Assembly (NCBI RefSeq): GCF_013426915.1
Contig: NZ_AP023182.1
Coordinates: 992,001 to 1,056,000, forward strand
Length of the DNA stretch: 64,000 nucleotides
Source of the DNA: Paraburkholderia sp. PGU19
GTDB lineage: Bacteria > Pseudomonadota > Gammaproteobacteria > Burkholderiales > Burkholderiaceae
Direction of reading: 5' to 3'
This document shows positions 1 through 64,000 of the stretch, piece by piece; the stretch's first letter is position 1; each line of letters opens with the position of its first letter. Both the position numbers and the translations under genes were made by a program. Below the pieces are notes generated by a model, which had not been told where the DNA came from, ran no database searches, and saw only the letters and a program-made list of their open reading frames with translations.

Positions 1-2
1 AA

Positions 3-1064
3 AACCCGATGGGCCTGATGGGCTTCGAATTCGTCGAGTTTGTTTCCCCTACGCCCGGTGTGCTCGAACCGCTGTTCGAGAAACTCGGCTTCACGATGGT
101 CGCACTGCATCGTAGCAAGCAGGTCGTGCTGTACCGCCAGGGCGATATCAACTTCATCGTCAACAATGAGCCGAACAGCGTTGCATCGTACTTCGGCGCG
201 GAACATGGTCCCTCGGCGTGCGGTCTGGCTTTCCGCGTCAAGGATGCGCACCAGGCCTATGCCCGCGCGCTCGAACTCGGAGCGCAGCCTATCGATATCC
301 CGACGGGCCCGATGGAACTGCGCCTGCCTGCCATCAGAGGCATTGGTGGCGCGCCCCTCTATCTGATCGATCGCTTCGAAGACGGCAAGAGCATCTATGA
401 CATCGACTTCGAGTACCTGCCCGGCGTGGACCGCCATCCGGTCGGCCACGGCTTCAAGGTTGTCGACCATCTCACGCACAATGTCTATCGCGGACGCATG
501 GCGCACTGGGCATCGTTCTACGAGAAGTTCTTCAACTTCCGCGAGATCCGCTATTTCGATATCCAGGGCGAGTACACGGGACTGACTTCCAAAGCGCTCA
601 CTGCGCCCGACGGCAAGATTCGTATCCCGCTCAACGAAGAGTCCAGGCAGGGTTCCGGACAGATCGAGGAATTCCTCATGCAGTTCAACGGGGAAGGCAT
701 CCAGCACGTAGCGCTGTTGACCGACGATATTCTCAAAAGCGTGGATGCATTGCAGATGGCCGGCATCCCGCTGATGAACGGTCCGAACGACATCTACTAC
801 GAGATGCTGGAAGAGCGCCTGCCCGGCCATGGCGAGAATGTCGGCGAGTTGCGGGCGCGCGGGCTGCTGCTCGATGGCACGACCAAAGACGGCAGCAAGC
901 GGCTGCTGGTACAGATTTTCTCGCAGGCGCTGCTCGGTCCGGTGTTCTTCGAGTTCATCCAGCGCAAGGGCGATGACGGGTTTGGCGAGGGCAACTTCAA
1001 GGCACTCTTCCAGTCGATGGAGCGCGACCAGATCAGGCGTGGCGTTCTCCAGGCATCGGACTAA
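3..1064 (+). CDS. hppD: 4-hydroxyphenylpyruvate dioxygenase, 5' end cut by the window
   Basis: The enzyme converts 4-hydroxyphenylpyruvate to homogentisate in tyrosine catabolism, using Fe(II) and O2. The reading frame is open from the window edge, with Asn-Pro before the first visible Met at 9; family members start some 15-25 residues earlier, so the true start is outside. Two vicinal-oxygen-chelate halves are visible. Counting from the Met at 9, the expected iron ligands are His154 (VVDHLTHN), His233 (IQHVALL) and Glu315 (FFEFIQRKG). The C-terminal GEGNFKALF motif is typical. No homogentisate dioxygenase follows; the next gene is a transport binding protein starting 11 bases after the stop. 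Confidence 0.95.
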
Positions 1065-1075
1065 AGGTGACTATC

Positions 1076-2224
1076 ATGAAATCACGAATTGAATCCACGC
1101 TCATCCTCGTTTGTGCTGCACTGGTGACGGGAATGGCTCACGCTGACCAGACGGTCGTCATCGGGTATGGTGGCCCATTGACCGGCCAAGTTGCGCACGT
1201 GGGCAAGGATGCTGAGAACGGCGTCAAACTTGCAATCGAAGACGCGAACGCTGCTGGCATCAAGATCAAGGGGCAGCCGGTCCACTTCCAGCTGGTATCC
1301 GAAGATGACGCAGCGGATCCCAAGACGGCCGTGACCGTCGCACAGAAATTCGTCGATCAGAAAGTGAACGGCGTAGTTGGCCACATCACCTCCGGTGCGA
1401 CCATTCCCGCATCGAAAGTGTATGCGGGCGCGGGCATACCGCAGGTTTCGCCATCCGCGACTAACCCTGAACTGACGAGACAGGGTTTCGCCACCGCACA
1501 TCGCGTGATTGGTGACGACAGCGAAGTCGGACGGGTTATCGCCCAGTACATGGGACGCACGAAAGGATACAAACGTGTTGCCGTTGTCGACGACCGCTCT
1601 GCCTATGGTCAGGGTCTTGCGGATGTGGTTGTCAAGGAACTGAAGGCCGCAGGTGTTGATGTTGTCGATCGTGAATTCGTTTCCGACAAGACCGTCGATT
1701 TCCGGGGCATTCTCACGTCGATCAAATCCAAAGATGCGCAGGCCGTGTTCTATGGCGGTGTCGATGCTCAGGCTGGCCCGCTTCGCAAGCAGATGACAGG
1801 TCTTGCGATGAAGATTCCGCTCGTCGGGTCCGCGATCGAAACCGACAAGTTCGTCGAACTGGCGGGTCCCACTGCCGCCGAAGGGACGGTTTCCGCGGAG
1901 TCGGGGCAGCCGCTCGACAAAATGAAAAACGGTCCTGCCTTCGCGGCGAAATACAAGAAATTTGGGTCCGTCGTCCTGTTCGCACCTTACGCCTACGATG
2001 CGACATGGGCGCTGATCAATTCGATGAAGCTGGCTGATTCGACCGCGTCGGCCGATTACTTGCCCGCAATGAAAAAGGTGGAATTCGACGGTGTGACCGG
2101 CAAGATCGCCTTCGACTCCAAGGGCGACCTGCGTGCAGCCGCGGTGACGCTGTATGAAGCGAAAGGCGGCAAGTTCCAGCCGGTGAGCACGGTCACGGGC
2201 TCACCCCCCTCCAGCTCGAACTGA
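1076..2224 (+). CDS. LivK-type branched-chain amino-acid ABC transporter substrate-binding protein
   Basis: A periplasmic ligand-binding protein of the Peripla_BP_6 class, expected to deliver an amino acid or related ligand to an ABC importer. An N-terminal signal peptide (about residues 1-23, ending AHA before DQTVVIG) and the motif GPLTGQVAHVGKD followed by ENGVKLAIEDAN are characteristic. I chose ATG 1076 because AAAGG at 1063-1067 lies 8 bases upstream; an in-frame GTG at 1067 overlaps that site. It sits 11 bases after hppD and may be cotranscribed, perhaps taking up an aromatic amino acid. No permease or ATPase genes are adjacent, so it must share components encoded elsewhere. The extreme C-terminus (GSPPSSSN) is unusual. 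Confidence 0.88.
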   Translation: MKSRIESTLILVCAALVTGMAHADQTVVIGYGGPLTGQVAHVGKDAENGVKLAIEDANAAGIKIKGQPVHFQLVSEDDAADPKTAVTVAQKFVDQKVNGVVGHITSGATIPASKVYAGAGIPQVSPSATNPELTRQGFATAHRVIGDDSEVGRVIAQYMGRTKGYKRVAVVDDRSAYGQGLADVVVKELKAAGVDVVDREFVSDKTVDFRGILTSIKSKDAQAVFYGGVDAQAGPLRKQMTGLAMKIPLVGSAIETDKFVELAGPTAAEGTVSAESGQPLDKMKNGPAFAAKYKKFGSVVLFAPYAYDATWALINSMKLADSTASADYLPAMKKVEFDGVTGKIAFDSKGDLRAAAVTLYEAKGGKFQPVSTVTGSPPSSSN

Positions 2225-2483
2225 TTTTCGCCTTGCACGACCAGCAGATCGGTCCGCTGGTCATCTATGCGGGATCGTCGGCGAGCAGTCGAGGGCCCGC
2301 TTCAGCCATCCTGAGCCCGATGGCGTGCGGCTCAAGTCGGACCCTCTCCGGTCATAAGTGGGGCGTTGGCACGACGGCCGTTTCCAGCGCACAGCGGCCA
2401 TCCGCGCTGTCCCGCCGACTGCTCCTTACCCAGTCCTACCGGCTATCCATAGCGCTGGTATTGCCTGATTGATCGCGCACGCA

Positions 2484-2999
2484 TCATCTCAGCCGCCGCA
2501 GGACCACCTCGGCCGTACCGCCGCTCGAAGCCGGCGTCGTCCACTTGAGTTGGTCTCCATTGATGGTGAATGGTCGCTTCTGCTCGACGCCGTTCCAGTT
2601 CGGAAACGAACTGGTGGAGACATGGAAAGTGATTGTCTTGTCGGCCTCGTCCACTGTGTAGGTGCCGAAGTGAGCGATCATTCCTTGCACGACTGCCTTG
2701 TTTTCCTCGGGCGTGCCCTCCGTCCGGTTGGCGGACGCAAACTTTGCAATATCGGCGCGAGATGTCATCAGGATATAGTGACCACTCCCATCGAACACCG
2801 CGAGCCCTTGCGGATTGGTGCCGTACATGGGTTGCCGACTGCCGTCCGGTCGCACGGTATCGACCGATACGTAGGCCCACGTTCCGACGACCTGTTCCTT
2901 CAGCGTCCCTGTTTGAGCGGCCACATCCGTGTATGAAATCGCCATACCCAGCAACACCGCCAAAGCATGACCGGCACAAAGGCTCATTTGTCTCATCAC
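2484..2999 (-). CDS. Exported lipocalin-like domain protein
   Basis: A 171-residue protein with a hydrophobic N-terminus ending VAAQTG, likely a signal peptide, followed by a single domain that begins KEQVVGTWAYVSVD and contains GLAVFDGSGHYILMTSR. This pattern matches the lipocalin-like family Lipocalin_5, small beta-barrel proteins of mostly unknown ligand. Alternative starts are Met2 and Met5. It stands alone on the minus strand, facing the LivK-type gene across about 260 bases. I cannot assign a substrate or role. Confidence 0.7.
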   Translation of the reverse strand: MMRQMSLCAGHALAVLLGMAISYTDVAAQTGTLKEQVVGTWAYVSVDTVRPDGSRQPMYGTNPQGLAVFDGSGHYILMTSRADIAKFASANRTEGTPEENKAVVQGMIAHFGTYTVDEADKTITFHVSTSSFPNWNGVEQKRPFTINGDQLKWTTPASSGGTAEVVLRRLR

Positions 3000-3867
3000 G
3001 CCTCTCCACTAGAGAAATTTTGAAAACGGTTCGCTGTGCCGCGCTATCGAATTGTTTCGGATTCGGAAAGTTCGCTTGGCGATTTCTCCAGAAGGCTACT
3101 TTGCAACATGTCCAACGACTAGGCTCGTTTTCCTGCATTAACGAGCGTTCGATGAGCCTGGCATCCAGCGCCCGCCTGGCGCTCTAGGCGCACGCGCGGT
3201 CATTCGCTGCGCACGGAACGCAACCGGCGCGAAGACCGCAGTGACCGAGGACTCGCCTACTGTGATCGGCTGGCGAAAGTCCGTTGTCTCGCGCGAATCC
3301 GACGTTCGAATGTCGGCCACCGTGCAAGGTCGACTGACCTGTTATGGCCGAAGGACGACGCGTTGGCGGTGGGCTACGCCGATGACGCGACCGCATCGGG
3401 GAGGAGCCCGGCCAGTTTGCGCCCGAGCCGCAGGCGGCCGGTTCCGTGCTGTTCGGCTATTTTCGCAGCAGCGGCGCAGCCATCGGCGTGCATTGCGTTA
3501 CAAAATCAGTTGCAACCCAACCGCACAGTGATACCAGATTTAGTTGACGGCGAATGCTCGCCAGCCCCTTTCTGCGCGGACCGCCGCGCGAAATGCTGCA
3601 TTGCACAATAGTAGTAACTAATTTGGTTGTGCGAGCGGATTTCTCACCGTGGAAAGCGTGTCCTACCGACGAAATCACGCGTCGCGCGGCCGAAGAGCCC
3701 TGAATACATCCTCGACCGATTCGGCTCGCTGCGCGTACAGCCTGGCCGGCGGCGCTCCAACTGCGATCGGCCTGACGGCTCGCCATCGAGCGCGCTGTTC
3801 CCGGTTGCGTGAAGACGTCCTGATCGGGTAGGGTGGCGACGTCTCCCATCTCAAGGAAGGAATAACG
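3000..3867. other. 868-base stretch without a convincing gene
   Basis: Several short open frames occur on both strands but none has a recognisable domain, a good ribosome binding site and sensible codon use. A weak inverted repeat (GCACAA at 3603-3608, TTGTGC at 3627-3632) is present. The last 30 bases carry the HU ribosome binding site. Part of this may be degraded coding sequence, but I cannot name it. Confidence 0.4.
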
Positions 3868-4146
3868 ATGACGAAGCAGGAACTGATCGACGCTATTGCG
3901 GCGAAGACGGGCGAAAGCAAGGCTGCGACGGGCGAAGCGATCGACGCCTTCATTGCGGCGATCACCGCCGAAGTGACGAATGGCGGCACGGTGCAGCTGG
4001 TCGGCTTCGGCTCGTTTTCGACCGGGGCCCGCGCGGCGCGCGTTGGCCGCAATCCGGCCACCGGCGAAGAAATCCAGATCGCTGCGGCAAAGACGGTGAA
4101 GTTCACCGCGGGTAAGGCGTTCAAGGACGCCGTGAACGGACAGTAA
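3868..4146 (+). CDS. HU-family nucleoid DNA-binding protein
   Basis: A 92-residue histone-like protein that binds and bends DNA without strong sequence specificity. The whole length fits the HU/IHF fold: [10 protein letters not shown] at the N-terminus, the turn GFGSF at residues 46-50, and the DNA-binding arm with GRNPATGE at 60-67, including the intercalating Pro. A strong ribosome binding site (AAGGAAGGA, about 3854-3862) sets the start. HU rather than IHF is inferred from the arm sequence. It is a single-gene unit; which of the several Burkholderiaceae HU paralogues it is cannot be told from sequence alone. Confidence 0.95.
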
Positions 4147-4553
4147 CCGCCAGCGCGTCGGCTCGTTAGTTTTCGGGCGGCGTTGCCACTGTTTCAACCG
4201 GTTCCTCATGGTTGAGACGGTTGGATCGCTGACCCGCGAAACCGTGGGACGTTTGATTGTGATCGTGACATCGCAGGTTTGTGACGGCACGACGATCCGC
4301 ACAGGGAGGACGGTCCGTAGCACCCCGCAAATAATCGAACCCGAGTTGCGCCGGCGAGCAGGCATTGTCGTGGCCTGGGATGTGCGGTGTACCGGACCGG
4401 GCACGCCCCTGACACAGCGCCGGACGACCGGCCCTGGCTACAATAAGGCCACCGATCAGGCGTGGCCGTTGACGACATTACATGAGTTCAAAGCGAGGTC
4501 CGGGCAGCGTGAGCCGGCCCAGACGACCCCTCTCGAAAACAATGCTGTTACCC
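4147..4553. other. Intergenic stretch between HU and a small unknown gene
   Basis: No supported gene. A short hairpin (TCAACC at 4194-4199 with GGTTGA at 4210-4215) follows the HU gene, but there is no T-run, so a terminator role is uncertain. Open frames that run through here lack family motifs. Confidence 0.3.
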
Positions 4554-4940
4554 ATGGACGTGGCGTCCGCGCGGGAACAGTCGCTGTCCTATCACCTCGC
4601 GCTTGCGACATGCAGGAGTGGTCACGGGAACAGCTACCTGTTCAATGAGCTGATGCGAACCGTGTACGTCGCGTGGTTTCTTCAGCAGGCGGGATACGGC
4701 GACGAGCCGCTTGAACTGTACAAGTTCGCCGAATATGCGGTCGAAGCCGCGCTCACGCTTGCGCATGAATCGGGCGAATGGCTGCTCGCAGACGACGCGC
4801 TACCGGTTTTTGAAAAGCTGCTGGGGCTACACGACTCGCAACTCGCCGTTGCGCCGCTGCACAAGGTCGTCGACGCCGAGCGGCGGCTCGCACGGTTCCT
4901 TCACGGAACAGCCAGTTCGCCCATTCCAGAAGGAGAGTGA
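4554..4940 (+). CDS. Conserved small hypothetical protein
   Basis: About 128 residues, soluble and helix-rich, with no transmembrane segment. Recognisable stretches are SLSYHLALATCRSGHGN, RTVYVAWFLQQAGYG and ALPVFEKLLGLHDSQLA. I recall similar uncharacterised proteins in Burkholderia-type genomes but know no function. The start could be Met at 4542 or 4554; the longer frame from 4482 begins with low-complexity residues (RGPGSVSRPRR) that look like untranslated sequence. It has no operon partner. Confidence 0.6.
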   Translation: MDVASAREQSLSYHLALATCRSGHGNSYLFNELMRTVYVAWFLQQAGYGDEPLELYKFAEYAVEAALTLAHESGEWLLADDALPVFEKLLGLHDSQLAVAPLHKVVDAERRLARFLHGTASSPIPEGE

Positions 4941-5215
4941 GCCGAGCCGGAAACCGCCGGTAAGTATGATCGCCGTTGTCGATTGTTTGCGTAGGAATCC
5001 TACTTAAATGGATCTGTGCGTCCTACGACCGACCCGTTCACGTAAGAATACTTATCGCAATAGCACGGTTTGGTACCCACTTTTTCCTGAAGAGCCGGGT
5101 CCGGTCGGGTTCGGGTTTTTCTCCGGAAGCGTAGGTGCGGTCGCCACCAAGCGCGCAATTCGAGGTCAGAGGATGTCAGTCGGTCAAGACGCTGGAGTGA
5201 GAGACTGGAAAACGC

Positions 5216-5974
5216 TTACCGAATGTAGCTGCCACCGTTCACATCGAGCGTGGCTCCGTTGAGTGAGGCCTGCGACTTCCGCAGGACAAACGAAACGAGT
5301 TCAGCGACCTCTGTTGGAGTCGCCATTTCGCCTATCGGGATGTCGGCCACAGCCGCAGACTTTCCATGTTTCTCGACAAAATCCGCTGCCACGTCCGAAC
5401 GCACCCATCCCGGCGAAATATTGACTGCCGTCACGCCATCGGCCCCGAAGGAGCGAGCGATGGACTTGGTGAGATTCGCAAGCAAAGCTTTGGCCGCGCC
5501 ATACGGCATGGCGTTTGCCGCATAGCCACGCTGTCCAGCACGACTCGTCATATTGACTATGCGGCCGTCACCGCTATGCCGGAAGTGTTTGATTGCTTCT
5601 CTGCAAAGGTCAGCAGCTGCAAAGAAGTTAATCCGAAATTCTTTCTCCCAGGCAGACTGCCAATCCTCTTCACTAACATCAACCGTGACCTCCGTGCGGA
5701 TACCAGCGTTATTGACAAGCCCATGTATGCGGCCAGTAGCCTCAACCGCATCGCGCCACAGCTTGAACGCCCCGTCAACAGAAGACAAGTCCGCCTGGAC
5801 GATTACACCATTGCCTCCAATGTGGCCCAGCAACGCTTCTGCCTTGGCCTTGTCGCGGCCATAATGAACGATTGTTCGCGCGCCGTCGGCCGCTAACTGT
5901 TCGACAATCGCGGCACCGATACCTCCCGAGGCCCCTGTTACGAGAACGGTCTGACCATCAAGCGGAATGTTCAA
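5216..5974 (-). CDS. SDR-family oxidoreductase, third gene of the dadA-alr operon
   Basis: A classical short-chain dehydrogenase/reductase, 252 residues, soluble, NAD(P)-dependent. The cofactor motif TGASGGIG is at 13-20, NNAG at 88-91, and the catalytic set is Ser144, Tyr158 and Lys162 (PYGAAKA). The C-terminal DVNGG motif is typical of the FabG-like group. It starts 24 bases after the alanine racemase stop and is read in the same direction, so it is probably cotranscribed. A role in reducing or oxidising a hydroxy/keto group on the amino-acid skeleton processed by its neighbours is an inference; the substrate is not evident. Confidence 0.88.
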   Translation of the reverse strand: MNIPLDGQTVLVTGASGGIGAAIVEQLAADGARTIVHYGRDKAKAEALLGHIGGNGVIVQADLSSVDGAFKLWRDAVEATGRIHGLVNNAGIRTEVTVDVSEEDWQSAWEKEFRINFFAAADLCREAIKHFRHSGDGRIVNMTSRAGQRGYAANAMPYGAAKALLANLTKSIARSFGADGVTAVNISPGWVRSDVAADFVEKHGKSAAVADIPIGEMATPTEVAELVSFVLRKSQASLNGATLDVNGGSYIR

Positions 5975-5998
5975 GTTTCTCTCCCAATCTTGACTGTT

Positions 5999-7069
5999 CT
6001 ATGCCGTGACCGATACGGGGACGCGCGGCGCCAGCGCACACATTAGCTCGTAGCCAATCGTGCCGGACGACGCAGCGACGTCATCAATCTTGACGTGTTG
6101 TCCCCACAATTCGACTTTCGACCCGATGCCAGCATGCGGGCAAGGCGTTAGGTCCACTGTCAACATGTCCATCGAGACTCTACCAGCGGTGCGCGTCAGG
6201 ACTCCATCAACCGATACGGGAGTACCGGACGGCGCGTGCCGTGGATAGCCATCTGCATAACCACATGCGACCACGCCAATACGGATGTCGCGTTCGGCAG
6301 TGAATGTGCGCGCGTAGCCCACCGTCTCGCCAGCTCGCATAGTTTGGGTCCCAATAATCTCGCTGCTTAATGTCATTGACGCGCGCACCTGAACGTCCGC
6401 AACGTCGCGTGCACGGCCCGACGGCGAACCGCCATAAAGCACGATGCCCGGTCGAATCCAATTCCGATGTGCTCGGGTATGCCACAAGGTAGCTGCGGAA
6501 TTTGACAGGCTCCGGTCCCCTGGCATGCCATGGGTAATCGCGTCAAAGCGATTCAACTGCCAATCAACCTCGCCTTCATCCGCATTCGCGAAGTGACTCA
6601 TAAGCGTAATGGTGCCAACGCCGGGTGAGGCCAACGCGCGTTCCCACGCCTCGCGATATTGTTCTGGCGTAAATGCGAGTCTGTTCATGCCTGAATTCAT
6701 CTTCAGGTAGATGTCGATAGGCTTCGTTGGCTTGGTGGAGGCAATCAACTCTCGTTGCTCTTCACAGTGTATTGCGACAGTCAGGCCGATCTCCTCGGCT
6801 ATCTTTACGTCGCTGTGGGTGAAGATTCCTTCAAGGAGCAGGACGGGCTTTTTCCAGCCGAGCTGCCGAACGCGAACCGCTTCATTAAGGTCGAGGAGCG
6901 CGATTCCGTCCGCAGCTTCCAGTGCCGGATAGATTCGTTCAATACCGTGTCCGTACGCGTTTGCCTTAACTACGGCCCAGACGCGAGACTTCGGAGCTCG
7001 TTGACGGACGACTTGCAGGTTATCTCTCACCGCGTCCGGGTGAACGAAGGCTTGAATTGGACGAGGCAT
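5999..7069 (-). CDS. alr: Alanine racemase
   Basis: PLP enzyme interconverting L- and D-alanine, and in catabolic versions often other small amino acids; 356 residues. The PLP-binding lysine is Lys35 in [11 protein letters not shown]; the second catalytic tyrosine is in [21 protein letters not shown] near the C-terminus is also standard. An upstream in-frame Met would add 33 poorly matching residues. I prefer the Met at 7069, which has AAGGAA about 5 bases upstream and begins [10 protein letters not shown] as in Burkholderia homologues. Lying between dadA and an SDR gene, it is most likely the catabolic racemase feeding D-amino acid to DadA rather than the cell-wall housekeeping copy. Confidence 0.93.
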
Positions 7070-7173
7070 TGCTTTTCCTTGAGAAACGGTTGCGACGGTG
7101 ACAACTACCGTCGAGAGGAAAGGGAAGGGATAGGTGCGTCTCGTAGGTGCTGCTTCGGTCGCATGCAACGCGG

Positions 7174-8466
7174 TTAGTTCAGGTCGAATTCAGCCGGAGC
7201 GGGCGATTCCTTTGCGTAGCGGGAAATGTTGAGGTCATCATGGCGAATCGCCGGCTGCCTCCCCGAAATCAAATCCGCGAGCAGCTGCGCTGAACCACAC
7301 GACATCGTCCAGCCGAGCGTGCCATGACCTGTATTCAGATAGAGATTCGGGACCGCGGTACCTCCCACAATAGGCGTGCCGTCAGGTGTCATGGGGCGAA
7401 GCCCGGTCCAGAATGTTGCCTTTGAGGTGTCGCCGCCACCCGGGAAAAGGTCGTTTACACACATTTCCAAGGTTTCTCGACGCGCTTCGCGAAGACGCTT
7501 GTCGAACCCGACGATTTCAGCCATGCCACCAACACGGATGCGCTTATCGAACCGAGTAATAGCGATTTTGTACGTCTCGTCTAGTACCGTTGACACTGGC
7601 GCGCATCGCTCCTCGACGACGGGGGCGGTGATGGAGTATCCCTTGAGCGGATAAACGGGAATCTTGACAATGTCCGAGAGGAAGTTCGTCGAATATGAGC
7701 CGAACGCGACGACGAACACGTCGGCGTGAATCAGCTTGGCATTGTGGCGGACGCCGACAACCATACCGCCCTCCACGACAAGACCGTCGACGGGTGTGTT
7801 GTACCGAAACGTGACGCCCGCTTTCTCAGCTATTGCCGCGAGCCGAGTCGTGAACAACTGGCAGTCGCCGGTCTCATCGCCCGGTAAGCGCAGACCGCCG
7901 GTCAGCTTGTGGGAGGTGGCGGCTAGAGCCGGCTCGACTCTGGCAAGTTCACCCTGAGTCAGTAACTCGTATGGGACATTGGCTTCTTTCAGCACGGCGA
8001 TGTCCTTCGCAGCACCGTCGAACTGCTGCTGCGTGCGGAACACCTGCAAAGTACCACCAGTGCGTCCTTCGTACTGGATGCCTGTTTCTGTGCGTAGTGC
8101 CTTCAGGCAATCGCGACTGTATTCCGCCAGTCTGACCATCCGGTTCTTGTTGATGCCATAGCGCTCAGCAGTGCAGTTCTGAAGCATCTGCCACATCCAC
8201 TGAAGCTGGAACTGCTTGTCCTTATCGTCTGGACGAATTGCGAGCGGAGCATGCTTCTGAAACATCCATTTCACTGCCTTGAGAGGTACGCCCGGTGCCG
8301 CCCAAGGCGCGGCATAACCTGGCGAAATCTGTCCTGCATTGGCGAAGCTTGTCTCCAGGGCGGGTCCCTGCTCACGGTCGATGACGGTGACCTCATGGCC
8401 TGCACGCGCGAGATAGAACGCGCTCGTCACACCGACAACTCCACTTCCCAAAACGACGATTCGCAT
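7174..8466 (-). CDS. dadA: D-amino acid dehydrogenase
   Basis: FAD flavoprotein that oxidatively deaminates D-amino acids, typically D-alanine, to 2-oxo acids and passes electrons to the respiratory chain at the inner membrane. The N-terminus [20 protein letters not shown] is the FAD Rossmann motif; [21 protein letters not shown] and the C-terminal [18 protein letters not shown] are DadA hallmarks. An upstream Met would add 14 residues before the Rossmann strand; Met at 8466 is preferred. Length (430) fits the family. First gene of the leftward dadA-alr-SDR operon, divergent from the amino-acid importer with a 356-base shared control region. Confidence 0.94.
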
Positions 8467-8500
8467 ATAGCCGCCACAAGGTCGCAAGGTTGACCACTCT

Positions 8501-8518
8501 GTACACATAAATGTATGC
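8501..8518. promoter_or_regulatory. Candidate operator in front of dadA
   Basis: GTACACATAAATGTATGC is a partial dyad with core ACAT-AA-ATGT. Its minus-strand copy contains TGTGTACA, the same 8-mer found in the second candidate site at 8731-8748. It lies between the -10 of the putative dadA promoter and the dadA start, where a repressor would block transcription. The regulator could be the GntR-family protein at 17785-18549, which is inference. Confidence 0.35.
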
Positions 8519-8531
8519 AGATTTTACGCCT

Positions 8532-8554
8532 ATATTATTCGCTGTTATGTAGAG
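8532..8554 (-). promoter_or_regulatory. Candidate sigma-70 promoter of dadA
   Basis: Read on the minus strand: -35 TTTAAC (8559-8554), 16-base spacer, -10 TAATAT (8537-8532). It lies about 65 bases upstream of the dadA start. A partial palindrome at 8501-8518 follows downstream of the -10. Visual match only. Confidence 0.4.
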
Positions 8555-8700
8555 TTAAAAACTATTTAATTGCGAATTGGTGGTCGAATCGACTGTATTT
8601 CGCGACCATTGAGCCACTCAATCCGCTGGAAACCTTGTCGCTGCTGGCCCAGCGCGGTCTGCGGCGTCTGCTTCGGGTGCGACTAGGGAGAAGTGCTTAG

Positions 8701-8730
8701 TTGACAGGCTAAATTTTGAAATCCTAGACT
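8701..8730 (+). promoter_or_regulatory. Candidate sigma-70 promoter of the amino-acid importer operon
   Basis: TTGACA (8701-8706), 18-base spacer, TAGACT (8725-8730), about 92 bases upstream of the ABC binding-protein start. The -35 is a perfect consensus and the -10 matches 4 of 6 positions. The near-palindrome starting at 8731 would cover the transcription start. Confidence 0.5.
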
Positions 8731-8748
8731 GTGTACATCGCTGCACAC
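8731..8748. promoter_or_regulatory. Candidate operator over the importer transcription start
   Basis: GTGTACATCGCTGCACAC is an 18-base dyad with 14 of 18 symmetric positions, directly after the putative -10. Position and symmetry suggest a dimeric repressor such as a GntR/FCD regulator. It shares TGTGTACA with the site before dadA, so both divergent operons could be controlled together. Confidence 0.42.
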
Positions 8749-8822
8749 AACTAGATGCGCAAGATTGTGTGGTGAGAAACCTGATGTTCTCATCGGACCT
8801 ATCCATACCTCGGGAGTTGACT

Positions 8823-9656
8823 ATGGTTTCCCTGTCCTGTCTCACTCGGCGCGCTCTGACGTGCCTGGCGGTAGTCGGTTTTGTCGCAACTGGCACCGTG
8901 GCTCACGCCGACGACACCAGCGCCTGGCAAAGCGTAAAAAAGGCTGGTGTTCTCCGTTGCGGGGCGGCCGTGGCACCGCCCTACGTCATGCGCGACCCGA
9001 AGACGGGTGAATACAGTGGGTTCTTCGCGGAACTCTGTCGCAGCTTTGGACAGAACGTGCTCAAGGTTAAGGTGGAGTTCGTCGACACGACATGGGACAA
9101 CATCGTGGCCGGACTGCAGTCCGACAAGTGGGACTTGTCGATGGCGTTGAATGACACGCCGGAACGCGAAAAGGCTATTTCCTTCTCTGCGCCGGCCACG
9201 GACTACAACGTCTCCTTCGTCTACAACAAGAACAACCCCAAGGTTCCCAAGGGCGCTCACACCATCGCCGAAATTGACAAGCCCGGAGTGACAGTCGCGG
9301 TCATGTCGGGCACTGCCCAGGACAAGGTAATTTCCGCTGTTTTCAAGCAAGCGACAATCATGCGCCTGCCGGGTAACGATGAAACGCGCCTCGCTCTCAT
9401 GTCCAAGCGGGCGGACCTCCTCGCGGACGCAAACATCACGAACATGTTGCTCACCGAGGCGCATCCGGAATGGGCGTCAACCATCCAGCCGACTCCGCCG
9501 CTGGCTCAGCAGGAAGTTGCCTTCGGACTCAGGAAGGAAACGCCTGCTGCGGACATCGCCGTTCTCAACAAGTACGTGGATGAACAGGTCAAGTCGGGCT
9601 CCGTCAATCGCCTCATCAAGACCTCTGTCCAGGCGATGCTTGTCACCAACAAGTGA
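8823..9656 (+). CDS. Polar amino-acid ABC transporter substrate-binding protein
   Basis: Family 3 periplasmic binding protein, 277 residues, with a signal peptide of about 26 residues ending VAHA before DDTSAW. The mature domain shows the standard order: VLRCGAAVAPPYVMRDPKTG, FAELCRSFG, TWDNIVAGLQSDKWDLSMALNDTPEREKAISFSAP. I chose Met at 8823 because GGGAG at 8812-8816 precedes it and the signal peptide then starts properly; the frame extends 18 codons further upstream. First gene of an importer with ATPase and two permeases; the downstream enzymes suggest hydroxyproline or a related imino/amino acid as cargo. Confidence 0.92.
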   Translation: MVSLSCLTRRALTCLAVVGFVATGTVAHADDTSAWQSVKKAGVLRCGAAVAPPYVMRDPKTGEYSGFFAELCRSFGQNVLKVKVEFVDTTWDNIVAGLQSDKWDLSMALNDTPEREKAISFSAPATDYNVSFVYNKNNPKVPKGAHTIAEIDKPGVTVAVMSGTAQDKVISAVFKQATIMRLPGNDETRLALMSKRADLLADANITNMLLTEAHPEWASTIQPTPPLAQQEVAFGLRKETPAADIAVLNKYVDEQVKSGSVNRLIKTSVQAMLVTNK

Positions 9657-9774
9657 TGCTTCGTTTGACGCGGCACGCCTGAACGCGCGGGCGGTGTCCA
9701 AGACATTCAGAAGGGCCCCGTCAATTTGCCCTTCGCAAAACATGCGCCGACGGCGCGTCAGCTGGAGAGATTCA

Positions 9775-10608
9775 ATGCTTTCTTCAACACCCATGATTGG
9801 CCAACCCGACATTCCGCGTGCGGCGCTTGATTCAGCCAATGCGACCTTCGGCGATTTCGTGCAGTTTCGGGATGTCTATAAATCCTATGGTCCAAATCTG
9901 GTTGTCATGGACCACATGGACCTGGACATGCGCGCTGATGACCGGCTCGTCATTATTGGCCCGAGCGGAAGCGGTAAGAGCTCGCTGCTTCGGGTAATGA
10001 TGGGCCTGGAAGGAGTCCAGGGTGGCCAGATTGGCTTTCAGGGCAAGCCTTACATCTTCGGAGCCGACTCGGGCAAATCGAAACGCATCGACAGCAAGCT
10101 ACAGAAACAGATTGGCATGGTGTTCCAGCACTACACCCTGTTTCCGCACCTCTCGGTGTTGAGCAACCTCATCCTCGCGCCAACAAAAGTCAGCGGCATC
10201 TCGAAAGCAGATGCGACCGAGCGGGCGCGCATGTACCTCGCCCGACTCGGCCTTGAAAGCAAACTGCGCGCGTATCCGAGTCAGCTCTCTGGCGGACAGA
10301 AGCAACGCGTCGCTATTGCGCGTGCCCTGATGCTGGAGCCGAAGTTGATGTTGTTCGATGAAGTGACGTCAGCGCTTGACCCCGAGATGGTCATTGAAGT
10401 GCAGAACGTGATGCTTCAGCTAGCCGAACAGAAGATGGCGATGATTATCGTCACGCACGACATGCACTTTGCTCGCGACATCGCCACTCGCGTAGTTTTC
10501 TGTGCGAGCGGAAAAATCGTCGAGCAAGGCGCTCCTGCTGAAATGTTCAAGTGCCCAAAGGAAGGTCGCACGCGCGAGTTTCTCGAGAAAGTGCTGCATC
10601 TCGACTGA
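9775..10608 (+). CDS. Amino-acid ABC transporter ATP-binding protein
   Basis: Cytoplasmic ATPase of a GlnQ/HisP-type importer, 277 residues. Walker A is GPSGSGKSS, the Q-loop lies in GMVFQHYTLFPHLSVLSN, the signature is QLSGGQKQRVAIARAL, Walker B is LMLFDEVTSALDPE and the switch His is in IIVTHDMHF. ATG 9775 follows GGAGAG at 9764-9769; the frame runs open far upstream but that part is the binding-protein gene read in another frame. Between binding protein and first permease; the permease starts 8 bases after its stop. Confidence 0.94.
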   Translation: MLSSTPMIGQPDIPRAALDSANATFGDFVQFRDVYKSYGPNLVVMDHMDLDMRADDRLVIIGPSGSGKSSLLRVMMGLEGVQGGQIGFQGKPYIFGADSGKSKRIDSKLQKQIGMVFQHYTLFPHLSVLSNLILAPTKVSGISKADATERARMYLARLGLESKLRAYPSQLSGGQKQRVAIARALMLEPKLMLFDEVTSALDPEMVIEVQNVMLQLAEQKMAMIIVTHDMHFARDIATRVVFCASGKIVEQGAPAEMFKCPKEGRTREFLEKVLHLD

Positions 10609-10616
10609 GGTCCGAC

Positions 10617-11288
10617 ATGAACTACCATTTCGACTTTCGCTTCCTTGAAGGCAGTCTCGGTGCCTTACTCGAAGGCCTTAAGGTCACCATCGAGCTCGCG
10701 GTAGCTTCGAACATCATGGGTCTCGTGCTCGGCTTTCTCCTTTGTCTCATGGCCATGAGCAGATGGGTCGTCGTGCGCTGGCCTGCGCAACTCTTTATTG
10801 AGTTTTTTCGCTGCACGCCGGCTCTCCTGCAAATCGTCTGGTTCTTTTACTGCATCCCGATGATGGTCGATGTGTTCATCGACCCCATCTTGATGGGCGT
10901 GCTTGCGCTTGGTCTGAATCTGACCGCATTCAATGCTGAAGCTTACCGCGCAGGTGTTCAGGCAGTCCCAAAGGAGCACCTCGATGCGTGCGTTGCGCTC
11001 GGCCTGAAACCATGGCAACGCACGGTGTATGTGGTGCTACCTCAAGCACTTCGCAGCGCGATGCCGGTTCTCATGACCAACGGTATCGGCAGCCTGCAGC
11101 AGAGCGCGCTTGTTGCCATCGTCGCGGTCGCTGACCTGATGTACGTCGGCAAGAGCCTCGCAACCGAAGCTTATCGTCCGCTCGAAACCTACACAGTTGT
11201 TGCGCTCATTTACTTCGCGCTGTCGTTGCCCATCGCAAAACTTGTGCACGTGATTGAGCGTCGTCAGGACCTTGCGGTCAAGCGTTGA
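10617..11288 (+). CDS. Amino-acid ABC transporter permease, first subunit
   Basis: Inner-membrane permease of the HisM/GlnP family, 223 residues and about five membrane segments. The cytoplasmic EAA loop, which docks the ATPase, is EAYRAGVQAVPKEHLDACVALGL. The start Met at 10617 leads into NYHFDFRFLEGSLGALLEGLKVTIELA. It follows the ATPase by 8 bases and precedes the second permease by 10, so a heterodimeric channel is expected. Confidence 0.93.
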   Translation: MNYHFDFRFLEGSLGALLEGLKVTIELAVASNIMGLVLGFLLCLMAMSRWVVVRWPAQLFIEFFRCTPALLQIVWFFYCIPMMVDVFIDPILMGVLALGLNLTAFNAEAYRAGVQAVPKEHLDACVALGLKPWQRTVYVVLPQALRSAMPVLMTNGIGSLQQSALVAIVAVADLMYVGKSLATEAYRPLETYTVVALIYFALSLPIAKLVHVIERRQDLAVKR

Positions 11289-11298
11289 GGAGAAGACC

Positions 11299-11964
11299 AT
11301 GCATCTCGATTTCTCGGCTGTTCTTCCTTACTGGTTGGTCTTGCTGAAAGGGCTTGGACTCACCGTTGCTTTCACAAGCAGTTGCGCCGTCATCGGAAGT
11401 CTCGCGGGCTTCGTGTTGAGCCTGATTCGTATGTCGCCGAACCGGTTTGTCAAAAGTGCGACAACGCTGTACGTAGAGTTCTTCCGAGGCACGCCGTTGC
11501 TCATCCAGTTGTTCTGGGTTTTCTTTTGCTTCCCAGTTATCTTCCGGCTTCCAATGCCGCCGTATGTCTCGGTTGTCATTTCTCTGACGCTGTACATGGC
11601 GGCCATCACCAGCGAGACGTTCCGTGGCGCGTTGAAATCCATCTCCGCAGAACAGCATGACGCCTGTACTGCATTAAGCCTTACGCCGCAAGCAAAAATC
11701 TTGTACGTAATTTTCCCGCAGGCGCTGCTGCGGGCGATTCCGCCTTTGCTCTCGAACGTGGTCAGTCTGTTCAAGGAAAGTGCGCTCATCTCATCGGTGG
11801 GCGTCGCGGACCTCATGTTCGTCGGACAGAATATATCGAACAGCACGGCAAAGCCGGTGGAGTTCCTGACGACTGTCGCGATTATTTACTTTCTGGTCGC
11901 TTTTCCGCTCACCCGTCTGGTCGGCGTGGTCGAGTCGCGATTCCTTAGGCGCTTTGCCTACTAA
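11299..11964 (+). CDS. Amino-acid ABC transporter permease, second subunit
   Basis: Second HisQ/GlnP-type permease, 221 residues, with EAA-loop sequence SETFRGALKSISAEQHDACTALSL. The pair with the preceding gene forms the membrane part of the importer. Start at 11299 follows GAGGAGAAG at 11287-11295. The next gene, a DapA-family enzyme, begins 31 bases later, so transport and catabolism are likely transcribed together. Confidence 0.93.
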   Translation: MHLDFSAVLPYWLVLLKGLGLTVAFTSSCAVIGSLAGFVLSLIRMSPNRFVKSATTLYVEFFRGTPLLIQLFWVFFCFPVIFRLPMPPYVSVVISLTLYMAAITSETFRGALKSISAEQHDACTALSLTPQAKILYVIFPQALLRAIPPLLSNVVSLFKESALISSVGVADLMFVGQNISNSTAKPVEFLTTVAIIYFLVAFPLTRLVGVVESRFLRRFAY

Positions 11965-11995
11965 CCAAACCCATCCTCCATATAGGGAGAAACAC

Positions 11996-12874
11996 ATGCA
12001 GATGAAAGGCATCCTGCCCGCACTCGTCACTCCGTTCAATGCTTCCGGCGCTGTTGACCACGACGTGCTGGCAAACATTCTCGAGTTTCAACTCAAGGCG
12101 GGCGTAACCGGCTTTGTCCCGCTCGGCTCGACCGGCGAGTATTACGCTCTGACGCATGACGAACGGCGGGCCATCCTCAAGACCGTTCTCGAGGTCGTGG
12201 GCGACAGCGGTACGCTCATCGGCGGCGCGAACGGTTCGTGCACGCGTGAAGTCATCGAGCAGGTTCAACTGGTCCGCGATGCAGGCTACAAAAACGTCCT
12301 CATTGCGCCCCCGTACTATGCATTGCCATCGCAGGAAGAACTGATTGGCCACTACGAAGCCATCCTCAAGGCGGTTTCGGACGTCGACGTTGTGCTCTAC
12401 AACTATCCGGTTCGCACGAACGTGGAAGTGGGCTTCGGCGTGCTGGACGCGTTCAAGGATAACCCGCGCGTGGTCGGCATCAAGGAAAGCAGTGGCAATC
12501 TGCTGCGCGCTATCGAAATCGGCGAGAAGTACAAGGACCACTACCAGCTGTCGTGCGGGTCTGACGACCAGGCGCTCGATTTCTTCCTGTGGGGTGCGAG
12601 CAGCTGGATTTGCGGTCCGGCAAACTGTTTCGTGAGGCCCGTTGTGGACTTCTATAACAAGTTCTCGGCTGGCGACATCCGCGGCGCACAGGAAGTGATG
12701 CGCTCCCTGTTCCCGGTCATGGCGACGATGGAAGCGGGCAAGTTCGTGCAGAAGGTGAAATACGGTTGCGAACTCGCTGGCTTCAAGGTTGGGGCAGCTC
12801 GCATGCCGCTGCAGCCGCTCACGGACGAAGAGAAGGCCAACTTCCGCGCTGTCTTCGAAGCAGCTCAGGCATGA
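11996..12874 (+). CDS. DapA-family lyase/deaminase, probable 1-pyrroline-4-hydroxy-2-carboxylate deaminase
   Basis: A class I-aldolase-fold enzyme of the dihydrodipicolinate synthase/N-acetylneuraminate lyase family, 292 residues. Conserved elements are LVTPF, the [10 protein letters not shown] loop, the tyrosine in VLYNYPVRT and the Schiff-base lysine in VGIKESSGN. In hydroxyproline catabolism a member of this family deaminates and dehydrates 1-pyrroline-4-hydroxy-2-carboxylate to 2-oxoglutarate semialdehyde; that assignment here is inferred from the adjacent epimerase, FAD oxidase and aldehyde dehydrogenase. True lysine-biosynthetic DapA is unlikely in this context. RBS AGGGAG precedes the start. 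A strong hairpin follows the gene. Confidence 0.88.
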
Positions 12875-12880
12875 CATGAA

Positions 12881-12902
12881 GCCGGCGGAGAAATCCGCCG
12901 GC
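12881..12902. other. Perfect 9-bp hairpin with GAAA loop between two catabolic genes
   Basis: GCCGGCGGA (12881-12889), loop GAAA (12890-12893), TCCGCCGGC (12894-12902). GAAA is a stable GNRA tetraloop. There is no T-run after it, so it is more likely an mRNA stabiliser, processing signal or attenuation element than a simple terminator. It ends 24 bases before the epimerase start. Confidence 0.7.
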
Positions 12903-12926
12903 GATGCACTCTCGCAAGGTATTCAG

Positions 12927-13943
12927 ATGAGCAAGCACAGCTTTAAGAGTATCGAAGGGCATACGGAAGGCATGCCTGTGCGGATGGTGATTGCTGGCGC
13001 CCCGGACCTGGTCGGCACGACAATGGACGAGCGCCGCAGAGTCTTTCTACGGGACCACGACTGGATTCGACGCGCGTTGATGCTGGAGCCGCGCGGACAC
13101 TCACACATGTCCGGAACGATTTTGTACCCGCCTATGTCAGCAGACGCGGACATGAGTCTCGTATTCATTGAAACATCCGGCTGCCTGCCGATGTGCGGAC
13201 ATGCATCAATTGGCTCCATTTCGTTCGCGCTCGAAGCGGGTCTGATTCAACCGAAGTCGGCCGGTTCGGTCGTCGTCGACGTCCCAGCCGGCAAGCTCCG
13301 CGCGAGTTATGTGATGGATGGCGACCAGGTCGCGTCGGTTCGGTTCACGAATGTTCCCAGCTTCCTCCTTCATCGCGATGTTGAAATCAAGCATCCTCAC
13401 TTCGGACAGTTGGTCGTTGACATCGCCTATGGCGGCAACTTCTATCCTATCGTTGAGATGCAGCCGAACTTCCCGGGCTGCGAACACTTTTCGCCTGAGC
13501 AGTTGCTGGAATGGGGGCGCCAGATGCAAACCGCGGTGAACTCGACAATTGATGTTGTTCATCCCGACAACCCGGACATTCGCGGCGTGAAACACACCAT
13601 GTGGACGGGCGTCCCTGTTTCCAATGATGCTGACGCTCGCGCGGTGGTCATTGCAGGCGACACCCTGATTGACCGCTCACCGTGTGGGACTGGCACGTCC
13701 GCTCGGGTCGCACAGCGATACGCGCGTGGGCTACTCGGTGACGGGCAAGCTTTCCGCCACCAGAGCCTGATTGGCAGTTGTTTCATCGGTCGAGTGGAGT
13801 CAACAACAAGACTTACGAGCGGGTTGGACGCAGTCTTGCCGAGCGTCGAAGGACGCGCCTGGATTACGGGACGGGCTGAACACTACGTCGACAACTCTCA
13901 GCCATATGCTCATGGCTTCAGCCTGCAGGAGTATGCGAATTGA
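12927..13943 (+). CDS. Proline racemase family: probable 4-hydroxyproline 2-epimerase (Cys/Cys)
   Basis: PLP-independent epimerase, 338 residues, expected to convert trans-4-hydroxy-L-proline to cis-4-hydroxy-D-proline with two thiols acting as acid and base. Both are present: Cys90 in MCGHASIG and Cys253 in [12 protein letters not shown]. The Cys/Cys pair separates it from the dehydratase branch, which carries Thr at the second position. I chose Met 12927 (AAGG 9 bases upstream); the frame extends upstream but through the hairpin region. Its stop overlaps the TTG start of the FAD oxidase, so the pair is translationally coupled. Proline racemase is the alternative activity. Confidence 0.88.
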
Positions 13944-15232
13944 ACGCCGTTCCTCGCGAAAATCTTTCGCGTGACCCGCTCGCCTCTGCCCGAGAATCTG
14001 CTGTCGTGATAGGCGGCGGCATCGTGGGCGTTTGCTGCGCGCTCTATCTTCTGCGCAGTGGCTACGACGTCACGCTAATCGACCCGGAGGCGCCGGGAAA
14101 TAGTACGGCGAAGTGGAGTTGCGGCCAGATGGCGGTGAGCGAAATCATCCCGCTATCCAAGCCGGGGATTCTCATGAAAATCCCGGGCTGGCTGATGGAC
14201 CAGAAAGGTCCACTCGCGCTTCGCCCGAGCGCTTTGCCAGGAATCATTCCCTGGTTCTTCCGGTTCCTGATGTGCGCAAGGCCTTCGAAGATTGTCGACA
14301 TCGCTCAATCGATGGCGACACTGACGCATGATGTCTATGCAGACTACGCTCCATTGCTCGATGCGTGCGACGACAAAGCTCTCATGGGAGAGCGTCCCAT
14401 CCTGGAAGTCTTCGACAACCCGAGTGGACTTGCGCATGAGCAGCCACATCTGGAGTTGCGCGAGTCGCTTGGCTTCAAATCACAACGCCTGAACGCAAAG
14501 GAAATCGGTGACCTCGAGCCTGCGCTTGCTGGCAAGTTTGCCTACGGCCTGATGTTCCCCGACTGGCGCGCTGTTAGCGATACGGAAGGTTTCATTGCAG
14601 CGCTCACTGGCAGCTTCATTGCCCAAGGGGGGCTCCGCATCCAGACGCAGGCCAGTCGCATTGTCGAGTCGCAGGGCCGCGCGGTAGGTGTCGACCTTGC
14701 AAATGGCGAGAGCGTTGCGGCACACCATGTTGTCGTTGCCGCAGGTACAGGCGCGCGGCAGTTCTTCAGCGCGCTGGGGGTAAGCGTGCCTCTCGCGGGC
14801 ATCGCTGGCTACCAGGCTGTTGTTAGAAATCCAGGCGTGGAATTTCGTCATTCGACCATCTATGCGGATGGTGGCTTCTGCTTTACACCTATGACTCGGG
14901 GTCTGCAGATTGGCGGCACCATCGAATTCGCAGGCAACGGCGCGAAACCGAACTTCGGGCGAGCGGACATCATCCTTGAGAAAGCGAAACGGGTTTTGCC
15001 AGACCTTAAAACGGCCAACGTGGAATACGGCGTTGGCTATCGTCCGTTCCTGCCTGACACGAAGCCCATCATTGACCGTTCTCGCCGGCTTAGGAACGTC
15101 TTTATGGCGTTCGGTCATGGACAACTCGGTCTGACGCTCGGCGCGACTACAGGTCGGCTGATTGCTGACATGGTGGCCGGTCGCCCGACGAAGCAGGACC
15201 TCACGCCTTTCAGCGCTTATCGCTTTTCCTGA
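13940..15232 (+). CDS. FAD-dependent D-amino acid oxidoreductase, probable D-hydroxyproline dehydrogenase
   Basis: 430-residue flavoprotein of the DadA/DAO superfamily. The Rossmann motif [16 protein letters not shown] is at about 23-38; [18 protein letters not shown] near the C-terminus matches the FAD-binding end of DadA. The start is TTG at 13940, overlapping the epimerase stop (TTGA), with CAGGAG at 13926-13931; no in-frame ATG occurs before residue 64, well past the FAD motif, so the non-ATG start is required. Position after the epimerase suggests oxidation of cis-4-hydroxy-D-proline to the pyrroline carboxylate. It is clearly diverged from the DadA at 7174-8466. Confidence 0.88.
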
Positions 15233-15243
15233 CGAGACTTATT

Positions 15244-16725
15244 ATGAAATCGTACGAGCAACTTTTCATCGACGGTCGATGGGTGGCACCTGTCAAGAAG
15301 TCAACCTTCGAAACTGTCGACCCTAGCACCGAGCAGGTGATTGCGAAAGTCGCCTCCGCGACCGCGGAAGACGTCGGCCTCGCCGTCGAGGCTGCCCGCA
15401 GAGCATTCGATGCGGGTCCGTGGCCGCGAATGAGCGGAGCGGACCGTGCGACCGTGCTTCGACGTATCGGAAAGGGCATCCGCGACCGAATCCAGGAACT
15501 TGCGGAAATCGAAGTCCGCGACAACGGTAAGCCATTGCCCGAAGCGCTTTGGGACCTTGGGGACGCCGCTGGCTGCTTCGAGTATTACGCGGGGTTGGCC
15601 GAAAAGCTCGACGTGAGCGCCGAAACATCCATCACGCTTGCCGACGACCGCTTCAGCTCGGTGGCTCGCAAGGAACCGGTCGGCGTAGCGGGTGCCATCA
15701 TCCCGTGGAATTTCCCGATGCTGATGGCAGCGTGGAAGGTCGCTCCTGCTCTCGCTGCTGGCTGCACAATGGTACTCAAGCCGTCAGAGCTGACACCTCT
15801 CACCGCCCTTGAGCTGGCTCACATCGCGGCCGATGCTGACCTTCCGCCAGGCGTTCTGAACGTAGTGACAGGACTCGGCAAGGACGCTGGCGCGCCGTTG
15901 AGCGAACATCCAGGCATCGACAAACTCGCTTTCACTGGCAGTGTGCCGACGGGGAGCCGCATCATGCAGGCCGCCGCACGCGACATCAAGAACATCAGTC
16001 TGGAGCTGGGCGGGAAATCGCCGTTCATCGTTTTTGACGACAGCGACATCGATGCGGCCGTCGAGTGGATTATGTTCGGCATTTTCTGGAACCAGGGCGA
16101 GGTCTGTTCTGCGACGTCCCGGGTTCTTGTGCAGCGAGGCATCTACGAGCGGTTTATCGGGCGCCTGAAAGAAGAAACGCAGAAAATCACCATCGGCAAC
16201 GGGTTGCAGGAAAATGTGCTTCTTGGTCCCCTTGTCAGCAAAGGGCAGTATGACAAGGTGCTCGAGGCCGTCGAACGTGGTGTAAGCGAAGGCGCGCGGC
16301 TCGTGGTCGGTGGCGGCCGACCAGCACATCTCGACAAAGGGTTCTTCATGGAGCCAGTTGTTTTTGCAGATGTGCCGGCCGATAGTTGGGTCTGGAACGA
16401 GGAAATTTTCGGGCCGGTCGTTTGCATCCGTCCTTTCGACGACGAGGTCGAAGCGGTACGCTCGGCGAACGATTCCCGATTCGGCCTTGCTGCGGCCGTC
16501 ATGTCGCGCGACAGCGAGCGTTGTGAACGAGTCGCACGTGCGCTGCGCGCGGGTATCGTATGGATTAACTGTTCGCAACCGACGTTCACCGAAGCTCCGT
16601 GGGGAGGGTACAAGCAGAGCGGCATCGGTCGAGAGCTTGGTGAATGGGGCTTGAACAACTATCTGGAAACCAAGCAAATCACGCGGTACGACAGCGATAA
16701 GCCTTGGGGCTGGTACATCAAGTAA
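15244..16725 (+). CDS. Aldehyde dehydrogenase
   Basis: NAD(P)-dependent aldehyde dehydrogenase, 493 residues, full length. Catalytic residues are Asn156 (PWNFP), Glu254 (LELGGKSP) and Cys288 (NQGEVCSATSR). The C-terminal block GYKQSGIGRELGEWGLNNYLE resembles the betaine/amino-aldehyde dehydrogenase branch. In the operon its likely task is oxidation of 2-oxoglutarate semialdehyde to 2-oxoglutarate, closing a hydroxyproline pathway; an amino-aldehyde substrate is the alternative suggested by sequence class. It starts 11 bases after the oxidase stop and ends 12 bases before the second proline-racemase homologue. Confidence 0.92.
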   Translation: MKSYEQLFIDGRWVAPVKKSTFETVDPSTEQVIAKVASATAEDVGLAVEAARRAFDAGPWPRMSGADRATVLRRIGKGIRDRIQELAEIEVRDNGKPLPEALWDLGDAAGCFEYYAGLAEKLDVSAETSITLADDRFSSVARKEPVGVAGAIIPWNFPMLMAAWKVAPALAAGCTMVLKPSELTPLTALELAHIAADADLPPGVLNVVTGLGKDAGAPLSEHPGIDKLAFTGSVPTGSRIMQAAARDIKNISLELGGKSPFIVFDDSDIDAAVEWIMFGIFWNQGEVCSATSRVLVQRGIYERFIGRLKEETQKITIGNGLQENVLLGPLVSKGQYDKVLEAVERGVSEGARLVVGGGRPAHLDKGFFMEPVVFADVPADSWVWNEEIFGPVVCIRPFDDEVEAVRSANDSRFGLAAAVMSRDSERCERVARALRAGIVWINCSQPTFTEAPWGGYKQSGIGRELGEWGLNNYLETKQITRYDSDKPWGWYIK

Positions 16726-16737
16726 GGCGGGTCCATC

Positions 16738-17769
16738 ATGCGCTGGAAAAAGACACTGCAAATTGCGGACGTTCATTGCGAAGGTGAAATCGGCAAGGTC
16801 ATCACCGGGGGAGTTTTGGGAATCCCCGGTGCGACGATGCTCGACAAGATGAACTACATCAACAAGGTCGACGACAGCCTTCGCCGACTGGTTGTGCTCG
16901 AGCCGCGCGGTTGCCTTCAGATGTCGGTCAATCTGTTGCTCCCGCCGACGCGTCCGGAGGCGCACGCCGGGTTTATCGTCCTGCAAGCGGACAAGGCCCA
17001 TCCCATGTCAGGCAGCAATGCAATCTGCGTGGTCACAGCGTTGCTCGAATTGGGCATGGTCGAGATGCAGGAGCCCGAGACAACGGTGGTCCTCGACACA
17101 CCTGCGGGCTTGGTCACCGCACGGGCGACGTGCCAGGACGGTCGATGTACCGGCGTGTCGCTCGACATGGTGCCGTCATTCGTCGAGCAACTCGACTTCA
17201 GCTTTGATACCCCGAAGTTCGGCAGAATCCGGGCGGACATTGCCTTCGGCGGCGTCTATTACGCGCTCGTCGACGTTGAGCAGGTCGGACTGACGATAGC
17301 GCCAGAAAACGCTCGTGAGCTCGCCGAACTCGGTGTTGCATTCAAAGGCATTATCAACGGACAAATCAAGATTCAGCACCCGCTCTTCCCGGAAATCAAC
17401 GAGGTTGCGTATGTGATGTTCCGCAACCGGCTGAGCGAGGCGCTTTTTCAGACCTGCACTACGCTGCCGCCAGGCAGGGTCGACAGGTCGCCGTGTGGTA
17501 CGGGCAGTTCCGCCAACCTCGCGACGCTGGCGGCCAGAGGTTTGGCCGACGTCGGTAGCAGACTGAAGTCTCGGTCTACAATCGGCGGCGAGTTCAATGT
17601 CGAACTGCTTGGAAAAACCGAAGTGGGCGGCCGCGCTGCGATTCTTCCGCGTATTCAGGGGCGAGCGTGGCTCTATGGAATCCAGCAGATTGGGGTTGAC
17701 CCCGATGACCCGTTGTCTGCCGGATTCATGATGAGCGATACGTGGGGCTCCGGTTTTCCGGCAGCCTGA
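16738..17769 (+). CDS. Proline racemase family protein, Ser/Cys active-site variant
   Basis: 343 residues, homologous to the epimerase at 12927-13943 but diverged. The first catalytic Cys is replaced: PMSGSN has Ser91 where the other has Cys90, and the His after Gly is also lost; the second is kept as Cys253 in [12 protein letters not shown]. Members with Ser/Cys are known in the superfamily and are less well characterised than Cys/Cys epimerases and Cys/Thr 3-hydroxyproline dehydratases. It may act on another hydroxyproline isomer or catalyse a one-base reaction. Last enzyme gene before the regulator, 12 bases after the aldehyde dehydrogenase. Confidence 0.87.
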   Translation: MRWKKTLQIADVHCEGEIGKVITGGVLGIPGATMLDKMNYINKVDDSLRRLVVLEPRGCLQMSVNLLLPPTRPEAHAGFIVLQADKAHPMSGSNAICVVTALLELGMVEMQEPETTVVLDTPAGLVTARATCQDGRCTGVSLDMVPSFVEQLDFSFDTPKFGRIRADIAFGGVYYALVDVEQVGLTIAPENARELAELGVAFKGIINGQIKIQHPLFPEINEVAYVMFRNRLSEALFQTCTTLPPGRVDRSPCGTGSSANLATLAARGLADVGSRLKSRSTIGGEFNVELLGKTEVGGRAAILPRIQGRAWLYGIQQIGVDPDDPLSAGFMMSDTWGSGFPAA

Positions 17770-17784
17770 GGCGGAGCGCGCACA

Positions 17785-18549
17785 ATGATAAACTTAAATG
17801 CGCGCCCGTCCTTCCGGGCTCACGAAGACCCCGGTGGAACCATGAGCAAAGCGACAACGGAGACAGAGGCCAGTGGCCGCCGCCACGGCGGACGATACAT
17901 CTATGAGGAGCTGCGCAAGCAGATTCTGACGCTCCAACTCAAGCCAGGTGCGCCGCTTGACGAGGTGTCGCTGGCCGCGCAGTTTGGTCTGTCGCGCTCA
18001 CCCGTACGCGATGCGCTCGCTCGCCTTATCAGCGAGGGATTGGTCACCATTCTCCCGAACAGGACCACGCTGGTTACACCGTTCGAGATTGAAGAGTTTC
18101 CGAAGTACATCTCCGCTCTCGACCTCATTCAACGGGCAGTAACCCGCTTAGCGGCTTTGCATCGTACAGAGGCAGACCTCCAGCGTATTCGCAAAGCGGA
18201 TGACCAGTACATGCAGGCGGTCGAAAGCGGCGACTATCAGGAGATGACCGAGACGAATAAGGCGTTGCACGTCGCTATCGCACACGCAGCGAACAATCCC
18301 TATTTCGTCGGCTATTACGAACGTCTTCTCGGTGAAGGGCAACGGCTTTCGCACCTTCACTTCGATTTCACCGTCACTTCGCCGACCGCCACCAAATTAG
18401 GTCGTGACCACGCCGACCTCATTGAGGCGATTGCGCGCAAGGATGCCGATATGGCGGAGAAGCTGGCGCATGAGCACACGATGTTGTTCCAGAAGCGGTT
18501 TCTGGACTACATGCGTCAGAACATGACCGAATCGATGGCGGTTTCTTGA
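17785..18549 (+). CDS. GntR family transcriptional regulator (FCD class)
   Basis: 254 residues: N-terminal winged helix with LSRSPVRDALARLISEGLV and a C-terminal all-helical FCD effector domain whose metal-ligand residues would include Asp and His in TNKALHVAIAHAANNPYF. Such proteins are usually repressors released by the pathway substrate. Starts at ATG 17785 (GGAG 9 bases upstream) or ATG 17842 are both possible; the extra 19 residues are not conserved-looking. Encoded at the end of the importer/hydroxyproline operon, 15 bases after the last enzyme, so it probably controls that operon and perhaps dadA through the dyads at 8501-8518 and 8731-8748. Confidence 0.9.
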   Translation: MINLNARPSFRAHEDPGGTMSKATTETEASGRRHGGRYIYEELRKQILTLQLKPGAPLDEVSLAAQFGLSRSPVRDALARLISEGLVTILPNRTTLVTPFEIEEFPKYISALDLIQRAVTRLAALHRTEADLQRIRKADDQYMQAVESGDYQEMTETNKALHVAIAHAANNPYFVGYYERLLGEGQRLSHLHFDFTVTSPTATKLGRDHADLIEAIARKDADMAEKLAHEHTMLFQKRFLDYMRQNMTESMAVS

Positions 18550-18558
18550 TAGCTCATA

Positions 18559-18590
18559 GGCGGCGCTGAGACCTCCATGCCGCCGTTTTG
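18559..18590. terminator. Terminator-like hairpin between convergent regulator genes
   Basis: GGCGGC (18559-18564) pairs with GCCGCC (18579-18584), with an inner GAG/CTC pairing, followed by GTTTTGCTCTT on the plus strand. It lies in the 45-base gap between the convergent GntR and MocR genes and most likely ends the plus-strand operon. Confidence 0.6.
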
Positions 18591-18594
18591 CTCT

Positions 18595-20007
18595 TCAAGT
18601 ACGGTCGTCTTTCAGTTTGCGAAGGAAAGTCCACAGTTCTGGCGCATCGGACGTGGCAGCGTTAAACCTGAACCACTCCGAAGCGTGTTCACTTGGCCGG
18701 AAGTATGAGCCCGGCGCCAGCCAGATTCCCTTGCTTAACGCATCGTTTGTCACGGCGATGCTCTCTTCGGGGCGGATGGGCAGCTTCGCCCACAAAAAGA
18801 GCCCTGCATTCGGCGTGTGAAAAACTTCCAGACCGGCGTCGGACATCGACTGGGTCACCCTAACGTGAGCGTTGAACAGGCGCTCGCGTATGTGCGCAGT
18901 ATGCCGGTCATAGTGGCCTTCAATGAGTACGTTTGCTACAGCGCGTTCTGTGACTTCAGATGATGTCAGGCCGACCGCCATCTTCGTGAGAGCAAAACGT
19001 GACAGCAACTCGCGCTTCGCGGCGATGTAGCCGACGCGCATCGCCGGTGTGATGGTCTTCGAAAACCCTGAGAGATAGATAACGCGCTGAAGTCCCTCCA
19101 TGGCGGCCAAACACGGCGCGCCTGGAGGCGCAAGTTCTCGGGAGATGTCGTCCTCCACAACGTAAATGCCTTCCCTGTCCGCAATCTGCAAGAGTCGGAA
19201 CGCCGATGAAGCGCTGAGCGACGTACCGGAAGGGTTCTGAAGCACGGTGTTGATGAACATGACCTTCGGACGATAGGTCTTCACGACCTCTTCGAGCTGC
19301 GCGGTGTCGATGCCATCCGGCGTGCGCGCAACGCTGACGACGTTCACGAACGCTACTTTGAGAATTTCGAGTAGATTGCAGTAGCACGGGTCTTCGACAA
19401 CAACGGTATCGCCGGGTCCGAGCAACGTACGAACTACCAGGTCCAACGCTTGCGTCACTCCCTGTGTAAGCAACACGTCTTCGCTACCAACGGAAAGGGA
19501 ATACTTGCGAAGCGAGCTCGCCACGTGCTCGCGCAACGTCACGAGACCGTACGGATGCCCGTACCCACCGATTCGCGAGCTCGGTACCCGACTGACGACT
19601 CTCAGTGCGTGCTGCACGCCGCTCTCATTTATCCAGTCATTTGGTATCCAGCCGCAACCAGCTTTGATAGGGACCGTTTTGTCGGCGAAGACGTCGGAGA
19701 GAAGCCAGGCCTTGTTTAAGCTCGGTGTGCTGAATGAGGGGGCGGATGGTGCGCTGGCTGCCGGGGTAGCGACGCGGTAGCTCGCTCCCGCACGAGCCAC
19801 CACGAGTCCGAGCGAAACGAGCCGTTGATAAGCCTCGGATACGGTGTATGTGCTGAGGTTGTGCGTTTTCGCAAAGCCTCGAACGGAGGGCAATGTCGTG
19901 CCCGCTGGGTAAATTCCCTGTCTCAGTTCCTGCTCGATTGACGACACAATTTGGTCGACCAGTGTGCCTTCGTCCTTGCGAGAGCGGGTCAGGTTCAGCT
20001 TGAACAT
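18595..20007 (-). CDS. MocR/GabR-type PLP-dependent transcriptional regulator
   Basis: 470 residues in two parts: an N-terminal GntR winged helix (GTTLPSVRGFAKTHNLSTYTV) and a C-terminal fold type I aminotransferase-like domain binding PLP; the expected Schiff-base lysine is in SGFSKTITPAMRVGY, with the cofactor pocket motif VVEDPCYCN. MocR proteins sense amino compounds as PLP adducts. I chose ATG 20007 over a TTG two codons upstream. It is divergent from a class III aminotransferase across 115 bases, the layout of TauR and GabR systems, so it probably regulates that gene. A direct repeat CAATACRGT at 20011-20019 and 20034-20042 lies at its start. Confidence 0.92.
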   Translation of the reverse strand: MFKLNLTRSRKDEGTLVDQIVSSIEQELRQGIYPAGTTLPSVRGFAKTHNLSTYTVSEAYQRLVSLGLVVARAGASYRVATPAASAPSAPSFSTPSLNKAWLLSDVFADKTVPIKAGCGWIPNDWINESGVQHALRVVSRVPSSRIGGYGHPYGLVTLREHVASSLRKYSLSVGSEDVLLTQGVTQALDLVVRTLLGPGDTVVVEDPCYCNLLEILKVAFVNVVSVARTPDGIDTAQLEEVVKTYRPKVMFINTVLQNPSGTSLSASSAFRLLQIADREGIYVVEDDISRELAPPGAPCLAAMEGLQRVIYLSGFSKTITPAMRVGYIAAKRELLSRFALTKMAVGLTSSEVTERAVANVLIEGHYDRHTAHIRERLFNAHVRVTQSMSDAGLEVFHTPNAGLFLWAKLPIRPEESIAVTNDALSKGIWLAPGSYFRPSEHASEWFRFNAATSDAPELWTFLRKLKDDRT

Positions 20008-20094
20008 TTCCAATACAGTTCGGAGAAGAAAATCAATACGGTCTGACTGCTGGTTGCAGGCTGTCCAGTGATTGTAGCCGCCGAACTCATTAAA

Positions 20095-20120
20095 GTTGAC
20101 TCCACATTCACGGAGTCAAC
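20095..20120 (+). promoter_or_regulatory. Inverted repeat that includes the aminotransferase ribosome binding site
   Basis: GTTGACTCC (20095-20103) and GGAGTCAAC (20112-20120) are perfect 9-base arms around ACATTCAC. GGAG at 20112-20115 is the only good ribosome binding site for ATG 20123, so RNA folding would hide it. The same dyad could instead bind a regulator as DNA. Confidence 0.55.
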
Positions 20121-20122
20121 AC

Positions 20123-21451
20123 ATGAGCTCGAATCAAACCAATCTGAATCTGTCGAACTTCTGGATGCCTTTCACGGCGAACCGTCAGTTCAAGGCGGCC
20201 CCTCGACTGTTCAAGTCCGCGAAGGGCATGCACTACACGACTACGGACGACCGTGCCGTGCTCGATGCGACGGCAGGTCTCTGGTGTGTAAACGCAGGTC
20301 ATGGTCGCTCCGAAATTACCGAAGCGGTGCGCCAGCAGCTCGAGACGATGGACTATGCGCCGACATTTCAAATGGGCCATCCGCTGGCATTCGAAGCTGC
20401 CACCAAGGTCGCCGACTTCATGCCGGCAGGTCTCGACCGCATTTTCTTCACCAATTCGGGCTCTGAGTCTGTCGACACAGCGTTGAAGATGGCGCTCGCT
20501 TATCATCGTGCTCGGGGCGAAGGCCAACGCACTCGCTTTATTGGTCGCGAGCGCGGCTATCACGGCGTGGGCTTCGGCGGCATATCTGTCGGTGGCATCC
20601 TGCCGAACCGCAAGGCGTTCTCCGGCAACCTGATGCCACACGTGGACCACCTCCCGCACACGCATAACCTTTCGGAAGCTGCGTTCACACGAGGCCAGCC
20701 TACGTGGGGCGCGCATCTTGCCGATGAACTCGAGCGACTCGTCGCGTTACACGATGCATCGACAATCGCCGCTGTGATCGTCGAACCGCTTGCTGGTTCC
20801 ACGGGTGTGCTGGTCCCTCCGAAGGGCTACCTCGAACGCCTGCGCGAACTGTGCACGAAGCACGGCATCCTGCTGATTTTCGATGAAGTGATTACTGCGT
20901 TCGGTCGCCTCGGCGCACCCACCGCAAGCGAGTACTTCAACGTCGTGCCGGACATCATCACGATGGCGAAGGCAATTAACAACGCGGCAATCCCGATGGG
21001 AGCTGTGGCGGCCAGCCGAGTCGTCCATGACACAGTGGTCAATGCTGGTGCCGAGAACGCCATCGAGTTCTTCCACGGCTACACCTATACGGCACACCCT
21101 GCGGCCGCAGCGGCGGCGGTAGCGACGCTGGACATCTACAAGCGTGACCGCCTGTTCGAACGTGCGAAAGAGCTGTCTGGAGTCTTCGAGGACGCAGCTC
21201 ATGAGCTCCGAGGCTCTCCGCATGTAAAGGACATTCGCAATCTCGGTCTGGTTGCCGGTATCGAACTTGAATCGCGCGTCGGTGCCGTTGGCGCGCGCGC
21301 ATATGAGGTATTCCTCAAATGTTTCGAGGCGGGTGTACTTGTTCGTTATACGGGTGACATCTTGGCTTTCTCGCCGCCGCTCATCGTGGACGAGAAGCAG
21401 ATTGACCAGATTTTCTCGACGGTGCGTAACGCGTTACGCGACGTGGTCTGA
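20123..21451 (+). CDS. Class III omega-amino acid:pyruvate aminotransferase
   Basis: PLP enzyme of the beta-alanine/omega-amino acid:pyruvate transaminase group, 442 residues. Conserved features: FWMPFTANRQFK at the N-terminus, FFTNSGSESVDTALK, the PLP-phosphate glycine-rich region GRERGYHGVGFGG, Asp254 in LIFDEVITAFGR and the PLP lysine Lys283 in TMAKAINNAAIPMG. ATG 20123 is chosen because the upstream in-frame TTG at 20096 lies inside the inverted repeat. Divergent MocR gene suggests substrate-induced expression. Beta-alanine, taurine or 4-aminobutyrate-like substrates are possible; sequence most resembles beta-alanine:pyruvate enzymes. Confidence 0.92.
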   Translation: MSSNQTNLNLSNFWMPFTANRQFKAAPRLFKSAKGMHYTTTDDRAVLDATAGLWCVNAGHGRSEITEAVRQQLETMDYAPTFQMGHPLAFEAATKVADFMPAGLDRIFFTNSGSESVDTALKMALAYHRARGEGQRTRFIGRERGYHGVGFGGISVGGILPNRKAFSGNLMPHVDHLPHTHNLSEAAFTRGQPTWGAHLADELERLVALHDASTIAAVIVEPLAGSTGVLVPPKGYLERLRELCTKHGILLIFDEVITAFGRLGAPTASEYFNVVPDIITMAKAINNAAIPMGAVAASRVVHDTVVNAGAENAIEFFHGYTYTAHPAAAAAAVATLDIYKRDRLFERAKELSGVFEDAAHELRGSPHVKDIRNLGLVAGIELESRVGAVGARAYEVFLKCFEAGVLVRYTGDILAFSPPLIVDEKQIDQIFSTVRNALRDVV

Positions 21452-21612
21452 CTGTCACGGGTGAAATCTACGACGTAACGGAGGTTTAACCGCCGTCGCG
21501 AAAGATGTGCGGGGGCGTTGGCGGAGGGCGGTCGATCAGGGACAATACGGTCGGGCAGAGGTCGGGCCGCTAGCAGACACGATCCGCGGCTGCATGGCGA
21601 AGTGGTCCATTA

Positions 21613-22447
21613 GGTTGTGTCGCAATAAGGAAAGGCAGAACAAGAGTCGCGAAATAAGAAGGAATACTTACATCACAAGCGAGTAAAATCGATCGGCGGT
21701 AGTTTTGGTGATGCCATCGTCTTGCATCTGCTTCTTGCGGATCATGTGCATGGTCTCGATGCCACAAAGGATGATGCGTGCGCAGCGAAAGTTCTTGAAC
21801 CCCATCATAGGCCTGACGATCCGTTTGATGGCGCGGTGATCCTGCTCAACGATGTTGTTCAGGTACTTGTTCTGCCGGACCCTGATCGGCGTTGGCCGGT
21901 CGGCGTTGAGTGCTTCAAGCGCGGCCAGATTGGCGCCGCTCCTGTCCACGGTAATCGTCTCCGGCTCGCCGTTCTCGTCAATCGCCTTCTCGAAGTAGCG
22001 GCGCGCAGCGGCCTTGTCTCGATGGGCGCGCAGCAGGAAATCAACGGTATTGCCCGCCTTGTCGACGGCGCGGTACAGAAATTTCCATTGGCCCTTGACC
22101 TTGACGTAGGTTTCATCTACGCGCCAGCTCCTGCCCACTGCACGCTTGTGCCGACGGAACGCTTTTTCAAACAGCGGCACGAGCTTGATGACCCAGCGGT
22201 GCACACTTGAATGATCGACCTCGATTCCGCGCTCTGCCATCATCTCTTCGAGGTTTCTCAGGCTCAACGAATACGCCACATACCAGCGCACGCACAGTAG
22301 AATCACATCCAGTGGATAGTGCAGTCGCTTCAGTACCTTGCCAATGCCAGGGGCAGCGTCTTGCGTGGCGTCTTCGTCTTTGCCATCATGCTCGTCATGC
22401 GTTACGTTGCAACAGATTCTACTCGACCGCGTTAGCGCGACAGAACC
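21613..22447. mobile_element. IS6-family insertion sequence, about 835 bp
   Basis: Terminal inverted repeats: GGTTGTGTCGC at 21613-21623 and, on the minus strand from 22447, GGTTCTGTCGC; 10 of 11 positions match. Between them lies one minus-strand DDE transposase. The size and the GGTTCTGT-like ends fit IS6. The flanking 8-mers (gtccatta, gcattacg) are not identical, so no target duplication is evident, which suggests an old insertion, a later rearrangement or cointegrate formation. The transposase is frameshifted, so the copy is probably inactive alone. Confidence 0.8.
21668..22398 (-). pseudogene. IS6-family transposase, single-base frameshift near the N-terminus
   Basis: The main open frame (from about 22306) contains the DDE catalytic set: Asp in SWRVDETYVKVKG, Asp in TITVDRSG and Glu in LNNIVEQDHRAIKR. 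Intact relatives continue upstream through a LARYLKRLHYPLDV-type sequence. Here an ATG at 22398 opens MTSMMAKTKTPRKTLPLALARY and then hits a stop, while LKRLHYPLDVILLC follows in the next frame. TAC-CTG has become TACTG at about 22333, so one base is missing. Restoring it gives about 243 residues. A GTG at 22306 could give a shortened protein lacking the N-terminal helix-turn-helix part. Confidence 0.82.
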
Positions 22448-22610
22448 GCATTACGCAGCCCTGGCCAATCATCACGCGCTGCGCATGGTGTATCAGGCGC
22501 AAGAACACGCAATCGAAAGGGCCATGGAGTGGCTGGCCACGGAGTTTGAGGCGCGCGGCCCGGCTGTTGATCGCAATCGATACCTGATCAACGGGCCGGG
22601 CTATTGCTAA
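22448..22610 (+). pseudogene. 3' remnant of an unknown coding sequence cut by the IS element
   Basis: Directly after the right IS end, an open frame reads HYAALANHHALRMVYQAQEH and ends about 35 residues later in RYLINGPGYC and a stop. The codon use looks bacterial-coding and the stretch is helix-rich, but I do not recognise the family. No start exists on this side of the IS, so it is likely the tail of a gene whose front was lost. It could also be chance. Confidence 0.35.
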
Positions 22611-22666
22611 AAATTCTGATGTGTCTGTCAGACAAACGATTTGCCCAGGCTTACCGGGCGGCACCG

Positions 22667-24217
22667 TCAGGTGTCGGGATTCACAGCGACGAAGCTCTGG
22701 AACGCGCCGTAGGTCGGCTGGATCGGGACCAGGGCGTCCGTGACGATGCCGTACGTGTTGTCACCGCTGTCCAGTTCGTAGTACATCACCGACTGAATCG
22801 CATCCGTCTTGCGCGCTGCGTAGAATTCGCCGAGTTGCTGCGTGACGTAGCTCGCGCGGAATGTTTCGGTATCTTCGGGGTTCGCGTTCCATTCGGTGAT
22901 CATGAACGGCACGCCATAGCGTGCCTTGCAGTAGACCGGCAGGTTGAAGCCAGGACCCGCGCCATCTGTGCCCACGTCGAAGATATCGCCGTAAACTTGA
23001 TAGTTGTGCCACGTCGTGATGTCCCAGCGCACCTGGGGGTAACCACCTGTTCCATCCGGCTGCAGGCCATCCCACAGCATGTCGGAAGCAGCGACATCGG
23101 CCACGCAGAAGTTGATGCCGCACATGGCGTTCGGCTGCACGGACCTGATACCGTCGATCATGCCGCGCATGACGCCGCGCATGATGGGCCAGTTCGCGTT
23201 GTTGAAGTCAGTGCGCCCTGTTCCAGCCGTTGCCGAGTTCACGATGATCGCCGGGTCGCGCGTCAGTTCATTGCCACATTCGTACATCGTGACGCCATAC
23301 GGCGCCAAGGCCGTGGCAATTGCCGCCGCCCCTGCAAAAGTCGCGTTGTAGCCCGCCGATTCACTCGTGTACAGTACACCGTTCGCGTCGTGGAGCCCGT
23401 AATTGACGAGGGTGAAAAGCGTCAGACCGGCGGACTGGAAAGCGCTCGCCATCGCCACCACCGGATTCAGCTGGGCCGGCGTGTTGATGCAACCGAGGCG
23501 GTACGTCGTGCAGCCGAGCGCGCGCAGCGCGCCGACGACCTGAGCGGGTGTAAAGGGATAGTCGTAGTGTCCGTTTATGCCGTAGAACGCACCCGGCGTC
23601 GCCGCCGCGGTGATACGCGGGTCCGCACACCGTAACCAGTTGCCGGCCCAGGTCAGGACATAGAACTGTCCACCCGTTCCCGATTGATAGATCATGCCGC
23701 CATACCACAACAGCAGGCTCACGTTGTAGGAATAGGGATCCTTGACGCTGTTCTTGTAGATATAGCCGTTCGAAACCGTCCAGATGTTGTTGGACTTGTC
23801 GATGATGTAGGAGGCAGGCGGAATCGTCGTGCCGTCTGCCGAAGTGCCCCCACGGCGCGGATCGAGACACTGTACCCACGTCGACCCGGTCCACTGATAG
23901 AAATTCCCGCTCGTGTTTTCCTGATAGACGCTGCCGTTGTACCACAGCAGCATGGTGACGTTGTACGAATACGGATCCTTTGTCCCGTTTTTGTAGATAT
24001 ACCCGCTCGAGAGCGTCCACACATCGCCGGCATTGTCGACAATGGACGCCGCAGGTGGAACCGTCGTGCCGTTGGGAGAAGCGCTCCGCCTCGTCCTTTT
24101 GGCAACGGCGGTGGTGTCAGCGCCCAGGTCGGAGCCGCTCCCCCCGCCGCAACCGCTGAGAACATAGCCGCCGCCGAGCGCTGTCAGGCAGCCAAGAAAT
24201 TGGCGTCTTTTGATCAT
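22667..24217 (-). CDS. Secreted lipoprotein glycoside hydrolase with a duplicated N-terminal module
   Basis: 516 residues. The N-terminus MIKRRQFLGCLTALGG carries a Tat-like RRxFL motif and a lipobox LSGC with Cys23, so a folded, membrane-anchored export product is expected. Residues about 49-121 and 129-201 are two copies of a roughly 73-residue module (TTxPPA..I.D....W..S.GYIYKN...KDPYSYN..LLWY), possibly carbohydrate binding. From about 210 a TIM barrel of glycoside-hydrolase clan A type begins: Asn316-Glu317 (YECGNELTR) is the likely acid/base and Glu442 (ITEWNANP) the nucleophile. The specific family and glycan are not evident. Monocistronic. Confidence 0.78.
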   Translation of the reverse strand: MIKRRQFLGCLTALGGGYVLSGCGGGSGSDLGADTTAVAKRTRRSASPNGTTVPPAASIVDNAGDVWTLSSGYIYKNGTKDPYSYNVTMLLWYNGSVYQENTSGNFYQWTGSTWVQCLDPRRGGTSADGTTIPPASYIIDKSNNIWTVSNGYIYKNSVKDPYSYNVSLLLWYGGMIYQSGTGGQFYVLTWAGNWLRCADPRITAAATPGAFYGINGHYDYPFTPAQVVGALRALGCTTYRLGCINTPAQLNPVVAMASAFQSAGLTLFTLVNYGLHDANGVLYTSESAGYNATFAGAAAIATALAPYGVTMYECGNELTRDPAIIVNSATAGTGRTDFNNANWPIMRGVMRGMIDGIRSVQPNAMCGINFCVADVAASDMLWDGLQPDGTGGYPQVRWDITTWHNYQVYGDIFDVGTDGAGPGFNLPVYCKARYGVPFMITEWNANPEDTETFRASYVTQQLGEFYAARKTDAIQSVMYYELDSGDNTYGIVTDALVPIQPTYGAFQSFVAVNPDT

Positions 24218-24961
24218 CGAAGTCTTCCGCTGCCGGGCTGGCCGGCAAAAAATGTGGAGGCGCTCATCGCGATACGTGCGTGCTAGTCTTGAGCGCCATA
24301 TATCGGCATCCTTAATAGCCAGATACGTAGTATTCCTAAGTAATGGTGTCAGATTAATCGTCTGTCTGTATGTCGTCTCTCATGTGATTTGCATCACCGT
24401 CTATTCGCTGCCGTCGCTCAACATCTCGATGCGAGCGCACCGGCGTGAAGCGTTCAGCAATGTGTCACTAGAGTGGGCATCGACCCTTGGGTGGGGCCGA
24501 ATGATAAGAAAGGAGACAACGACAGGCCGTGCGGCCATGTAGTTACTACGTAATTGGTGCCGTTGTCACCGTTTGTGGGTCATTTTTTTCGTTTAGCATA
24601 TGACGAAACAGAAAAAACGAAATGGGAGATCGGTAGAAAATGTGGGCCAGCGCACATTCGATCGGGTAAGAATGACCGAATGTGATCGATGCACCGCGTG
24701 AAGGCGGCTAAAGGTGGTCATTGGCCGCCACCGGTGACAGTAACTGTGCCTCATACCTGGAACCTATTATCCTTATCGTTTAAAGGTGCCGGGCATTTGG
24801 GCCGCTCCTGAAAGCAGAATGGCACTTCGATCATCGGGACGTTTGTTCGAGCGCCGCCCTTACAATCTTTGGTGTTCTACTTCTTAGAGCAGCGCATATC
24901 CTTGGTCATCCGGAGAATATCAATTTCCTTCTTCCGGAGGACGTCTGTTGGAGGATGCATC
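24218..24961. other. 744-base divergent intergenic region
   Basis: No supported gene. It separates the glycoside hydrolase (minus) from the cyclase-hydrolase gene (plus) and is less GC-rich than the flanks. It holds an inverted repeat, CACATTCG (24653-24660) with CGAATGTG (24677-24684). GGAGG at 24950-24954 is the ribosome binding site of the next gene. Confidence 0.5.
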
Positions 24962-26317
24962 GTGGAGCGCAGGCTTGCAGCAATTCTGGCTGCTGATGTA
25001 GCCGGCTACAGCCGTCTGATGGGCACGGACGAGGAAGGCACGCTCGCCCAATTGAAGGGGCACCGGCAAGCGCTCGTCGATCCGAAAATCGAAGAACATC
25101 GGGGCCGCATCGTCAAGACGACTGGAGACGGCATGTTGGTCGAGTTTGCGTCCGTGGTTGACGCAGTACGATGCGCGGTTGATGTGCAACGCAGCATGGT
25201 CGAGCGGAATGCTAGGGTCAGTGTCGATAAGCGGATCGAATTTCGGGTTGGCATAAACCTCGGCGACATCATCATCGATGATGATGACATTTACGGCGAT
25301 GGCGTTAACGTCGCCGCACGGCTTGAGGGCATCGCCGAACCGGGCGGAATTTGCATTTCGCGCCAAGCACATGATCACTTACTCGAAAAACTATCGTTTA
25401 CCTGCGAGAAGCTGGGGCTTCGGAACCTCAAGAACATCGCCAAGCCCGTCGAGGTCTATTCGGTGAACTTCGATTCCATCAGCGGGACGCAGGAGGTCAA
25501 ATATTGCCGAGCATCTGATGGAGTACGCCTCGCCTATGCAACCATTGGGCAGGGACCACCTTTGGTCAAGACGGCGAACTGGATGAACCACCTTGAATAT
25601 GACTGGGAGAGCCCGATCTGGCACCATTTGCTCGAGGGATTGGCGAGGAATTACACACTCACTCGATACGATGCACGAGGCAATGGGCTGTCAGATTGGG
25701 ATGTCGATGAGGTTTCTCTTGAAGCATGGGTTGGCGACCTTGAAACCGTGGTCGATGCAGTTGGAATAGACCGCTTTCCGCTTTTTGGCGCCTCACAAGG
25801 CTGCGCTATCTCCATTGCTTATGCTGCCCGACATCCCGAACGCCTTTCTCATTTAATCCTGTATGGTGGTTTTGCGCTGGGCGGCAACAAGCGATCACCA
25901 GGGGAACATGAGAAACGAAAGGCGATGGGAACTTTGATGCGCCTTGGGTGGGGCATGGATGATCCGGCATTTCGGCAACTGTTCACTTCGCAGTTCATAC
26001 CCGAGGCTACAAAGGAACAGGCTGACTACTTCAACGATCTTCAGCGGAAGACCACATCACCTGAATGCGCTGCTCGGTACTTTGAAGTCGTCGGAAATCT
26101 CGATGTGCGCGAATTGCTCCCGCAAGTGCAGGTGCCAACGCTCGTCTTGCATGTGCGTGATGATCTCTTGTGTCCTATCGATGCGGGCCGTCAAGTGGCC
26201 GCTGGAATTCCAGGTGCTCGGTTCATAGCGCTTCCGGGGCGGAATCACCTCTTTCTTAAGCACGAGCCTGCTTCTGCTCGGTTCTTTGAGGAGATCAATC
26301 TGTTTTTGAGTAAGTGA
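24962..26317 (+). CDS. Class III adenylate/guanylate cyclase fused to an alpha/beta hydrolase
   Basis: 451 residues, start GTG at 24962 seven bases after GGAGG; the frame extends upstream with sequence unlike the family. Residues 1-170 form a class III nucleotide cyclase domain: metal aspartates Asp12 (ADVAGYS) and Asp56 (TTGDGML), and Asn116/Arg120 in YGDGVNVAARLEG. Residues 180-451 form an alpha/beta hydrolase with nucleophile Ser278 (GASQG), acid Asp400 or 401 and His429 (GRNHLFLK). Fusion of a cyclase with a hydrolase is known in rhizobia and relatives, but the ligand sensed or hydrolysed is not. No membrane segment is seen. Confidence 0.9.
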   Translation: MERRLAAILAADVAGYSRLMGTDEEGTLAQLKGHRQALVDPKIEEHRGRIVKTTGDGMLVEFASVVDAVRCAVDVQRSMVERNARVSVDKRIEFRVGINLGDIIIDDDDIYGDGVNVAARLEGIAEPGGICISRQAHDHLLEKLSFTCEKLGLRNLKNIAKPVEVYSVNFDSISGTQEVKYCRASDGVRLAYATIGQGPPLVKTANWMNHLEYDWESPIWHHLLEGLARNYTLTRYDARGNGLSDWDVDEVSLEAWVGDLETVVDAVGIDRFPLFGASQGCAISIAYAARHPERLSHLILYGGFALGGNKRSPGEHEKRKAMGTLMRLGWGMDDPAFRQLFTSQFIPEATKEQADYFNDLQRKTTSPECAARYFEVVGNLDVRELLPQVQVPTLVLHVRDDLLCPIDAGRQVAAGIPGARFIALPGRNHLFLKHEPASARFFEEINLFLSK

Positions 26318-26799
26318 TCCGGGTAGGAAACCTTTGCCAAAGGGGGACTGGGCTCTGACGAACTGCACAACGTATCCAATGTCTGGATCGGCCCGGAAGT
26401 AGGGGTAGAAGAACCCATGGTTGGGAGGTAGATGACCGCCGTTTTGTCAGCTGCGGCGTGCTTACAGTTGTCAGCCGCACCCTCTGTGGAGTCCGACTCC
26501 CCTCGCAAACGCGCGCATGCGAATGACCCATGTGCTCCGGGAGGAGACGCTGGAGCGTTTTGTTGTTGACCGGCAGCAAGGGGGCGAAAGCTGCGGCTTT
26601 CGAACGACGATCTCGATGCGCTGCGCAATGCGCCTTTGCTCGCGGGTTCAGAAAACACCTCCGGTGGGTCTCCCAATGGGAGCCCGAGGGATGGCCTCCA
26701 AACTGATGATCTTGAGCGGACTGACGAACAGAGCACTGCTCGATTGCCTATACCGGAGCGACGCCCGCCACTACCATGCCCAAGCGGGGCGCACTTTGG
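26318..26799. other. Convergent intergenic region
   Basis: No supported gene; open frames on both strands lack motifs. A hairpin (GGG-T-CTCCC at 26666-26674, loop AAT, GGGAGCCC at 26678-26685) lies between the convergent cyclase and IclR genes and could terminate either transcript, though T-runs are missing. Confidence 0.4.
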
Positions 26800-27576
26800 T
26801 CAGTCTGGTCGGTACTGTCGGCGCAAGCGGTCGGCTGCATCCCGCAGCACTTCCTGGGCGCGTACACCGGTGGCCTCCGAATAGCGCACCGAGGGAATCG
26901 CTAGGTTAAGAGATCCGATCGGAAAGCCCGTTGACGACAGGATTGCAACGCCGATGCCTACGATGCCTGGCGTGTACTCCTCGATGGAAAACGCAACTCC
27001 GCTTTCCCTAATCTGATTCAGTTGATCGACCAGAGATTCTTTTGTCGTGATCGTATTGGGCGTGAACCTCTCGAAGGTCACCGAACGAAGGTATTCGTTC
27101 CGCATGACGTCTGGCAGATGCGCGAGGATGACCTTGCCGCCGGACACTGCGTAGAGCGGGGCGACATCGCCAAGACGTAGGTGCGACAACAGCCTTTGCT
27201 GGCTGCTGACTGTGGCGACGACTTCGACCTGATCGCCTTTGAGCTGATTGAGCGCGCAGGACTCACGCGTCTGGAGCGTGATGTCTGAGAGGAACGGCTC
27301 AGCGCAACTGATCAGGTCGCGCAGCTGAGTGGTCTGCCGGGCAAGCTTGAGCACCGCATCGCCGAGGCAATAGGCTTTTGTCTCCGACACATAGCGGATG
27401 TAGCCCCGTGCCGACAGGCTTTGCAGGAGTTTAGTCAGACTGCTTTTGGGGATGTTGAGAGCTTGTGCGATCTCAGCATGGGACATCTCTCGGCCCCAGT
27501 GCGCCAGCAACTCGAACAGGTCGAGCGTGCGATCCGCCGACTTTACGGAGTTCGCTGTTTCCAGTTCCTGTTTCAT
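26800..27576 (-). CDS. IclR family transcriptional regulator
   Basis: 258 residues: N-terminal winged helix (SADRTLDLFELLAHWG, AEIAQALNIPKSSLTKLLQSL) and a C-terminal IclR effector-binding domain with AVSGGKVILAHLP and GIVGIGVAILSSTGFPIGSLNLAIP. Such regulators commonly control aromatic-acid and sugar catabolism. The open frame extends 58 codons upstream, but the Met at 27576 (MKQELETANSVKSADRTLDL) gives family length. Divergent from the SDR gene that opens the ring-cleavage cluster; palindromes at 27590-27609 and 27727-27736 are likely binding sites. Confidence 0.9.
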   Translation of the reverse strand: MKQELETANSVKSADRTLDLFELLAHWGREMSHAEIAQALNIPKSSLTKLLQSLSARGYIRYVSETKAYCLGDAVLKLARQTTQLRDLISCAEPFLSDITLQTRESCALNQLKGDQVEVVATVSSQQRLLSHLRLGDVAPLYAVSGGKVILAHLPDVMRNEYLRSVTFERFTPNTITTKESLVDQLNQIRESGVAFSIEEYTPGIVGIGVAILSSTGFPIGSLNLAIPSVRYSEATGVRAQEVLRDAADRLRRQYRPD

Positions 27577-27589
27577 CGTTTGACTCAAT

Positions 27590-27609
27590 CTGTTCACATG
27601 TGGGAACAG
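27590..27609. promoter_or_regulatory. Palindrome just upstream of the IclR gene
   Basis: CTGTTCACATGTGGGAACAG: perfect 6-base arms CTGTTC/GAACAG around ACATGTGG. It lies 14 bases from the IclR start. It shares TGGGAACA with the second site near 27727. Candidate autoregulatory operator. Confidence 0.5.
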
Positions 27610-27726
27610 ATTATCTTCGCCCTGATCAACCGTCAACCTGTTGATTATCTTTAATCTTCGCGATATGTCCCTAGCGATGGTCCTCAAAGCGGTGACCAAG
27701 GGAGAACCCTTGTTGTTCCGAGATGG

Positions 27727-27736
27727 GAACATGTTC
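27727..27736. promoter_or_regulatory. Second palindrome before the SDR gene
   Basis: GAACATGTTC is a perfect 10-base palindrome, preceded by TGG as in the first site, and lies about 80 bases upstream of the SDR start at 27818. Two related sites in one divergent region suggest joint control by the IclR protein. Confidence 0.42.
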
Positions 27737-27817
27737 ATCATAGAGAACATCGGAGGCAGTAAGACAGCTTAACCATGCTTTCACAACTTCCAGTCCATCG
27801 CGAGAGAGAAACCCGAC

Positions 27818-28594
27818 ATGCTTGAGGGAAAGACTATCGTTGTCACCGGCGTGGCATCCGGAATCGGTGCAGAGACCGCCAGAACGTTGCGCACCATGGG
27901 CGCCAGCGTAGTGGGCGTAGATCGCGTGACGCCGACGCACGGAGACTGTCACACTTTTCATGAAGCAGACTTGTCCGATCCGCGCGCTATCGATCGACTG
28001 GTCGATGCGCTGCCGTCAGGGCTGAACGGACTGTGCAATATCGCTGGCTTGCCGCCGACGGCGCCGCCCGCGTTCGTGCTGAAGGTCAATGCGCTCGGGC
28101 TCAGGCAACTAACACTTTCGCTTATCCACAAGTTCGCAAACGGCGCGTCGATCGTGAATCTGGCTTCGCTCGCCGGTCTCGACTGGGCGAAATCCTTGAC
28201 CGAGATTGAGGCTTTTCACGATGTCGGCTTCGATGATGTCGACGCGTTCTGCGAACGATTCGACATACACGGTGCGCGGAGCTATTTCTTCTCTAAGGAG
28301 TATCTGATCGCGTGGACCTACGCGAACCGGTGGACGTGGCGAGCTCGGAATATACGTATGAATTGCGTCAGCCCCGGGCCGGTCGAGACACCGATCTTGA
28401 AGGACTTTATTGCGACACTGGGCGCGCGTGTTGAGGAAGACATGAAGATCATGGATCGCTCTGCGACGCCCGCTGACATTGCACCAGTGGTCGCCTTCCT
28501 GCAAACGGATGGCGCACGTTGGTTCAGAGGTGCGAACTTGACCGCTGACGGCGGCATGTCGTCGCACATCGCGCTGGCCCGGCTTGGTCTTTGA
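27818..28594 (+). CDS. SDR-family dehydrogenase (coniferyl-alcohol/3-alpha-hydroxysteroid dehydrogenase-like)
   Basis: 258 residues, NAD-binding TGVASGIG at 10-17, the usual NNAG changed to CNIAG, catalytic Tyr156 and Lys160 (SYFFSKE). The insertion between the catalytic Ser region and Tyr, together with SPGPVETPILKDF, is the pattern of the coniferyl-alcohol dehydrogenase/3-alpha-hydroxysteroid dehydrogenase subgroup. First gene of the cluster divergent from IclR; the next gene starts 26 bases after its stop. The substrate is likely an aryl alcohol or a cyclic alcohol, unproven. Confidence 0.85.
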   Translation: MLEGKTIVVTGVASGIGAETARTLRTMGASVVGVDRVTPTHGDCHTFHEADLSDPRAIDRLVDALPSGLNGLCNIAGLPPTAPPAFVLKVNALGLRQLTLSLIHKFANGASIVNLASLAGLDWAKSLTEIEAFHDVGFDDVDAFCERFDIHGARSYFFSKEYLIAWTYANRWTWRARNIRMNCVSPGPVETPILKDFIATLGARVEEDMKIMDRSATPADIAPVVAFLQTDGARWFRGANLTADGGMSSHIALARLGL

Positions 28595-28620
28595 GCGAAT
28601 TCTATCCGGAGAAGAACACG

Positions 28621-29532
28621 ATGAACACATGGAACCAGGATCGCCACGGCGGTGACACGATGACGTATTCGATCAACGGGCCGCTGCTTATGCCGTTCTC
28701 GAACGTGAGACATCTTCCCTACGCCGAGAAGCTCCGCGCGGCGCAACTTGCCGGCTTCGGCGAGATGTCGCTGCATCCTCATGAAGTTCGCGACGTCATC
28801 GCCGGCGGCACGTCAGCGCGTCAGATGTTGGTGATGGCGGATGACCACGGCGTGCGCATCACACGCCTTGACCCACTGAGCAACTGGAACCCGCACTGGC
28901 TACCCACTAACATGGACGCCAGCTATATCAGGGATTTCAGTATTCCCGCCGTCGAGTTTTTCGAGTTGTGTGAAGAGCTCGGCTGCACGCATGCAAGCCT
29001 CAATGCGACCTTTGCCGCAGGCGTGGTCCCCTTCGACGAAATCGTCGAGCACTATGTGGCGACCTGCAGGCTCGCGAAGGATCACGGCGTCATCTGCGAT
29101 ATCGAAAACCTGCCGATGTGGGGCGTGGCGACGCTCAAGCAGGCGTGGGACATCGTGCTCGCCGCAGACGTGTCCAACGGCGGCCTCGTGTTTGATACGC
29201 TGCACTTCATTCGGAGCCGATCCGACCTCGGCACGTTGGAGTCGATCCCGGGCAGCATGATCCATTGCGTTCAGGTGAACGATGGTCCGCTCGAACTGAC
29301 CCCGGGCAGGCGGCTCGAAGACAATTGTTTTGACCGTCTGTGGCCGGGCGAGGGCGAGTTTCCGCTGGTCGAGATTCTGCGTACGCTCGCACGGACGAAT
29401 GGCCTCAATCAGGTCAACCCGGAAGTGTTTTCCCCGGCCAATTTCGGCAAGCCTGCTGATGAAATCGCTCGCCTTTCGTCGGAGTCTATTCGTCGCGTTC
29501 TGGACCAGGCGGGTATCGCCTGCGCGTCGTAA
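28621..29532 (+). CDS. Sugar phosphate isomerase/epimerase-like TIM-barrel protein
   Basis: 303 residues of the xylose-isomerase-like TIM barrel superfamily (AP_endonuc_2 type). Metal-site style residues occur in ICDIENLPMWG, LVFDTLHFIRS and IHCVQVNDGPLE. ATG 28621 follows CCGGAGAAG at 28607-28615; the frame begins 10 codons earlier. Relatives include hydroxypyruvate isomerase, inosose dehydratase (IolE) and 3-dehydroshikimate dehydratase. The last is notable because it aromatises a cyclic polyol acid, which would suit a neighbouring ring-cleavage gene, but the sequence does not decide the activity. Confidence 0.82.
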   Translation: MNTWNQDRHGGDTMTYSINGPLLMPFSNVRHLPYAEKLRAAQLAGFGEMSLHPHEVRDVIAGGTSARQMLVMADDHGVRITRLDPLSNWNPHWLPTNMDASYIRDFSIPAVEFFELCEELGCTHASLNATFAAGVVPFDEIVEHYVATCRLAKDHGVICDIENLPMWGVATLKQAWDIVLAADVSNGGLVFDTLHFIRSRSDLGTLESIPGSMIHCVQVNDGPLELTPGRRLEDNCFDRLWPGEGEFPLVEILRTLARTNGLNQVNPEVFSPANFGKPADEIARLSSESIRRVLDQAGIACAS

Positions 29533-29550
29533 CGCCAGGAGAACGGGGAC

Positions 29551-30441
29551 ATGGATTCGCACGAGAGCGGATATTTTACGGAAACCACCTCGATCGAGGT
29601 TGTCACCAGGCGTAATAAGAAGGCCACCAATGAGCGGATCAGATTCGCGATGGAGGTCATCACGCGAAAGCTGCATGAGGCGGTGAAGGAGATTGAGCCG
29701 ACGCAGCAAGAATGGCTGCAGGCGATTCTTTTCCTCACAAAGACCGGCCATCTCAGCAACGAATGGCGGCAGGAGTTCATCCTGCTATCGGACGTGCTCG
29801 GCGTGTCGATGCTCGTAGATGCGATCAATCACCGCAAACCGTCGGGCGCGACCGAGAACACTGTGCTTGGCCCATTCCACGTGGAACGTGCGCCCGAGAT
29901 GGAGATGGGCGACAACATTTGTCTCGACCAGAAGGGCGAACCCATGCTCGTGCGCGGCCGGGTCATCGATCTCGCCGGCAATCCGATCGGAAATGCGACG
30001 CTCGACGTTTGGCAGGCAAATGACGAAGGGTTCTACGATGTGCAGCAACGCGGCATTCAACCGGACTTCAATCTGCGAGGCGTATTTCGTACGGAATCCG
30101 ATGGACGCTACTGGTTCAAGGCGGTCAAACCGAAGTTTTATCCGATACCGGATGATGGCACCGTGGGCCGATTGCTCGCGTTGCTGGGGCGGCATCCTTA
30201 CCGACCCGCGCATCTTCATTTCATCGTGAAGGCCGACGGGTTCGAGACGCTCACGACGCACGTATTCGATCCGGACGACCCATATATCGACTCCGACGCA
30301 GTATTCGGTGTCAAGCGGAGTCTGATGGTTCGCTTCGAGCACGTGACTGAAGATGCTCGGCTGGCGGCGTTCGGATTCAGCGAGCCATTCTGGGAAGTCG
30401 AATATGACTTTGTGATGGCGCAAGCGGGACCACACAACTGA
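29551..30441 (+). CDS. Intradiol ring-cleavage dioxygenase, probable hydroxyquinol 1,2-dioxygenase
   Basis: 296 residues; Fe(III) enzyme that opens a benzenetriol or catechol ring between the two hydroxyls. Iron ligands are visible: Tyr162 (GFYDVQ), Tyr197 (KFYPIP), His221 and His223 (PAHLHF). The N-terminal dimer domain contains LLSDVLGVSMLVDAINHR, typical of the hydroxyquinol subgroup, whose product is maleylacetate. A maleylacetate reductase gene lies 9.5 kb downstream in the same direction, which supports this call over catechol dioxygenase. Nineteen bases separate it from the isomerase-like gene. Confidence 0.9.
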   Translation: MDSHESGYFTETTSIEVVTRRNKKATNERIRFAMEVITRKLHEAVKEIEPTQQEWLQAILFLTKTGHLSNEWRQEFILLSDVLGVSMLVDAINHRKPSGATENTVLGPFHVERAPEMEMGDNICLDQKGEPMLVRGRVIDLAGNPIGNATLDVWQANDEGFYDVQQRGIQPDFNLRGVFRTESDGRYWFKAVKPKFYPIPDDGTVGRLLALLGRHPYRPAHLHFIVKADGFETLTTHVFDPDDPYIDSDAVFGVKRSLMVRFEHVTEDARLAAFGFSEPFWEVEYDFVMAQAGPHN

Positions 30442-30484
30442 CAACGGCCACGCGATTTACCTACGACGGACAACAGGAGAACAC

Positions 30485-31108
30485 ATGTCAGAAAGCAGCG
30501 AAATCTTCGAGCGGCTCGCGATCCGGGACCTGCTCGAGGACTGGGTAGTCCTGCGTGATGCAGGCGACTGGAAAGGCTTCCGTCAGGTCTGGCACGATGA
30601 TGGCCGCATGATGGCGACGTGGACGCAGGGCACCGCAGACGAGTTCATTGCGATGAGCGTGGCGGGCTGGGAGAAGGGCGTCAGCATTCTGCACTTTCTC
30701 GGCGGAACGTCGATCAGGATCGCGGGCAATCGCGCCATTGCACAAACCAAGATGACGATCTCGCAGCGCGGCATGCTCGACGGCGTGCTCTGCGATGTCG
30801 TCTGCACGGGGCGTTTCTATGATTTCCTGGAAAAGCGCGACGGACGCTGGGGCCTAGTGTTGCGTCAGCCCATCTACGAAAAGGACCGCGCTGACCCAGT
30901 TGATCCTTCTGCGACGCTTAAGCTGGATGAAACTTTGCTTACGCAATTTCCTGTCGGCTATCGGCACTTGGCCTATCTGCAATCGCAGATAGGCTACAAG
31001 GTGAAGTTGAGGATGCCGGGCCTCAAGGGACCGGAAGTGGAGGCGCTATACGAATGCGGGCGACAATATCTTCTCAACGAAGCACCGGCCATGCTGCCGG
31101 AATTCTAA
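30485..31108 (+). CDS. NTF2/SnoaL-like protein
   Basis: 207 residues with a SnoaL-like cone-fold N-terminal part (IRDLLEDWVVLRDAGDWKGFRQVWHDDGRMM, and FYDFLEKRDGRWGLVLRQPIYEKD). Such proteins serve as small isomerases, dehydratases or ring-hydroxylating subunits in aromatic pathways. No catalytic residue set is certain. A good ribosome binding site (ACAGGAG) precedes the start; the aldehyde dehydrogenase starts 9 bases after its stop. Confidence 0.75.
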   Translation: MSESSEIFERLAIRDLLEDWVVLRDAGDWKGFRQVWHDDGRMMATWTQGTADEFIAMSVAGWEKGVSILHFLGGTSIRIAGNRAIAQTKMTISQRGMLDGVLCDVVCTGRFYDFLEKRDGRWGLVLRQPIYEKDRADPVDPSATLKLDETLLTQFPVGYRHLAYLQSQIGYKVKLRMPGLKGPEVEALYECGRQYLLNEAPAMLPEF

Positions 31109-31117
31109 GGAGCCGAC

Positions 31118-32566
31118 GTGGCATCGATCAATCTCTTCATTAACGGCGCCGATTCACCTGCGGCTAGCGGAATGACCTTCGTTCGTTCGAATCCTATTAG
31201 CGGCGAGCCGGTTAGCACCGCCGCGGCCGCGGCTCCTGCCGATGCCGTCCGAGCGGTCGAAGCAGCTGCAGCGGCATTTCCCGCCTGGTCGGCCACGCCG
31301 CCCGGTGCGCGTCGTGAAGCGTTGTTCCGTGCAGCCGAACGTCTGCTGGAATCGAGCGAAGCCATCGTGGCAATGATGGTTCGGGAAACGGGTGCAGCCA
31401 AAAGCTGGGCGAGTTTCAACGTCAAGCTTGGCTGCGACCTACTGCGCGAAGCCGGCGCAATGACGACCCAGCTGACTGGCGACGTCATTCCGACCGAAAA
31501 GGCTGGTTGCCTATCGATCGCATCGCGTGAACCCTGGGGCGTATGCTTGGGCATGGCGCCTTGGAACGCCCCAATCGTGCTGTTCGTGCGCGCGTTCGCG
31601 ATGGCGGTGGCTTGCGGTAATACCGTTGTGCTCAAGTCGTCGGAGCTTTGTCCGGCGACGCACTACCTGATCACGAAAGCCGTGACGGAGGGCATTTTTC
31701 CGCCCGGCGTGATCAACCTCGTCAGCCACGCGGCCGAGGATGCACCGGAGATCGTGCAATGCCTGATCGCTCATCCGGCGGTGCGTCACATCAATTTCAC
31801 TGGGTCGAGCCATGTGGGGAGCATTATCGCGCGTCAGGCGGGTGAACTGCTCAAGCCCGTCCTGCTGGAACTGGGCGGGAAGTCCCCGCTCGTCGTGCTC
31901 GACGACGCCAACATCGACGACGCCGTCGACGCGGCCATCTTCGGCGCGTTCATGCATCAGGGGCAGATTTGCATGGCCACCGGGCGCGTAATCGTACTCG
32001 ATGAAATCGCTGACGAGTTCGTCGCGCGATTCGCAAAGAGGGCGGCGGGTCTCGAAGCGGGCGACCCGTCCAAGGGTGCGACGCTCGGTGCGCTGATCGG
32101 CGAGGCCTCGGCGCAGCGCGTCGGCAAGCTTATCGACGACGCGATCACGAAGGGCGCGCAGCGCAAGTCCGGTGGCATGCAGCAAGGTGCGATCATGGAC
32201 GCCACGGTGCTGGATCGCGTAACGCCAGAGATGGACATATATAGAGCCGAAGCTTTCGGGCCGGTCGTTCCTGTCATCCGGGTTCGAGACGACGACGAAG
32301 CCGTTCGAGTCGCCAATGATACGGAATATGGCCTGTCCGCTGCCGTTTTCAGCCAAAACATTGACCGGGCGCTCGGGGTCAGCCGGCGCATCGAGAGCGG
32401 TATCTGCCATATCAACGGTCCGACAATCCAGGACGAAGCACAGATTCCATTTGGCGGGGTGAAAGCGAGCGGCTACGGTCGCTTCGGCGGGCGCGGCGGG
32501 GTGGAGTCCTTCACCTATTCGCGCTGGATCACCATCGAAACGAAAAAACCTCACTACCCGTTCTAA
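31118..32566 (+). CDS. Aldehyde dehydrogenase, vanillin/salicylaldehyde dehydrogenase-like
   Basis: 482 residues. Catalytic Asn150 (APWNAP), Glu251 (LLELGGKSP) and Cys285 (HQGQICMATGR) are all present. The C-terminal block HINGPTIQDEAQIPFGGVKASGYGRFGG is typical of benzaldehyde, vanillin and salicylaldehyde dehydrogenases, so oxidation of an aromatic aldehyde to the acid is the best guess. It follows the SnoaL-like gene by 9 bases and ends the first block of the cluster; a short GC hairpin lies downstream at 32584-32602. Confidence 0.9.
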   Translation: MASINLFINGADSPAASGMTFVRSNPISGEPVSTAAAAAPADAVRAVEAAAAAFPAWSATPPGARREALFRAAERLLESSEAIVAMMVRETGAAKSWASFNVKLGCDLLREAGAMTTQLTGDVIPTEKAGCLSIASREPWGVCLGMAPWNAPIVLFVRAFAMAVACGNTVVLKSSELCPATHYLITKAVTEGIFPPGVINLVSHAAEDAPEIVQCLIAHPAVRHINFTGSSHVGSIIARQAGELLKPVLLELGGKSPLVVLDDANIDDAVDAAIFGAFMHQGQICMATGRVIVLDEIADEFVARFAKRAAGLEAGDPSKGATLGALIGEASAQRVGKLIDDAITKGAQRKSGGMQQGAIMDATVLDRVTPEMDIYRAEAFGPVVPVIRVRDDDEAVRVANDTEYGLSAAVFSQNIDRALGVSRRIESGICHINGPTIQDEAQIPFGGVKASGYGRFGGRGGVESFTYSRWITIETKKPHYPF

Positions 32567-32583
32567 ATGCCAAGGTGACGACG

Positions 32584-32602
32584 CGGGCCGCCTGCTGGCC
32601 CG
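32584..32602 (+). terminator. Possible terminator/attenuator hairpin before the ABC importer
   Basis: CGGGCC (32584-32589), 7-base loop, GGCCCG (32597-32602), followed by an AT-rich stretch rather than a T-run. It lies between the aldehyde dehydrogenase and the ABC binding protein and may reduce read-through. Confidence 0.35.
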
Positions 32603-32685
32603 TGGATCTTATAAGGCTGTACACGTAGGATGCCTAACTTTATTGTTGTTCAATTTATTAAATTAGCTCAATACGGAGACAAGCA

Positions 32686-33807
32686 ATGATCAAGAACTCG
32701 CTCAGATGGTCGGGTAGCGCAGGCAGGCTTGCGCGTGTGGCGTCGCGGTGCGCGGCGTCCCTGGCTGTGGCGTTGTCGTTCTCACCGGCACAGGCAGCGC
32801 CGGCAAAAGTGCCTGCGATCTACTTCGGGATCGGCACAGAATCGAGTGAGTACTGGGCGGCAACTGTTGTCGGCGCAAAGGCGGTCGCGGCATCCGTCAA
32901 TGCTAGATTGCAGGTGATGACGAGCGAGTTTCAGGGACAGAAATTCTTGCAGGATTACGGTGCGATTTTCGCCGCGGGCTGCAAGGATTGCGTGGCGATT
33001 CTCGATCCTGTGTCCAGTGCGTTCACCAAGGCGATCGTCGACCGCGCTACTTCAGCGGACGCCAAGATCATCACGATCTGGAACCGTCCCGATAACATTC
33101 ACCCGTATGACCTGGATCCGTCCAACTGGATCGCGCATATTGCATTCGACGGCGTCGAATCGGGATATCGCAATGGAATGGCCTTATGCAAGGCAATTGG
33201 TGGCTCGGGCGGCGTCGTGGCTATCGAAGGCGTGGCGGACAATCCATCAACCAAGCAGCGCTTCGCGGGCTTGAAGAAGGCGATGGCAGAGTGCCCAGGG
33301 ATGAAATTGCTGGATCGCCAGTATGCGGACTGGGATCAAACCAAAGCGCAAGTACTGACGCGCGGATGGCTGGCGCGCTACGGCAACACCCTGAAAGCCG
33401 TTTTCTCCGAGAATGATTCGATGGCGATCGGCGCGATCGGCGCGATCGCGGCGCTCAAGGAGCGCGGACTCGCGGGGAAGGTTGCCGTGTCCGGAAGCGA
33501 TGGCTCCATCGCGGCGCTGAATCTGATCAAGTCAGGCGACATGGTATCGACCATGTGGATCGATGGCGTGATGCAGGGCGCATTTGCAACCGCGCTCGGC
33601 TACGGCGCGGCCACGGGCGACATCGACGTGCAAAAGCTTTCGCACGCCCAACGCGATGTCTACCTCAAGCAGACGCTAGTCACGAAGGAGAATGTCGACG
33701 ACATTCTGAATCGAAAGGTCGATCCCGCCGATTACACGTACGAAAAGGTCAAGGCACGGATGTGGCAGAGCGTGGCGAGCCAGATTCCGCCGGCGGCCTT
33801 CAAATGA
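32686..33807 (+). CDS. Carbohydrate-type ABC transporter substrate-binding protein
   Basis: 373 residues with an Arg-rich signal peptide of about 37 residues ending AQAAPA. The mature protein is a RbsB/Peripla_BP_4-type binding protein: YFGIGTESSEYWAATVVGAKA, CVAILDPVSSAFTKAIVDRA, GVVAIEGVADNPSTKQR, KAVFSENDSMAIGAIGAI. ATG preceded by CGGAGAC at about 32674-32680. It heads a four-gene importer. The carbohydrate class suggests a sugar, cyclitol or glycoside as cargo, though some members of the class carry aromatic compounds. Confidence 0.9.
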   Translation: MIKNSLRWSGSAGRLARVASRCAASLAVALSFSPAQAAPAKVPAIYFGIGTESSEYWAATVVGAKAVAASVNARLQVMTSEFQGQKFLQDYGAIFAAGCKDCVAILDPVSSAFTKAIVDRATSADAKIITIWNRPDNIHPYDLDPSNWIAHIAFDGVESGYRNGMALCKAIGGSGGVVAIEGVADNPSTKQRFAGLKKAMAECPGMKLLDRQYADWDQTKAQVLTRGWLARYGNTLKAVFSENDSMAIGAIGAIAALKERGLAGKVAVSGSDGSIAALNLIKSGDMVSTMWIDGVMQGAFATALGYGAATGDIDVQKLSHAQRDVYLKQTLVTKENVDDILNRKVDPADYTYEKVKARMWQSVASQIPPAAFK

Positions 33808-33877
33808 GTCGAGCGGCAGGCGTCGCGCCTGCCGCCAGACGATCCGAAACCTGCGTTTTTTGTGTCCGTTAGAAACC

Positions 33878-34840
33878 ATGAACCTGTTTCGTCATCATCT
33901 TCGCGAGCGGGGATCCCTCCTCGTGTTGCTGGGCCTAGTCGTGCTCTTTTCGTGCGCCGGCGATGGTTTCGCGAGCGCCGACAACCTGCTATCCGTCCTC
34001 GAGACGAGCGCAATTCCGTCGATTGCGGCGGTAGGCCTCACCTTTGTCATGCTTCAAGGCTCGATCGATCTTTCTATCGAAGGTATTGCGTCGCTCGCCT
34101 GCATTCTGACCGGACTGTACGTGGCCAACTCAATCACCGGCCACCACAATCTGCCTGTCGCCCTGATCGTCGCGCTGGGAGCGGGTCTGTTGTTCGGCCC
34201 GTTCAACGGGCTGATGTACGCGAAACTGCGCATCCCGTCTCTCATCGTAACGCTGGGAACCTGGTTCGTCGCTGGTGGCCTTGCCACCTACTTGTTCCCG
34301 TCGCGGCAGCCGCAAATTACTGACGACGCCTTTCTCTCCATAGCGCTGACCAAACACTTCGGACTGAGCGGCATTGTCTACGTGGCCGTGTTCGTGATCG
34401 CGGTGGCCTATGTGATCCAGACCCGTACCCGCGTTGGGCGTCTCAGTTTCGGGATCGGCGCGGACGAACGGCTGGTTCGGCTTGCGGGACTGAAGGTCGA
34501 GCGCATCAAACTTGTCGTGTTCGCGATGTCGGGATTCTTGTCTGCCTTGTGTGGGTTGCTGCTGGCGGCGCAACTCGGCGTAGGCAATCCGCGTGCCGGC
34601 GACGGCCTGCTGTTTCCTGCGGTCAGCGCAGCGGTGATCGGTGGCACGCTGCTCAGCGGCGGACGGGGCGGTGTGTTGCAGACGCTGACTGGTGTGCTGA
34701 TTCTGTCCGTGCTGCGTAACGGTCTGCTGCAGGTCGGAATGGATCCGCTGTTGATTCAAATCGTCGAGGGCGCCACCATCGTCCTTGCTGTCGTGGCTGG
34801 CTCCTGGCACCTGCGTGCAAAACTGAGGGTCGCGAAATGA
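33878..34840 (+). CDS. Carbohydrate-type ABC permease 1
   Basis: RbsC-family inner-membrane permease, 320 residues with about eight to ten hydrophobic segments. Family marks are GSIDLSIEGIASLACILTG, LRIPSLIVTLGTWFVAGG and AVIGGTLLSGGRGG. The start ATG 33878 is chosen over upstream frame positions because the hydrophobic first helix follows directly. Its stop overlaps the ATPase start (ATGA), indicating coupling. Confidence 0.92.
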   Translation: MNLFRHHLRERGSLLVLLGLVVLFSCAGDGFASADNLLSVLETSAIPSIAAVGLTFVMLQGSIDLSIEGIASLACILTGLYVANSITGHHNLPVALIVALGAGLLFGPFNGLMYAKLRIPSLIVTLGTWFVAGGLATYLFPSRQPQITDDAFLSIALTKHFGLSGIVYVAVFVIAVAYVIQTRTRVGRLSFGIGADERLVRLAGLKVERIKLVVFAMSGFLSALCGLLLAAQLGVGNPRAGDGLLFPAVSAAVIGGTLLSGGRGGVLQTLTGVLILSVLRNGLLQVGMDPLLIQIVEGATIVLAVVAGSWHLRAKLRVAK

Positions 34841-36357
34841 CGCTACCGATCTATGAAATCCGAGGGTTGACTAAGCGCTTTGGCAGGGTGACAGCGCTGG
34901 ACCAGGTTGATCTGAGACTGAACGCCAACGAAGTCGTTGGTCTCATTGGACAGAACGGCTCCGGCAAGTCGTCGCTCATGAAGACCATGGCTGGCGTGCA
35001 GATGGCCGACGAAGGGGCGATGCTGTTGCGGGGGCAGGAAGTGCGCTGGCGTTCGACGGCTGAAGCCGCGCGCCGCGGTATCGGTCTCGTGCATCAAGAG
35101 CAGTCGCTGATCCCGAACCTGACAGTCGCGGAGAATATTTTCCTCGATAAGTCATGTTCGTTCTTCCGGCATGGATGGTATTGCTGGAAAGACCTGCTTG
35201 CTGCCGCGCGGATTCAGCTCGACAAGATCGAACTCGACATTCGCCCGGATATGTTGGTCGAGCGACTAGGCTTCGCGCAGCGCCAGATGGTGGAACTCGC
35301 CAAGGTGCTGTCGCTGGAGGAAATGGTGGACGATGATCTGGTGATCATGTTCGACGAACCGACATCGATGTTGAGCGATCCTGAAATCGAGGACCTGTTC
35401 AACCAGATACGCCGCATCCGGCACCGCGCGTCGGTCGTTTTCATTTCACACCGAATGGACGAGGTGCTCGAACTTTCCGACCGGGTCTACGTGTTGAGCG
35501 ATGGCAGGCAGGTCGCGCAGCGCACGAAGGGACACGTCGATGCGCAGGAGCTCTACGAACTGATGGTCGGAAAGCAGCGAAGCACGGTGAAGCGTACGGC
35601 GACGCCTAACGCAAGCGACCGGCGCGAGGCCGTGCTGTGGCTTGACGAGGTCCGCATTGACGGCGACGTCGGTCCGATATCCGTGCGCGTGGGGGTGGGT
35701 GAAATCGTAGGCTTGATTGGCGTGCAGGGTTCCGGTGCGGAAACGCTGTGCCGCTCGTTGTTCGGGCTGGAGGAGGTGCGTAGCGGTGTGGTGTCGTTTG
35801 AGGACGAAAAGGTCACCATCCGTTCGCCGGCGGACGCGATACGACGCGGCATAGGGTATCTACCCGCTGAACGCAAGAAGGAGGGCATGCTCGCGGGCAT
35901 GAGCATCGCAGACAACATGACGCTCACATTCGGATTTGACTATGCGCGCGCGGGCGTCCTCGCAGACCGGGCGAAAGAGCATGCGCAGGCGCAACGCTGG
36001 GTGTCGCGGCTGAAAGTGAAAGCGCCGTCGCTAGACGAAAATATCGAGCGCCTGAGCGGTGGCAATCAGCAAAAAGCCGTGCTCGGAAAATGGCTGATGA
36101 GCCGAAATCTGAAGCTGCTGATTATGGATCATCCGACGCGCGGGCTCGACCCCGGCGCGCGAGCCGATCTGTTCGAAACTATGGGGGAAATGGCAGCCGA
36201 TGGCCTGTCGATCCTATTCGTCGCGGACACCCTGGACGAGGTCCTCCTAGTCAGCGACACGATCGTGGTTATGCGTGATGGCCAGATCAGCGCCACTTTC
36301 GAGAACGTCGCATCTGCGGCGCCCGCCGAAGAGACCATCGTGAGAGCTATGGTATGA
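34837..36357 (+). CDS. Carbohydrate-type ABC ATPase with two nucleotide-binding domains
   Basis: 506 residues, RbsA/MglA architecture. The first domain has Walker A GQNGSGKSS and Walker B LVIMFDEPTSML with a degenerate signature (LGFAQRQMVELAKVLS). The second has the usual degenerate Walker A (GVQGSGAETL, no Lys) and a good signature LSGGNQQKAVLGKWL followed by LLIMDHPTRGLDPGAR. Overlaps both flanking permease genes by four bases, so the order permease-ATPase-permease forms one coupled unit. Confidence 0.94.
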   Translation: MTLPIYEIRGLTKRFGRVTALDQVDLRLNANEVVGLIGQNGSGKSSLMKTMAGVQMADEGAMLLRGQEVRWRSTAEAARRGIGLVHQEQSLIPNLTVAENIFLDKSCSFFRHGWYCWKDLLAAARIQLDKIELDIRPDMLVERLGFAQRQMVELAKVLSLEEMVDDDLVIMFDEPTSMLSDPEIEDLFNQIRRIRHRASVVFISHRMDEVLELSDRVYVLSDGRQVAQRTKGHVDAQELYELMVGKQRSTVKRTATPNASDRREAVLWLDEVRIDGDVGPISVRVGVGEIVGLIGVQGSGAETLCRSLFGLEEVRSGVVSFEDEKVTIRSPADAIRRGIGYLPAERKKEGMLAGMSIADNMTLTFGFDYARAGVLADRAKEHAQAQRWVSRLKVKAPSLDENIERLSGGNQQKAVLGKWLMSRNLKLLIMDHPTRGLDPGARADLFETMGEMAADGLSILFVADTLDEVLLVSDTIVVMRDGQISATFENVASAAPAEETIVRAMV

Positions 36358-37361
36358 AACTATCTCAATTTTCGCTTGGCAATGAGCACTCAGGCAACGC
36401 CGAGCCGAACCACGCGTCATGGCAAATCCGGCTCGCCGCGTTGCGAACCGCAGGCCCCCTTTTCGTGCTGCTTTGTCTCGTTCTAGTTGTCGCCGTTTTG
36501 TCTCCGTCGGCGCTTTCGATGCATTCGCTCGCATCGTTCTCCATTGACGCCGCACCCTTGCTGTTGCTGGTGATGGGCAGCACGATCCCTATCCTGATCG
36601 GCGGCATCGACCTGTCGGTCGCCGCCATGGCAACGATCGCGGGCGTAAGCGTGAGCCTCTTCGCGCCCGCGATTGGATCATGGGCCGTGCCCGCCACGCT
36701 CGGACTCGGACTCGCAGTCGGAGCATTACAAGGCTTCGTCCACGCTAAATGCCAAGTACCTTCGTTTGCCGTGAGCCTCGGTACGTTGGGTATCCTTTCT
36801 GGCCTTGCTATGTATTTGACCGGCGCGTCTTCCGTGCCGATCGACACCGGTTTGCGCATCTTCGATTTCATCACCGCGTCGAGTCTGGGCATTCCACATT
36901 GCGTGTTCATAGTGCTGATCGTCTGGATGTTGCTGGTTTTCGCCATGCGCTATCTGAAGCTCGGACGACACGTCTATGCACTCGGCATTCACGAGCGCGC
37001 CGCCGTGATGTCGGGCGTCGATGCGCTGAAAACTCGCGTCGTGGTTTTCGCACTCTCCGCGCTATGCGCGTCCATGGCAGGCGTTTTGTATGTCTCACAG
37101 ACGCTCTTTTCATCGCCGACGCTGGCCCAAACGATGGTCCTGCCAGCGATCGTCGGCGTGGTGCTCGGTGGGACTGCGATTTCGGGCGGTGTCGGAAGCA
37201 TCGCAATGAGCATCGTGGGCGGGCTGACAGCGGCATTCCTGCGGATTGCTTCGGTGGTGATCGGCCTGCCGCCAACCACGCAGGACATCGTGTACGGACT
37301 GGTCGTGTTGGCTGCCGTCGCGCTTACGCTGGATCGCGAGAAGCTCGGCATCGTCAAATAG
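36354..37361 (+). CDS. Carbohydrate-type ABC permease 2
   Basis: Second RbsC-family permease, 335 residues. Marks include GSTIPILIGGIDLSVAAMATIAG, CQVPSFAVSLGTLGILSGLAMYL and AIVGVVLGGTAISGGVGSIAMS. Two different permeases imply a heterodimeric channel. Start overlaps the ATPase stop (ATGA). A dehydrogenase gene begins 37 bases after its stop. Confidence 0.92.
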   Translation: MKLSQFSLGNEHSGNAEPNHASWQIRLAALRTAGPLFVLLCLVLVVAVLSPSALSMHSLASFSIDAAPLLLLVMGSTIPILIGGIDLSVAAMATIAGVSVSLFAPAIGSWAVPATLGLGLAVGALQGFVHAKCQVPSFAVSLGTLGILSGLAMYLTGASSVPIDTGLRIFDFITASSLGIPHCVFIVLIVWMLLVFAMRYLKLGRHVYALGIHERAAVMSGVDALKTRVVVFALSALCASMAGVLYVSQTLFSSPTLAQTMVLPAIVGVVLGGTAISGGVGSIAMSIVGGLTAAFLRIASVVIGLPPTTQDIVYGLVVLAAVALTLDREKLGIVK

Positions 37362-37398
37362 TCGGCTAGGCCGGCGCTCTTGAGTGAGGAGGAAAACG

Positions 37399-38151
37399 AT
37401 GAGTGATTCGACACCGGGGGTCGCCCTTGTGACTGGAGCGTCGCGTGGGCTGGGCGTGGCGATGGCCAAAGCCTTGGCGCGCGACGGATGGACGGTCGCG
37501 GTGAACTATGCGCGCGATACCTGCGGAGCGGAGCGGGTCGTGGAGGACATCGTCCACGCAGGCGGGCGAGCGCTTGCCGCTCGCTTCGACGTGACGGATG
37601 AGCACGCGGTGCGCGAGGGAATTGCGCGCATCGCAGCCACGATTGGCCCAGTCGACGTTGTCGTAAATAACGCTACCGGGCCTCAACCCTACATCGCGTT
37701 ATCTGAACAGACGTGGGAAGACCATCTCGACCAGCTGCGGTTCTTCGTGAAGGCGCCGCTTCTGCTGCTGCAGGCCGTACTACCTGACTGGCGCAGCCGC
37801 AAGACGGGCCGCGTCATCAACATCGGTAGTGAGGTGGTGGAAATTGGCAATCCGCTGTTTGGCCACTATGTCGCGGCGAAGGGCGCCATGCTAGGGCTGA
37901 CCCGCTCGTGGGCGCGCGAACTCGGACCGGAAGGTATCCCAGTCAATCTGGTCGCACCAGGCTGGATCCCAGTGGAACGCCATCGAGATAGCGATCCGCA
38001 AATGCTGGAGGACTATCGGAGGCAGGTCGCCTTCGAGCGGATCGGTTCGCCCGATGATGTCGCCTCTCTGGTGGCTTATCTCGCGTCGAACGAGGCCAAT
38101 TTCATTACTGGACAGACATTCGCCGTGAACGGTGGACGTACGCTTGCCTGA
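37399..38151 (+). CDS. SDR-family oxidoreductase (FabG-like)
   Basis: 250 residues, TGASRGLG at 12-19, NNAT at 90-93 in place of NNAG, catalytic Ser144, Tyr157 and Lys161. The family end FITGQTFAVNGGRTLA is complete. ATG 37399 is preceded by GAGGAGGAAA. Read in the same direction as the importer and the following MocA-type gene, so it probably oxidises a hydroxyl group of the imported compound. Confidence 0.87.
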   Translation: MSDSTPGVALVTGASRGLGVAMAKALARDGWTVAVNYARDTCGAERVVEDIVHAGGRALAARFDVTDEHAVREGIARIAATIGPVDVVVNNATGPQPYIALSEQTWEDHLDQLRFFVKAPLLLLQAVLPDWRSRKTGRVINIGSEVVEIGNPLFGHYVAAKGAMLGLTRSWARELGPEGIPVNLVAPGWIPVERHRDSDPQMLEDYRRQVAFERIGSPDDVASLVAYLASNEANFITGQTFAVNGGRTLA

Positions 38152-38186
38152 TTGGCGAGTTTCAACCGACGACATTACATACAACC

Positions 38187-39197
38187 ATGCCCAAATATCT
38201 TTCGCTTTGTCTCATTGGCGCGGGACGCATAGCCAAGGTTCACATCAGGTCAATAGCAGCGCTTGGGGGCGCAGAGATCACGGCCGTCGTCGATCCGGCG
38301 AACGAGGCCGGTGAGCGCGTGGCCGCTTCAATTGGCGCACGATGGTATTCGGACTTTGAGCAGGCGTGTGCCGCGCAGGTATTTGACGGCGCGATCATAG
38401 CGGCGCCCACCGGTTTGCACGCGTCGCTTATCGAAGCGTGTGTCCGACGCGGGCTGCCGGTATTTTGCGAGAAACCTGTCGATCAGACGCTGGAACGTGT
38501 GGACGCGTGCCTCGAAGTCGTCGAGGCTTCGGGTGTACCCGTGCTGATGGCATTTCATCGTCGCTTCGATGCTGCCCGGCGCGAAGTCCACGATATCGTG
38601 CGTTCGGGTACGTTGGGCAAAATCGAACATGTGTTGCAGATCAGCCGCGATCCGAGATTGCCGGACGAAAGCTTCATTGCCCATTCCGGTGGAATGGTCA
38701 AGGACATGCTGATTCACGACCTGGACGAACTTACTTGGCTATGCGGAACCGGAGGCGTCTTTGTGCACGCCGATCTGCGACGCTTCGTCGATCCGCCGTT
38801 GCTCGCAAAGTACGAAGACTTCGATACGGCGGCCATCACCGTCGTATTCGATGATGGTCCGCAATGCCAGCTTTCGGCAAGCCGACGTTCGGCCTATGGC
38901 TTCGACCAGCGGCTTGAAGTGTTCGGCGCAAACGGCATGGTGACTTGCCCGAACGTGCATACCAGTACGATTATCTCGGCGGCCCGGGAGGGCTTTTGTG
39001 GCGCGCCCTTGCTCGATCACTTTCCGCAGCGCTACGAGGCCGCTTATGCAGCTGAAATGCGGAATTTCCTCGATGTGCTGAACGACACCGCGAAGCCTCA
39101 TTGCACGGTGCGCGACGCACGCGCGGCGCTCGTCCTCGCGGAACTGGTGATTAAGTCTGCGCGGACCGGCAAGCGCGTGCGAGCCGATCGACTGTGA
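38187..39197 (+). CDS. Gfo/Idh/MocA family oxidoreductase
   Basis: 336 residues. N-terminal Rossmann fold (CLIGAGRIAKVHIRSI), the EKP motif in VFCEKPVDQTL and a C-terminal domain with GGMVKDMLIHDLDELTWLCG, including the usual DxxxHD-like helix (MLIHDLDE). Inositol 2-dehydrogenase (IolG) and scyllo-inositol dehydrogenases belong here; HRRFDAARRE is also common in IolG-like proteins. With the sugar-type importer and isomerase-like enzyme it points to a cyclitol or sugar substrate. NAD(P)-dependent; specificity not evident. Confidence 0.88.
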   Translation: MPKYLSLCLIGAGRIAKVHIRSIAALGGAEITAVVDPANEAGERVAASIGARWYSDFEQACAAQVFDGAIIAAPTGLHASLIEACVRRGLPVFCEKPVDQTLERVDACLEVVEASGVPVLMAFHRRFDAARREVHDIVRSGTLGKIEHVLQISRDPRLPDESFIAHSGGMVKDMLIHDLDELTWLCGTGGVFVHADLRRFVDPPLLAKYEDFDTAAITVVFDDGPQCQLSASRRSAYGFDQRLEVFGANGMVTCPNVHTSTIISAAREGFCGAPLLDHFPQRYEAAYAAEMRNFLDVLNDTAKPHCTVRDARAALVLAELVIKSARTGKRVRADRL

Positions 39198-39242
39198 CGA
39201 TTCTCCGTGAATCCGCGATCTTGCAATCGGATAGTTCTAGAC

Positions 39243-39585
39243 TTACGCAAGGCGCATTGGTACCGATGGATTTCTGAGTGCACGGCGGACGAAATCGTCA
39301 AGCATTTCCTGTTTCACCTGATAGAGCGTACGCCTAATCTGCCGGGCTATGTCGCCGAGACAGCGCTGTGCTGGCGATGTGGTTTCGCTGGATGTGCTCC
39401 TTGCGGCACTGGCAACGTGCAAGCCCCGTGATCTGTTTGATCTCGCGGTGAAACTGCTCGATCTTCCAGCGCAGGCCGCACACGTCTTGTGTCGCCGGTG
39501 AGTCGTGAGTAAGTCGTTGGTGACGACCCAGTCCGTGCGGTGTGTGGACATCTCTACCTGGAAGGAGCAACTGGGCACCAGCCGC
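39243..39585 (-). pseudogene. C-terminal remnant of an IS4/IS701-type transposase, frameshifted
   Basis: Three minus-strand reading frames together give the end of a DDE transposase: STHRTDWVVTNDL, then QDVCGLRWKIEQFHREIKQ followed by TGLARCQCRKEHIQRNHIA, then RTLYQVKQEMLDDFVRRALRNPSVPM and a stop at 39243. Intact relatives have these in one frame. At least two frameshifts and the absence of the N-terminal two thirds show it is a dead fragment. It lies exactly between the MocA-type gene and the Dabb/maleylacetate reductase pair, so an IS event may have rearranged this cluster. Confidence 0.72.
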
Positions 39586-39629
39586 ACGCTCGATTATGAA
39601 CTTGTCCTCAACCCGTCGGAGAAAGACGA

Positions 39630-39980
39630 ATGATTCGGCATATTGTGATGTGGCGCGTACGTGGTGAGACGGATGGGGAGCGCATTGCTGCCTCAAGACT
39701 CGTTAAAAGCAGTTTCGAGGAATTACGCGGTCGGATCCCGGGGCTACTCAGTCTTGAGGTCGGAATTGATCTTAGTGACGTTGATTGCGCATGCGACGTG
39801 GTGCTTTTGACTGACTTTGACTCACGCGAGGCCCTTGCGGTGTATGCGACGCATCCCGAGCACTTGCGTGTTCGGACGTTGCTCGGAGATCTCAGAACGG
39901 CGCGATTTCAAGTCGACTATGAGGTGGAAGCTGCGGCAGTTTGCGCTACTATTGCGGAGCGTGTAGATGAAAAAGCTTGA
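39630..39980 (+). CDS. Dabb (stress-responsive alpha/beta barrel) domain protein
   Basis: 116 residues; a single Dabb domain: MIRHIVMWRVRGE, LRGRIPGLLSLEVGIDLS, DVVLLTDFDSREALAVYATHPEHLRV. These dimeric ferredoxin-like proteins often act as small accessory enzymes in aromatic and polyketide pathways; one example is EthD-like and lactonising partners near maleylacetate reductases. It overlaps the start of the reductase by 14 bases, so the two are coupled. Confidence 0.85.
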   Translation: MIRHIVMWRVRGETDGERIAASRLVKSSFEELRGRIPGLLSLEVGIDLSDVDCACDVVLLTDFDSREALAVYATHPEHLRVRTLLGDLRTARFQVDYEVEAAAVCATIAERVDEKA

Positions 39981-41030
39981 GTTTGCATTTGAGTCACACG
40001 CGAGCCGCGTAGTTTTTGGTTCCGGCTGTTTGCAACATCTCGAACGTGAGGTTACAGCTCTTGGCGCTGAGCGCGCGCTGGTCTTATGCACCCCGGAGCA
40101 ACGAACGACTGCTGAATTGGTCGCGGCGTCATTAGGAGCGCGCGGAGTTGCGGTATTCGACAAGGCTACGATGCACGTACCCATCGAACTGGCACTTGAA
40201 GCGCGTGCAATGGCGCGGGATCTGGGCGCTGATTGCGCTGTAGCGGTTGGGGAGGGTCTACGATCGGTCTGGGGAAGGCAATAGCGATGGAAACCGGACT
40301 TCCCATCATAGCGATTCCGACAACCTACGCCGGGAGCGAAATGACGTCGATCTATGGAATCACCGAAGGTGGAATCAAGAGGACGGGGAGAGATCCGAAG
40401 GTTCTTCCGAAAACTGTTATATACGATCCCGACCTAACGGTCACGCTTCCGGTAGCGCTATCTGTCACTAGTGGCATCAATGCGATCGCGCACGCAGCTG
40501 AGGCTCTATACGCGCAAGATGCAAATCCAATAATCAGCCTCATGTCTGAGGAAGGGATCGGTGCACTGGCTCAAGCCATCCCTGCGATTGTCGGGAACGC
40601 TCTCGATGTAGATGCACGTGCTCAGGCGCTGTATGGTGCGTGGCTATGCGGTGCTGCCTTGGGCAGCGTCGGGATGTCGCTTCATCACAAGCTATGTCAT
40701 ACGCTTGGAGGAAGCTTCAATCTACCGCATGCTTCGACTCATACTATCGTTCTCCCTCATGTGCTGGCTTACAACAAATGGGCTGCCCCAGATGCGTTGC
40801 GACGAATTGCACGTGCGATAAAAGTTCCCGATGCCGCTGCCGGGCTTTATGCACTTGCAAAAGAGAACGGCGCTCCGACTGCGCTAAAAGAAATTGGCAT
40901 GAAGCAGGAAGACGTTGCTAAAGCCGCGGAAATTGCAACGGCCGATCCCTACTGGAATCCGCGCTCGATCGAGCGCGATGCGATTCATTCCTTATTACAA
41001 GACGCATTCGACGGAACCTGCCCGCATTGA
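39967..41030 (+). pseudogene. Maleylacetate reductase with a one-base frameshift
   Basis: Iron-containing alcohol dehydrogenase family; reduces maleylacetate to 3-oxoadipate with NAD(P)H, the step after hydroxyquinol ring cleavage. The first frame reads MKKLEFAFESHASRVVFGSG to DCAVAVG and then leaves register; the second resumes STIGLGKAIAMETGLPIIAIPTTYAGSEMT and continues to the end with the family motif MSLHHKLCHTLGGSFNLPHA. The expected AVGGGSTIGLGKA is restored by adding one G to the run GGGG at 40249-40252. Either the gene is inactive, the base is a sequencing error, or slippage at the run restores some product. Otherwise full length, about 355 residues. Confidence 0.88.
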
Positions 41031-41053
41031 TCAACGCGACGCCGCCTTCAATC

Positions 41054-41080
41054 ACTCAGCCTTTCTAGAAAATGCTGAGT
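41054..41080 (+). terminator. Hairpin after the maleylacetate reductase gene
   Basis: ACTCAGC (41054-41060) and GCTGAGT (41074-41080) enclose CTTTCTAGAAAAT, which itself contains the palindrome TTTCTAGAAA. No T-run follows. A possible transcript end for the cluster. Confidence 0.35.
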
Positions 41081-41144
41081 CTTGCAAGATCAGAATGAAG
41101 ACTGTTGGCTATTTGCACTGCATTTTTACGTATGAGGAGAAGGC

Positions 41145-41387
41145 ATGCTGAAATCGGCACTATCGACGCGAGAACGAAGTCTTCTCGTCCAGGCACTAAC
41201 GGCGCTTTTACGCGAACGCAGCAACGCCCATCAATTAGCTCTTGAGATCGCCGCGAATCGTGGACAGCCCGAGCCAGATATCGAGGATTATGGGGTTCTG
41301 GACATCCTCCGGCTCAGCCGCGAGATCTCATCTGATGGCCTCAGCACACCGAGCAGCTTACGCGGCCCTAGTCTAGCTTGCGCATAG
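41145..41387 (+). CDS. Small hypothetical protein
   Basis: 80 residues, soluble and helical: STRERSLLVQALTALLRERS then LALEIAANRGQPEPDIEDYGVLDILRLSREI. A strong ribosome binding site (GAGGAGAAGG, about 41132-41141) supports translation. The last 15 residues (SSDGLSTPSSLRGPSLACA) look non-conserved and may result from read-through into a degraded region. I do not recognise the family. Confidence 0.45.
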   Translation: MLKSALSTRERSLLVQALTALLRERSNAHQLALEIAANRGQPEPDIEDYGVLDILRLSREISSDGLSTPSSLRGPSLACA

Positions 41388-41760
41388 AAAGCTGGCTCTC
41401 GGTAAAAGTGTCGGCGCTGCGCATAATCTCCATGGGCAAGTGGTCGTCCGCTGGACGACTTCGTCCCCAAGTCGCATCCGTTGCGTTTGATCCGAGTGAT
41501 CGCGAACGAAGCGTTGGCGAAGACGATGTGCACGACCGTCCTGCTGCGAATTGATTGTTGCCCGTCATTGCACGCGTCGGGTTCGATAGGGCCTGCACTT
41601 CGGGCCGAGCGCCCGCGTCGTTAACGCGGTGCCCGACAGGAGTCCACCACCTAACGGTACGAACAGCGCGGCAAGGGCTCCCACTTCTTCAAACAGTTCC
41701 CTTGCGGCCGCTCCCTGTCCGGATAGCACGTCGAGATGGTCGTATGAGGGTAGCGGTGAT
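41385..41760 (-). pseudogene. Decayed 3' half of a threonine-dehydratase-like PLP gene
   Basis: On the minus strand one frame reads PSYDHLDVLSGQGAAARELF then EEVGALAALFVPLGGGLLSG and TALTTRALGPKCR. This matches the centre of fold type II serine/threonine and hydroxyaspartate dehydratases, including the glycine-rich PLP-phosphate loop (usually GGGGL, here GGGL). A later frame carries LPMEIMRSADTFTESQL, resembling the C-terminal regulatory end. The N-terminal half with the PLP lysine is missing and the reading frame is broken. It sits directly downstream of the ornithine-cyclodeaminase-family gene, where an intact hydroxyaspartate dehydratase would be expected. Confidence 0.6.
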
Positions 41761-41766
41761 CGGCGG

Positions 41767-42738
41767 TTACCACGGCCATGCCACGGTCGTACCCATCCCA
41801 CTTGCCAGCGCACTTGAGTGCAGAAGTCGGGCAACGGTAAGGTCCTGGAGGGCGAGGCCGGTCATGTCAAAGACGGTGATGTCCTGGTTTTTGCGCTCGA
41901 ATTGAACTGCGCCTCTCAGCAGGTCGCCGATTTCCGTGCACGGAAGTTCGGGCGCCCACTGACACTCGCCGATGGAACGCGCCTGTTCCACGTCGTCAAC
42001 GACGATCCCGGCGCGGTCAAGGACGCCGGCCGGCAGCTCCCGCTTGCCTACGGTGTCGGCTCCAACGCAGGTCAGATGTGTCCCGGGCTGGACGGCATCC
42101 GCGTCAAACAGCGGACCGCCTCCTGGGGTGGCCGTGATCACGACGTCGCTGACCGCTACGGCATCGTTGCACCGCGTTGCCAGTTCGATGTTGCATCTGT
42201 CGCGGAACGGAGCCTCGAAACCCTCGTCCGGTTCGTTGGAGATGCTGACATATCGGACCTCACGTACAGCCGGGAGCATGCGAAGGGCGTAGGTCAACTG
42301 GACTCGTGCCTGTACGCCGGTGCCAAAGATGCAGAGACGGCTGCTGTCCGGGCGGGCGAGCTGTCTGAGCCCCAGACCGCCCGCCGCGCCCGTGCGAGCC
42401 GTGGTGATCGCATTGCCGTCAAGGATGGCGTTCGGGCGCCCGGTTGTGGGGTCGAACAGCATGACCGTGGCCTGGTGCGGCTCGCCACCGAGCTGGCGAT
42501 TGTTAGGCCAGAAGCCGGCCGCCTTGAAGCCGAGGAGATTCTGGCTGGCGACATCGCCTGACTTGATGCCGAAAATACCCCCCGTGTGGAGCCGTTCGCG
42601 AACCACGGGAAATACCCGCCCGGCATGCTCGCTGTGGAGCACGAACGCCTCGCGAACGGCGGAAAGAAGGTCTTCCGTCTGTAGAAGCGTTTCCACGGTG
42701 TCTTTGCCGATCAGAAGGAGTGTTGCGTCAATAGGCAT
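41767..42738 (-). CDS. Ornithine cyclodeaminase/mu-crystallin family protein, possible iminosuccinate reductase
   Basis: 323 residues. Rossmann motif FGTGVQARVQL at about 138-148; DGNAITTARTGAAGGLGLRQLAR and FGIKSG are family landmarks; complete C-terminus MTGLALQDLTVARLLH. Met 42738 (MPIDATLLLIG) is preferred over 12 extra residues upstream. Members include ornithine cyclodeaminase, ketimine reductases, cis-3-hydroxyproline dehydratase and BhcD, the iminosuccinate reductase of the beta-hydroxyaspartate cycle. The neighbouring hydroxyaspartate-type enzymes favour the last. Alternative: a pyrroline-carboxylate reductase serving the hydroxyproline island. Confidence 0.82.
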   Translation of the reverse strand: MPIDATLLLIGKDTVETLLQTEDLLSAVREAFVLHSEHAGRVFPVVRERLHTGGIFGIKSGDVASQNLLGFKAAGFWPNNRQLGGEPHQATVMLFDPTTGRPNAILDGNAITTARTGAAGGLGLRQLARPDSSRLCIFGTGVQARVQLTYALRMLPAVREVRYVSISNEPDEGFEAPFRDRCNIELATRCNDAVAVSDVVITATPGGGPLFDADAVQPGTHLTCVGADTVGKRELPAGVLDRAGIVVDDVEQARSIGECQWAPELPCTEIGDLLRGAVQFERKNQDITVFDMTGLALQDLTVARLLHSSALASGMGTTVAWPW

Positions 42739-43210
42739 GGCGGTGTGCAGCGCTCGGTAGATGTGCGACCACAAAAAGGGAGAGATTCACTCGAAGGAGG
42801 ACGCACGAGCCGCGAGTGATCTTTACATTTTGTCTAGAATTAAATTAATCGTCAACAACTGCGGTAGAGCGAAACCTTCGGCGGGGGCCGCCGATTCATC
42901 TGACGGACGTTGCCCTTAGACAATCCGAGACTCTTGAGAAACTAACCACGTTGCGGTCCGTTTTCGGCCAGTCGTCGAGGCGCGTTCCAGCCGGAAACCC
43001 AGTGCAGCGGCGCTGCGGTTGAGGGCCGCAATGTTGTGCTGGCGGTACTGGTCCTCGTAGCGCTGCTGGACCTGGTCAAAAAAGGCCTCGCCACGCGTGA
43101 TCATGATCAGCACTCGCTGCGCCAGACTGACCGTGCATTGTGAGCGCCTCGATACGCCGGGCACAGCAACAGTGCCCTTATCACGTGCAGCGAAGCCTCC
43201 CGGTGCCTTG
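42739..43210. other. Gap with a possible transposase tail
   Basis: Minus-strand codons 43150 to 42916 read AQRVLIMITRGEAFFDQVQQ then RYEDQYRQHNIAALNRSAAALGF and a stop. This resembles the C-terminal end of some transposases, but I cannot name the family and the N-terminus is absent. The rest is AT-richer promoter-like sequence before the 42738 start (for example TCTAGAATTAAATTAATCG near 42833). Confidence 0.35.
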
Positions 43211-44541
43211 TCAGGTCCTCGATGTGCCCAGTTCGTTGTTACCCAGAGCGTGGGAATGCTCGCGCCCCGATTCGAGCGAATGGTCCGACTCCGGATCAAC
43301 GCCGGCAGGGCTGAGTTCGCCTTCCCATTTGGCAATTACTGCGGTGGCGATACTGTTGCCGAGGACATTCGTTGCAGTCCGTCCCATGTCGAAGAATTGA
43401 TCGACACCCATCACAAGGAGAAGTCCGGCTTCCGGAAGATGGAACATCGGAAGGATCGCCGCGACAACAACGAGCGAGCCACGCGGAACGGCAGCCATAC
43501 CCTTGCTGCTAATCATGAGGACGAGCAGCATGATGATCTGCTGGCCGATCGACATGTGAACGTTGAATGCCTGCGCCACAAAGACTGCGGCAAATGCCTG
43601 GTAGACCATCGATCCGTCAAGGTTGAAAGAGTAGCCAAGTGGCAACACGAAGCCGACGAGTCGCTTGCGCACACCGAACCCCTGAAGCACCTCGATGAGC
43701 CTCGGGTAAGCCGCCTCGCTGCTCGCAGTCGAGAAGGCAATCAGCATCGGTTCGCGGATGGTCTTCACGAGCTCCGGCATACGACCGCCAAGAATCGCGC
43801 GACCGACAAAGTACAGGACAGTCCACATCGCGACGAGGGCAACATAGAACCAGCCGATGAGCTTGCCGTAAGTGATGAGGACATCGAGGCCTTGGACGGT
43901 CACCACGCCCGCGATTGCCGCACAGATGCCGAACGGGGCAAACATCATGACCGCATTCGTGACGAGAAGCATCACGTCCATCAGGCCGTCAATTGCGCGC
44001 TTTAGTGCTTGCCCCGCGGCAGTTCCCGAGACCCTGCCAAGCCCGATACCGAAAAATACCGAAAACACGAGGATCTGCATGATCTCGTTGGTGGCCATTG
44101 CCTCGGCAATGCTCCGGGGAACATGTGCGTGAGGAAGTCCTTCGCATTCAATGCGCTCGTTTTCAGGTTCGTGGAGGCATCAGCGCCAGGCAGGGGCAAG
44201 TTCATGCTCATGCCCGGGTGTGCGAGATTTACGAACAGCAGACCGATGCTCAGTGAGATGAGCGACGCGAGAATGAACCAGCCAACTGCACGAACGCCAA
44301 TGCGGCCAATCGCCTTGCCGCTCTCCATGCTTGAAATACCCGATACGAGCGTCGCGAACACGAGCGGTGCGATGATCATCTTGATCAAACGCAGAAAAAT
44401 TTCGGTGATGATGCCGAGGTCGGCAGCAATTGCCTTCGCTGCGTTGCCGTCAGGTGCCATCTGGTGACACACGTACCCGATCGCGACGCCAAGGACCATG
44501 CTGAACATGATCCACCGGGTGAGTTTTACCTGGGTCTTCAT
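43211..44541 (-). pseudogene. dctA: DctA-type C4-dicarboxylate/proton-sodium symporter with a one-base frameshift
   Basis: Two overlapping frames make one transporter. The first (from 44541) runs MKTQVKLTRWIMFSMVLGVA through FLTHMFP, then goes out of register; the second resumes MATNEIMQILVFSVFFGIGLG and holds the substrate-binding core: FSTASSEAAYPRLIE (serine-rich hairpin), GYSFNLDGSMVY, MISSKGMAAVPRGS and GVDQFFDMGRTATNVLGN. The expected HMFPRSIAEAMATNE is restored by adding one C to the CCCC run (GGGG at 44116-44119 on the plus strand). About 443 residues when repaired. Likely cargo is a dicarboxylate such as aspartate or hydroxyaspartate. Confidence 0.88.
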
Positions 44542-44565
44542 GATGAAGAGTCCTCCGGAGGTAGA

Positions 44566-44976
44566 TCAGGCCTCAGGGGCCAAAGCGATGGCTTCGACCT
44601 CCACATTCACGCCGTAGTGCAGCTGGGAAACTCCCGCGACTGCGCGCGCAGGACGATAGTCGCCTATCCAGGCTGCATAGAGGCGGTTGAATTCGGGCCA
44701 TGACTCGATATCAGTGACGTAGACGCGGACCTGAACGAGATTGGCGCGAGTGACGCCAGCGCTCGAAAGGCAGCCGTCGAGATTGTTGAGCACCTGGGCA
44801 ACCTGTTCCGCAAAAGGCCGACCGGCAAGCGGCTGACCTGACGGGTTGACCGGCAACTGGCCCGAGATATGTGCGAGACCTGCAGCTACGCATACGTGCG
44901 AGTAGTGGCCGGCCGGCGGGGCAATGTCAGGATTGTTGGCATACTGGATTTCGAGTTCTGATGTATTCGATTGCAT
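44566..44976 (-). CDS. RidA family enamine/imine deaminase
   Basis: 136 residues. Family marks: ISGQLPVNPSGQPLAG, QVAQVLNNLDGCLSSAGVTRANLVQVRVYVTDIE and VEVEAIALAPEA; the catalytic arginine is expected in LVQVRVYV. RidA proteins hydrolyse reactive 2-aminoacrylate and similar enamines released by PLP dehydratases. Encoded between a PLP enzyme of the D-serine/D-hydroxyaspartate dehydratase fold and DctA, 24 bases before dctA, so it may hydrolyse iminosuccinate or a related product. Confidence 0.9.
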   Translation of the reverse strand: MQSNTSELEIQYANNPDIAPPAGHYSHVCVAAGLAHISGQLPVNPSGQPLAGRPFAEQVAQVLNNLDGCLSSAGVTRANLVQVRVYVTDIESWPEFNRLYAAWIGDYRPARAVAGVSQLHYGVNVEVEAIALAPEA

Positions 44977-45411
44977 TTGGTTTTCCTAATTTTATGACAG
45001 GAGGCGCACGGTTGGATGAGCGGTTGCGTCGTATGACGAAAGTGTCAGGTCAGACTGGCTGGCTTCATGTCGGTCGCCAGCAGGGCACTGCCGAACACTG
45101 CGAGAGGAGGCTGAAATCTGATACCGGTGTTTGTTTTCATGTTGGACAGAACCTCGAGAATGTGTGATTTCGACGCGCACGTTCGATCATGGCTCGCGCG
45201 AATGGCTACGCCGCCTGAACGCGCGCGGGGGATGAGTGATGGTTGGTTCCGGCACGGCCGTTAGCGGAGATGTTGGGATGCAGACGGCGCAAGCAGAGGG
45301 CCAACCTTAGGGATTCCACAATACGTCGGCGGGGAATGGTCCCCGCCGACGCATGTTGTCGCGTGACGGCGACGGCAAGCCCGAACCGCGACTATCGGCC
45401 GTGCCCCGTCA
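44977..45411. other. 435-base intergenic stretch with a strong hairpin
   Basis: No supported gene. It separates the metal-dependent PLP enzyme gene from ridA. The main feature is the 12-bp hairpin at 45324-45351, listed separately. Confidence 0.5.
45324..45351. terminator. 12-bp GC-rich hairpin downstream of the D-threonine-aldolase-fold gene
   Basis: CGTCGGCGGGGA (45324-45335) and TCCCCGCCGACG (45340-45351) pair perfectly around ATGG. On the minus strand it comes about 60 bases after the stop codon at 45412. No clean T-run follows, but it should pause polymerase or protect the transcript end, separating this gene from ridA-dctA. Confidence 0.55.
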
Positions 45412-46542
45412 TTACCAGCCGTAGAACCTGGGCCACGTCTCTACTGCGCCGTCCTCGCTGACAGCCTGGTATTCAGGGTGCTGTGCACCCGTAGCGCACG
45501 CGTGATTGGGGAGAATGCGAAGTCGGGTTCCGATCGGGAAACGGGACGCAATGTTCCAGTCTGGAGATCCGGTTCGCGAAATGATGCCGTGCTCCTGATT
45601 CGCACTGCTCATCAAGTAGTCGCCGATCGCTTTCCCGTCCTGCGTGCAAACGAGCCCATAGCCGAAGTCGTGCTCTTGCCGCTGCGTGCCACGGTCGCGA
45701 CTCATCGCCATCCAACCCGCGTCGACGATTGCCCAGCCCTTATCTTCCTGGTGCCCGATGACGGTCGTCAGCACGCTGAGCGCGATGTCTGATGTTTCGC
45801 ACACGCCAACGTTGTGCATCACAAGGTCGAACATCACATACACGCCCGCGCGGACCTCGGTGACGCCTTCAAGATGTTCTGCGGAAAGCGCGGTCGGCGT
45901 CGAGCCAATGCTCACGACCGGGCATGACAACCCGGCGGCACGGAGTCTTTCGGCGGCTTGAACGGCGCCAGCGCGCTCCTGCTCCGCAATACGGACCAAC
46001 TCTTCGTGCTTGCTGTATTCGTAACTGGACCCGGCATGGGCGAGGACTCCTCCCAGTTTCATCCCCCCCTCAGTCAACGCCCGTCCAACTGTAATCAGAA
46101 GATCATCCTCCGGATTGATGCCGGAGCGATGGCCATCCACGTCCACTTCAATCCAGACCTCGAAAGCTTGTTCGTGTTTACGCCCGAACGTAGCAATGCC
46201 TTCAGCCGATTGCACGCTGTCAGCCACGATTTTTAGGTCGCAACCCTGACGGCGTAATGCCAATGCCTGGTTCAGTTTGGTGGGTACCATTCCGACGGCA
46301 TAGACGATGTCCGTGATGCCTTTGGCGAAGAACTGTTCGGCTTCTTTCAGGGTGGAGACTGTGATGCCCTGGGCACCCCCTGCGATTTGAGCCCGGACGA
46401 TCTGTTCGCACTTGGTTGTTTTTACGTGCGGGCGAAAGCGCACACCGAGTGCGTTGAGCCGGTTCTGCATTTGCTGGATATTGCGATTCATTCGCGCGAT
46501 GTCGACGACGGCCGCAGGGGTATTGAGTGCCTCGATGTCCAT
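45412..46542 (-). CDS. D-threonine aldolase/D-serine dehydratase family PLP enzyme (DSD1-like)
   Basis: 376 residues: N-terminal alanine-racemase-like barrel with PLP Lys41 (RPHVKTTK) and C-terminal beta domain. The metal site reads His347-Ala-Cys349 (LPNHACATG). From family knowledge, His-x-Cys is found in D-serine and D-threo-3-hydroxyaspartate dehydratases, while D-threonine aldolases and BhcC usually have His-x-Asp; this favours a dehydratase. RidA and a dicarboxylate carrier nearby fit hydroxyaspartate as substrate. Upstream, direct repeats 22 bases apart may bind a regulator. Confidence 0.85.
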   Translation of the reverse strand: MDIEALNTPAAVVDIARMNRNIQQMQNRLNALGVRFRPHVKTTKCEQIVRAQIAGGAQGITVSTLKEAEQFFAKGITDIVYAVGMVPTKLNQALALRRQGCDLKIVADSVQSAEGIATFGRKHEQAFEVWIEVDVDGHRSGINPEDDLLITVGRALTEGGMKLGGVLAHAGSSYEYSKHEELVRIAEQERAGAVQAAERLRAAGLSCPVVSIGSTPTALSAEHLEGVTEVRAGVYVMFDLVMHNVGVCETSDIALSVLTTVIGHQEDKGWAIVDAGWMAMSRDRGTQRQEHDFGYGLVCTQDGKAIGDYLMSSANQEHGIISRTGSPDWNIASRFPIGTRLRILPNHACATGAQHPEYQAVSEDGAVETWPRFYGW

Positions 46543-47048
46543 TTTTTGGTCCTTCAGGTTGCGACAACTGTGCGTTTGCGCGGCCAGTCGTTAGTTTCAG
46601 GTTGAGATCGACTATAGGCTGAGCGCGTAAATCTGTGGTTAACGTCAGGAAAATTATTCGTTAAGTTCAGGTTAATGCGCACGCGAAGCCTGAGACCTGA
46701 AGCGTCAGAAGCGCAGAGTGCGGGGCGTCGGCCGCGCCGGGATGGGCGTTCGTGTATCGCACTCGTACCGAAGCTAACGACAGCGGTAAGCCGATCTACT
46801 CTGCAACGGTCGACGGCGAGCAAACCGTATGCTGCCTGGACCCATCGCCTCCGACGACGGCCGAGGTCACTCGTGTATGGCGGTGACGACCGCTCTGGAT
46901 GGCCTGCCTTACCCCCAGCACGCGGGGCGCGACGCGAGTGCTTGACATAAAACCCGTTACCCCGGCAGGCGCGCGCATCGGAGATGCAGGTACATCACTG
47001 GGTCACGCTGGAGTCGGGTCTGGGGTGACAAATAGAAAACGCACACTT
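46543..47048. other. Intergenic region between the hydroxyaspartate-type and type VI clusters
   Basis: No supported gene. Its left part is the promoter region of the minus-strand PLP enzyme and contains the repeat pair at 46638-46671. The right part is GC-rich, with no recognisable element apart from being downstream of pppA. Confidence 0.45.
46638..46671. promoter_or_regulatory. Direct repeat with 22-base period before the DSD1-like gene
   Basis: GTTAACGTCAGG (46638-46649) and GTTAAGTTCAGG (46660-46671) match at 10 of 12 bases and are spaced by 22, about two helical turns. A third partial copy, TTCAGGTT, is at 46596-46603 and also at 46666-46673. This spacing suits a dimeric activator binding one DNA face, but no regulator gene is adjacent. 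Confidence 0.42.
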
Positions 47049-47804
47049 CTATGCGCCGGTACGTAGCAGAGTGACATCTTCCGGCCGACCTACCCAGACA
47101 GCGAGCGCTGAGTAATTGTCCGGCGATATACTCGATGCATACTGCTGGCGCACCTCATGCCGCAACAGGCTCAACCAGTCGTCTGCCTTGTCGACAATAC
47201 GCAGATGTCGCTCGATCAGCGCATCCGGTATTGCGTTCCATAGTCCGTCCGTGCATAGCAGGAATACATCGCCGTCTTCCAGCGGCAGCCGAGGGGCGAT
47301 GCATGGCGCGATCTCGCCATGAATACCGAGTGCGGAATCGAGCAGACTCGTGCTGATGCCGTTGACGGGCAGACCTGCGTCCCTCATTCGCTCCAACAGG
47401 CTGTGGTCCCGGGTTCGTTGCATCAGCGAGCCGTGGCGAAAGTGATAGAGGCGGCTGTCGCCGAGATGCGCCCACTGGGCGGCGCGCGCTAATCGGTCGA
47501 TGAATAGCGCAGCGACAGTCGCACCCATCTTCCGTCTGTCCGGACTGCGCGCCTGCTCGGCGAGAATCGCATCGTTTGCATCTTCGATGCAGGCAACGAT
47601 GTCGGATGTGGCCATGGCATGCGCGCCTCCTTGCGCAAGGATCTGCTTCACCGCATATTGCGCGGCAAGCTCGCCGCCCGGCGAACTGGCAATGCCGTCG
47701 CTGACGACGAAGCAGGCGTGTCCTTCAGCGACGACGCAACCGACAGCATCCTGATTGCGCGGGCGGTTCCCGATGTCCGAAAAGTACGCGTATGAAATGT
47801 CCAT
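47049..47804 (-). CDS. pppA: PppA-type PP2C serine/threonine phosphatase of the type VI cluster
   Basis: 251 residues, a single soluble PP2C domain. Metal-binding motifs are RNQDAVG (first Asp), VSDGIASSPGGELAA (the second Asp; the usual GG is IASS), LHLGDSRLY-like AHLGDSRLYHF, LLCTDGLWN and ISPDNYSALAVWV. In type VI systems PppA removes phosphate added by PpkA from the FHA protein or other partners, turning secretion off. Third gene of the leftward tssQ-fha-pppA unit; starts 12 bases after the fha stop. Confidence 0.9.
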   Translation of the reverse strand: MDISYAYFSDIGNRPRNQDAVGCVVAEGHACFVVSDGIASSPGGELAAQYAVKQILAQGGAHAMATSDIVACIEDANDAILAEQARSPDRRKMGATVAALFIDRLARAAQWAHLGDSRLYHFRHGSLMQRTRDHSLLERMRDAGLPVNGISTSLLDSALGIHGEIAPCIAPRLPLEDGDVFLLCTDGLWNAIPDALIERHLRIVDKADDWLSLLRHEVRQQYASSISPDNYSALAVWVGRPEDVTLLRTGA

Positions 47805-47816
47805 GTGCAGGTTGGC

Positions 47817-49232
47817 TCAGCCCCGGCAGCGCTTGCGATATTGCGCGACTTCTGCATCGTATGCTGCGAGAAACGCACTGCCGAACACCGCGCTGAAATC
47901 GTCCTCGACGGCGAGCAGCGTATCGCGATGCAGCTTCGAATAGGCACTCCACAAGCGGGCCTTGCGCCATGCCGGGACGTAACGGTCCAGCAAACGCTCG
48001 ACGGGCGTGCGCTGCTCCAGCCGTTCGGGCGCAAAGCGTTTGAGCAGTTCCATGAGCGCCGCGCGCATCCCCGCGACCATCGCGATCTGATGTGCGTGCA
48101 GATCGTCGAATGCATCGCTGACGGCGCCTTCCGGCGACATGAATCCGGGAAACGGCAGACCGAACATCTGCCTGAGCACGGCGCAGCCGTCGGGCAACAG
48201 CTTGAGCGGATTGTTTTCGCGGTCGAGCAGAACCGTCATGTCGGCCTTCACCTCCCGCTTCAGGATGCTGCGCGACGACAGCAGTTCCACCGTGCCGTTG
48301 GCGAACAGCGCAAGCAGGCGTCCAGCCAGGTGCAACTGCCCTGTCGTCCACTGATCGCTCGCAGTGTCGAGCCCCGCGCCTCGCAGAAATGCCGCCAGCA
48401 ACGCTTCGGCTGTCGGGTTGGCGTGCGTTGCGTCGGCTGTTTTTCCGGCGTCGTTTTCGGGCGGCGTGACTTTATCGACGACCCTGCCCGTCACGCGCTG
48501 CGGCTTTGCCGCATCCGCGGGAACGGCGCACGCGCGTATCGTTTGCGCCCAGCCGCCTGCGTGATCCGGGGTGGCATAGGGTGCATCGAAACGTCGATCG
48601 CGCCTATCCGATGGGGCCGGCGGCAGCGGTGCCGCCGGGTCGGACAGACTGCTCTGCGAAGCGTGAAGCATTGCGTCCTGCGGCCCATCGATCGACGGAG
48701 CAAACAGCGCAAGCGGATCGGACGGCACCTGGCGCAAGTCGTCATAGCCGGTGCTTACAGCTGACCGCGCGGGCCGCTGTGCGGGCCCGCCCGATTGCCT
48801 TCCCGTTGCGCCGTTGCCGTAACGCGATTCGAGCGATTGCCAGAAGTCGTCTGGCATGGTGTCCTGCCGCTGATGTGCAACAGGACCGCGAGAAGCGGGC
48901 ACTGCTTCGCTGCCGGGCGCCTGATCGTCGGCGGCCCGCAGCATATAGGAGCCGATGCGGATCGCATCGCCGGGTTCGATCGCACGTTCTTCCGCGCACG
49001 CAAGCGGCGCACTGTTGACCTCGATGACGGACACGCTGCTGAGATTCTTCAGCACGCAGCGATTCCCGTCGATCTGCAGCATCGCCTGCAGCCGCGAGAT
49101 TTGCCGCGTCTCATCCGGCAACACGAGATGGTTGTCGACATTGCGGCCGATCGTGCCGCCCGGCGGCTGGAATATGGCCGTTACGCCGCGTTGCACGGGT
49201 TGGCCTGCATGTTCGATGACGGTCAATTGCAT
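47817..49232 (-). CDS. tagH: Type VI FHA-domain protein (Fha/TagH)
   Basis: 471 residues. The FHA domain is at about 5-95, with phosphothreonine-recognition motifs GGTIGRNVDNHLVLPD and ISRLQAMLQ (GR...S/R pattern). A long low-complexity linker rich in Pro, Ala and Asp follows. The C-terminal third (PFPGFMSPEGAVSDAFDDLHAHQ, ERLLDRYVPAWRKARLWSAY) is the conserved type VI FHA C-terminal domain. I chose Met 49232 (MQLTVIEH), as the upstream extension is basic and unlike the fold. It is expected to bind a protein phosphorylated by PpkA and promote assembly. Confidence 0.9.
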   Translation of the reverse strand: MQLTVIEHAGQPVQRGVTAIFQPPGGTIGRNVDNHLVLPDETRQISRLQAMLQIDGNRCVLKNLSSVSVIEVNSAPLACAEERAIEPGDAIRIGSYMLRAADDQAPGSEAVPASRGPVAHQRQDTMPDDFWQSLESRYGNGATGRQSGGPAQRPARSAVSTGYDDLRQVPSDPLALFAPSIDGPQDAMLHASQSSLSDPAAPLPPAPSDRRDRRFDAPYATPDHAGGWAQTIRACAVPADAAKPQRVTGRVVDKVTPPENDAGKTADATHANPTAEALLAAFLRGAGLDTASDQWTTGQLHLAGRLLALFANGTVELLSSRSILKREVKADMTVLLDRENNPLKLLPDGCAVLRQMFGLPFPGFMSPEGAVSDAFDDLHAHQIAMVAGMRAALMELLKRFAPERLEQRTPVERLLDRYVPAWRKARLWSAYSKLHRDTLLAVEDDFSAVFGSAFLAAYDAEVAQYRKRCRG

Positions 49233-49281
49233 GATGGGTGTTCGACGCAATGGTGCGGCTGCCTGCGTGCGCATCGGCGTG

Positions 49282-49677
49282 CTATGACGAGGCACCTCGC
49301 TGGCGACGCGCTGCTTCGAACGCAGGCCCCCAGATCGGGTGCCCGCGCTCCGCAGCCGACAGTTCGAAATTGGGATCGATATTGAGGATCTTTTTGAATT
49401 CCGCGCGGCACGCCGACACGCGATTCGTGACGCAGTAGCTGAACGCCATCAGCTTGTGCGCCTCGATCTGTATGGGGCGGCTCGCCTGGTCGATTTCGCT
49501 CGCGTGACTGAGCAACTGGATCGTGCGCGAGTATTCGCCGGATGCGTAGGCACTGCGTGCGTTCTCCACGGTTTCGCTGGCTGCGCGCTGTTGCGGTGAC
49601 AACGTCGAACAGCCGGCCAGCGCTGCGAAAAGAACCACAAGAAGCCCGACGACGGGGGCAACGCTTGTGTGCCTCAT
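49282..49677 (-). CDS. tssQ: TssQ-family type VI-associated lipoprotein
   Basis: 131 residues with signal peptide and lipobox LAGC (Cys about 22-23) from Met 49677; an upstream in-frame start would place 48 extra residues before the signal sequence. The mature part (AASETVENARSAYASGEYSRTIQLLSHASEI) is TPR-like, and it matches the lipoproteins found beside FHA genes in Burkholderia and Ralstonia type VI clusters. Precise role unknown; probably periplasmic, outer-membrane anchored. First gene of the leftward unit. Confidence 0.75.
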   Translation of the reverse strand: MRHTSVAPVVGLLVVLFAALAGCSTLSPQQRAASETVENARSAYASGEYSRTIQLLSHASEIDQASRPIQIEAHKLMAFSYCVTNRVSACRAEFKKILNIDPNFELSAAERGHPIWGPAFEAARRQRGASS

Positions 49678-50233
49678 GTTGTCTCGCCTCCGCATGACGA
49701 CGGGATATGGGCTGCATAAGCGGCTGCATGAGTGGCTGAATAAGGCAATATTTCCGGCAGTCCAGTCAATATCGGCAGAATTTTCATGTGATTTGAGAAA
49801 GCGATTTGCATGGGAATTCAAAACGGATATTCGGCATGCATATGCGATGGAGCAAGATCAACTATAGAACGCGATTGACCATTTCGGTTTAAAACGATTA
49901 GTGGTTTTAATCCATGATAAACGGAGCCAGATCTGATTTTTACAAAATCCCGTCTAATTCATGAATCTATAAAAAATAGTTAGAACAACGATTCTATTAA
50001 TGGCGTTTTAATCATGGTAAACCACACATTGAAATTCACTTGAATCGTGAACTACGCTGAATCCCGTCTTGATTGCCATGGGTAGCGGCTGTTTCAAGCG
50101 CGCTGCATGACGATCTCTTACCCGTCGACGAGATGGGTTCTTCCGTCGGCTGACCCGCGCGGTCAGTCACTCCCCAGCCGCGCGTATCAAAGGCGCGGCA
50201 CAAAACAGACCGTTCTGACGAACGCAAGCAGAG
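49678..50233. promoter_or_regulatory. AT-rich divergent control region of the type VI cluster
   Basis: 556 bases between tssQ and tssJ. From about 49735 to 50045 it is strikingly AT-rich compared with the surrounding sequence, as expected for H-NS/MvaT-type silencing. Two related motifs lie 101 bases apart: GTTTTAATCCATGATAAAC (49904-49922) and GTTTTAATCATGGTAAAC (50005-50022). No gene is supported inside. Confidence 0.55.
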
Positions 50234-50779
50234 ATGATGCAAGTTTCGATGAAAGAGGCGCATTGGCGCGCCGTGGGAATCGCGTTCGCGGGCGTAACGG
50301 CGATATCGCTGAGCGGCTGTGCGGCAACCGAAAGATCACTGCCGATTCCCTATGCGATTACGTTTCATGTCGCACCCGATGTGAATCCCGATAACGCAGC
50401 AAGGCCATCGCCCATTGTTTTGCAGATTTTTCGGCTCAAGTCAGCGGCCGGTTTCGACGGCGCCGATTACTTTTCGCTTCAGGGCAAGACGCAAGGCGCG
50501 GTGGGCGACGAATTGCTCGGCGTGGACCGTTTGATTCTGCGTCCCGGCGAATCGCGCACCGTCCGTTATTCGGGCGATCTCGATGCGCGCAATGTCGGCG
50601 TGGTGGCCGGCTATCGCGCGCTTGAACGTGCTTGCTGGAAGCTGATCGTGCCGCTGCCCGTTGCGAAAGAAACCAATCTGCTCAAGTTCTGGCAAACATC
50701 GCCAGGTGAAGTCAGGCTTTCGATTGCCGTGCGAAATGGCGGCATGCAGGTCGTCGACCAGAGCGGAGCGAAGCAATGA
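50234..50779 (+). CDS. tssJ: Type VI secretion lipoprotein TssJ
   Basis: 181 residues; signal peptide with lipobox LSGC (Cys near 29), then the TssJ transthyretin-like domain: YAITFHVAPDVNPDNAARPSPIV, LQIFRLKSAAGFDGADYF, GVDRLILRPGESRTV. It anchors the membrane complex in the outer membrane and contacts TssM. Start ATG 50234; Met at 50249 is an alternative. Its stop overlaps the tssK start (ATGA). Confidence 0.92.
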   Translation: MMQVSMKEAHWRAVGIAFAGVTAISLSGCAATERSLPIPYAITFHVAPDVNPDNAARPSPIVLQIFRLKSAAGFDGADYFSLQGKTQGAVGDELLGVDRLILRPGESRTVRYSGDLDARNVGVVAGYRALERACWKLIVPLPVAKETNLLKFWQTSPGEVRLSIAVRNGGMQVVDQSGAKQ

Positions 50780-52146
50780 GCCACCCCGTTTCGCCCGTGA
50801 GGGCAAGCGCCGCGTTGCGTCATCGCGTCGTGTGGTCCGAGGGCATGTTCCTGCGGCCGCAGCATTTCCAGCAACTGGAGCGTCACTTCGAACGGTATGT
50901 GCAGTTGCGCTGCCTGCCCGTTCAGGGCTTGTTCTGGGGCTTCACCCGACTCGAGATCGACCAGGAAGCACTGGAGCAAGGCAAGGTCGTGCTGCTGTGC
51001 GCGTCGGGCATCATGCCGGACGGCACGCCATTCGATTTTGCGGGCGGCAAAGACGGCCCTGCGCCGCTCGATATCCGCAGCGACCTGTCGAACGCGACGA
51101 TCGTTCTTGCCGTGCCGACATGGCGTGGCGACGGCGTCCAGGTGTCGTTCGACGACGATGCTGCTTCGCCGCTTTCGCGTTATGTCGCAGAGGAGACGGA
51201 AGTCGAGGACGTCAACGCGATCGGGCTCGGCCCGGCGTTGATCCAGGTCGGCAAGCTGCATCTGCGCCTGATGCCGGAATCGAAGCTCTCGTCCGACTGG
51301 CAGGCGATGGGCGTGATCCGCATCGTCGAGCGACGCGCGGACCGGCGAGTGATCGTCGACGATAGCTACATACCGCCCATCCTCGCGGCACAGGCGAGCC
51401 CCGTGCTCGCGAGCCAGATGAACGAGCTGCATCGGCTACTCATGCAGCGTGGCGAGACGCTCGCGAGCCGTCTCGCACAACCAGGCCGCGCCGGGGTCGG
51501 CGAAGTGGCGGACTTTCTGCTGCTCGAACTGATCAACCGCTACATCGCGGTGAGCTGGCACGCGCTGCAACCGCTGGCGATCCATCCGGAGGCCTTGTAT
51601 CGCGACTGGCTGAAGCTTGCTTGCGATCTGAGCACGTTCACATCGGGCACGCACAGTCCGCAAGCGCTGCCGCCGTATCAGCACGACGATCTGAGCGAGA
51701 CGTTCGGTACGCTGATGAACGAGTTGCGCCGTTCGCTGGCGACGATGCTGGAACAGAACGCCGTCGAAATCGCGTTCAGGGACGCGGGCAACGGCGTGCG
51801 CGTCGCCATCATGTCGGATACCGAATTGATGCGCGAGGCGGGCTTCGTGCTGGCCGTGCATGCCGACGTTCCCGCCGAGGCCCTGCATACGCGCTTCCCG
51901 GCCCAGGTGAAGCTGGGCCCCGTCGAGCGGATTCGCGATCTCGTGCAACTCCAGTTGCCGGGCATCGGCGTGCGCGCGTTGCCCGTCGCGCCGCGGCAGA
52001 TTCCCTATCACGCAGGCCATGCGTATTTCGAACTGGACAAGAGCAGCGAACTTTGGCGGCAACTCGACAAGTCGGGCGGACTCGCGCTGTATCTGGCGGG
52101 CGAATTTCCAGGGCTGTCGCTCGCATTCTGGGCAATACGCGGTTGA
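50776..52146 (+). CDS. tssK: Type VI baseplate protein TssK
   Basis: 456 residues; trimeric adaptor joining the baseplate to the TssJLM membrane complex. The signature WSEGMFLRPQHFQQLERHFERYV is near the N-terminus and NEFD-like shoulder sequence ELMREAGFVLAVHADVPAE near the C-terminal half. Ends FPGLSLAFWAIRG. Full length. Overlaps tssJ by four bases; tssL starts 24 bases downstream. Confidence 0.95.
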   Translation: MSHPVSPVRASAALRHRVVWSEGMFLRPQHFQQLERHFERYVQLRCLPVQGLFWGFTRLEIDQEALEQGKVVLLCASGIMPDGTPFDFAGGKDGPAPLDIRSDLSNATIVLAVPTWRGDGVQVSFDDDAASPLSRYVAEETEVEDVNAIGLGPALIQVGKLHLRLMPESKLSSDWQAMGVIRIVERRADRRVIVDDSYIPPILAAQASPVLASQMNELHRLLMQRGETLASRLAQPGRAGVGEVADFLLLELINRYIAVSWHALQPLAIHPEALYRDWLKLACDLSTFTSGTHSPQALPPYQHDDLSETFGTLMNELRRSLATMLEQNAVEIAFRDAGNGVRVAIMSDTELMREAGFVLAVHADVPAEALHTRFPAQVKLGPVERIRDLVQLQLPGIGVRALPVAPRQIPYHAGHAYFELDKSSELWRQLDKSGGLALYLAGEFPGLSLAFWAIRG

Positions 52147-52169
52147 CGCGCACGACGGGCGGAACACTC

Positions 52170-53510
52170 ATGAACCATTGGCAACAAGCAGTCGCAGGCG
52201 CACCCGGAGGCTTCGTTCATCCGAACCCCGGCGGGGCTGCGCCGATCGACGACGCACACGCGGCCAACGCGGCCGGGCGCGAGCCGAAGCCCGAATACGA
52301 AGCGCCGGCCGTCAGCAGTCGCAATCCGCTGGTGGCAGTGGCGAACCCGTTGCTGAATCTGGTTCCGCAGATTCGCTGGACCGTGCATCACCCGAATCCG
52401 CGCTGGCTGCGCGAGCACCTCGCGTCGGAGATCCGTCAGTTCGAGATGCGCGCGCAACGCGCGGGCGTGGCGCTTGAGACGATCATCGGCGCACGCTATT
52501 GCCTGTGCACCGCGCTCGACGAAGCAGCATCGCTGACACCGTGGGGCGGCAGCGGCGCATGGTCCGCCGACAGCCTGCTCGTCGCGTTTCATAACGAAAC
52601 CTGGGGCGGCGAGAAATTCTTTCAGGTGCTTGCGCGACTGTCGCAGCACGCGCAGCAGCATCTCGATCTGATCGAACTGCTGTACTACTGTCTCGCGCTC
52701 GGTTTCGAGGGACGTTACCGTGTGCTCGACCACGGGCGCTCGGAGCTGGACGCGCTGATGCGGCGCGTCGCGCGGCTGATCCGGCAGGCGCGCGGCGAGT
52801 ACGGCGCGCCGCTTTCGCCGCACTGGCGCGACGAGATTCCGGCCGAGCGCGCGCGCCGTTTCGTCGTGCCCGTCTGGGCATGCGCCGCGCTCGCGGGGTT
52901 GATCGGCTTCGGTGCCTACGTTGCATTCGATCTCACGCTCGCGGGGCACTCGGACCAGGTGTTTGCTTCGATCGATCGCATGCACGTGCCGCATCTCCAG
53001 CCGCAGCAAGCGGCTATGCCCGCAGTGCACGCAGCCGTTGCACCGCACCTCGCGGGTTTCCTCGAACCGGAAGTGCGCGCGGGTCTCGTGTCCGTGCGCG
53101 ACGACGCGGAACGCAGCGTCGTGACATTGCATGGCGACGGCCTGTTCGAATCCGGCTCGGCCGCCGTGATCGATCGCTATGCGCCCGTTCTAGGGCGGGT
53201 TGCGGATGCGCTCGAGCGTGCGCCGGGACATGTCGTCGTTGCGGGCTACTCGGACAACGTGCCGGTGCGTAGTGCACGTTTCGCATCGAACTGGGATCTG
53301 TCGCAAGCGCGCGCCGAAGCTGTCGCACGGCTGCTTGCAGCGCGCATCACGCAGACGGACCGGATTCGCGCAGAAGGACGCGGAGAAATGGACCCCGTCG
53401 CGCCGAACGATTCACCTGCCGGCCGCGCGCGCAACCGGCGGGTCGAAATCACGCTGCTGGCCGCGCCGTCGCCAGAGCGTGCCGCGTCTTCCGTACAGGT
53501 GACGCCATGA
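52170..53510 (+). CDS. tssL: Type VI membrane protein TssL with C-terminal OmpA domain
   Basis: 446 residues. Cytoplasmic IcmH/DotU domain at about 50-225 (NPLLNLVPQIRW, LCTALDEAASLTPWG, HNETWGGEKFFQVL), one membrane helix at about 231-255, and a periplasmic OmpA/MotB peptidoglycan-binding domain at about 305-435 (SGSAAVIDRYAPVLGRVADAL, GYSDNVPVRS, AEGRGEMDPVAPNDSPAGRARNRRVE). The built-in OmpA domain means no separate TagL is needed. ATG 52170 is chosen; the longer open frame upstream overlaps tssK and is not coding. Confidence 0.95.
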   Translation: MNHWQQAVAGAPGGFVHPNPGGAAPIDDAHAANAAGREPKPEYEAPAVSSRNPLVAVANPLLNLVPQIRWTVHHPNPRWLREHLASEIRQFEMRAQRAGVALETIIGARYCLCTALDEAASLTPWGGSGAWSADSLLVAFHNETWGGEKFFQVLARLSQHAQQHLDLIELLYYCLALGFEGRYRVLDHGRSELDALMRRVARLIRQARGEYGAPLSPHWRDEIPAERARRFVVPVWACAALAGLIGFGAYVAFDLTLAGHSDQVFASIDRMHVPHLQPQQAAMPAVHAAVAPHLAGFLEPEVRAGLVSVRDDAERSVVTLHGDGLFESGSAAVIDRYAPVLGRVADALERAPGHVVVAGYSDNVPVRSARFASNWDLSQARAEAVARLLAARITQTDRIRAEGRGEMDPVAPNDSPAGRARNRRVEITLLAAPSPERAASSVQVTP

Positions 53511-56500
53511 ACGCGTTCGCTTCGTCGCTGCCGGCGCGTCCGTTCGTGCTGCGCGCCTGTGCCGTGTTCATCGGGCTCGCTGCACTGGGCGTGCTGATCT
53601 GGGTGGCGGGACCGCTCGTCGCATTCGGCGACTGGCATCCGCTCGAATCCGCGGTGGCGCGAGCGCTGCTGATCGCCCTGCTGTTTGCGGGATGGGGCGC
53701 TCGCATCGGCTGGCGACGGTGGCGCGCCGCACGGCTGAACGCGCAATTGCTGAACCAGCTGCAGGCAGGCGGCCCTGCATCCGACGATCCGAAAGGGGAG
53801 CCCGCGCATCTCGCGGAACTGCGGCAGCGCTTCAGCGAAGCATCGTCGCTGTTGAAGACGATGGGCCTCGCGCCGGGAGACGAGCGGCGCTCCGGCGTGT
53901 CCGGATGGATCGGACTGCTGTCGCGCCGCTATCTGTATCAATTGCCGTGGTACGTCTTCATCGGCGCGCCGGGCTCGGGCAAGACGACGGCGCTGGTGAA
54001 CTCGGGGCTGAGCTTTCCGCTCGCCGAACAGTTCGGCAAGGCGGCGATTCGCGGCGTGGGCGGCACGCGTCATTGCGACTGGTGGTTCACCAACGAAGCG
54101 GTGATGATCGACACGGCGGGCCGCTATACGACGCAAGAAAGCAATCGCGCGCTCGATGAAGAAGAGTGGCGGGGCTTCGTCGGGCTACTGAGAAAATACC
54201 GGCCGAGGCAGCCGCTCAACGGCGCGTTGCTGACGATCAGCGTGACGGACCTGCTTGGCGCATCGGACGCGCAACGCACCGGGCACGCGATGGCGTTGCG
54301 CAAGCGCCTCCAGGAGTTGCGCTCGCAACTCGGCATCCAGTTTCCCGTCTACGTGCTCGTCACCAAGGCCGATCTGCTGGCTGGCTTCTCGGAGTATTTC
54401 AGCGCATTGAGCCGCGCGGAGCGGGCGCAGGTGTGGGGCTTCACGTTCGGGCTCGACGAGAGCCGCGCGCCGGACTTCGATCTGCGCGCGGCGTTCGATC
54501 GCGAGTACGATCTGCTGCATCGCCGGCTCGACGACGCGCTGCCCGAACTGCTCTGCGCGGAATCCGACGTGCGCCGGCGCGAACTGATCTACTCGCTGCC
54601 GCAGCAATTCGCGCTGCTGCGCGACGTGCTCGCGCAGCTGATCGAAGAGGTGTTCTCTCAATCGAAATTCGGCACGCTGCCGATGCTGCGCGGCGTCTAT
54701 CTGACGAGCGGCACGCAGGAAGGCACCGTGTTCGACCGTGTGATGGGCGGCATCAAGCGCTTCCTGCAGATCGACGGCGTGCCGCCTGCCACGCAGACGG
54801 GCGCGAGCGGGCGCAGCTTTTTCCTCAAGGATCTGCTGCAGGGGCTCATCGTCGGTGAGACGAGTCTGGCCGGCACGAACCTGACGTGGCATCGGCGCAA
54901 GCATGTGCTGACCGTGGCGGGCTATTCGACGGCAGCCCTGTTGCTGTGTATCGCACTCGCGCTGTGGATGCGCAGCTACGTCAACAACAGCCGCTATCTC
55001 GATGACGTGAGCGCGCGCGTCGCAGCGCTGGACCAGCAGTTGAGGCATGCGTCGCTGACTGATACGGCGGGCATCGAACAGGTGTTGCCCGTGCTCGACG
55101 ATTTGCGACAGCTTGCTCGAACCGGGCGTGTCGATGCCCTGTCGCCGCCGCTTGCGTATCGTTGGGGACTCTTTCAGGGCGACAAGACGCGTGCGGCGGC
55201 GAACGGCGTCTATCAGCGCGCGCTCGACGAACTGCTGTTGCCGCTCGCGGCGCGGCGTCTCGAAGCGACGCTGCAAAGCGCGCGCGGCGACGACGATCCG
55301 ACGTTCGCCTACGCGGCGCTCAAGGCGTACCTGATGCTTTACGACGGCGCGCACTATGAACCCGCCTATGTCCAGGCCGTGCTCGAGCTGGCGTTCGAGC
55401 GGACGCTCACGCGTCCGTTGACGGCGGCGCAACGGTCGGCACTCGGCACGCATCTGGCGGCGCTGTTCGCCGATCGCGTCGTGCTGTCGCCTTTCGCGAT
55501 GAACGAGCGGCTCGTGTCCGACACGCGCGCGCGGCTGCAACAGCTGACATTCGCGCAACGGCTCTATGCGCAACTGACGCGCACCTTGCGCGGCGCCACC
55601 CAGTCGTATGACTTCGACATCGCGCATGCGGGGGGGCCATCCGCTGCGCTCGTATTCCGCCGTCAAAGCGGCAAGAGTCTGAACGACGCGCTGCCGGGGC
55701 TCTACACGTATCGTGGCTACTGGGACGTATTCGACAAGCGGCTCGACGATGCAATCGGCGCCTTCGCCGGCGAAGAGAAGTGGGTGCTCAACCTGAAGGA
55801 GAGCGATGTGCCGAACCGCGTCGCAGCGCAAGCATGGGCACGCGATATCCGCACGTTGTACCTCGACGACTACGTGCGCGTGTGGGACGCGTACCTGGTC
55901 GACATCCGTCTGCAAACGGGCGAATCGCTTGCGCAGAGCATTCAGGCCGCGCGCGTGCTGTCGTCGCCCGAGTCGCCGCTGACCCGGTTGATCGACGCCG
56001 CCGCTGCGCAGACGGCGTTGACTCGCAGTGATCCGGGCACGGGCGGCGCGGGTCTCGCCGACCGTGCGCAGGACAAGGTGGAAAGCGCACGGCACGCGCT
56101 GGCCGGCATCTTCTCGAACGGGCAGGCGGGCGACGCAACGGCACCAAGCGACAAGCTGGAAGCCGTGGTCGACAACCACTTCGCCGGCCTGCGTCAGTTC
56201 GCGCATGGCGAGAACCGCTCGGACAATGCGCCGATCGAAGGCATGCTGAAGCTGGTCGACGATCTCTATACCTATCTGAGCGCAACGGATGCCGCGTTGC
56301 GCAGCGGCGGCATGCCGCCGCCGTCCGATGTGCCCGACAAGGTGCGCGCACAGGCCGGCCGGATGCCCGCGCCATTCAGGCAGATGCTCGGCGACCTGGC
56401 CGATGGCGCGAACGGCAGCGTCGCGACGCTTGCTCAGCGCAATCTCGCGCGCAGCGCCTCGGCTGACGTCGGCGATTTCTGCCGGCAGGCGATCGCGGGC

Positions 56501-57169
56501 CGCTATCCGTTTGCACACGGCTCGCCGCGCGACGTGGCGCTGGGCGACTTCGCACAGGTCTTCGCGCCTGCGGGACTGATGGACGACTTCTTCCGCAAGA
56601 ACCTGCAGACGCGCGTCGATACGGCCACGCGACCCTGGCGGTTCAATGCCGCGCCTTCGAGTGCCGACGCAACAGCGAATACGGACGGGATCACGGCCGG
56701 AAATGCCGCGCCGTTTCTCGCATCGTTCGAAAAGGCCGCTGTGATACGCGACGTGTTTTTCGCGGGCGGCAGTCGCGACCCTGCCGTGAAGGTGCAGATC
56801 AAGCCGCTCGACATGGACCCGGCGATTTCCGAATGGGCACTCGATGCAGGCGGCCAGGCCGTCCGCTACGCGCATGGGCCGCAGGCGCCCATCACGCTGC
56901 AGTGGCCCGCGCCCGGCGGCAACAATCAGGCCCGGCTGCAGGTCGTCGAGCAATCGGGTGCGACGGACGGCTGGGTCGCCGACGGACCGTGGGCGCTGTA
57001 CCGCCTGTTCGACCATGCGCGGATCGAGCGGGGCCGCGTGCCGGAAGAACTGATCGCGAGCTTCGCGGTGGACGGCAAAACGTTCAAGGTGCAGATCACC
57101 GCGGATTCGGTGCATAACCCGTTTCGTCTCGCACAGATGGAGTCGTTCACATGCCCGGGCAAATCATGA
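53507..57169 (+). CDS. tssM: Type VI membrane protein TssM
   Basis: 1220 residues, IcmF family. Two N-terminal membrane helices (about 15-40 and 50-69), a cytoplasmic GTPase-like domain with Walker A GAPGSGKT at 153-160, intact here, a third helix at about 466-486 (AGYSTAALLLCIALALWM) and a large periplasmic domain ending with the TssJ-binding beta region (KPLDMDPAISEWALDAGGQ, ADGPWALYRLFDHARIE). It forms the trans-envelope core with TssJ and TssL. Overlaps tssL and tagF by four bases each. Confidence 0.96.
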   Translation: MNAFASSLPARPFVLRACAVFIGLAALGVLIWVAGPLVAFGDWHPLESAVARALLIALLFAGWGARIGWRRWRAARLNAQLLNQLQAGGPASDDPKGEPAHLAELRQRFSEASSLLKTMGLAPGDERRSGVSGWIGLLSRRYLYQLPWYVFIGAPGSGKTTALVNSGLSFPLAEQFGKAAIRGVGGTRHCDWWFTNEAVMIDTAGRYTTQESNRALDEEEWRGFVGLLRKYRPRQPLNGALLTISVTDLLGASDAQRTGHAMALRKRLQELRSQLGIQFPVYVLVTKADLLAGFSEYFSALSRAERAQVWGFTFGLDESRAPDFDLRAAFDREYDLLHRRLDDALPELLCAESDVRRRELIYSLPQQFALLRDVLAQLIEEVFSQSKFGTLPMLRGVYLTSGTQEGTVFDRVMGGIKRFLQIDGVPPATQTGASGRSFFLKDLLQGLIVGETSLAGTNLTWHRRKHVLTVAGYSTAALLLCIALALWMRSYVNNSRYLDDVSARVAALDQQLRHASLTDTAGIEQVLPVLDDLRQLARTGRVDALSPPLAYRWGLFQGDKTRAAANGVYQRALDELLLPLAARRLEATLQSARGDDDPTFAYAALKAYLMLYDGAHYEPAYVQAVLELAFERTLTRPLTAAQRSALGTHLAALFADRVVLSPFAMNERLVSDTRARLQQLTFAQRLYAQLTRTLRGATQSYDFDIAHAGGPSAALVFRRQSGKSLNDALPGLYTYRGYWDVFDKRLDDAIGAFAGEEKWVLNLKESDVPNRVAAQAWARDIRTLYLDDYVRVWDAYLVDIRLQTGESLAQSIQAARVLSSPESPLTRLIDAAAAQTALTRSDPGTGGAGLADRAQDKVESARHALAGIFSNGQAGDATAPSDKLEAVVDNHFAGLRQFAHGENRSDNAPIEGMLKLVDDLYTYLSATDAALRSGGMPPPSDVPDKVRAQAGRMPAPFRQMLGDLADGANGSVATLAQRNLARSASADVGDFCRQAIAGRYPFAHGSPRDVALGDFAQVFAPAGLMDDFFRKNLQTRVDTATRPWRFNAAPSSADATANTDGITAGNAAPFLASFEKAAVIRDVFFAGGSRDPAVKVQIKPLDMDPAISEWALDAGGQAVRYAHGPQAPITLQWPAPGGNNQARLQVVEQSGATDGWVADGPWALYRLFDHARIERGRVPEELIASFAVDGKTFKVQITADSVHNPFRLAQMESFTCPGKS

Positions 57170-57849
57170 GCGAGGCGACAGCGAACGGCCGCCTGTTGCA
57201 GTTCGGCTGGTTCGGCAAGCTGCCCGGTGCGGGTGACTTCGTCAATCGCGGCATGTCCGCGGGACTCGCTGCGTGGTGGGACAGCTGGGTGCAGCGGGGC
57301 ATGGTCGAGCTACGGCAGGGCGCGGCGGACGGGCTCGCCCGCTATTTCGCGGTTGCGCCCGTGTGGCACTTCGCGATACCTGGCGGGACGGGCGCCGGCT
57401 GCGTGCAGTTGGGCTGCCTCGCGCCGAGTTGCGACCGTGTCGGACGGTACTACCCGGTCGTCGCGGCGCTCGTGCTCGATGCCGACGCTTACACCCCCGA
57501 TGCGACGCTCGCGGCGACCGGCCTCGCCGGCGACGTGGGCGCGGCGCTAATCGACGCCGTGCGCGAAGCGCAAGGCCCTGAGCAGCTCGATGACGTGCTG
57601 CGTGGCATACACATGCCGCGCGAAGCAGGCGCGCGCGATCCTTCCGATGGCGACGCGCGGCGCGCGTGCGAGGTCCAGACGGCAGGCTGGCCGAATCTTG
57701 CCGAGTTTTTCGATCCGCACGGCGCGACCAGCTTCTGGTGGACGCTTCAGGTGAACGATTCGCCGCCCAGGACGTACGCGCATACGGGCAGGTTCGACGC
57801 GCGGCTGTTTCGAACGCTTTTCGGCGCACCGGCGCGCGCCGCGTATTGA
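57166..57849 (+). CDS. tagF: Type VI-associated protein TagF
   Basis: 227 residues with the TagF/ImpM family motif GWFGKLPGAGDFVNRGM and WWDSWVQRGMVELRQ. In Pseudomonas aeruginosa TagF restrains the system post-translationally through the FHA protein, independent of PpkA. Here it lies next to the kinase gene. Start ATG 57166 overlaps the tssM stop (ATGA); an ATG at 57151 would add five residues. Confidence 0.92.
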   Translation: MSEATANGRLLQFGWFGKLPGAGDFVNRGMSAGLAAWWDSWVQRGMVELRQGAADGLARYFAVAPVWHFAIPGGTGAGCVQLGCLAPSCDRVGRYYPVVAALVLDADAYTPDATLAATGLAGDVGAALIDAVREAQGPEQLDDVLRGIHMPREAGARDPSDGDARRACEVQTAGWPNLAEFFDPHGATSFWWTLQVNDSPPRTYAHTGRFDARLFRTLFGAPARAAY

Positions 57850-57918
57850 CCCGGCGAAAGGGTTTCGCGTGGCGCGCCGCAGTGCAAGACGGTCGCGATA
57901 TTGATGAAGAGGTCGTAA

Positions 57919-59979
57919 ATGATGGACCCGTTGTTCAAGGAACGCCTGGCGACAGCAACCGATGCGACAGGCACCACAGGCGCCGCGAGGCCGTTGCCCG
58001 CAGGGCACAGGCTGGGTGAATTCGAACTGGACGCCGTGCTGGGCATCGGCGGATTCGGCATCGTCTATCGTGCATTCGACCGCACGCTGCAACGTGCCGT
58101 TGCCGTCAAGGAATACATGCCCTCGCTGCTCGCGCAGCGTGGCGGCGACTTCACGGTGTGCCTGCGCGCGGAACGCTTCGCCGCCGCATTCGATTCAGGC
58201 CGTGCGGCGTTTCTGAACGAGGCGAGGCTGCTGGCGCAATTCGATCATCCCGGTCTGGTGAAGGTGCTGCAGTTCTGGCAAAGCCACGGCACCGCCTATA
58301 TGGTGATGCCGTTCTACGAAGGTCCTACGCTGAAGCAGCGCGCCGCGACACAGGAGCCGATGAGCGAAGCTGAGTTGCTGGGTCTGGTCGCGGCGCTGCT
58401 CGGCGCACTGGACACGCTGCATCGCGCGCAGTGCTTTCATCGCGACATCTCGCTCGACAACGTGTTGATTCCCGCCGACGGCAAGCCCGTACTGCTCGAT
58501 TTCGGCGCGGCGCGCAAGTCGATCGGCGATGCCGTCGACGAAACGTCGGTGATGCTCAAGCCGGGCTACTCGCCGATCGAGCAATACACCGACGACCCCG
58601 CCTTCGCGCAGGGGCCGTGGACCGACATCTATTCGCTTGGGGCGGTGATGCACGCGATGATCGTCGGCGAGCCGCCGCCGGCCGCGGTCGTGCGCAGCAT
58701 TCAGGATACGTGGCGGCCGTTGGCGTCGCGCGCGTTCGCGGGACGCGAGCGTTACAGCCGCGCGTTTCTCGAAGCCGTCGATCACGCGCTGGCATTGCGA
58801 ATCGAGGACCGTCCGGATTCGGTGGCGGCGTTTGCGAGGGAACTGGGGCTGCGTGAAGCGGGTGCCTGTGTGTATGCGCCCGGCGAGCGCGCGCGCGGTG
58901 CGGGCGCCGTCGCGCAGCAGGACGTCCGGCATGGCGCGGACCGCGACGCATTGTCTCGAACCGCGCAGCCCCAACCCGCGCCGCACGCGGCGAGCGAAGC
59001 GCAAGCTGCGCGGGCAACGGATGCGACGCGAGAAGCGGACTCGCGAACCGGGCGCAATGAGCCGACGGGCGGCGCGGCGATTCGCGACGCAACCGGCCTG
59101 AGCGACGGTGCATCGAATGGCCGCACCGATCCCGACGCGACCGTCGCGCCGCCATTCAATGATTCTCACCAGCAGAGCGTCGCTGCAGAGGCGTCGCCGG
59201 ATAACGCGCATCCCGACGAAAGCGCGCACGCCGAACCTGCGCCAGCGGACGATCGGCGCATGTGGGCAGCCGGTATGCGGCAGCACGCGCAATCCGTTCT
59301 CGCGCGGGTGTCGGGCACATGGCGTGCGTTGGCGTTTGCGGCGACACGCCCTGCGGAACGTATGAACCGGCGGCGCTCCGTTGCGATAGCGGGCGTGCTG
59401 GTTCTGATCGCGGTCGTGTGCACCGGCACGTACAGGTTGTTCGAATACGCGATTCGCGGACCCGACCGGCAATCGGATCTCGCAACCGCACCCGCCGTGC
59501 ATGCGCCCGTCGTGATCGCGCGGCACTTGCCGGCGTCGTCTGCGGCGGGTGCATCCGCGCCGCGTCGGGCCGAAGCCGCTGAAGCGGGCGCGCCTGCGTC
59601 GTCAGCGCCCAGCATGCAAGCGCTGGCGCCCACGATCGCCCCCGAGACCGATGCACACGTCGCAGGCGCTGCGCCAGCCGCCGACGTGCGGAGTGCTACG
59701 GCATCCGCCGCCTCCGGCGTCGAGGTCGCGCAAGGCGCATCGGCCAGCGACGAGCCCCGGCCGCCGAAGCTCGTTGCCGTGCGCTTGCAGGTCTATCCGT
59801 GGGGCGAGGTGTACGTGGACGGCGTCAAGCGTGGCGTCAGTCCGCCGCTGAAGACGCTTGCGCTCGCGCCCGGCCAGTACGACATCGAGATCCGCAATGG
59901 CCAGCTGCCGTCGATGCGGCGAACCGTCAGGCTCGATGCAGGCAGCGGCCCCGTGAATATCAGCTACCGCTTCGAATGA
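57919..59979 (+). CDS. ppkA: PpkA-type Ser/Thr protein kinase with transmembrane segment and C-terminal PEGA-like domain
   Basis: 686 residues. Kinase domain at about 33-310: glycine loop GIGGFG at 42-47, Lys64 (VAVKE), HRD at 174-176 (FHRDISLDN) and DFG at 194-196. A proline/alanine-rich linker follows to a single membrane helix (about 485-505, VAIAGVLVLIAVVCTGTYRLF), then a periplasmic tail ending in a PEGA-like beta repeat (LQVYPWGEVYVDGVKRGVSPP). In type VI systems PpkA phosphorylates the FHA protein to activate secretion. The PEGA-like end differs from the von Willebrand-type end of Pseudomonas PpkA and may sense the envelope. Confidence 0.9.
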   Translation: MMDPLFKERLATATDATGTTGAARPLPAGHRLGEFELDAVLGIGGFGIVYRAFDRTLQRAVAVKEYMPSLLAQRGGDFTVCLRAERFAAAFDSGRAAFLNEARLLAQFDHPGLVKVLQFWQSHGTAYMVMPFYEGPTLKQRAATQEPMSEAELLGLVAALLGALDTLHRAQCFHRDISLDNVLIPADGKPVLLDFGAARKSIGDAVDETSVMLKPGYSPIEQYTDDPAFAQGPWTDIYSLGAVMHAMIVGEPPPAAVVRSIQDTWRPLASRAFAGRERYSRAFLEAVDHALALRIEDRPDSVAAFARELGLREAGACVYAPGERARGAGAVAQQDVRHGADRDALSRTAQPQPAPHAASEAQAARATDATREADSRTGRNEPTGGAAIRDATGLSDGASNGRTDPDATVAPPFNDSHQQSVAAEASPDNAHPDESAHAEPAPADDRRMWAAGMRQHAQSVLARVSGTWRALAFAATRPAERMNRRRSVAIAGVLVLIAVVCTGTYRLFEYAIRGPDRQSDLATAPAVHAPVVIARHLPASSAAGASAPRRAEAAEAGAPASSAPSMQALAPTIAPETDAHVAGAAPAADVRSATASAASGVEVAQGASASDEPRPPKLVAVRLQVYPWGEVYVDGVKRGVSPPLKTLALAPGQYDIEIRNGQLPSMRRTVRLDAGSGPVNISYRFE

Positions 59980-60008
59980 GAGAGATCTGACGCAAGGACA
60001 CCACTGCC

Positions 60009-61067
60009 ATGAATGAACGCTTTCTTGCTCCCGTCGATGCCACATCCCGATGCGGACCCGATCTCGAGTACGACGCAGACTTCCTGCTGCTGCAACAGTG
60101 CGCCGCGGGACGGCCCGAACAGCAGTACGGCGCGACGGTGATTGCCGAACAGGTGCCCGATTGGGCCGAAGTGGAACGCGTCGCCCGCATGCTGCTCATG
60201 CGCACGCGGGATCTGCGCATCGCCGCGCCGCTGGTGCGCGCGTGGATCGCAACGCGCGGGCTCGACGGCTATGCGGACGGGCTTGCTCTCGTCCAGCGAT
60301 GGCTCGCCGACTATTGGGACGAACTGCACCCGGCACTCGACATCGACGGCGAGCCGGACCCGACACCGCGGATGAACTCGCTTGCAGGCATCGTCGGAGA
60401 CCATGCGTGTGCGCGTGTGGCGCTCGAATCGGTATTGACGGACAACCTGACCGTGCGCGACGCGGAAGAGCTTCTCGACGGACGCGCTTCGAACGCCGGC
60501 CGATATCCCGGAGGCGTCGAACGCCTGAAGGACGAGATGCGGCGCCTGTGCCACGAGGGTGCGCACACGTGGGCCGTCGTGCATGGCGCGCTCGACAGTC
60601 TCGACGCGATCCGCGCGACGGTGACGGCGCGCATCGGCCCGCAGTGGATGCCCGAGCCGGGCCGTGTCGAACGGGTTTTCCGGCGCATCCGCGACGGGGT
60701 GCCTGCGCAGATGCCCGCGCAATCTGACGATCCCGCCGCCGATACCGCCGACGAACGGGCCACGACGCTTCCCGCGAATGCGACAGCGGGAGACGACACC
60801 CGCGCGACGGAGCGCGCTTCCGCTGTCCCAGGCGCGCGGTCGAACGCGTGGCGCGACGCCGAGTTCGCGAATCGCGACGACGTCGGGCTGGCGCTCGAAA
60901 AAATGTGCCGCTATTTCGACGAACACGAAATGGGGCATCCGGCGCCCTTGCTGCTGCGCCGCGTGCAGCGTCTGCTGACGCTCGATTTCTATGAGCTGGT
61001 CAGGGACATCGCGCCCGAAGCGCTGCAACAGGTCGAACTGCTGAGCGGCCACGGCCACGGTGCGTAG
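60009..61067 (+). CDS. tssA: Type VI protein TssA
   Basis: 352 residues. N-terminal ImpA domain: RCGPDLEYDADFLLLQQC, MRTRDLRIAAPLVRAWIATRG and WLADYWDELHPALDIDGEPDP. The C-terminal part FEYHEMGHPAPLLLRR-like (YFDEHEMGHPAPLLLRRVQRLL) is the short TssA C-terminal motif. TssA primes sheath polymerisation at the baseplate. A non-conserved linker separates the two. Starts 29 bases after ppkA. Confidence 0.92.
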   Translation: MNERFLAPVDATSRCGPDLEYDADFLLLQQCAAGRPEQQYGATVIAEQVPDWAEVERVARMLLMRTRDLRIAAPLVRAWIATRGLDGYADGLALVQRWLADYWDELHPALDIDGEPDPTPRMNSLAGIVGDHACARVALESVLTDNLTVRDAEELLDGRASNAGRYPGGVERLKDEMRRLCHEGAHTWAVVHGALDSLDAIRATVTARIGPQWMPEPGRVERVFRRIRDGVPAQMPAQSDDPAADTADERATTLPANATAGDDTRATERASAVPGARSNAWRDAEFANRDDVGLALEKMCRYFDEHEMGHPAPLLLRRVQRLLTLDFYELVRDIAPEALQQVELLSGHGHGA

Positions 61068-61157
61068 AGCGGGGTGCGCCGTACGAGAACCGCGGCGCGC
61101 GTTCATCGTTGTTGAACCAGGATCGGCGCACGCATCGTGCGCGAGGAGCAGGAGCGA

Positions 61158-61703
61158 ATGTCACGTCAAAAGACTTTGTCGAGTGGGCAGAAACTGATCG
61201 CGCGCAATCGCGCGCCCCGGGTTCAGATCGAATACGACGTCGAGTTGTACGGCGCGCAGCAGAAGGTGCAGTTGCCATTCGTGATGGGCGTCATGGCCGA
61301 TCTCGCGGGGCATCGCGCGACGCCGCTGCCGGATCTCGCTGAGCGCAAGTTCATGGAGATCGAGGTCGACACGTTCGACGAACGCATGAAAGCGCTCGCG
61401 CCCGCGTTGTCGCTCGAAGTGGACAACACGTTGACGGGCGAAGGCAAGCTGAAGGTCGATGTCGCGTTCGGGAGCATCGACGACTTCGGGCCGGCTGCGC
61501 TCGCGCGCAACGTGGAGCCGTTGCGGCGGTTGCTCGACGCGCGCACGCAGCTGGCGAACCTGCTGTCGTATATCGACGGCAAGCGCGGCGCGGAGGAACT
61601 GATCGCGCGGGCGCTGGCCAATCCCGCGCTGCTCGCGTCGCTGGCAGCGCGGGACGCTGAAGATGGTGGCGCACCGCGCCTCGAAGGAGACAGCCATGAG
61701 TAG
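61158..61703 (+). CDS. tssB: Type VI sheath small subunit TssB
   Basis: 181 residues. RVQIEYDVELYGAQQKVQLPFVMGVMADLAG and the sheath segment RKFMEIEVDTFDERMKALAP are diagnostic for TssB/VipA. It polymerises with TssC into the contractile sheath. ATG 61158 follows AGGAGCAGGAG at 61143-61153; tssC starts before its stop. Confidence 0.95.
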   Translation: MSRQKTLSSGQKLIARNRAPRVQIEYDVELYGAQQKVQLPFVMGVMADLAGHRATPLPDLAERKFMEIEVDTFDERMKALAPALSLEVDNTLTGEGKLKVDVAFGSIDDFGPAALARNVEPLRRLLDARTQLANLLSYIDGKRGAEELIARALANPALLASLAARDAEDGGAPRLEGDSHE

Positions 61704-63195
61704 GGGCGCACAGACCTTGACGCAGGTCGTCGAAGCGACGCTGACGGACGAGCGGTTCACGACACTGCTCGACGAAGAGATCCGGCCGGGCACGGAACAG
61801 GCGCGCGGCGCCGTGCAGCGCGCGGTGTGTACGCTCGCGCATCAGGCACTCGAGCATTCGGTGACGCTTTCCGCCGATGCATACGATGCGATCGCGCAGT
61901 TGATCGGCGCCATCGATGGAAAGCTGAGCGAGCAGATCAACGCGATTCTTCATGATCCCGAGTATCAGCAGCTCGAAGGCGCGTGGCGCGGGCTGCATTA
62001 TCTGGTGAATCACACGGAGACCGATGAGCTGCTGAAGGTCCGTGTGATGAGCGCGAGCAAGCGCGAGGTCGCGCGGATGCTGAAGCGCCACAAGGGCGTC
62101 GCGTGGGACCAGAGCCCGCTCTTCAAGCGCATCTACGAGGACGAGTACGGACAGCTGGGTGGCGAGCCGTTCGGCTGTCTCGTCGGCGACTACTACTTCG
62201 ATCATTCGCCGCCGGACGTCGAGATGCTCGGCGAACTCTCGAAGATCGCAGCGGCCGCGCATGCACCGTTCATCGGCGGCGTGTCGCCTGCGCTGATGCA
62301 GATGGAGTCGTGGCAGCAGCTGTCGGACCCGCGCGATCTCACGAAAATCTTCCAGAACACCGAATACGCCGCGTGGCGCGGCCTGCGCGATTCGGACGAT
62401 GCGCGCTATGTCGGCCTTGCGATGCCGCGCTTTCTCGCGCGGCTGCCGTACGGCGCGCGCACCGATCCCGTCGACGAATTCGACTTCGAGGAGCAAACCG
62501 ACGGCGCGCAACACGACCGCTATACGTGGGCGAACGCCGCGTATGCGATGGCGGCGAATATCAACCGCTCGTTCAAGCTCTATGGCTGGTGTTCGTCGAT
62601 TCGCGGCGTCGAATCGGGCGGCACGGTCGAGAACCTGCCGTGCCACACGTTTCCGAGTGACGACGGCGGCGTCGACATGAAATGCCCGACTGAAATCGCG
62701 ATCAGCGACCGGCGCGAAGCAGAACTTGCGAAGAACGGCCTGATGCCGCTCGTGCACAGAAAGAACTCGGATGTGGCCGCGTTCATCGGTGCGCAGTCGC
62801 TGTTCAGAAGCGCCGAATATCACGATGCCGATGCGACGGCGAACGCGCGTCTGTCGGGGCGGCTGCCTTATCTCTTCGCGTGCTGCCGCTTCGCGCATTA
62901 CCTCAAGTGCATCGTGCGCGACAAGATCGGGTCGTTCCATGAGCGTGACGACATGGAGCGATGGATGAACGACTGGATCATGAATTACGTCGACGGTGAT
63001 CCCGTCAATTCTTCGCAGGAGACCAAGGCGCGCAAGCCGCTGGCGGCGGCGCAGGTCGTCGTCGACGCAATCGCGGACAACCCCGGCTATTACGCAGCGA
63101 AGTTCTTTTTGCGTCCGCACTATCAGCTCGAAGGGTTGACGGTGTCGTTGCGGCTCGTCGCGAAGCTGCCGTCCGTCAAGACGGCGGACCGCTGA
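61696..63195 (+). CDS. tssC: Type VI sheath large subunit TssC
   Basis: 499 residues, full length. Diagnostic stretches: LEGAWRGLHYLVNHTETDELLKVRVM, FGCLVGDYYFDHSPPDVEMLGELSKIAAAAHAPF (given in parts), VSPALMQMESWQQLSDPRDL and the C-terminal handshake region RPHYQLEGLTVSLRLVAKLP. Forms the sheath with TssB and carries the ClpV-independent outer layers. ATG 61696 overlaps the tssB stop by eight bases. Confidence 0.95.
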   Translation: MSRGAQTLTQVVEATLTDERFTTLLDEEIRPGTEQARGAVQRAVCTLAHQALEHSVTLSADAYDAIAQLIGAIDGKLSEQINAILHDPEYQQLEGAWRGLHYLVNHTETDELLKVRVMSASKREVARMLKRHKGVAWDQSPLFKRIYEDEYGQLGGEPFGCLVGDYYFDHSPPDVEMLGELSKIAAAAHAPFIGGVSPALMQMESWQQLSDPRDLTKIFQNTEYAAWRGLRDSDDARYVGLAMPRFLARLPYGARTDPVDEFDFEEQTDGAQHDRYTWANAAYAMAANINRSFKLYGWCSSIRGVESGGTVENLPCHTFPSDDGGVDMKCPTEIAISDRREAELAKNGLMPLVHRKNSDVAAFIGAQSLFRSAEYHDADATANARLSGRLPYLFACCRFAHYLKCIVRDKIGSFHERDDMERWMNDWIMNYVDGDPVNSSQETKARKPLAAAQVVVDAIADNPGYYAAKFFLRPHYQLEGLTVSLRLVAKLPSVKTADR

Positions 63196-63227
63196 TGCAG
63201 CGCGATCAAATCAAACGGAGGGATGAC

Positions 63228-63719
63228 ATGGCAGTGGCAATGTTCATGAAGGTCGACGGCACGACGGGCGAATCGGCCGACGACCAGCATCAGGGTTGGA
63301 GCGACATCCAGTCGTTCTCGTGGGGCGCGAGCCAGCCCGCCGCGATGGCGGTGGGCGGCGGGGGCGGCACCGGCAAGGCGAGCTTCAGCGATCTCGTCGT
63401 GGTCGCGTACATGGACAAGGCGGCCCCCGCGATACTCAAGTGCTGCGCAAGCGGCAAGCATCTCGACAAGGTCGAGATCTCGTCGTGCAAGACGGGCGGC
63501 ACGCAGATCGAGTTCTCGCGCGTGACGCTCGAAGAAGTACTGGTCACGTCCGCGCAGGTTGCGGGCACCGATCCTGGCGACACGGCGGAGAGGCTGCTGA
63601 TGAACTACGCGTTCCAGGCGGCGCGTGTGAAGAAGCAGTACTGGGAGCAGAACGCCAACGGCGGCAAAGGCGCTGAGGTGACGATGGGCTGGGACGTCAA
63701 GAAGAACAAGGAAATGTAG
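63228..63719 (+). CDS. hcp: Type VI tube protein Hcp (TssD)
   Basis: 163 residues. Starts MAVAMFMKVDGTTGESADD and contains WSDIQSFSWGASQPA, FSDLVVVAYMDKAAPAILKCCASGKHL and a beta-rich end with MGWDVKKNKEM. Hexameric rings stack into the inner tube and carry small effectors. ATG 63228 has a GGAGGGATG-type ribosome binding site (63219-63225); the frame starts 11 codons earlier. High expression is expected. Lies between tssC and tssE. Confidence 0.95.
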   Translation: MAVAMFMKVDGTTGESADDQHQGWSDIQSFSWGASQPAAMAVGGGGGTGKASFSDLVVVAYMDKAAPAILKCCASGKHLDKVEISSCKTGGTQIEFSRVTLEEVLVTSAQVAGTDPGDTAERLLMNYAFQAARVKKQYWEQNANGGKGAEVTMGWDVKKNKEM

Positions 63720-63731
63720 GGGGAACGCGCC

Positions 63732-64000
63732 ATGTTTAGCGAAACCGACGACGTACCGCCGGCACCCGCATACGGGCCGGGCCGGCGCGGCGCGCGCGAC
63801 CGGCTTCAGCCCGCGTTGCTCGACCGGCTCACCGACAACGCGCCGCACGAGCACGCGGAAGCCCTGCCCGCGCACTGGATCGACGAAAGGAGGCTGCGCG
63901 CGGCCGTGCTGCGCGATCTCGGCTGGCTCTTCAACAGCGCGAATGGGCTGGGCGAAATCGATGCCGCCGTGTATCGCGAGGCGGCCAGCTCGGTGACCAA
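63732..64000 (+). CDS. tssE: Type VI baseplate protein TssE, 3' end outside the window
   Basis: The first 89 residues are visible. Starts MFSETDDVPPAPAYGPGRRG, then RDRLQPALLDRLTDNAPHE, typical of the gp25-like TssE family (LLDRLTD). RRLRAAVLRDLGWLFNS is also conserved; the EPR core motif of gp25 would lie beyond the window. Twelve bases after hcp. TssF and TssG should follow downstream. Confidence 0.9.
   Translation, partial: MFSETDDVPPAPAYGPGRRGARDRLQPALLDRLTDNAPHEHAEALPAHWIDERRLRAAVLRDLGWLFNSANGLGEIDAAVYREAASSVT

Follow-up and report, generated by a model that had tools for sequence, protein, structure and literature searches.

A candidate Paraburkholderia operon for aromatising a cyclitol and cleaving the ring through hydroxyquinol

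Background

Ring polyols are converted into phenols in the quinate/shikimate route, which combines oxidation with dehydration and employs an AP_endonuc_2 barrel, the 3-dehydroshikimate dehydratase QuiC1 or QsuB, for the aromatising step. In the myo-inositol (iol) system a sugar-type ABC importer, an IolG-like dehydrogenase and a TIM-barrel dehydratase act together, and the ring is opened by IolD. The hydroxyquinol lower pathway is represented by 6-chlorohydroxyquinol dioxygenase, PnpC and maleylacetate reductase (MAR). In resorcinol/gamma-resorcylate clusters an acid is decarboxylated on the way to hydroxyquinol, and these clusters contain an amidohydrolase decarboxylase and a hydroxylase. AGDC1 and PPP2 are cofactor-free fungal gallate/protocatechuate (aromatic-acid) decarboxylases.

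The locus described here resembles the iol system in its importer, dehydrogenase and TIM barrel, but it carries an aromatic ring dioxygenase and no IolD among the cluster genes, so that it does not classify as a myo-inositol operon. It shares the dioxygenase group and MAR with the hydroxyquinol lower pathway, but a monooxygenase that would produce hydroxyquinol from an aromatic substrate was not found in the cluster, and no ring hydroxylase family occurs among the cluster genes or 20 flanking proteins. Of the two enzymes typical of resorcinol/gamma-resorcylate clusters, the amidohydrolase decarboxylase and the hydroxylase, neither family turned up among the genes of this cluster. The barrel has the same metal ligands as QuiC1/QsuB. 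QuiC1 differs in its second domain and its protocatechuate product; the product here would be a trihydroxybenzyl compound that is passed to a decarboxylase and to hydroxyquinol cleavage. No such route was found described in the literature searched, and the proposed route is probably a variant of quinate-type aromatising catabolism, which is itself known.

Results

The window, that is, the whole stretch of DNA analysed, comprises 64,000 nt of Paraburkholderia sp. PGU19 (assembly GCF_013426915.1, contig NZ_AP023182.1, positions 992,001-1,056,000, forward strand). It contains a conserved block at 26800-39197 that consists of a divergent IclR gene and 11 co-directional genes, the latter all open (Table 1). 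The same gene order was found in one other Paraburkholderia, PREW-6R, with 71-88% protein identity across the block, and there an intact MAR frame of 357 aa follows directly. DNA collinearity between the two ends at 39170 of the window, and the flanks do not match. Because the IclR gene, the 11 operon genes and MAR keep their order inside unmatched flanks, the set is beyond chance. It is rare: the TIM barrel and the substrate-binding protein (SBP) were each detected in two of 299 family genomes, one being the window's own. All protein families named in the first-pass annotation were recovered at their positions, with corrections for MAR, SnoaL, IclR and a transposase relic. The IclR gene, which its list had left out, belongs to the gene set: the protein is 71% identical to that of PREW-6R, 65% and 68% to those of Caballeronia NK8 and genome G009, both from SnoaL-MAR-dioxygenase-TIM clusters, and 51% to an IclR of S. 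americanum.

Table 1. Features of the cluster in window coordinates
Feature	Position	Strand	Basis or remark
IclR-family regulator	26800..27750	-	Pfam IclR_C + HTH_IclR; divergent from operon
SDR1 of the coniferyl-alcohol-dehydrogenase type; would oxidise a benzyl alcohol to the aldehyde	27818..28594	+	NCBIfam NF009092
TIM barrel; proposed metal-dependent dehydratase aromatising the ring	28591..29532	+	Pfam AP_endonuc_2; start probably ATG 28621
Intradiol dioxygenase (IDO), hydroxyquinol 1,2-dioxygenase group	29551..30441	+	PDB matches
SnoaL_4 protein; proposed AGDC1-type decarboxylase of hydroxybenzoates, cofactor-free	30485..31108	+	PDB relatives
Aldehyde dehydrogenase (ALDH); proposed aryl aldehyde to acid	31118..32566	+	Pfam Aldedh, 484 bits
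SBP, ribose-type (CUT2) ABC importer	32686..33807	+	Pfam Peripla_BP_4
ABC permease	33860..34840	+	Pfam BPD_transp_2; ATG possible at 33878
Sugar ABC ATPase	34837..36357	+	Pfam ABC_tran, two stretches
ABC permease (second)	36354..37361	+	Pfam BPD_transp_2
SDR2, FabG-like; proposed ring-hydroxyl dehydrogenase	37384..38151	+	Pfam adh_short_C2
Gfo/Idh/MocA dehydrogenase (MocA), IolG-like; proposed cyclitol dehydrogenase	38187..39197	+	TIGR04380
Transposase relic; conserved block ends here	39334..39696	-	DDE_Tnp_1, E 1.8e-5, 25.1 bits (cut-off 23)
Dabb protein	39630..39980	+	Pfam Dabb
MAR, N-terminal part, frame 1	39967..40284	+	Pfam Fe-ADH
MAR, C-terminal part, another frame	40233..41030	+	Pfam ADH_Fe_C

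The 3' end of the cluster differs from that of PREW-6R. The transposase relic sits between MocA and Dabb, the PREW-6R cluster contains no Dabb, and the GC content of the Dabb-MAR stretch is 0.549 compared to 0.599 for the operon. Homologues of Dabb adjoin the dioxygenase in two oak Pseudomonas, in Paucimonas and in P. hospita (identities of 57% in L020 and L021, 54% in Paucimonas and 63% in P. hospita). The MAR previously annotated at this site is present as a family, but a frameshift splits it into two frames in place of one intact Fe-ADH-fold frame, and it lies past the transposase relic. On its contig C2 the genome has a MAR frame that is open over 363 codons, next to a second dioxygenase.

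In the PDB, IDO matches 6-chlorohydroxyquinol dioxygenase best (8r2x, 328 bits). Of the five top matches, four carry the name PnpC or (chloro)hydroxyquinol dioxygenase and one is described only as an intradiol dioxygenase; those after 8r2x score 233-268 bits, and the best catechol 1,2-dioxygenase reaches 128 bits. Judged by its closest solved relatives, IDO belongs to the hydroxyquinol rather than the catechol dioxygenases. The closest plasmid dioxygenases outside Paraburkholderia (R. brockwellii, 75%) are encoded next to an FAD monooxygenase, which is an ordinary setting for aromatic catabolism.

The TIM barrel gave profile matches to QuiC1 (5hmq) and IolI. Visual inspection of the profile alignment with 5hmq indicated that seven of the ten active-site residues listed for QuiC1/QsuB (PMC7442255) are kept (Glu134, Leu136, Asp165, His168, Gln191, Arg210 and Glu239) and that Arg64, Leu97 and Ser206 of QuiC1 differ. 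The protein is a single domain and scores 56 bits against a curated cut-off of 1200, which places it outside strict QuiC-type membership. The retained positions include the metal site (Glu134, Asp165, Gln191 and Glu239) and His168. Three of 14 loci with a TIM barrel of at least 47% identity are linked to a dioxygenase; a Mesorhizobium locus has HisD-like, GMC and thiamine-diphosphate enzymes in its place.

For the SnoaL protein, the only PDB matches at E<=0.01 were PPP2 (7jmr, E 2e-28) and AGDC1 (6w54, E 7e-26), with 37% and 31% identity over the aligned part. The earlier "SnoaL-like" label was correct for the family but had missed these decarboxylase relatives. Eight of ten compared active-site or metal-site residues of AGDC1 (PMC7862292) are kept (W35, R39, D40, T60, W61, H86, Y150 and Q192), including the His-Asp dyad (H86, D40), the Trp clamp (W35, W61) and the carboxylate-binding Arg. 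Y146 is replaced by Arg, and the potassium ligand E88, whose E88A mutant of AGDC1 is dead, by Leu, as in the 27 distinct other homologues aligned. The bacterial protein is therefore not filed as a strict AGDC1 member, but it likely works like this decarboxylase. A dioxygenase lies within 3 kb of SnoaL in eight of the 11 plasmid loci examined, PREW-6R included. Of 16 Burkholderiales matches (44-65% identity, with these residues conserved), 15 lie away from dioxygenase and MAR genes, some with flanks that end at contig ends, and this decarboxylase-like family thus has other settings. It is large in bacteria, all 8000 of the 8000 scored candidates matching at E<=0.001.

SDR1 scores 296.8 bits against NF009092 (cut-off 242), which assigns it to the aryl alcohol dehydrogenases of the coniferyl-alcohol dehydrogenase subfamily. 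ALDH is 57-59% identical to ALDHs that adjoin SDR1 homologues, and the two genes are adjacent in three of four loci fetched, all three on Rhizobium plasmids. By this linkage, SDR1 and ALDH form a recurrent, predicted alcohol-to-acid pair, which elsewhere accompanies branched-chain-type ABC importers.

The importer has the complete composition of a CUT2 sugar importer, namely a Peripla_BP_4 protein, two BPD_transp_2 permeases and a double ABC ATPase. SBP is 55-58% identical to proteins of clusters with IolD, and SDR2 homologues adjoin the same importer in RCAM05350 (61%) and NGR234 (64%). In these two rhizobia an IolD above cut-off lies near the importer/SDR2 block (within 3 kb in RCAM05350 and 13 kb in NGR234), together with IolE-like and IolG-type genes. 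This linkage concerns two of seven SBP loci; in the other five no IolD was found within 9-10 kb flanks, and in two of these the SBP relative adjoins gentisate-type genes (Phaeobacter, 47%) or CoA-transferase/MaoC genes (A. tumefaciens, 51%). The best PDB matches of MocA are mostly inositol dehydrogenases, but its score against TIGR04380 (IolG, 330.6 bits) falls just below the cut-off of 355 for inositol 2-dehydrogenase; the Paucimonas homologue passes it with 399.7 bits. The only IolD above cut-off in the window's genome is encoded on contig C1 (922 bits), so that growth on plain inositol would be possible without the operon described here.

A counterpart was detected in P. daroniae and P. dryadis, oak-derived according to a reference title in PMC10491777. 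Here dioxygenase and MAR, each of which is the genome's single match (E<=1e-60 and E<=1e-40, respectively), enclose genes for another sugar importer, for IolG-like and Gfo proteins and for two TIM barrels. In Paucimonas, dioxygenase and MAR, again the only strong matches in the genome, are found together and flank this set on one side, likewise with two TIM barrels. No SnoaL homologue was found in these three at E<=1e-10, in a search without its own positive control; at a stricter cut-off this query had matches in 16 of 399 genomes. By gene content, the same functional combination appears to have been assembled independently in Pseudomonas and Paucimonas.

Discussion

The reading best supported here is that a cyclic polyol is aromatised to hydroxyquinol and ring-opened. 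From the protein families, the catalytic residues of TIM and SnoaL and the linkage we infer each reaction, the order of steps and the substrate. The importer would bring in a neutral ring polyol. One or more of its ring hydroxyls would be oxidised to a ketone by MocA, alone or together with SDR2, and the QuiC-like barrel would remove water to give an aromatic ring. SDR1 and then ALDH may convert an exocyclic CH2OH to aldehyde and carboxylate, SnoaL would release CO2 in the manner of a gallate decarboxylase to yield hydroxyquinol, and IDO and MAR would lead through maleylacetate to 3-oxoadipate. In PGU19, MAR would come from the contig C2 copy if the frameshift is real. SnoaL and the SDR1/ALDH pair point to a carboxylated aromatic that is lost by decarboxylation, and hence to a C7 rather than a C6 compound; the substrate that would fit every enzyme is a C7 hydroxymethyl cyclitol of the valienol/carba-sugar class, either free or derivatised. 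By bookkeeping, a C1 ketone of valienol and one beta-elimination give 2,4,5-trihydroxybenzyl alcohol, and the corresponding acid decarboxylates to hydroxyquinol. That all of this forms one IclR-regulated operon for a C7 cyclitol is a tentative proposal, which we place a little short of an even chance. Against it count the SnoaL homologues that lie away from dioxygenase and MAR, the changes at E88 and Y146, the MocA score below the IolG cut-off, the five SBP loci with no IolD in their flanks, the aromatic setting of the R. brockwellii dioxygenases, the link to a dioxygenase in only three of 14 TIM loci and the broken MAR. The first-pass annotation had proposed the passage from cyclic polyol to hydroxyquinol; its direction is supported by the collinearity with PREW-6R, the Pseudomonas and Paucimonas assemblies and the rhizobial Iol neighbours, but it had missed the acid and decarboxylation step.

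MocA proteins and AP_endonuc_2 barrels are also known from systems of glycoside oxidation and elimination. The substrate may instead be an aryl glycoside whose aglycone is a hydroxylated benzyl alcohol or aldehyde. MocA, SDR2 and TIM would then remove or break down the sugar through beta-elimination of a 3-keto glycoside, leaving the aglycone to SDR1, ALDH, SnoaL, IDO and MAR. The branched-chain-type importers beside SDR1-ALDH pairs elsewhere would fit, as would the Phaeobacter SBP relative, whose neighbours include an ALDH relative and a GMC oxidoreductase besides the gentisate-type genes. We consider this unlikely, since MocA is IolG-like and not glycoside-dehydrogenase-like, a scan of the cluster frames of at least 100 aa revealed neither a glycoside hydrolase nor another partner family, the aglycone would have to arrive trihydroxylated in a cluster without ring hydroxylase, and two rhizobia have the importer block close to IolD. 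Quercitol is abundant in oaks, and a C6 deoxy-cyclitol of this kind could be oxidised and dehydrated twice to hydroxyquinol, TIM and SnoaL acting as the two dehydratases and SDR1/ALDH as accessory enzymes. A ketone beside CH2 and two beta-eliminations indeed give hydroxyquinol only. The two barrels of P. daroniae, P. dryadis and Paucimonas, the missing SnoaL match at the cut-off given above, and the oak origin that the reference title in PMC10491777 assigns to the two Pseudomonas all agree with it, and SnoaL has a scytalone-dehydratase-like fold, the His-Asp dyad of AGDC1 being common to scytalone dehydratase (PMC7862292). For the window cluster this version is distinctly unlikely, as it leaves SDR1-ALDH unexplained and SnoaL retains two features of the decarboxylases, the Trp clamp and the Arg that binds the carboxylate.

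It is improbable that two unrelated modules merely adjoin, one for uptake and oxidation of a cyclitol or sugar (SBP to MocA) and one leading from an aromatic aldehyde or acid to hydroxyquinol (SDR1 to ALDH, and MAR). The largest intergenic gap of the operon, 119 bases, does lie just 5' of SBP. Separate occurrence of the halves in relatives, with different inducers, had been named in advance as refuting their union, and on occurrence the outcome is mixed. Each half does occur alone in distant relatives, but both are together in the two Paraburkholderia, collinear with MAR at the far end and within unmatched flanks, and Pseudomonas and Paucimonas acquired the combination by an assembly of their own. 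The least probable alternative is a decaying remnant, with the operon dead in PGU19, its own MAR lost and the Dabb-MAR copy broken. The MAR frameshift and the transposase relic would be expected from decay, but the 11 operon genes are open, an open MAR frame stands beside the second dioxygenase on contig C2, and a slip of a single base may also stem from an error in sequencing.

Beyond the C7 operon of PGU19, it is possible, at less confidence, that soil and plant bacteria follow an undescribed strategy in which cyclitols are aromatised and funnelled into hydroxyquinol cleavage, and that it was assembled at least twice, in a C6 and a C7 form. The C6 form, with two dehydratase barrels and a quercitol-like substrate, would be that of the oak Pseudomonas and Paucimonas; the C7 form of Paraburkholderia would act on hydroxymethyl cyclitols or carba-sugars, the exocyclic carbon becoming a carboxylate that is lost via a bacterial enzyme of the gallate-decarboxylase type. 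To our knowledge, catabolic genes for carba-sugars and deoxy-cyclitols are poorly known. If true, this strategy would explain how soil bacteria could feed on such compounds and would be a second enzymatic way from ring polyols to aromatics, beside that from quinate/shikimate to protocatechuate. It would also suggest a role as cofactor-free decarboxylases for the large bacterial SnoaL/NTF2 family, which would be useful for making benzenetriols.

Gene organization and conservation of the cluster

The window corresponds to positions 992001-1056000 of contig C4 in a genome of 11.2 Mb and 5 contigs. The gene set reported in the first-pass annotation was confirmed with corrections, among them that a transposase relic precedes the Dabb gene downstream of MocA and that the maleylacetate reductase (MAR) gene that follows is split over two frames. 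Within the operon, neighbouring genes are separated by -4 (an overlap) to 119 bases.

Features of the window
Feature	Position	Strand	Remark
4-Hydroxyphenylpyruvate-dioxygenase-like protein	9-2224		adjoins a Peripla_BP_6 binding protein
Two proline-racemase-family proteins, DAO oxidase, aldehyde dehydrogenase, family-3 binding protein, GntR-aminotransferase regulator, class-III aminotransferase	8769-21451		perhaps hydroxyproline/proline-isomer catabolism, judging by gene content
IS240-type transposase	21668-22306		second mobile-element trace near the operon
Adenylate/guanylate cyclase domain and alpha/beta hydrolase domain	24869-26317		one fusion
IclR regulator	from 26800	minus	divergent from the operon
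Operon: SDR1, TIM barrel (TIM), intradiol dioxygenase (IDO), SnoaL_4, aldehyde dehydrogenase (ALDH), substrate-binding protein (SBP), permease, ATPase, permease, SDR2, MocA	to 39197	plus
Type VI secretion genes: PP2C, FHA-domain protein, VasE (TssK), protein kinase, ImpA_N, VipB sheath	47049-63195

The nearest relative with the cluster is Paraburkholderia sp. PREW-6R, in which its gene order is conserved. The IclR gene and all 11 operon genes are found there in the same order, nearly full length and at 71-88% protein identity, followed by an intact MAR (a 357-aa frame starting 23 bases past MocA); no match to Dabb was detected in the PREW-6R stretch. Collinearity at the DNA level spans window positions 26828-39170, beyond which there is just a short match within MAR, and the remaining called genes of the 31-kb PREW-6R stretch had no match among the called window genes. 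The TIM protein (E ≤ 1e-20) and the SBP (E ≤ 1e-80) were each found in two of 299 family genomes, the window's own included, and in a search across the class (E ≤ 1e-70) the window's own genome was the only one of 369 with a TIM relative. Because the block is collinear in PREW-6R, has unmatched flanks and is rare, it seems to travel and to be kept as a unit.

The Dabb-MAR segment has a lower GC content than the operon, and the two MAR pieces share 55% and 65% identity with the PREW-6R enzyme, compared with at least 71% for the other cluster genes; for both reasons this segment was probably derived from another hydroxyquinol locus. An adjacency of IDO, Dabb and MAR is also present in P. hospita. 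The shift of frame within MAR could have arisen from an error in sequencing. If it is real, a second MAR on contig C2 of the same genome (an open frame of 363 codons adjoining a second dioxygenase) could act as a substitute.

The SnoaL protein resembles fungal decarboxylases

The only PDB matches of the SnoaL protein at E ≤ 0.01 were two decarboxylases of fungi, AGDC1 acting on gallate and PPP2 on protocatechuate. The AGDC1 study (PMC7862292) names W35, R39, D40, T60, W61, H86, Y150 and Q192 as substrate-binding or catalytic residues, E88 as a potassium ligand and Y146 as lying near the extra hydroxyl of gallate. The window protein keeps all eight substrate and catalytic positions and differs at E88 (Leu) and Y146 (Arg). 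The rest of the bacterial homologues in the alignment show this pattern too (of its 44 rows, one repeats the window gene and 16 homologues occur twice, leaving 27 distinct others; local matches of up to 150 aa were left out).

SnoaL genes accompanied by a dioxygenase and MAR were found in Shinella, S. meliloti Rm41, Caballeronia NK8, Agrobacterium, R. erythropolis, S. americanum, Embleya and PREW-6R. On plasmids, 17 listed records had at least 57% identity, and none of 36 further ones reached 60%; 11 of the 17 were examined, the other six belonging to the same species or genus as these. In eight of these 11 loci a dioxygenase lies within 3 kb of SnoaL; in P. hospita the distance is 5 kb, and in B. 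elkanii and Cupriavidus P-10 SnoaL has no such neighbour. One Burkholderiales genome (G009) has SnoaL, MAR, dioxygenase, TIM barrel and an IclR homologue together. SnoaL was nevertheless rejected as a gene that would specifically mark hydroxyquinol clusters: just one of 16 matches in 15 other Burkholderiales genomes stands beside a dioxygenase and MAR, some of these flanks ending at contig ends. The family is large and also found outside hydroxyquinol clusters.

Several of the SnoaL-dioxygenase clusters also carry a TIM barrel, MocA or SDR protein, and a type II dehydroquinate dehydratase is added in those of S. meliloti and S. americanum. Since such enzymes are added, conversion of polyols to phenols may be a recurrent function next to the dioxygenase. 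Besides SnoaL, a hydroxyquinol-type dioxygenase and a TIM barrel, two Sinorhizobium plasmid loci (L030 and L038) encode a type II 3-dehydroquinate dehydratase as well as proteins of the enolase superfamily; the set is compatible with a possible route from a quinate-like acid to hydroxyquinol.

Other enzymes and the importer

Four of the five best PDB relatives of the IDO are named as hydroxyquinol-type enzymes or PnpC, and the fifth as an intradiol dioxygenase only. SDR1 scores over the NCBIfam cut-off for coniferyl-alcohol dehydrogenase. On three Rhizobium plasmids its homologues (47-55% identity) directly precede ALDHs that are 57-59% identical to the window enzyme; the pair is absent from a fourth locus, one fetched through ALDH. 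Among profile matches of the TIM protein, the Listeria protein Lmo2234 ranks above QuiC1 and IolI. In an alignment read by eye, with numbering checked by spacing, the TIM protein keeps seven of 10 residues that PMC7442255 assigns to the active site of QuiC1/QsuB, and Arg64, Leu97 and Ser206 are replaced. The best PDB matches of MocA are mostly inositol dehydrogenases, and its score lies slightly under the cut-off for IolG.

Seven SBP loci were compared in relatives (38-58% identity). An SDR2 homologue (61-64%) occurs in two of them, RCAM05350 and NGR234, which also have IolD over its cut-off (786 bits at about 2 kb from the SBP and 801 bits at about 12 kb, respectively) and IolE-like genes under theirs (163 and 171 against 290 bits). 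NGR234 additionally has IolG over the cut-off, and in the RCAM05350 copy several genes are fragmented. IolD was not found in the other five loci within flanks of 9-10 kb, a range too short to have included that of NGR234. A plasmid of Phaeobacter sp. G2 (locus L039, 1-13534) carries a window-type CUT2 importer beside a GMC oxidoreductase, an ALDH (52%) and gentisate-type ring-cleavage genes; here a sugar-type importer possibly serves an aromatic or C7 ring compound.

Clusters sharing the TIM family

The TIM family comprises 19 loci, a lower bound as genome contigs were scanned with exact patterns, and 14 of these show at least 47% identity. Pseudomonas daroniae, P. dryadis and Paucimonas have two TIM genes, IolG-like and Gfo genes and a ChvE-type sugar importer together with IDO, Dabb and MAR; families were assigned mainly on Paucimonas proteins, to which the Pseudomonas proteins were matched. 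Each of these genomes has one IDO match (E ≤ 1e-60) and one MAR match (E ≤ 1e-40). The two genes flank the cluster on opposite sides in both Pseudomonas species and lie about 1.2 kb apart at one side in Paucimonas. A SnoaL homologue at E ≤ 1e-10 was found in none of the three, in a search run without a positive control. IDO was present at genome level in one of six further TIM genomes searched; for the other five loci of at least 47% identity, the scope was the locus itself.

A Mesorhizobium TIM gene neighbours HisD-like, GMC and thiamine-diphosphate enzymes. Loci L012, L014 and L016 (Mesorhizobium, Aestuariivirga) combine the same TIM subfamily with HisD-like, thiamine-diphosphate and further enzymes and a polyamine-type importer, without a dioxygenase; Pfam and NCBIfam were run on L012, and the other two were likened to it by gene clustering. 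These loci would represent a ring-compound pathway without a dioxygenase.

Candidate substrates and proposed route

Candidate cyclitols were compared by a script listing the products of an oxidation and subsequent beta-elimination. For quercitol, a ketone adjoining the CH2 group and the loss of two waters yield hydroxyquinol. For valienol, a ketone at C1 and the loss of one water yield a benzyl alcohol hydroxylated at positions C1, C2 and C4 of the original ring. Around the CH2OH group this is a 2,4,5-trihydroxy pattern, and the compound becomes hydroxyquinol after loss of the CH2OH carbon. A ketone at C4 also leads to hydroxyquinol after carbon loss, and ketones at C2 or C3 to pyrogallol. With a substrate of this kind, the exocyclic carbon would be removed by SDR1 as alcohol dehydrogenase, ALDH as aldehyde dehydrogenase and SnoaL as decarboxylase, so that the window appears to hold exactly the extra enzymes for its loss. 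The Pseudomonas/Paucimonas form, with its second TIM and no SnoaL_4 match, has the arrangement that a C6 substrate would call for. Quercitol is abundant in oaks. Oak is the source of the P. daroniae and P. dryadis isolates, according to a reference title in PMC10491777, and PMC7081202 describes an actinomycete releasing valienol and 1-epi-valienol in quantity; the bearing of these points on the substrates is suggestive only.

Plain myo-inositol was rejected as the main reading. The genome has its own IolD; inositol, by oxidation and two dehydrations, yields tetrahydroxybenzenes and not hydroxyquinol in the script, and SDR1, ALDH and SnoaL would be left idle. An ordinary aromatic pathway was likewise rejected, as no ring hydroxylase was detected among the cluster genes or the 20 flanking proteins scanned, one of which (22667-24217) has no family. 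The closest plasmid relatives of the IDO outside Paraburkholderia (R. brockwellii, 75%) lie in a cluster with an FAD monooxygenase, and for this reason the lower half of the pathway may stem from a conventional aromatic route. For the cluster as a whole, a cyclitol is the inferred candidate substrate.

In the open-licence literature, no report was found joining hydroxyquinol with inositol dehydrogenase, and hydroxyquinol with dehydroshikimate dehydratase gave a single paper, on protocatechuate toxicity. Among the matches listed, those for hydroxyquinol with cyclitol were off topic by title and abstract start, none of those on hydroxyquinol catabolism mentioned valienol, and none of those on cyclitols mentioned hydroxyquinol. 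Titles and abstract starts on validamycin breakdown yielded no ring-cleavage route.

The first-pass annotation had proposed, as one reading, that a cyclic polyol or aryl glycoside is oxidised and aromatised to hydroxyquinol and then ring-opened. The direction of this reading is supported, and it is modified here by the addition of a carboxylated intermediate. So refined, the route would be a new form of the catabolism in which alicyclic rings are made aromatic.
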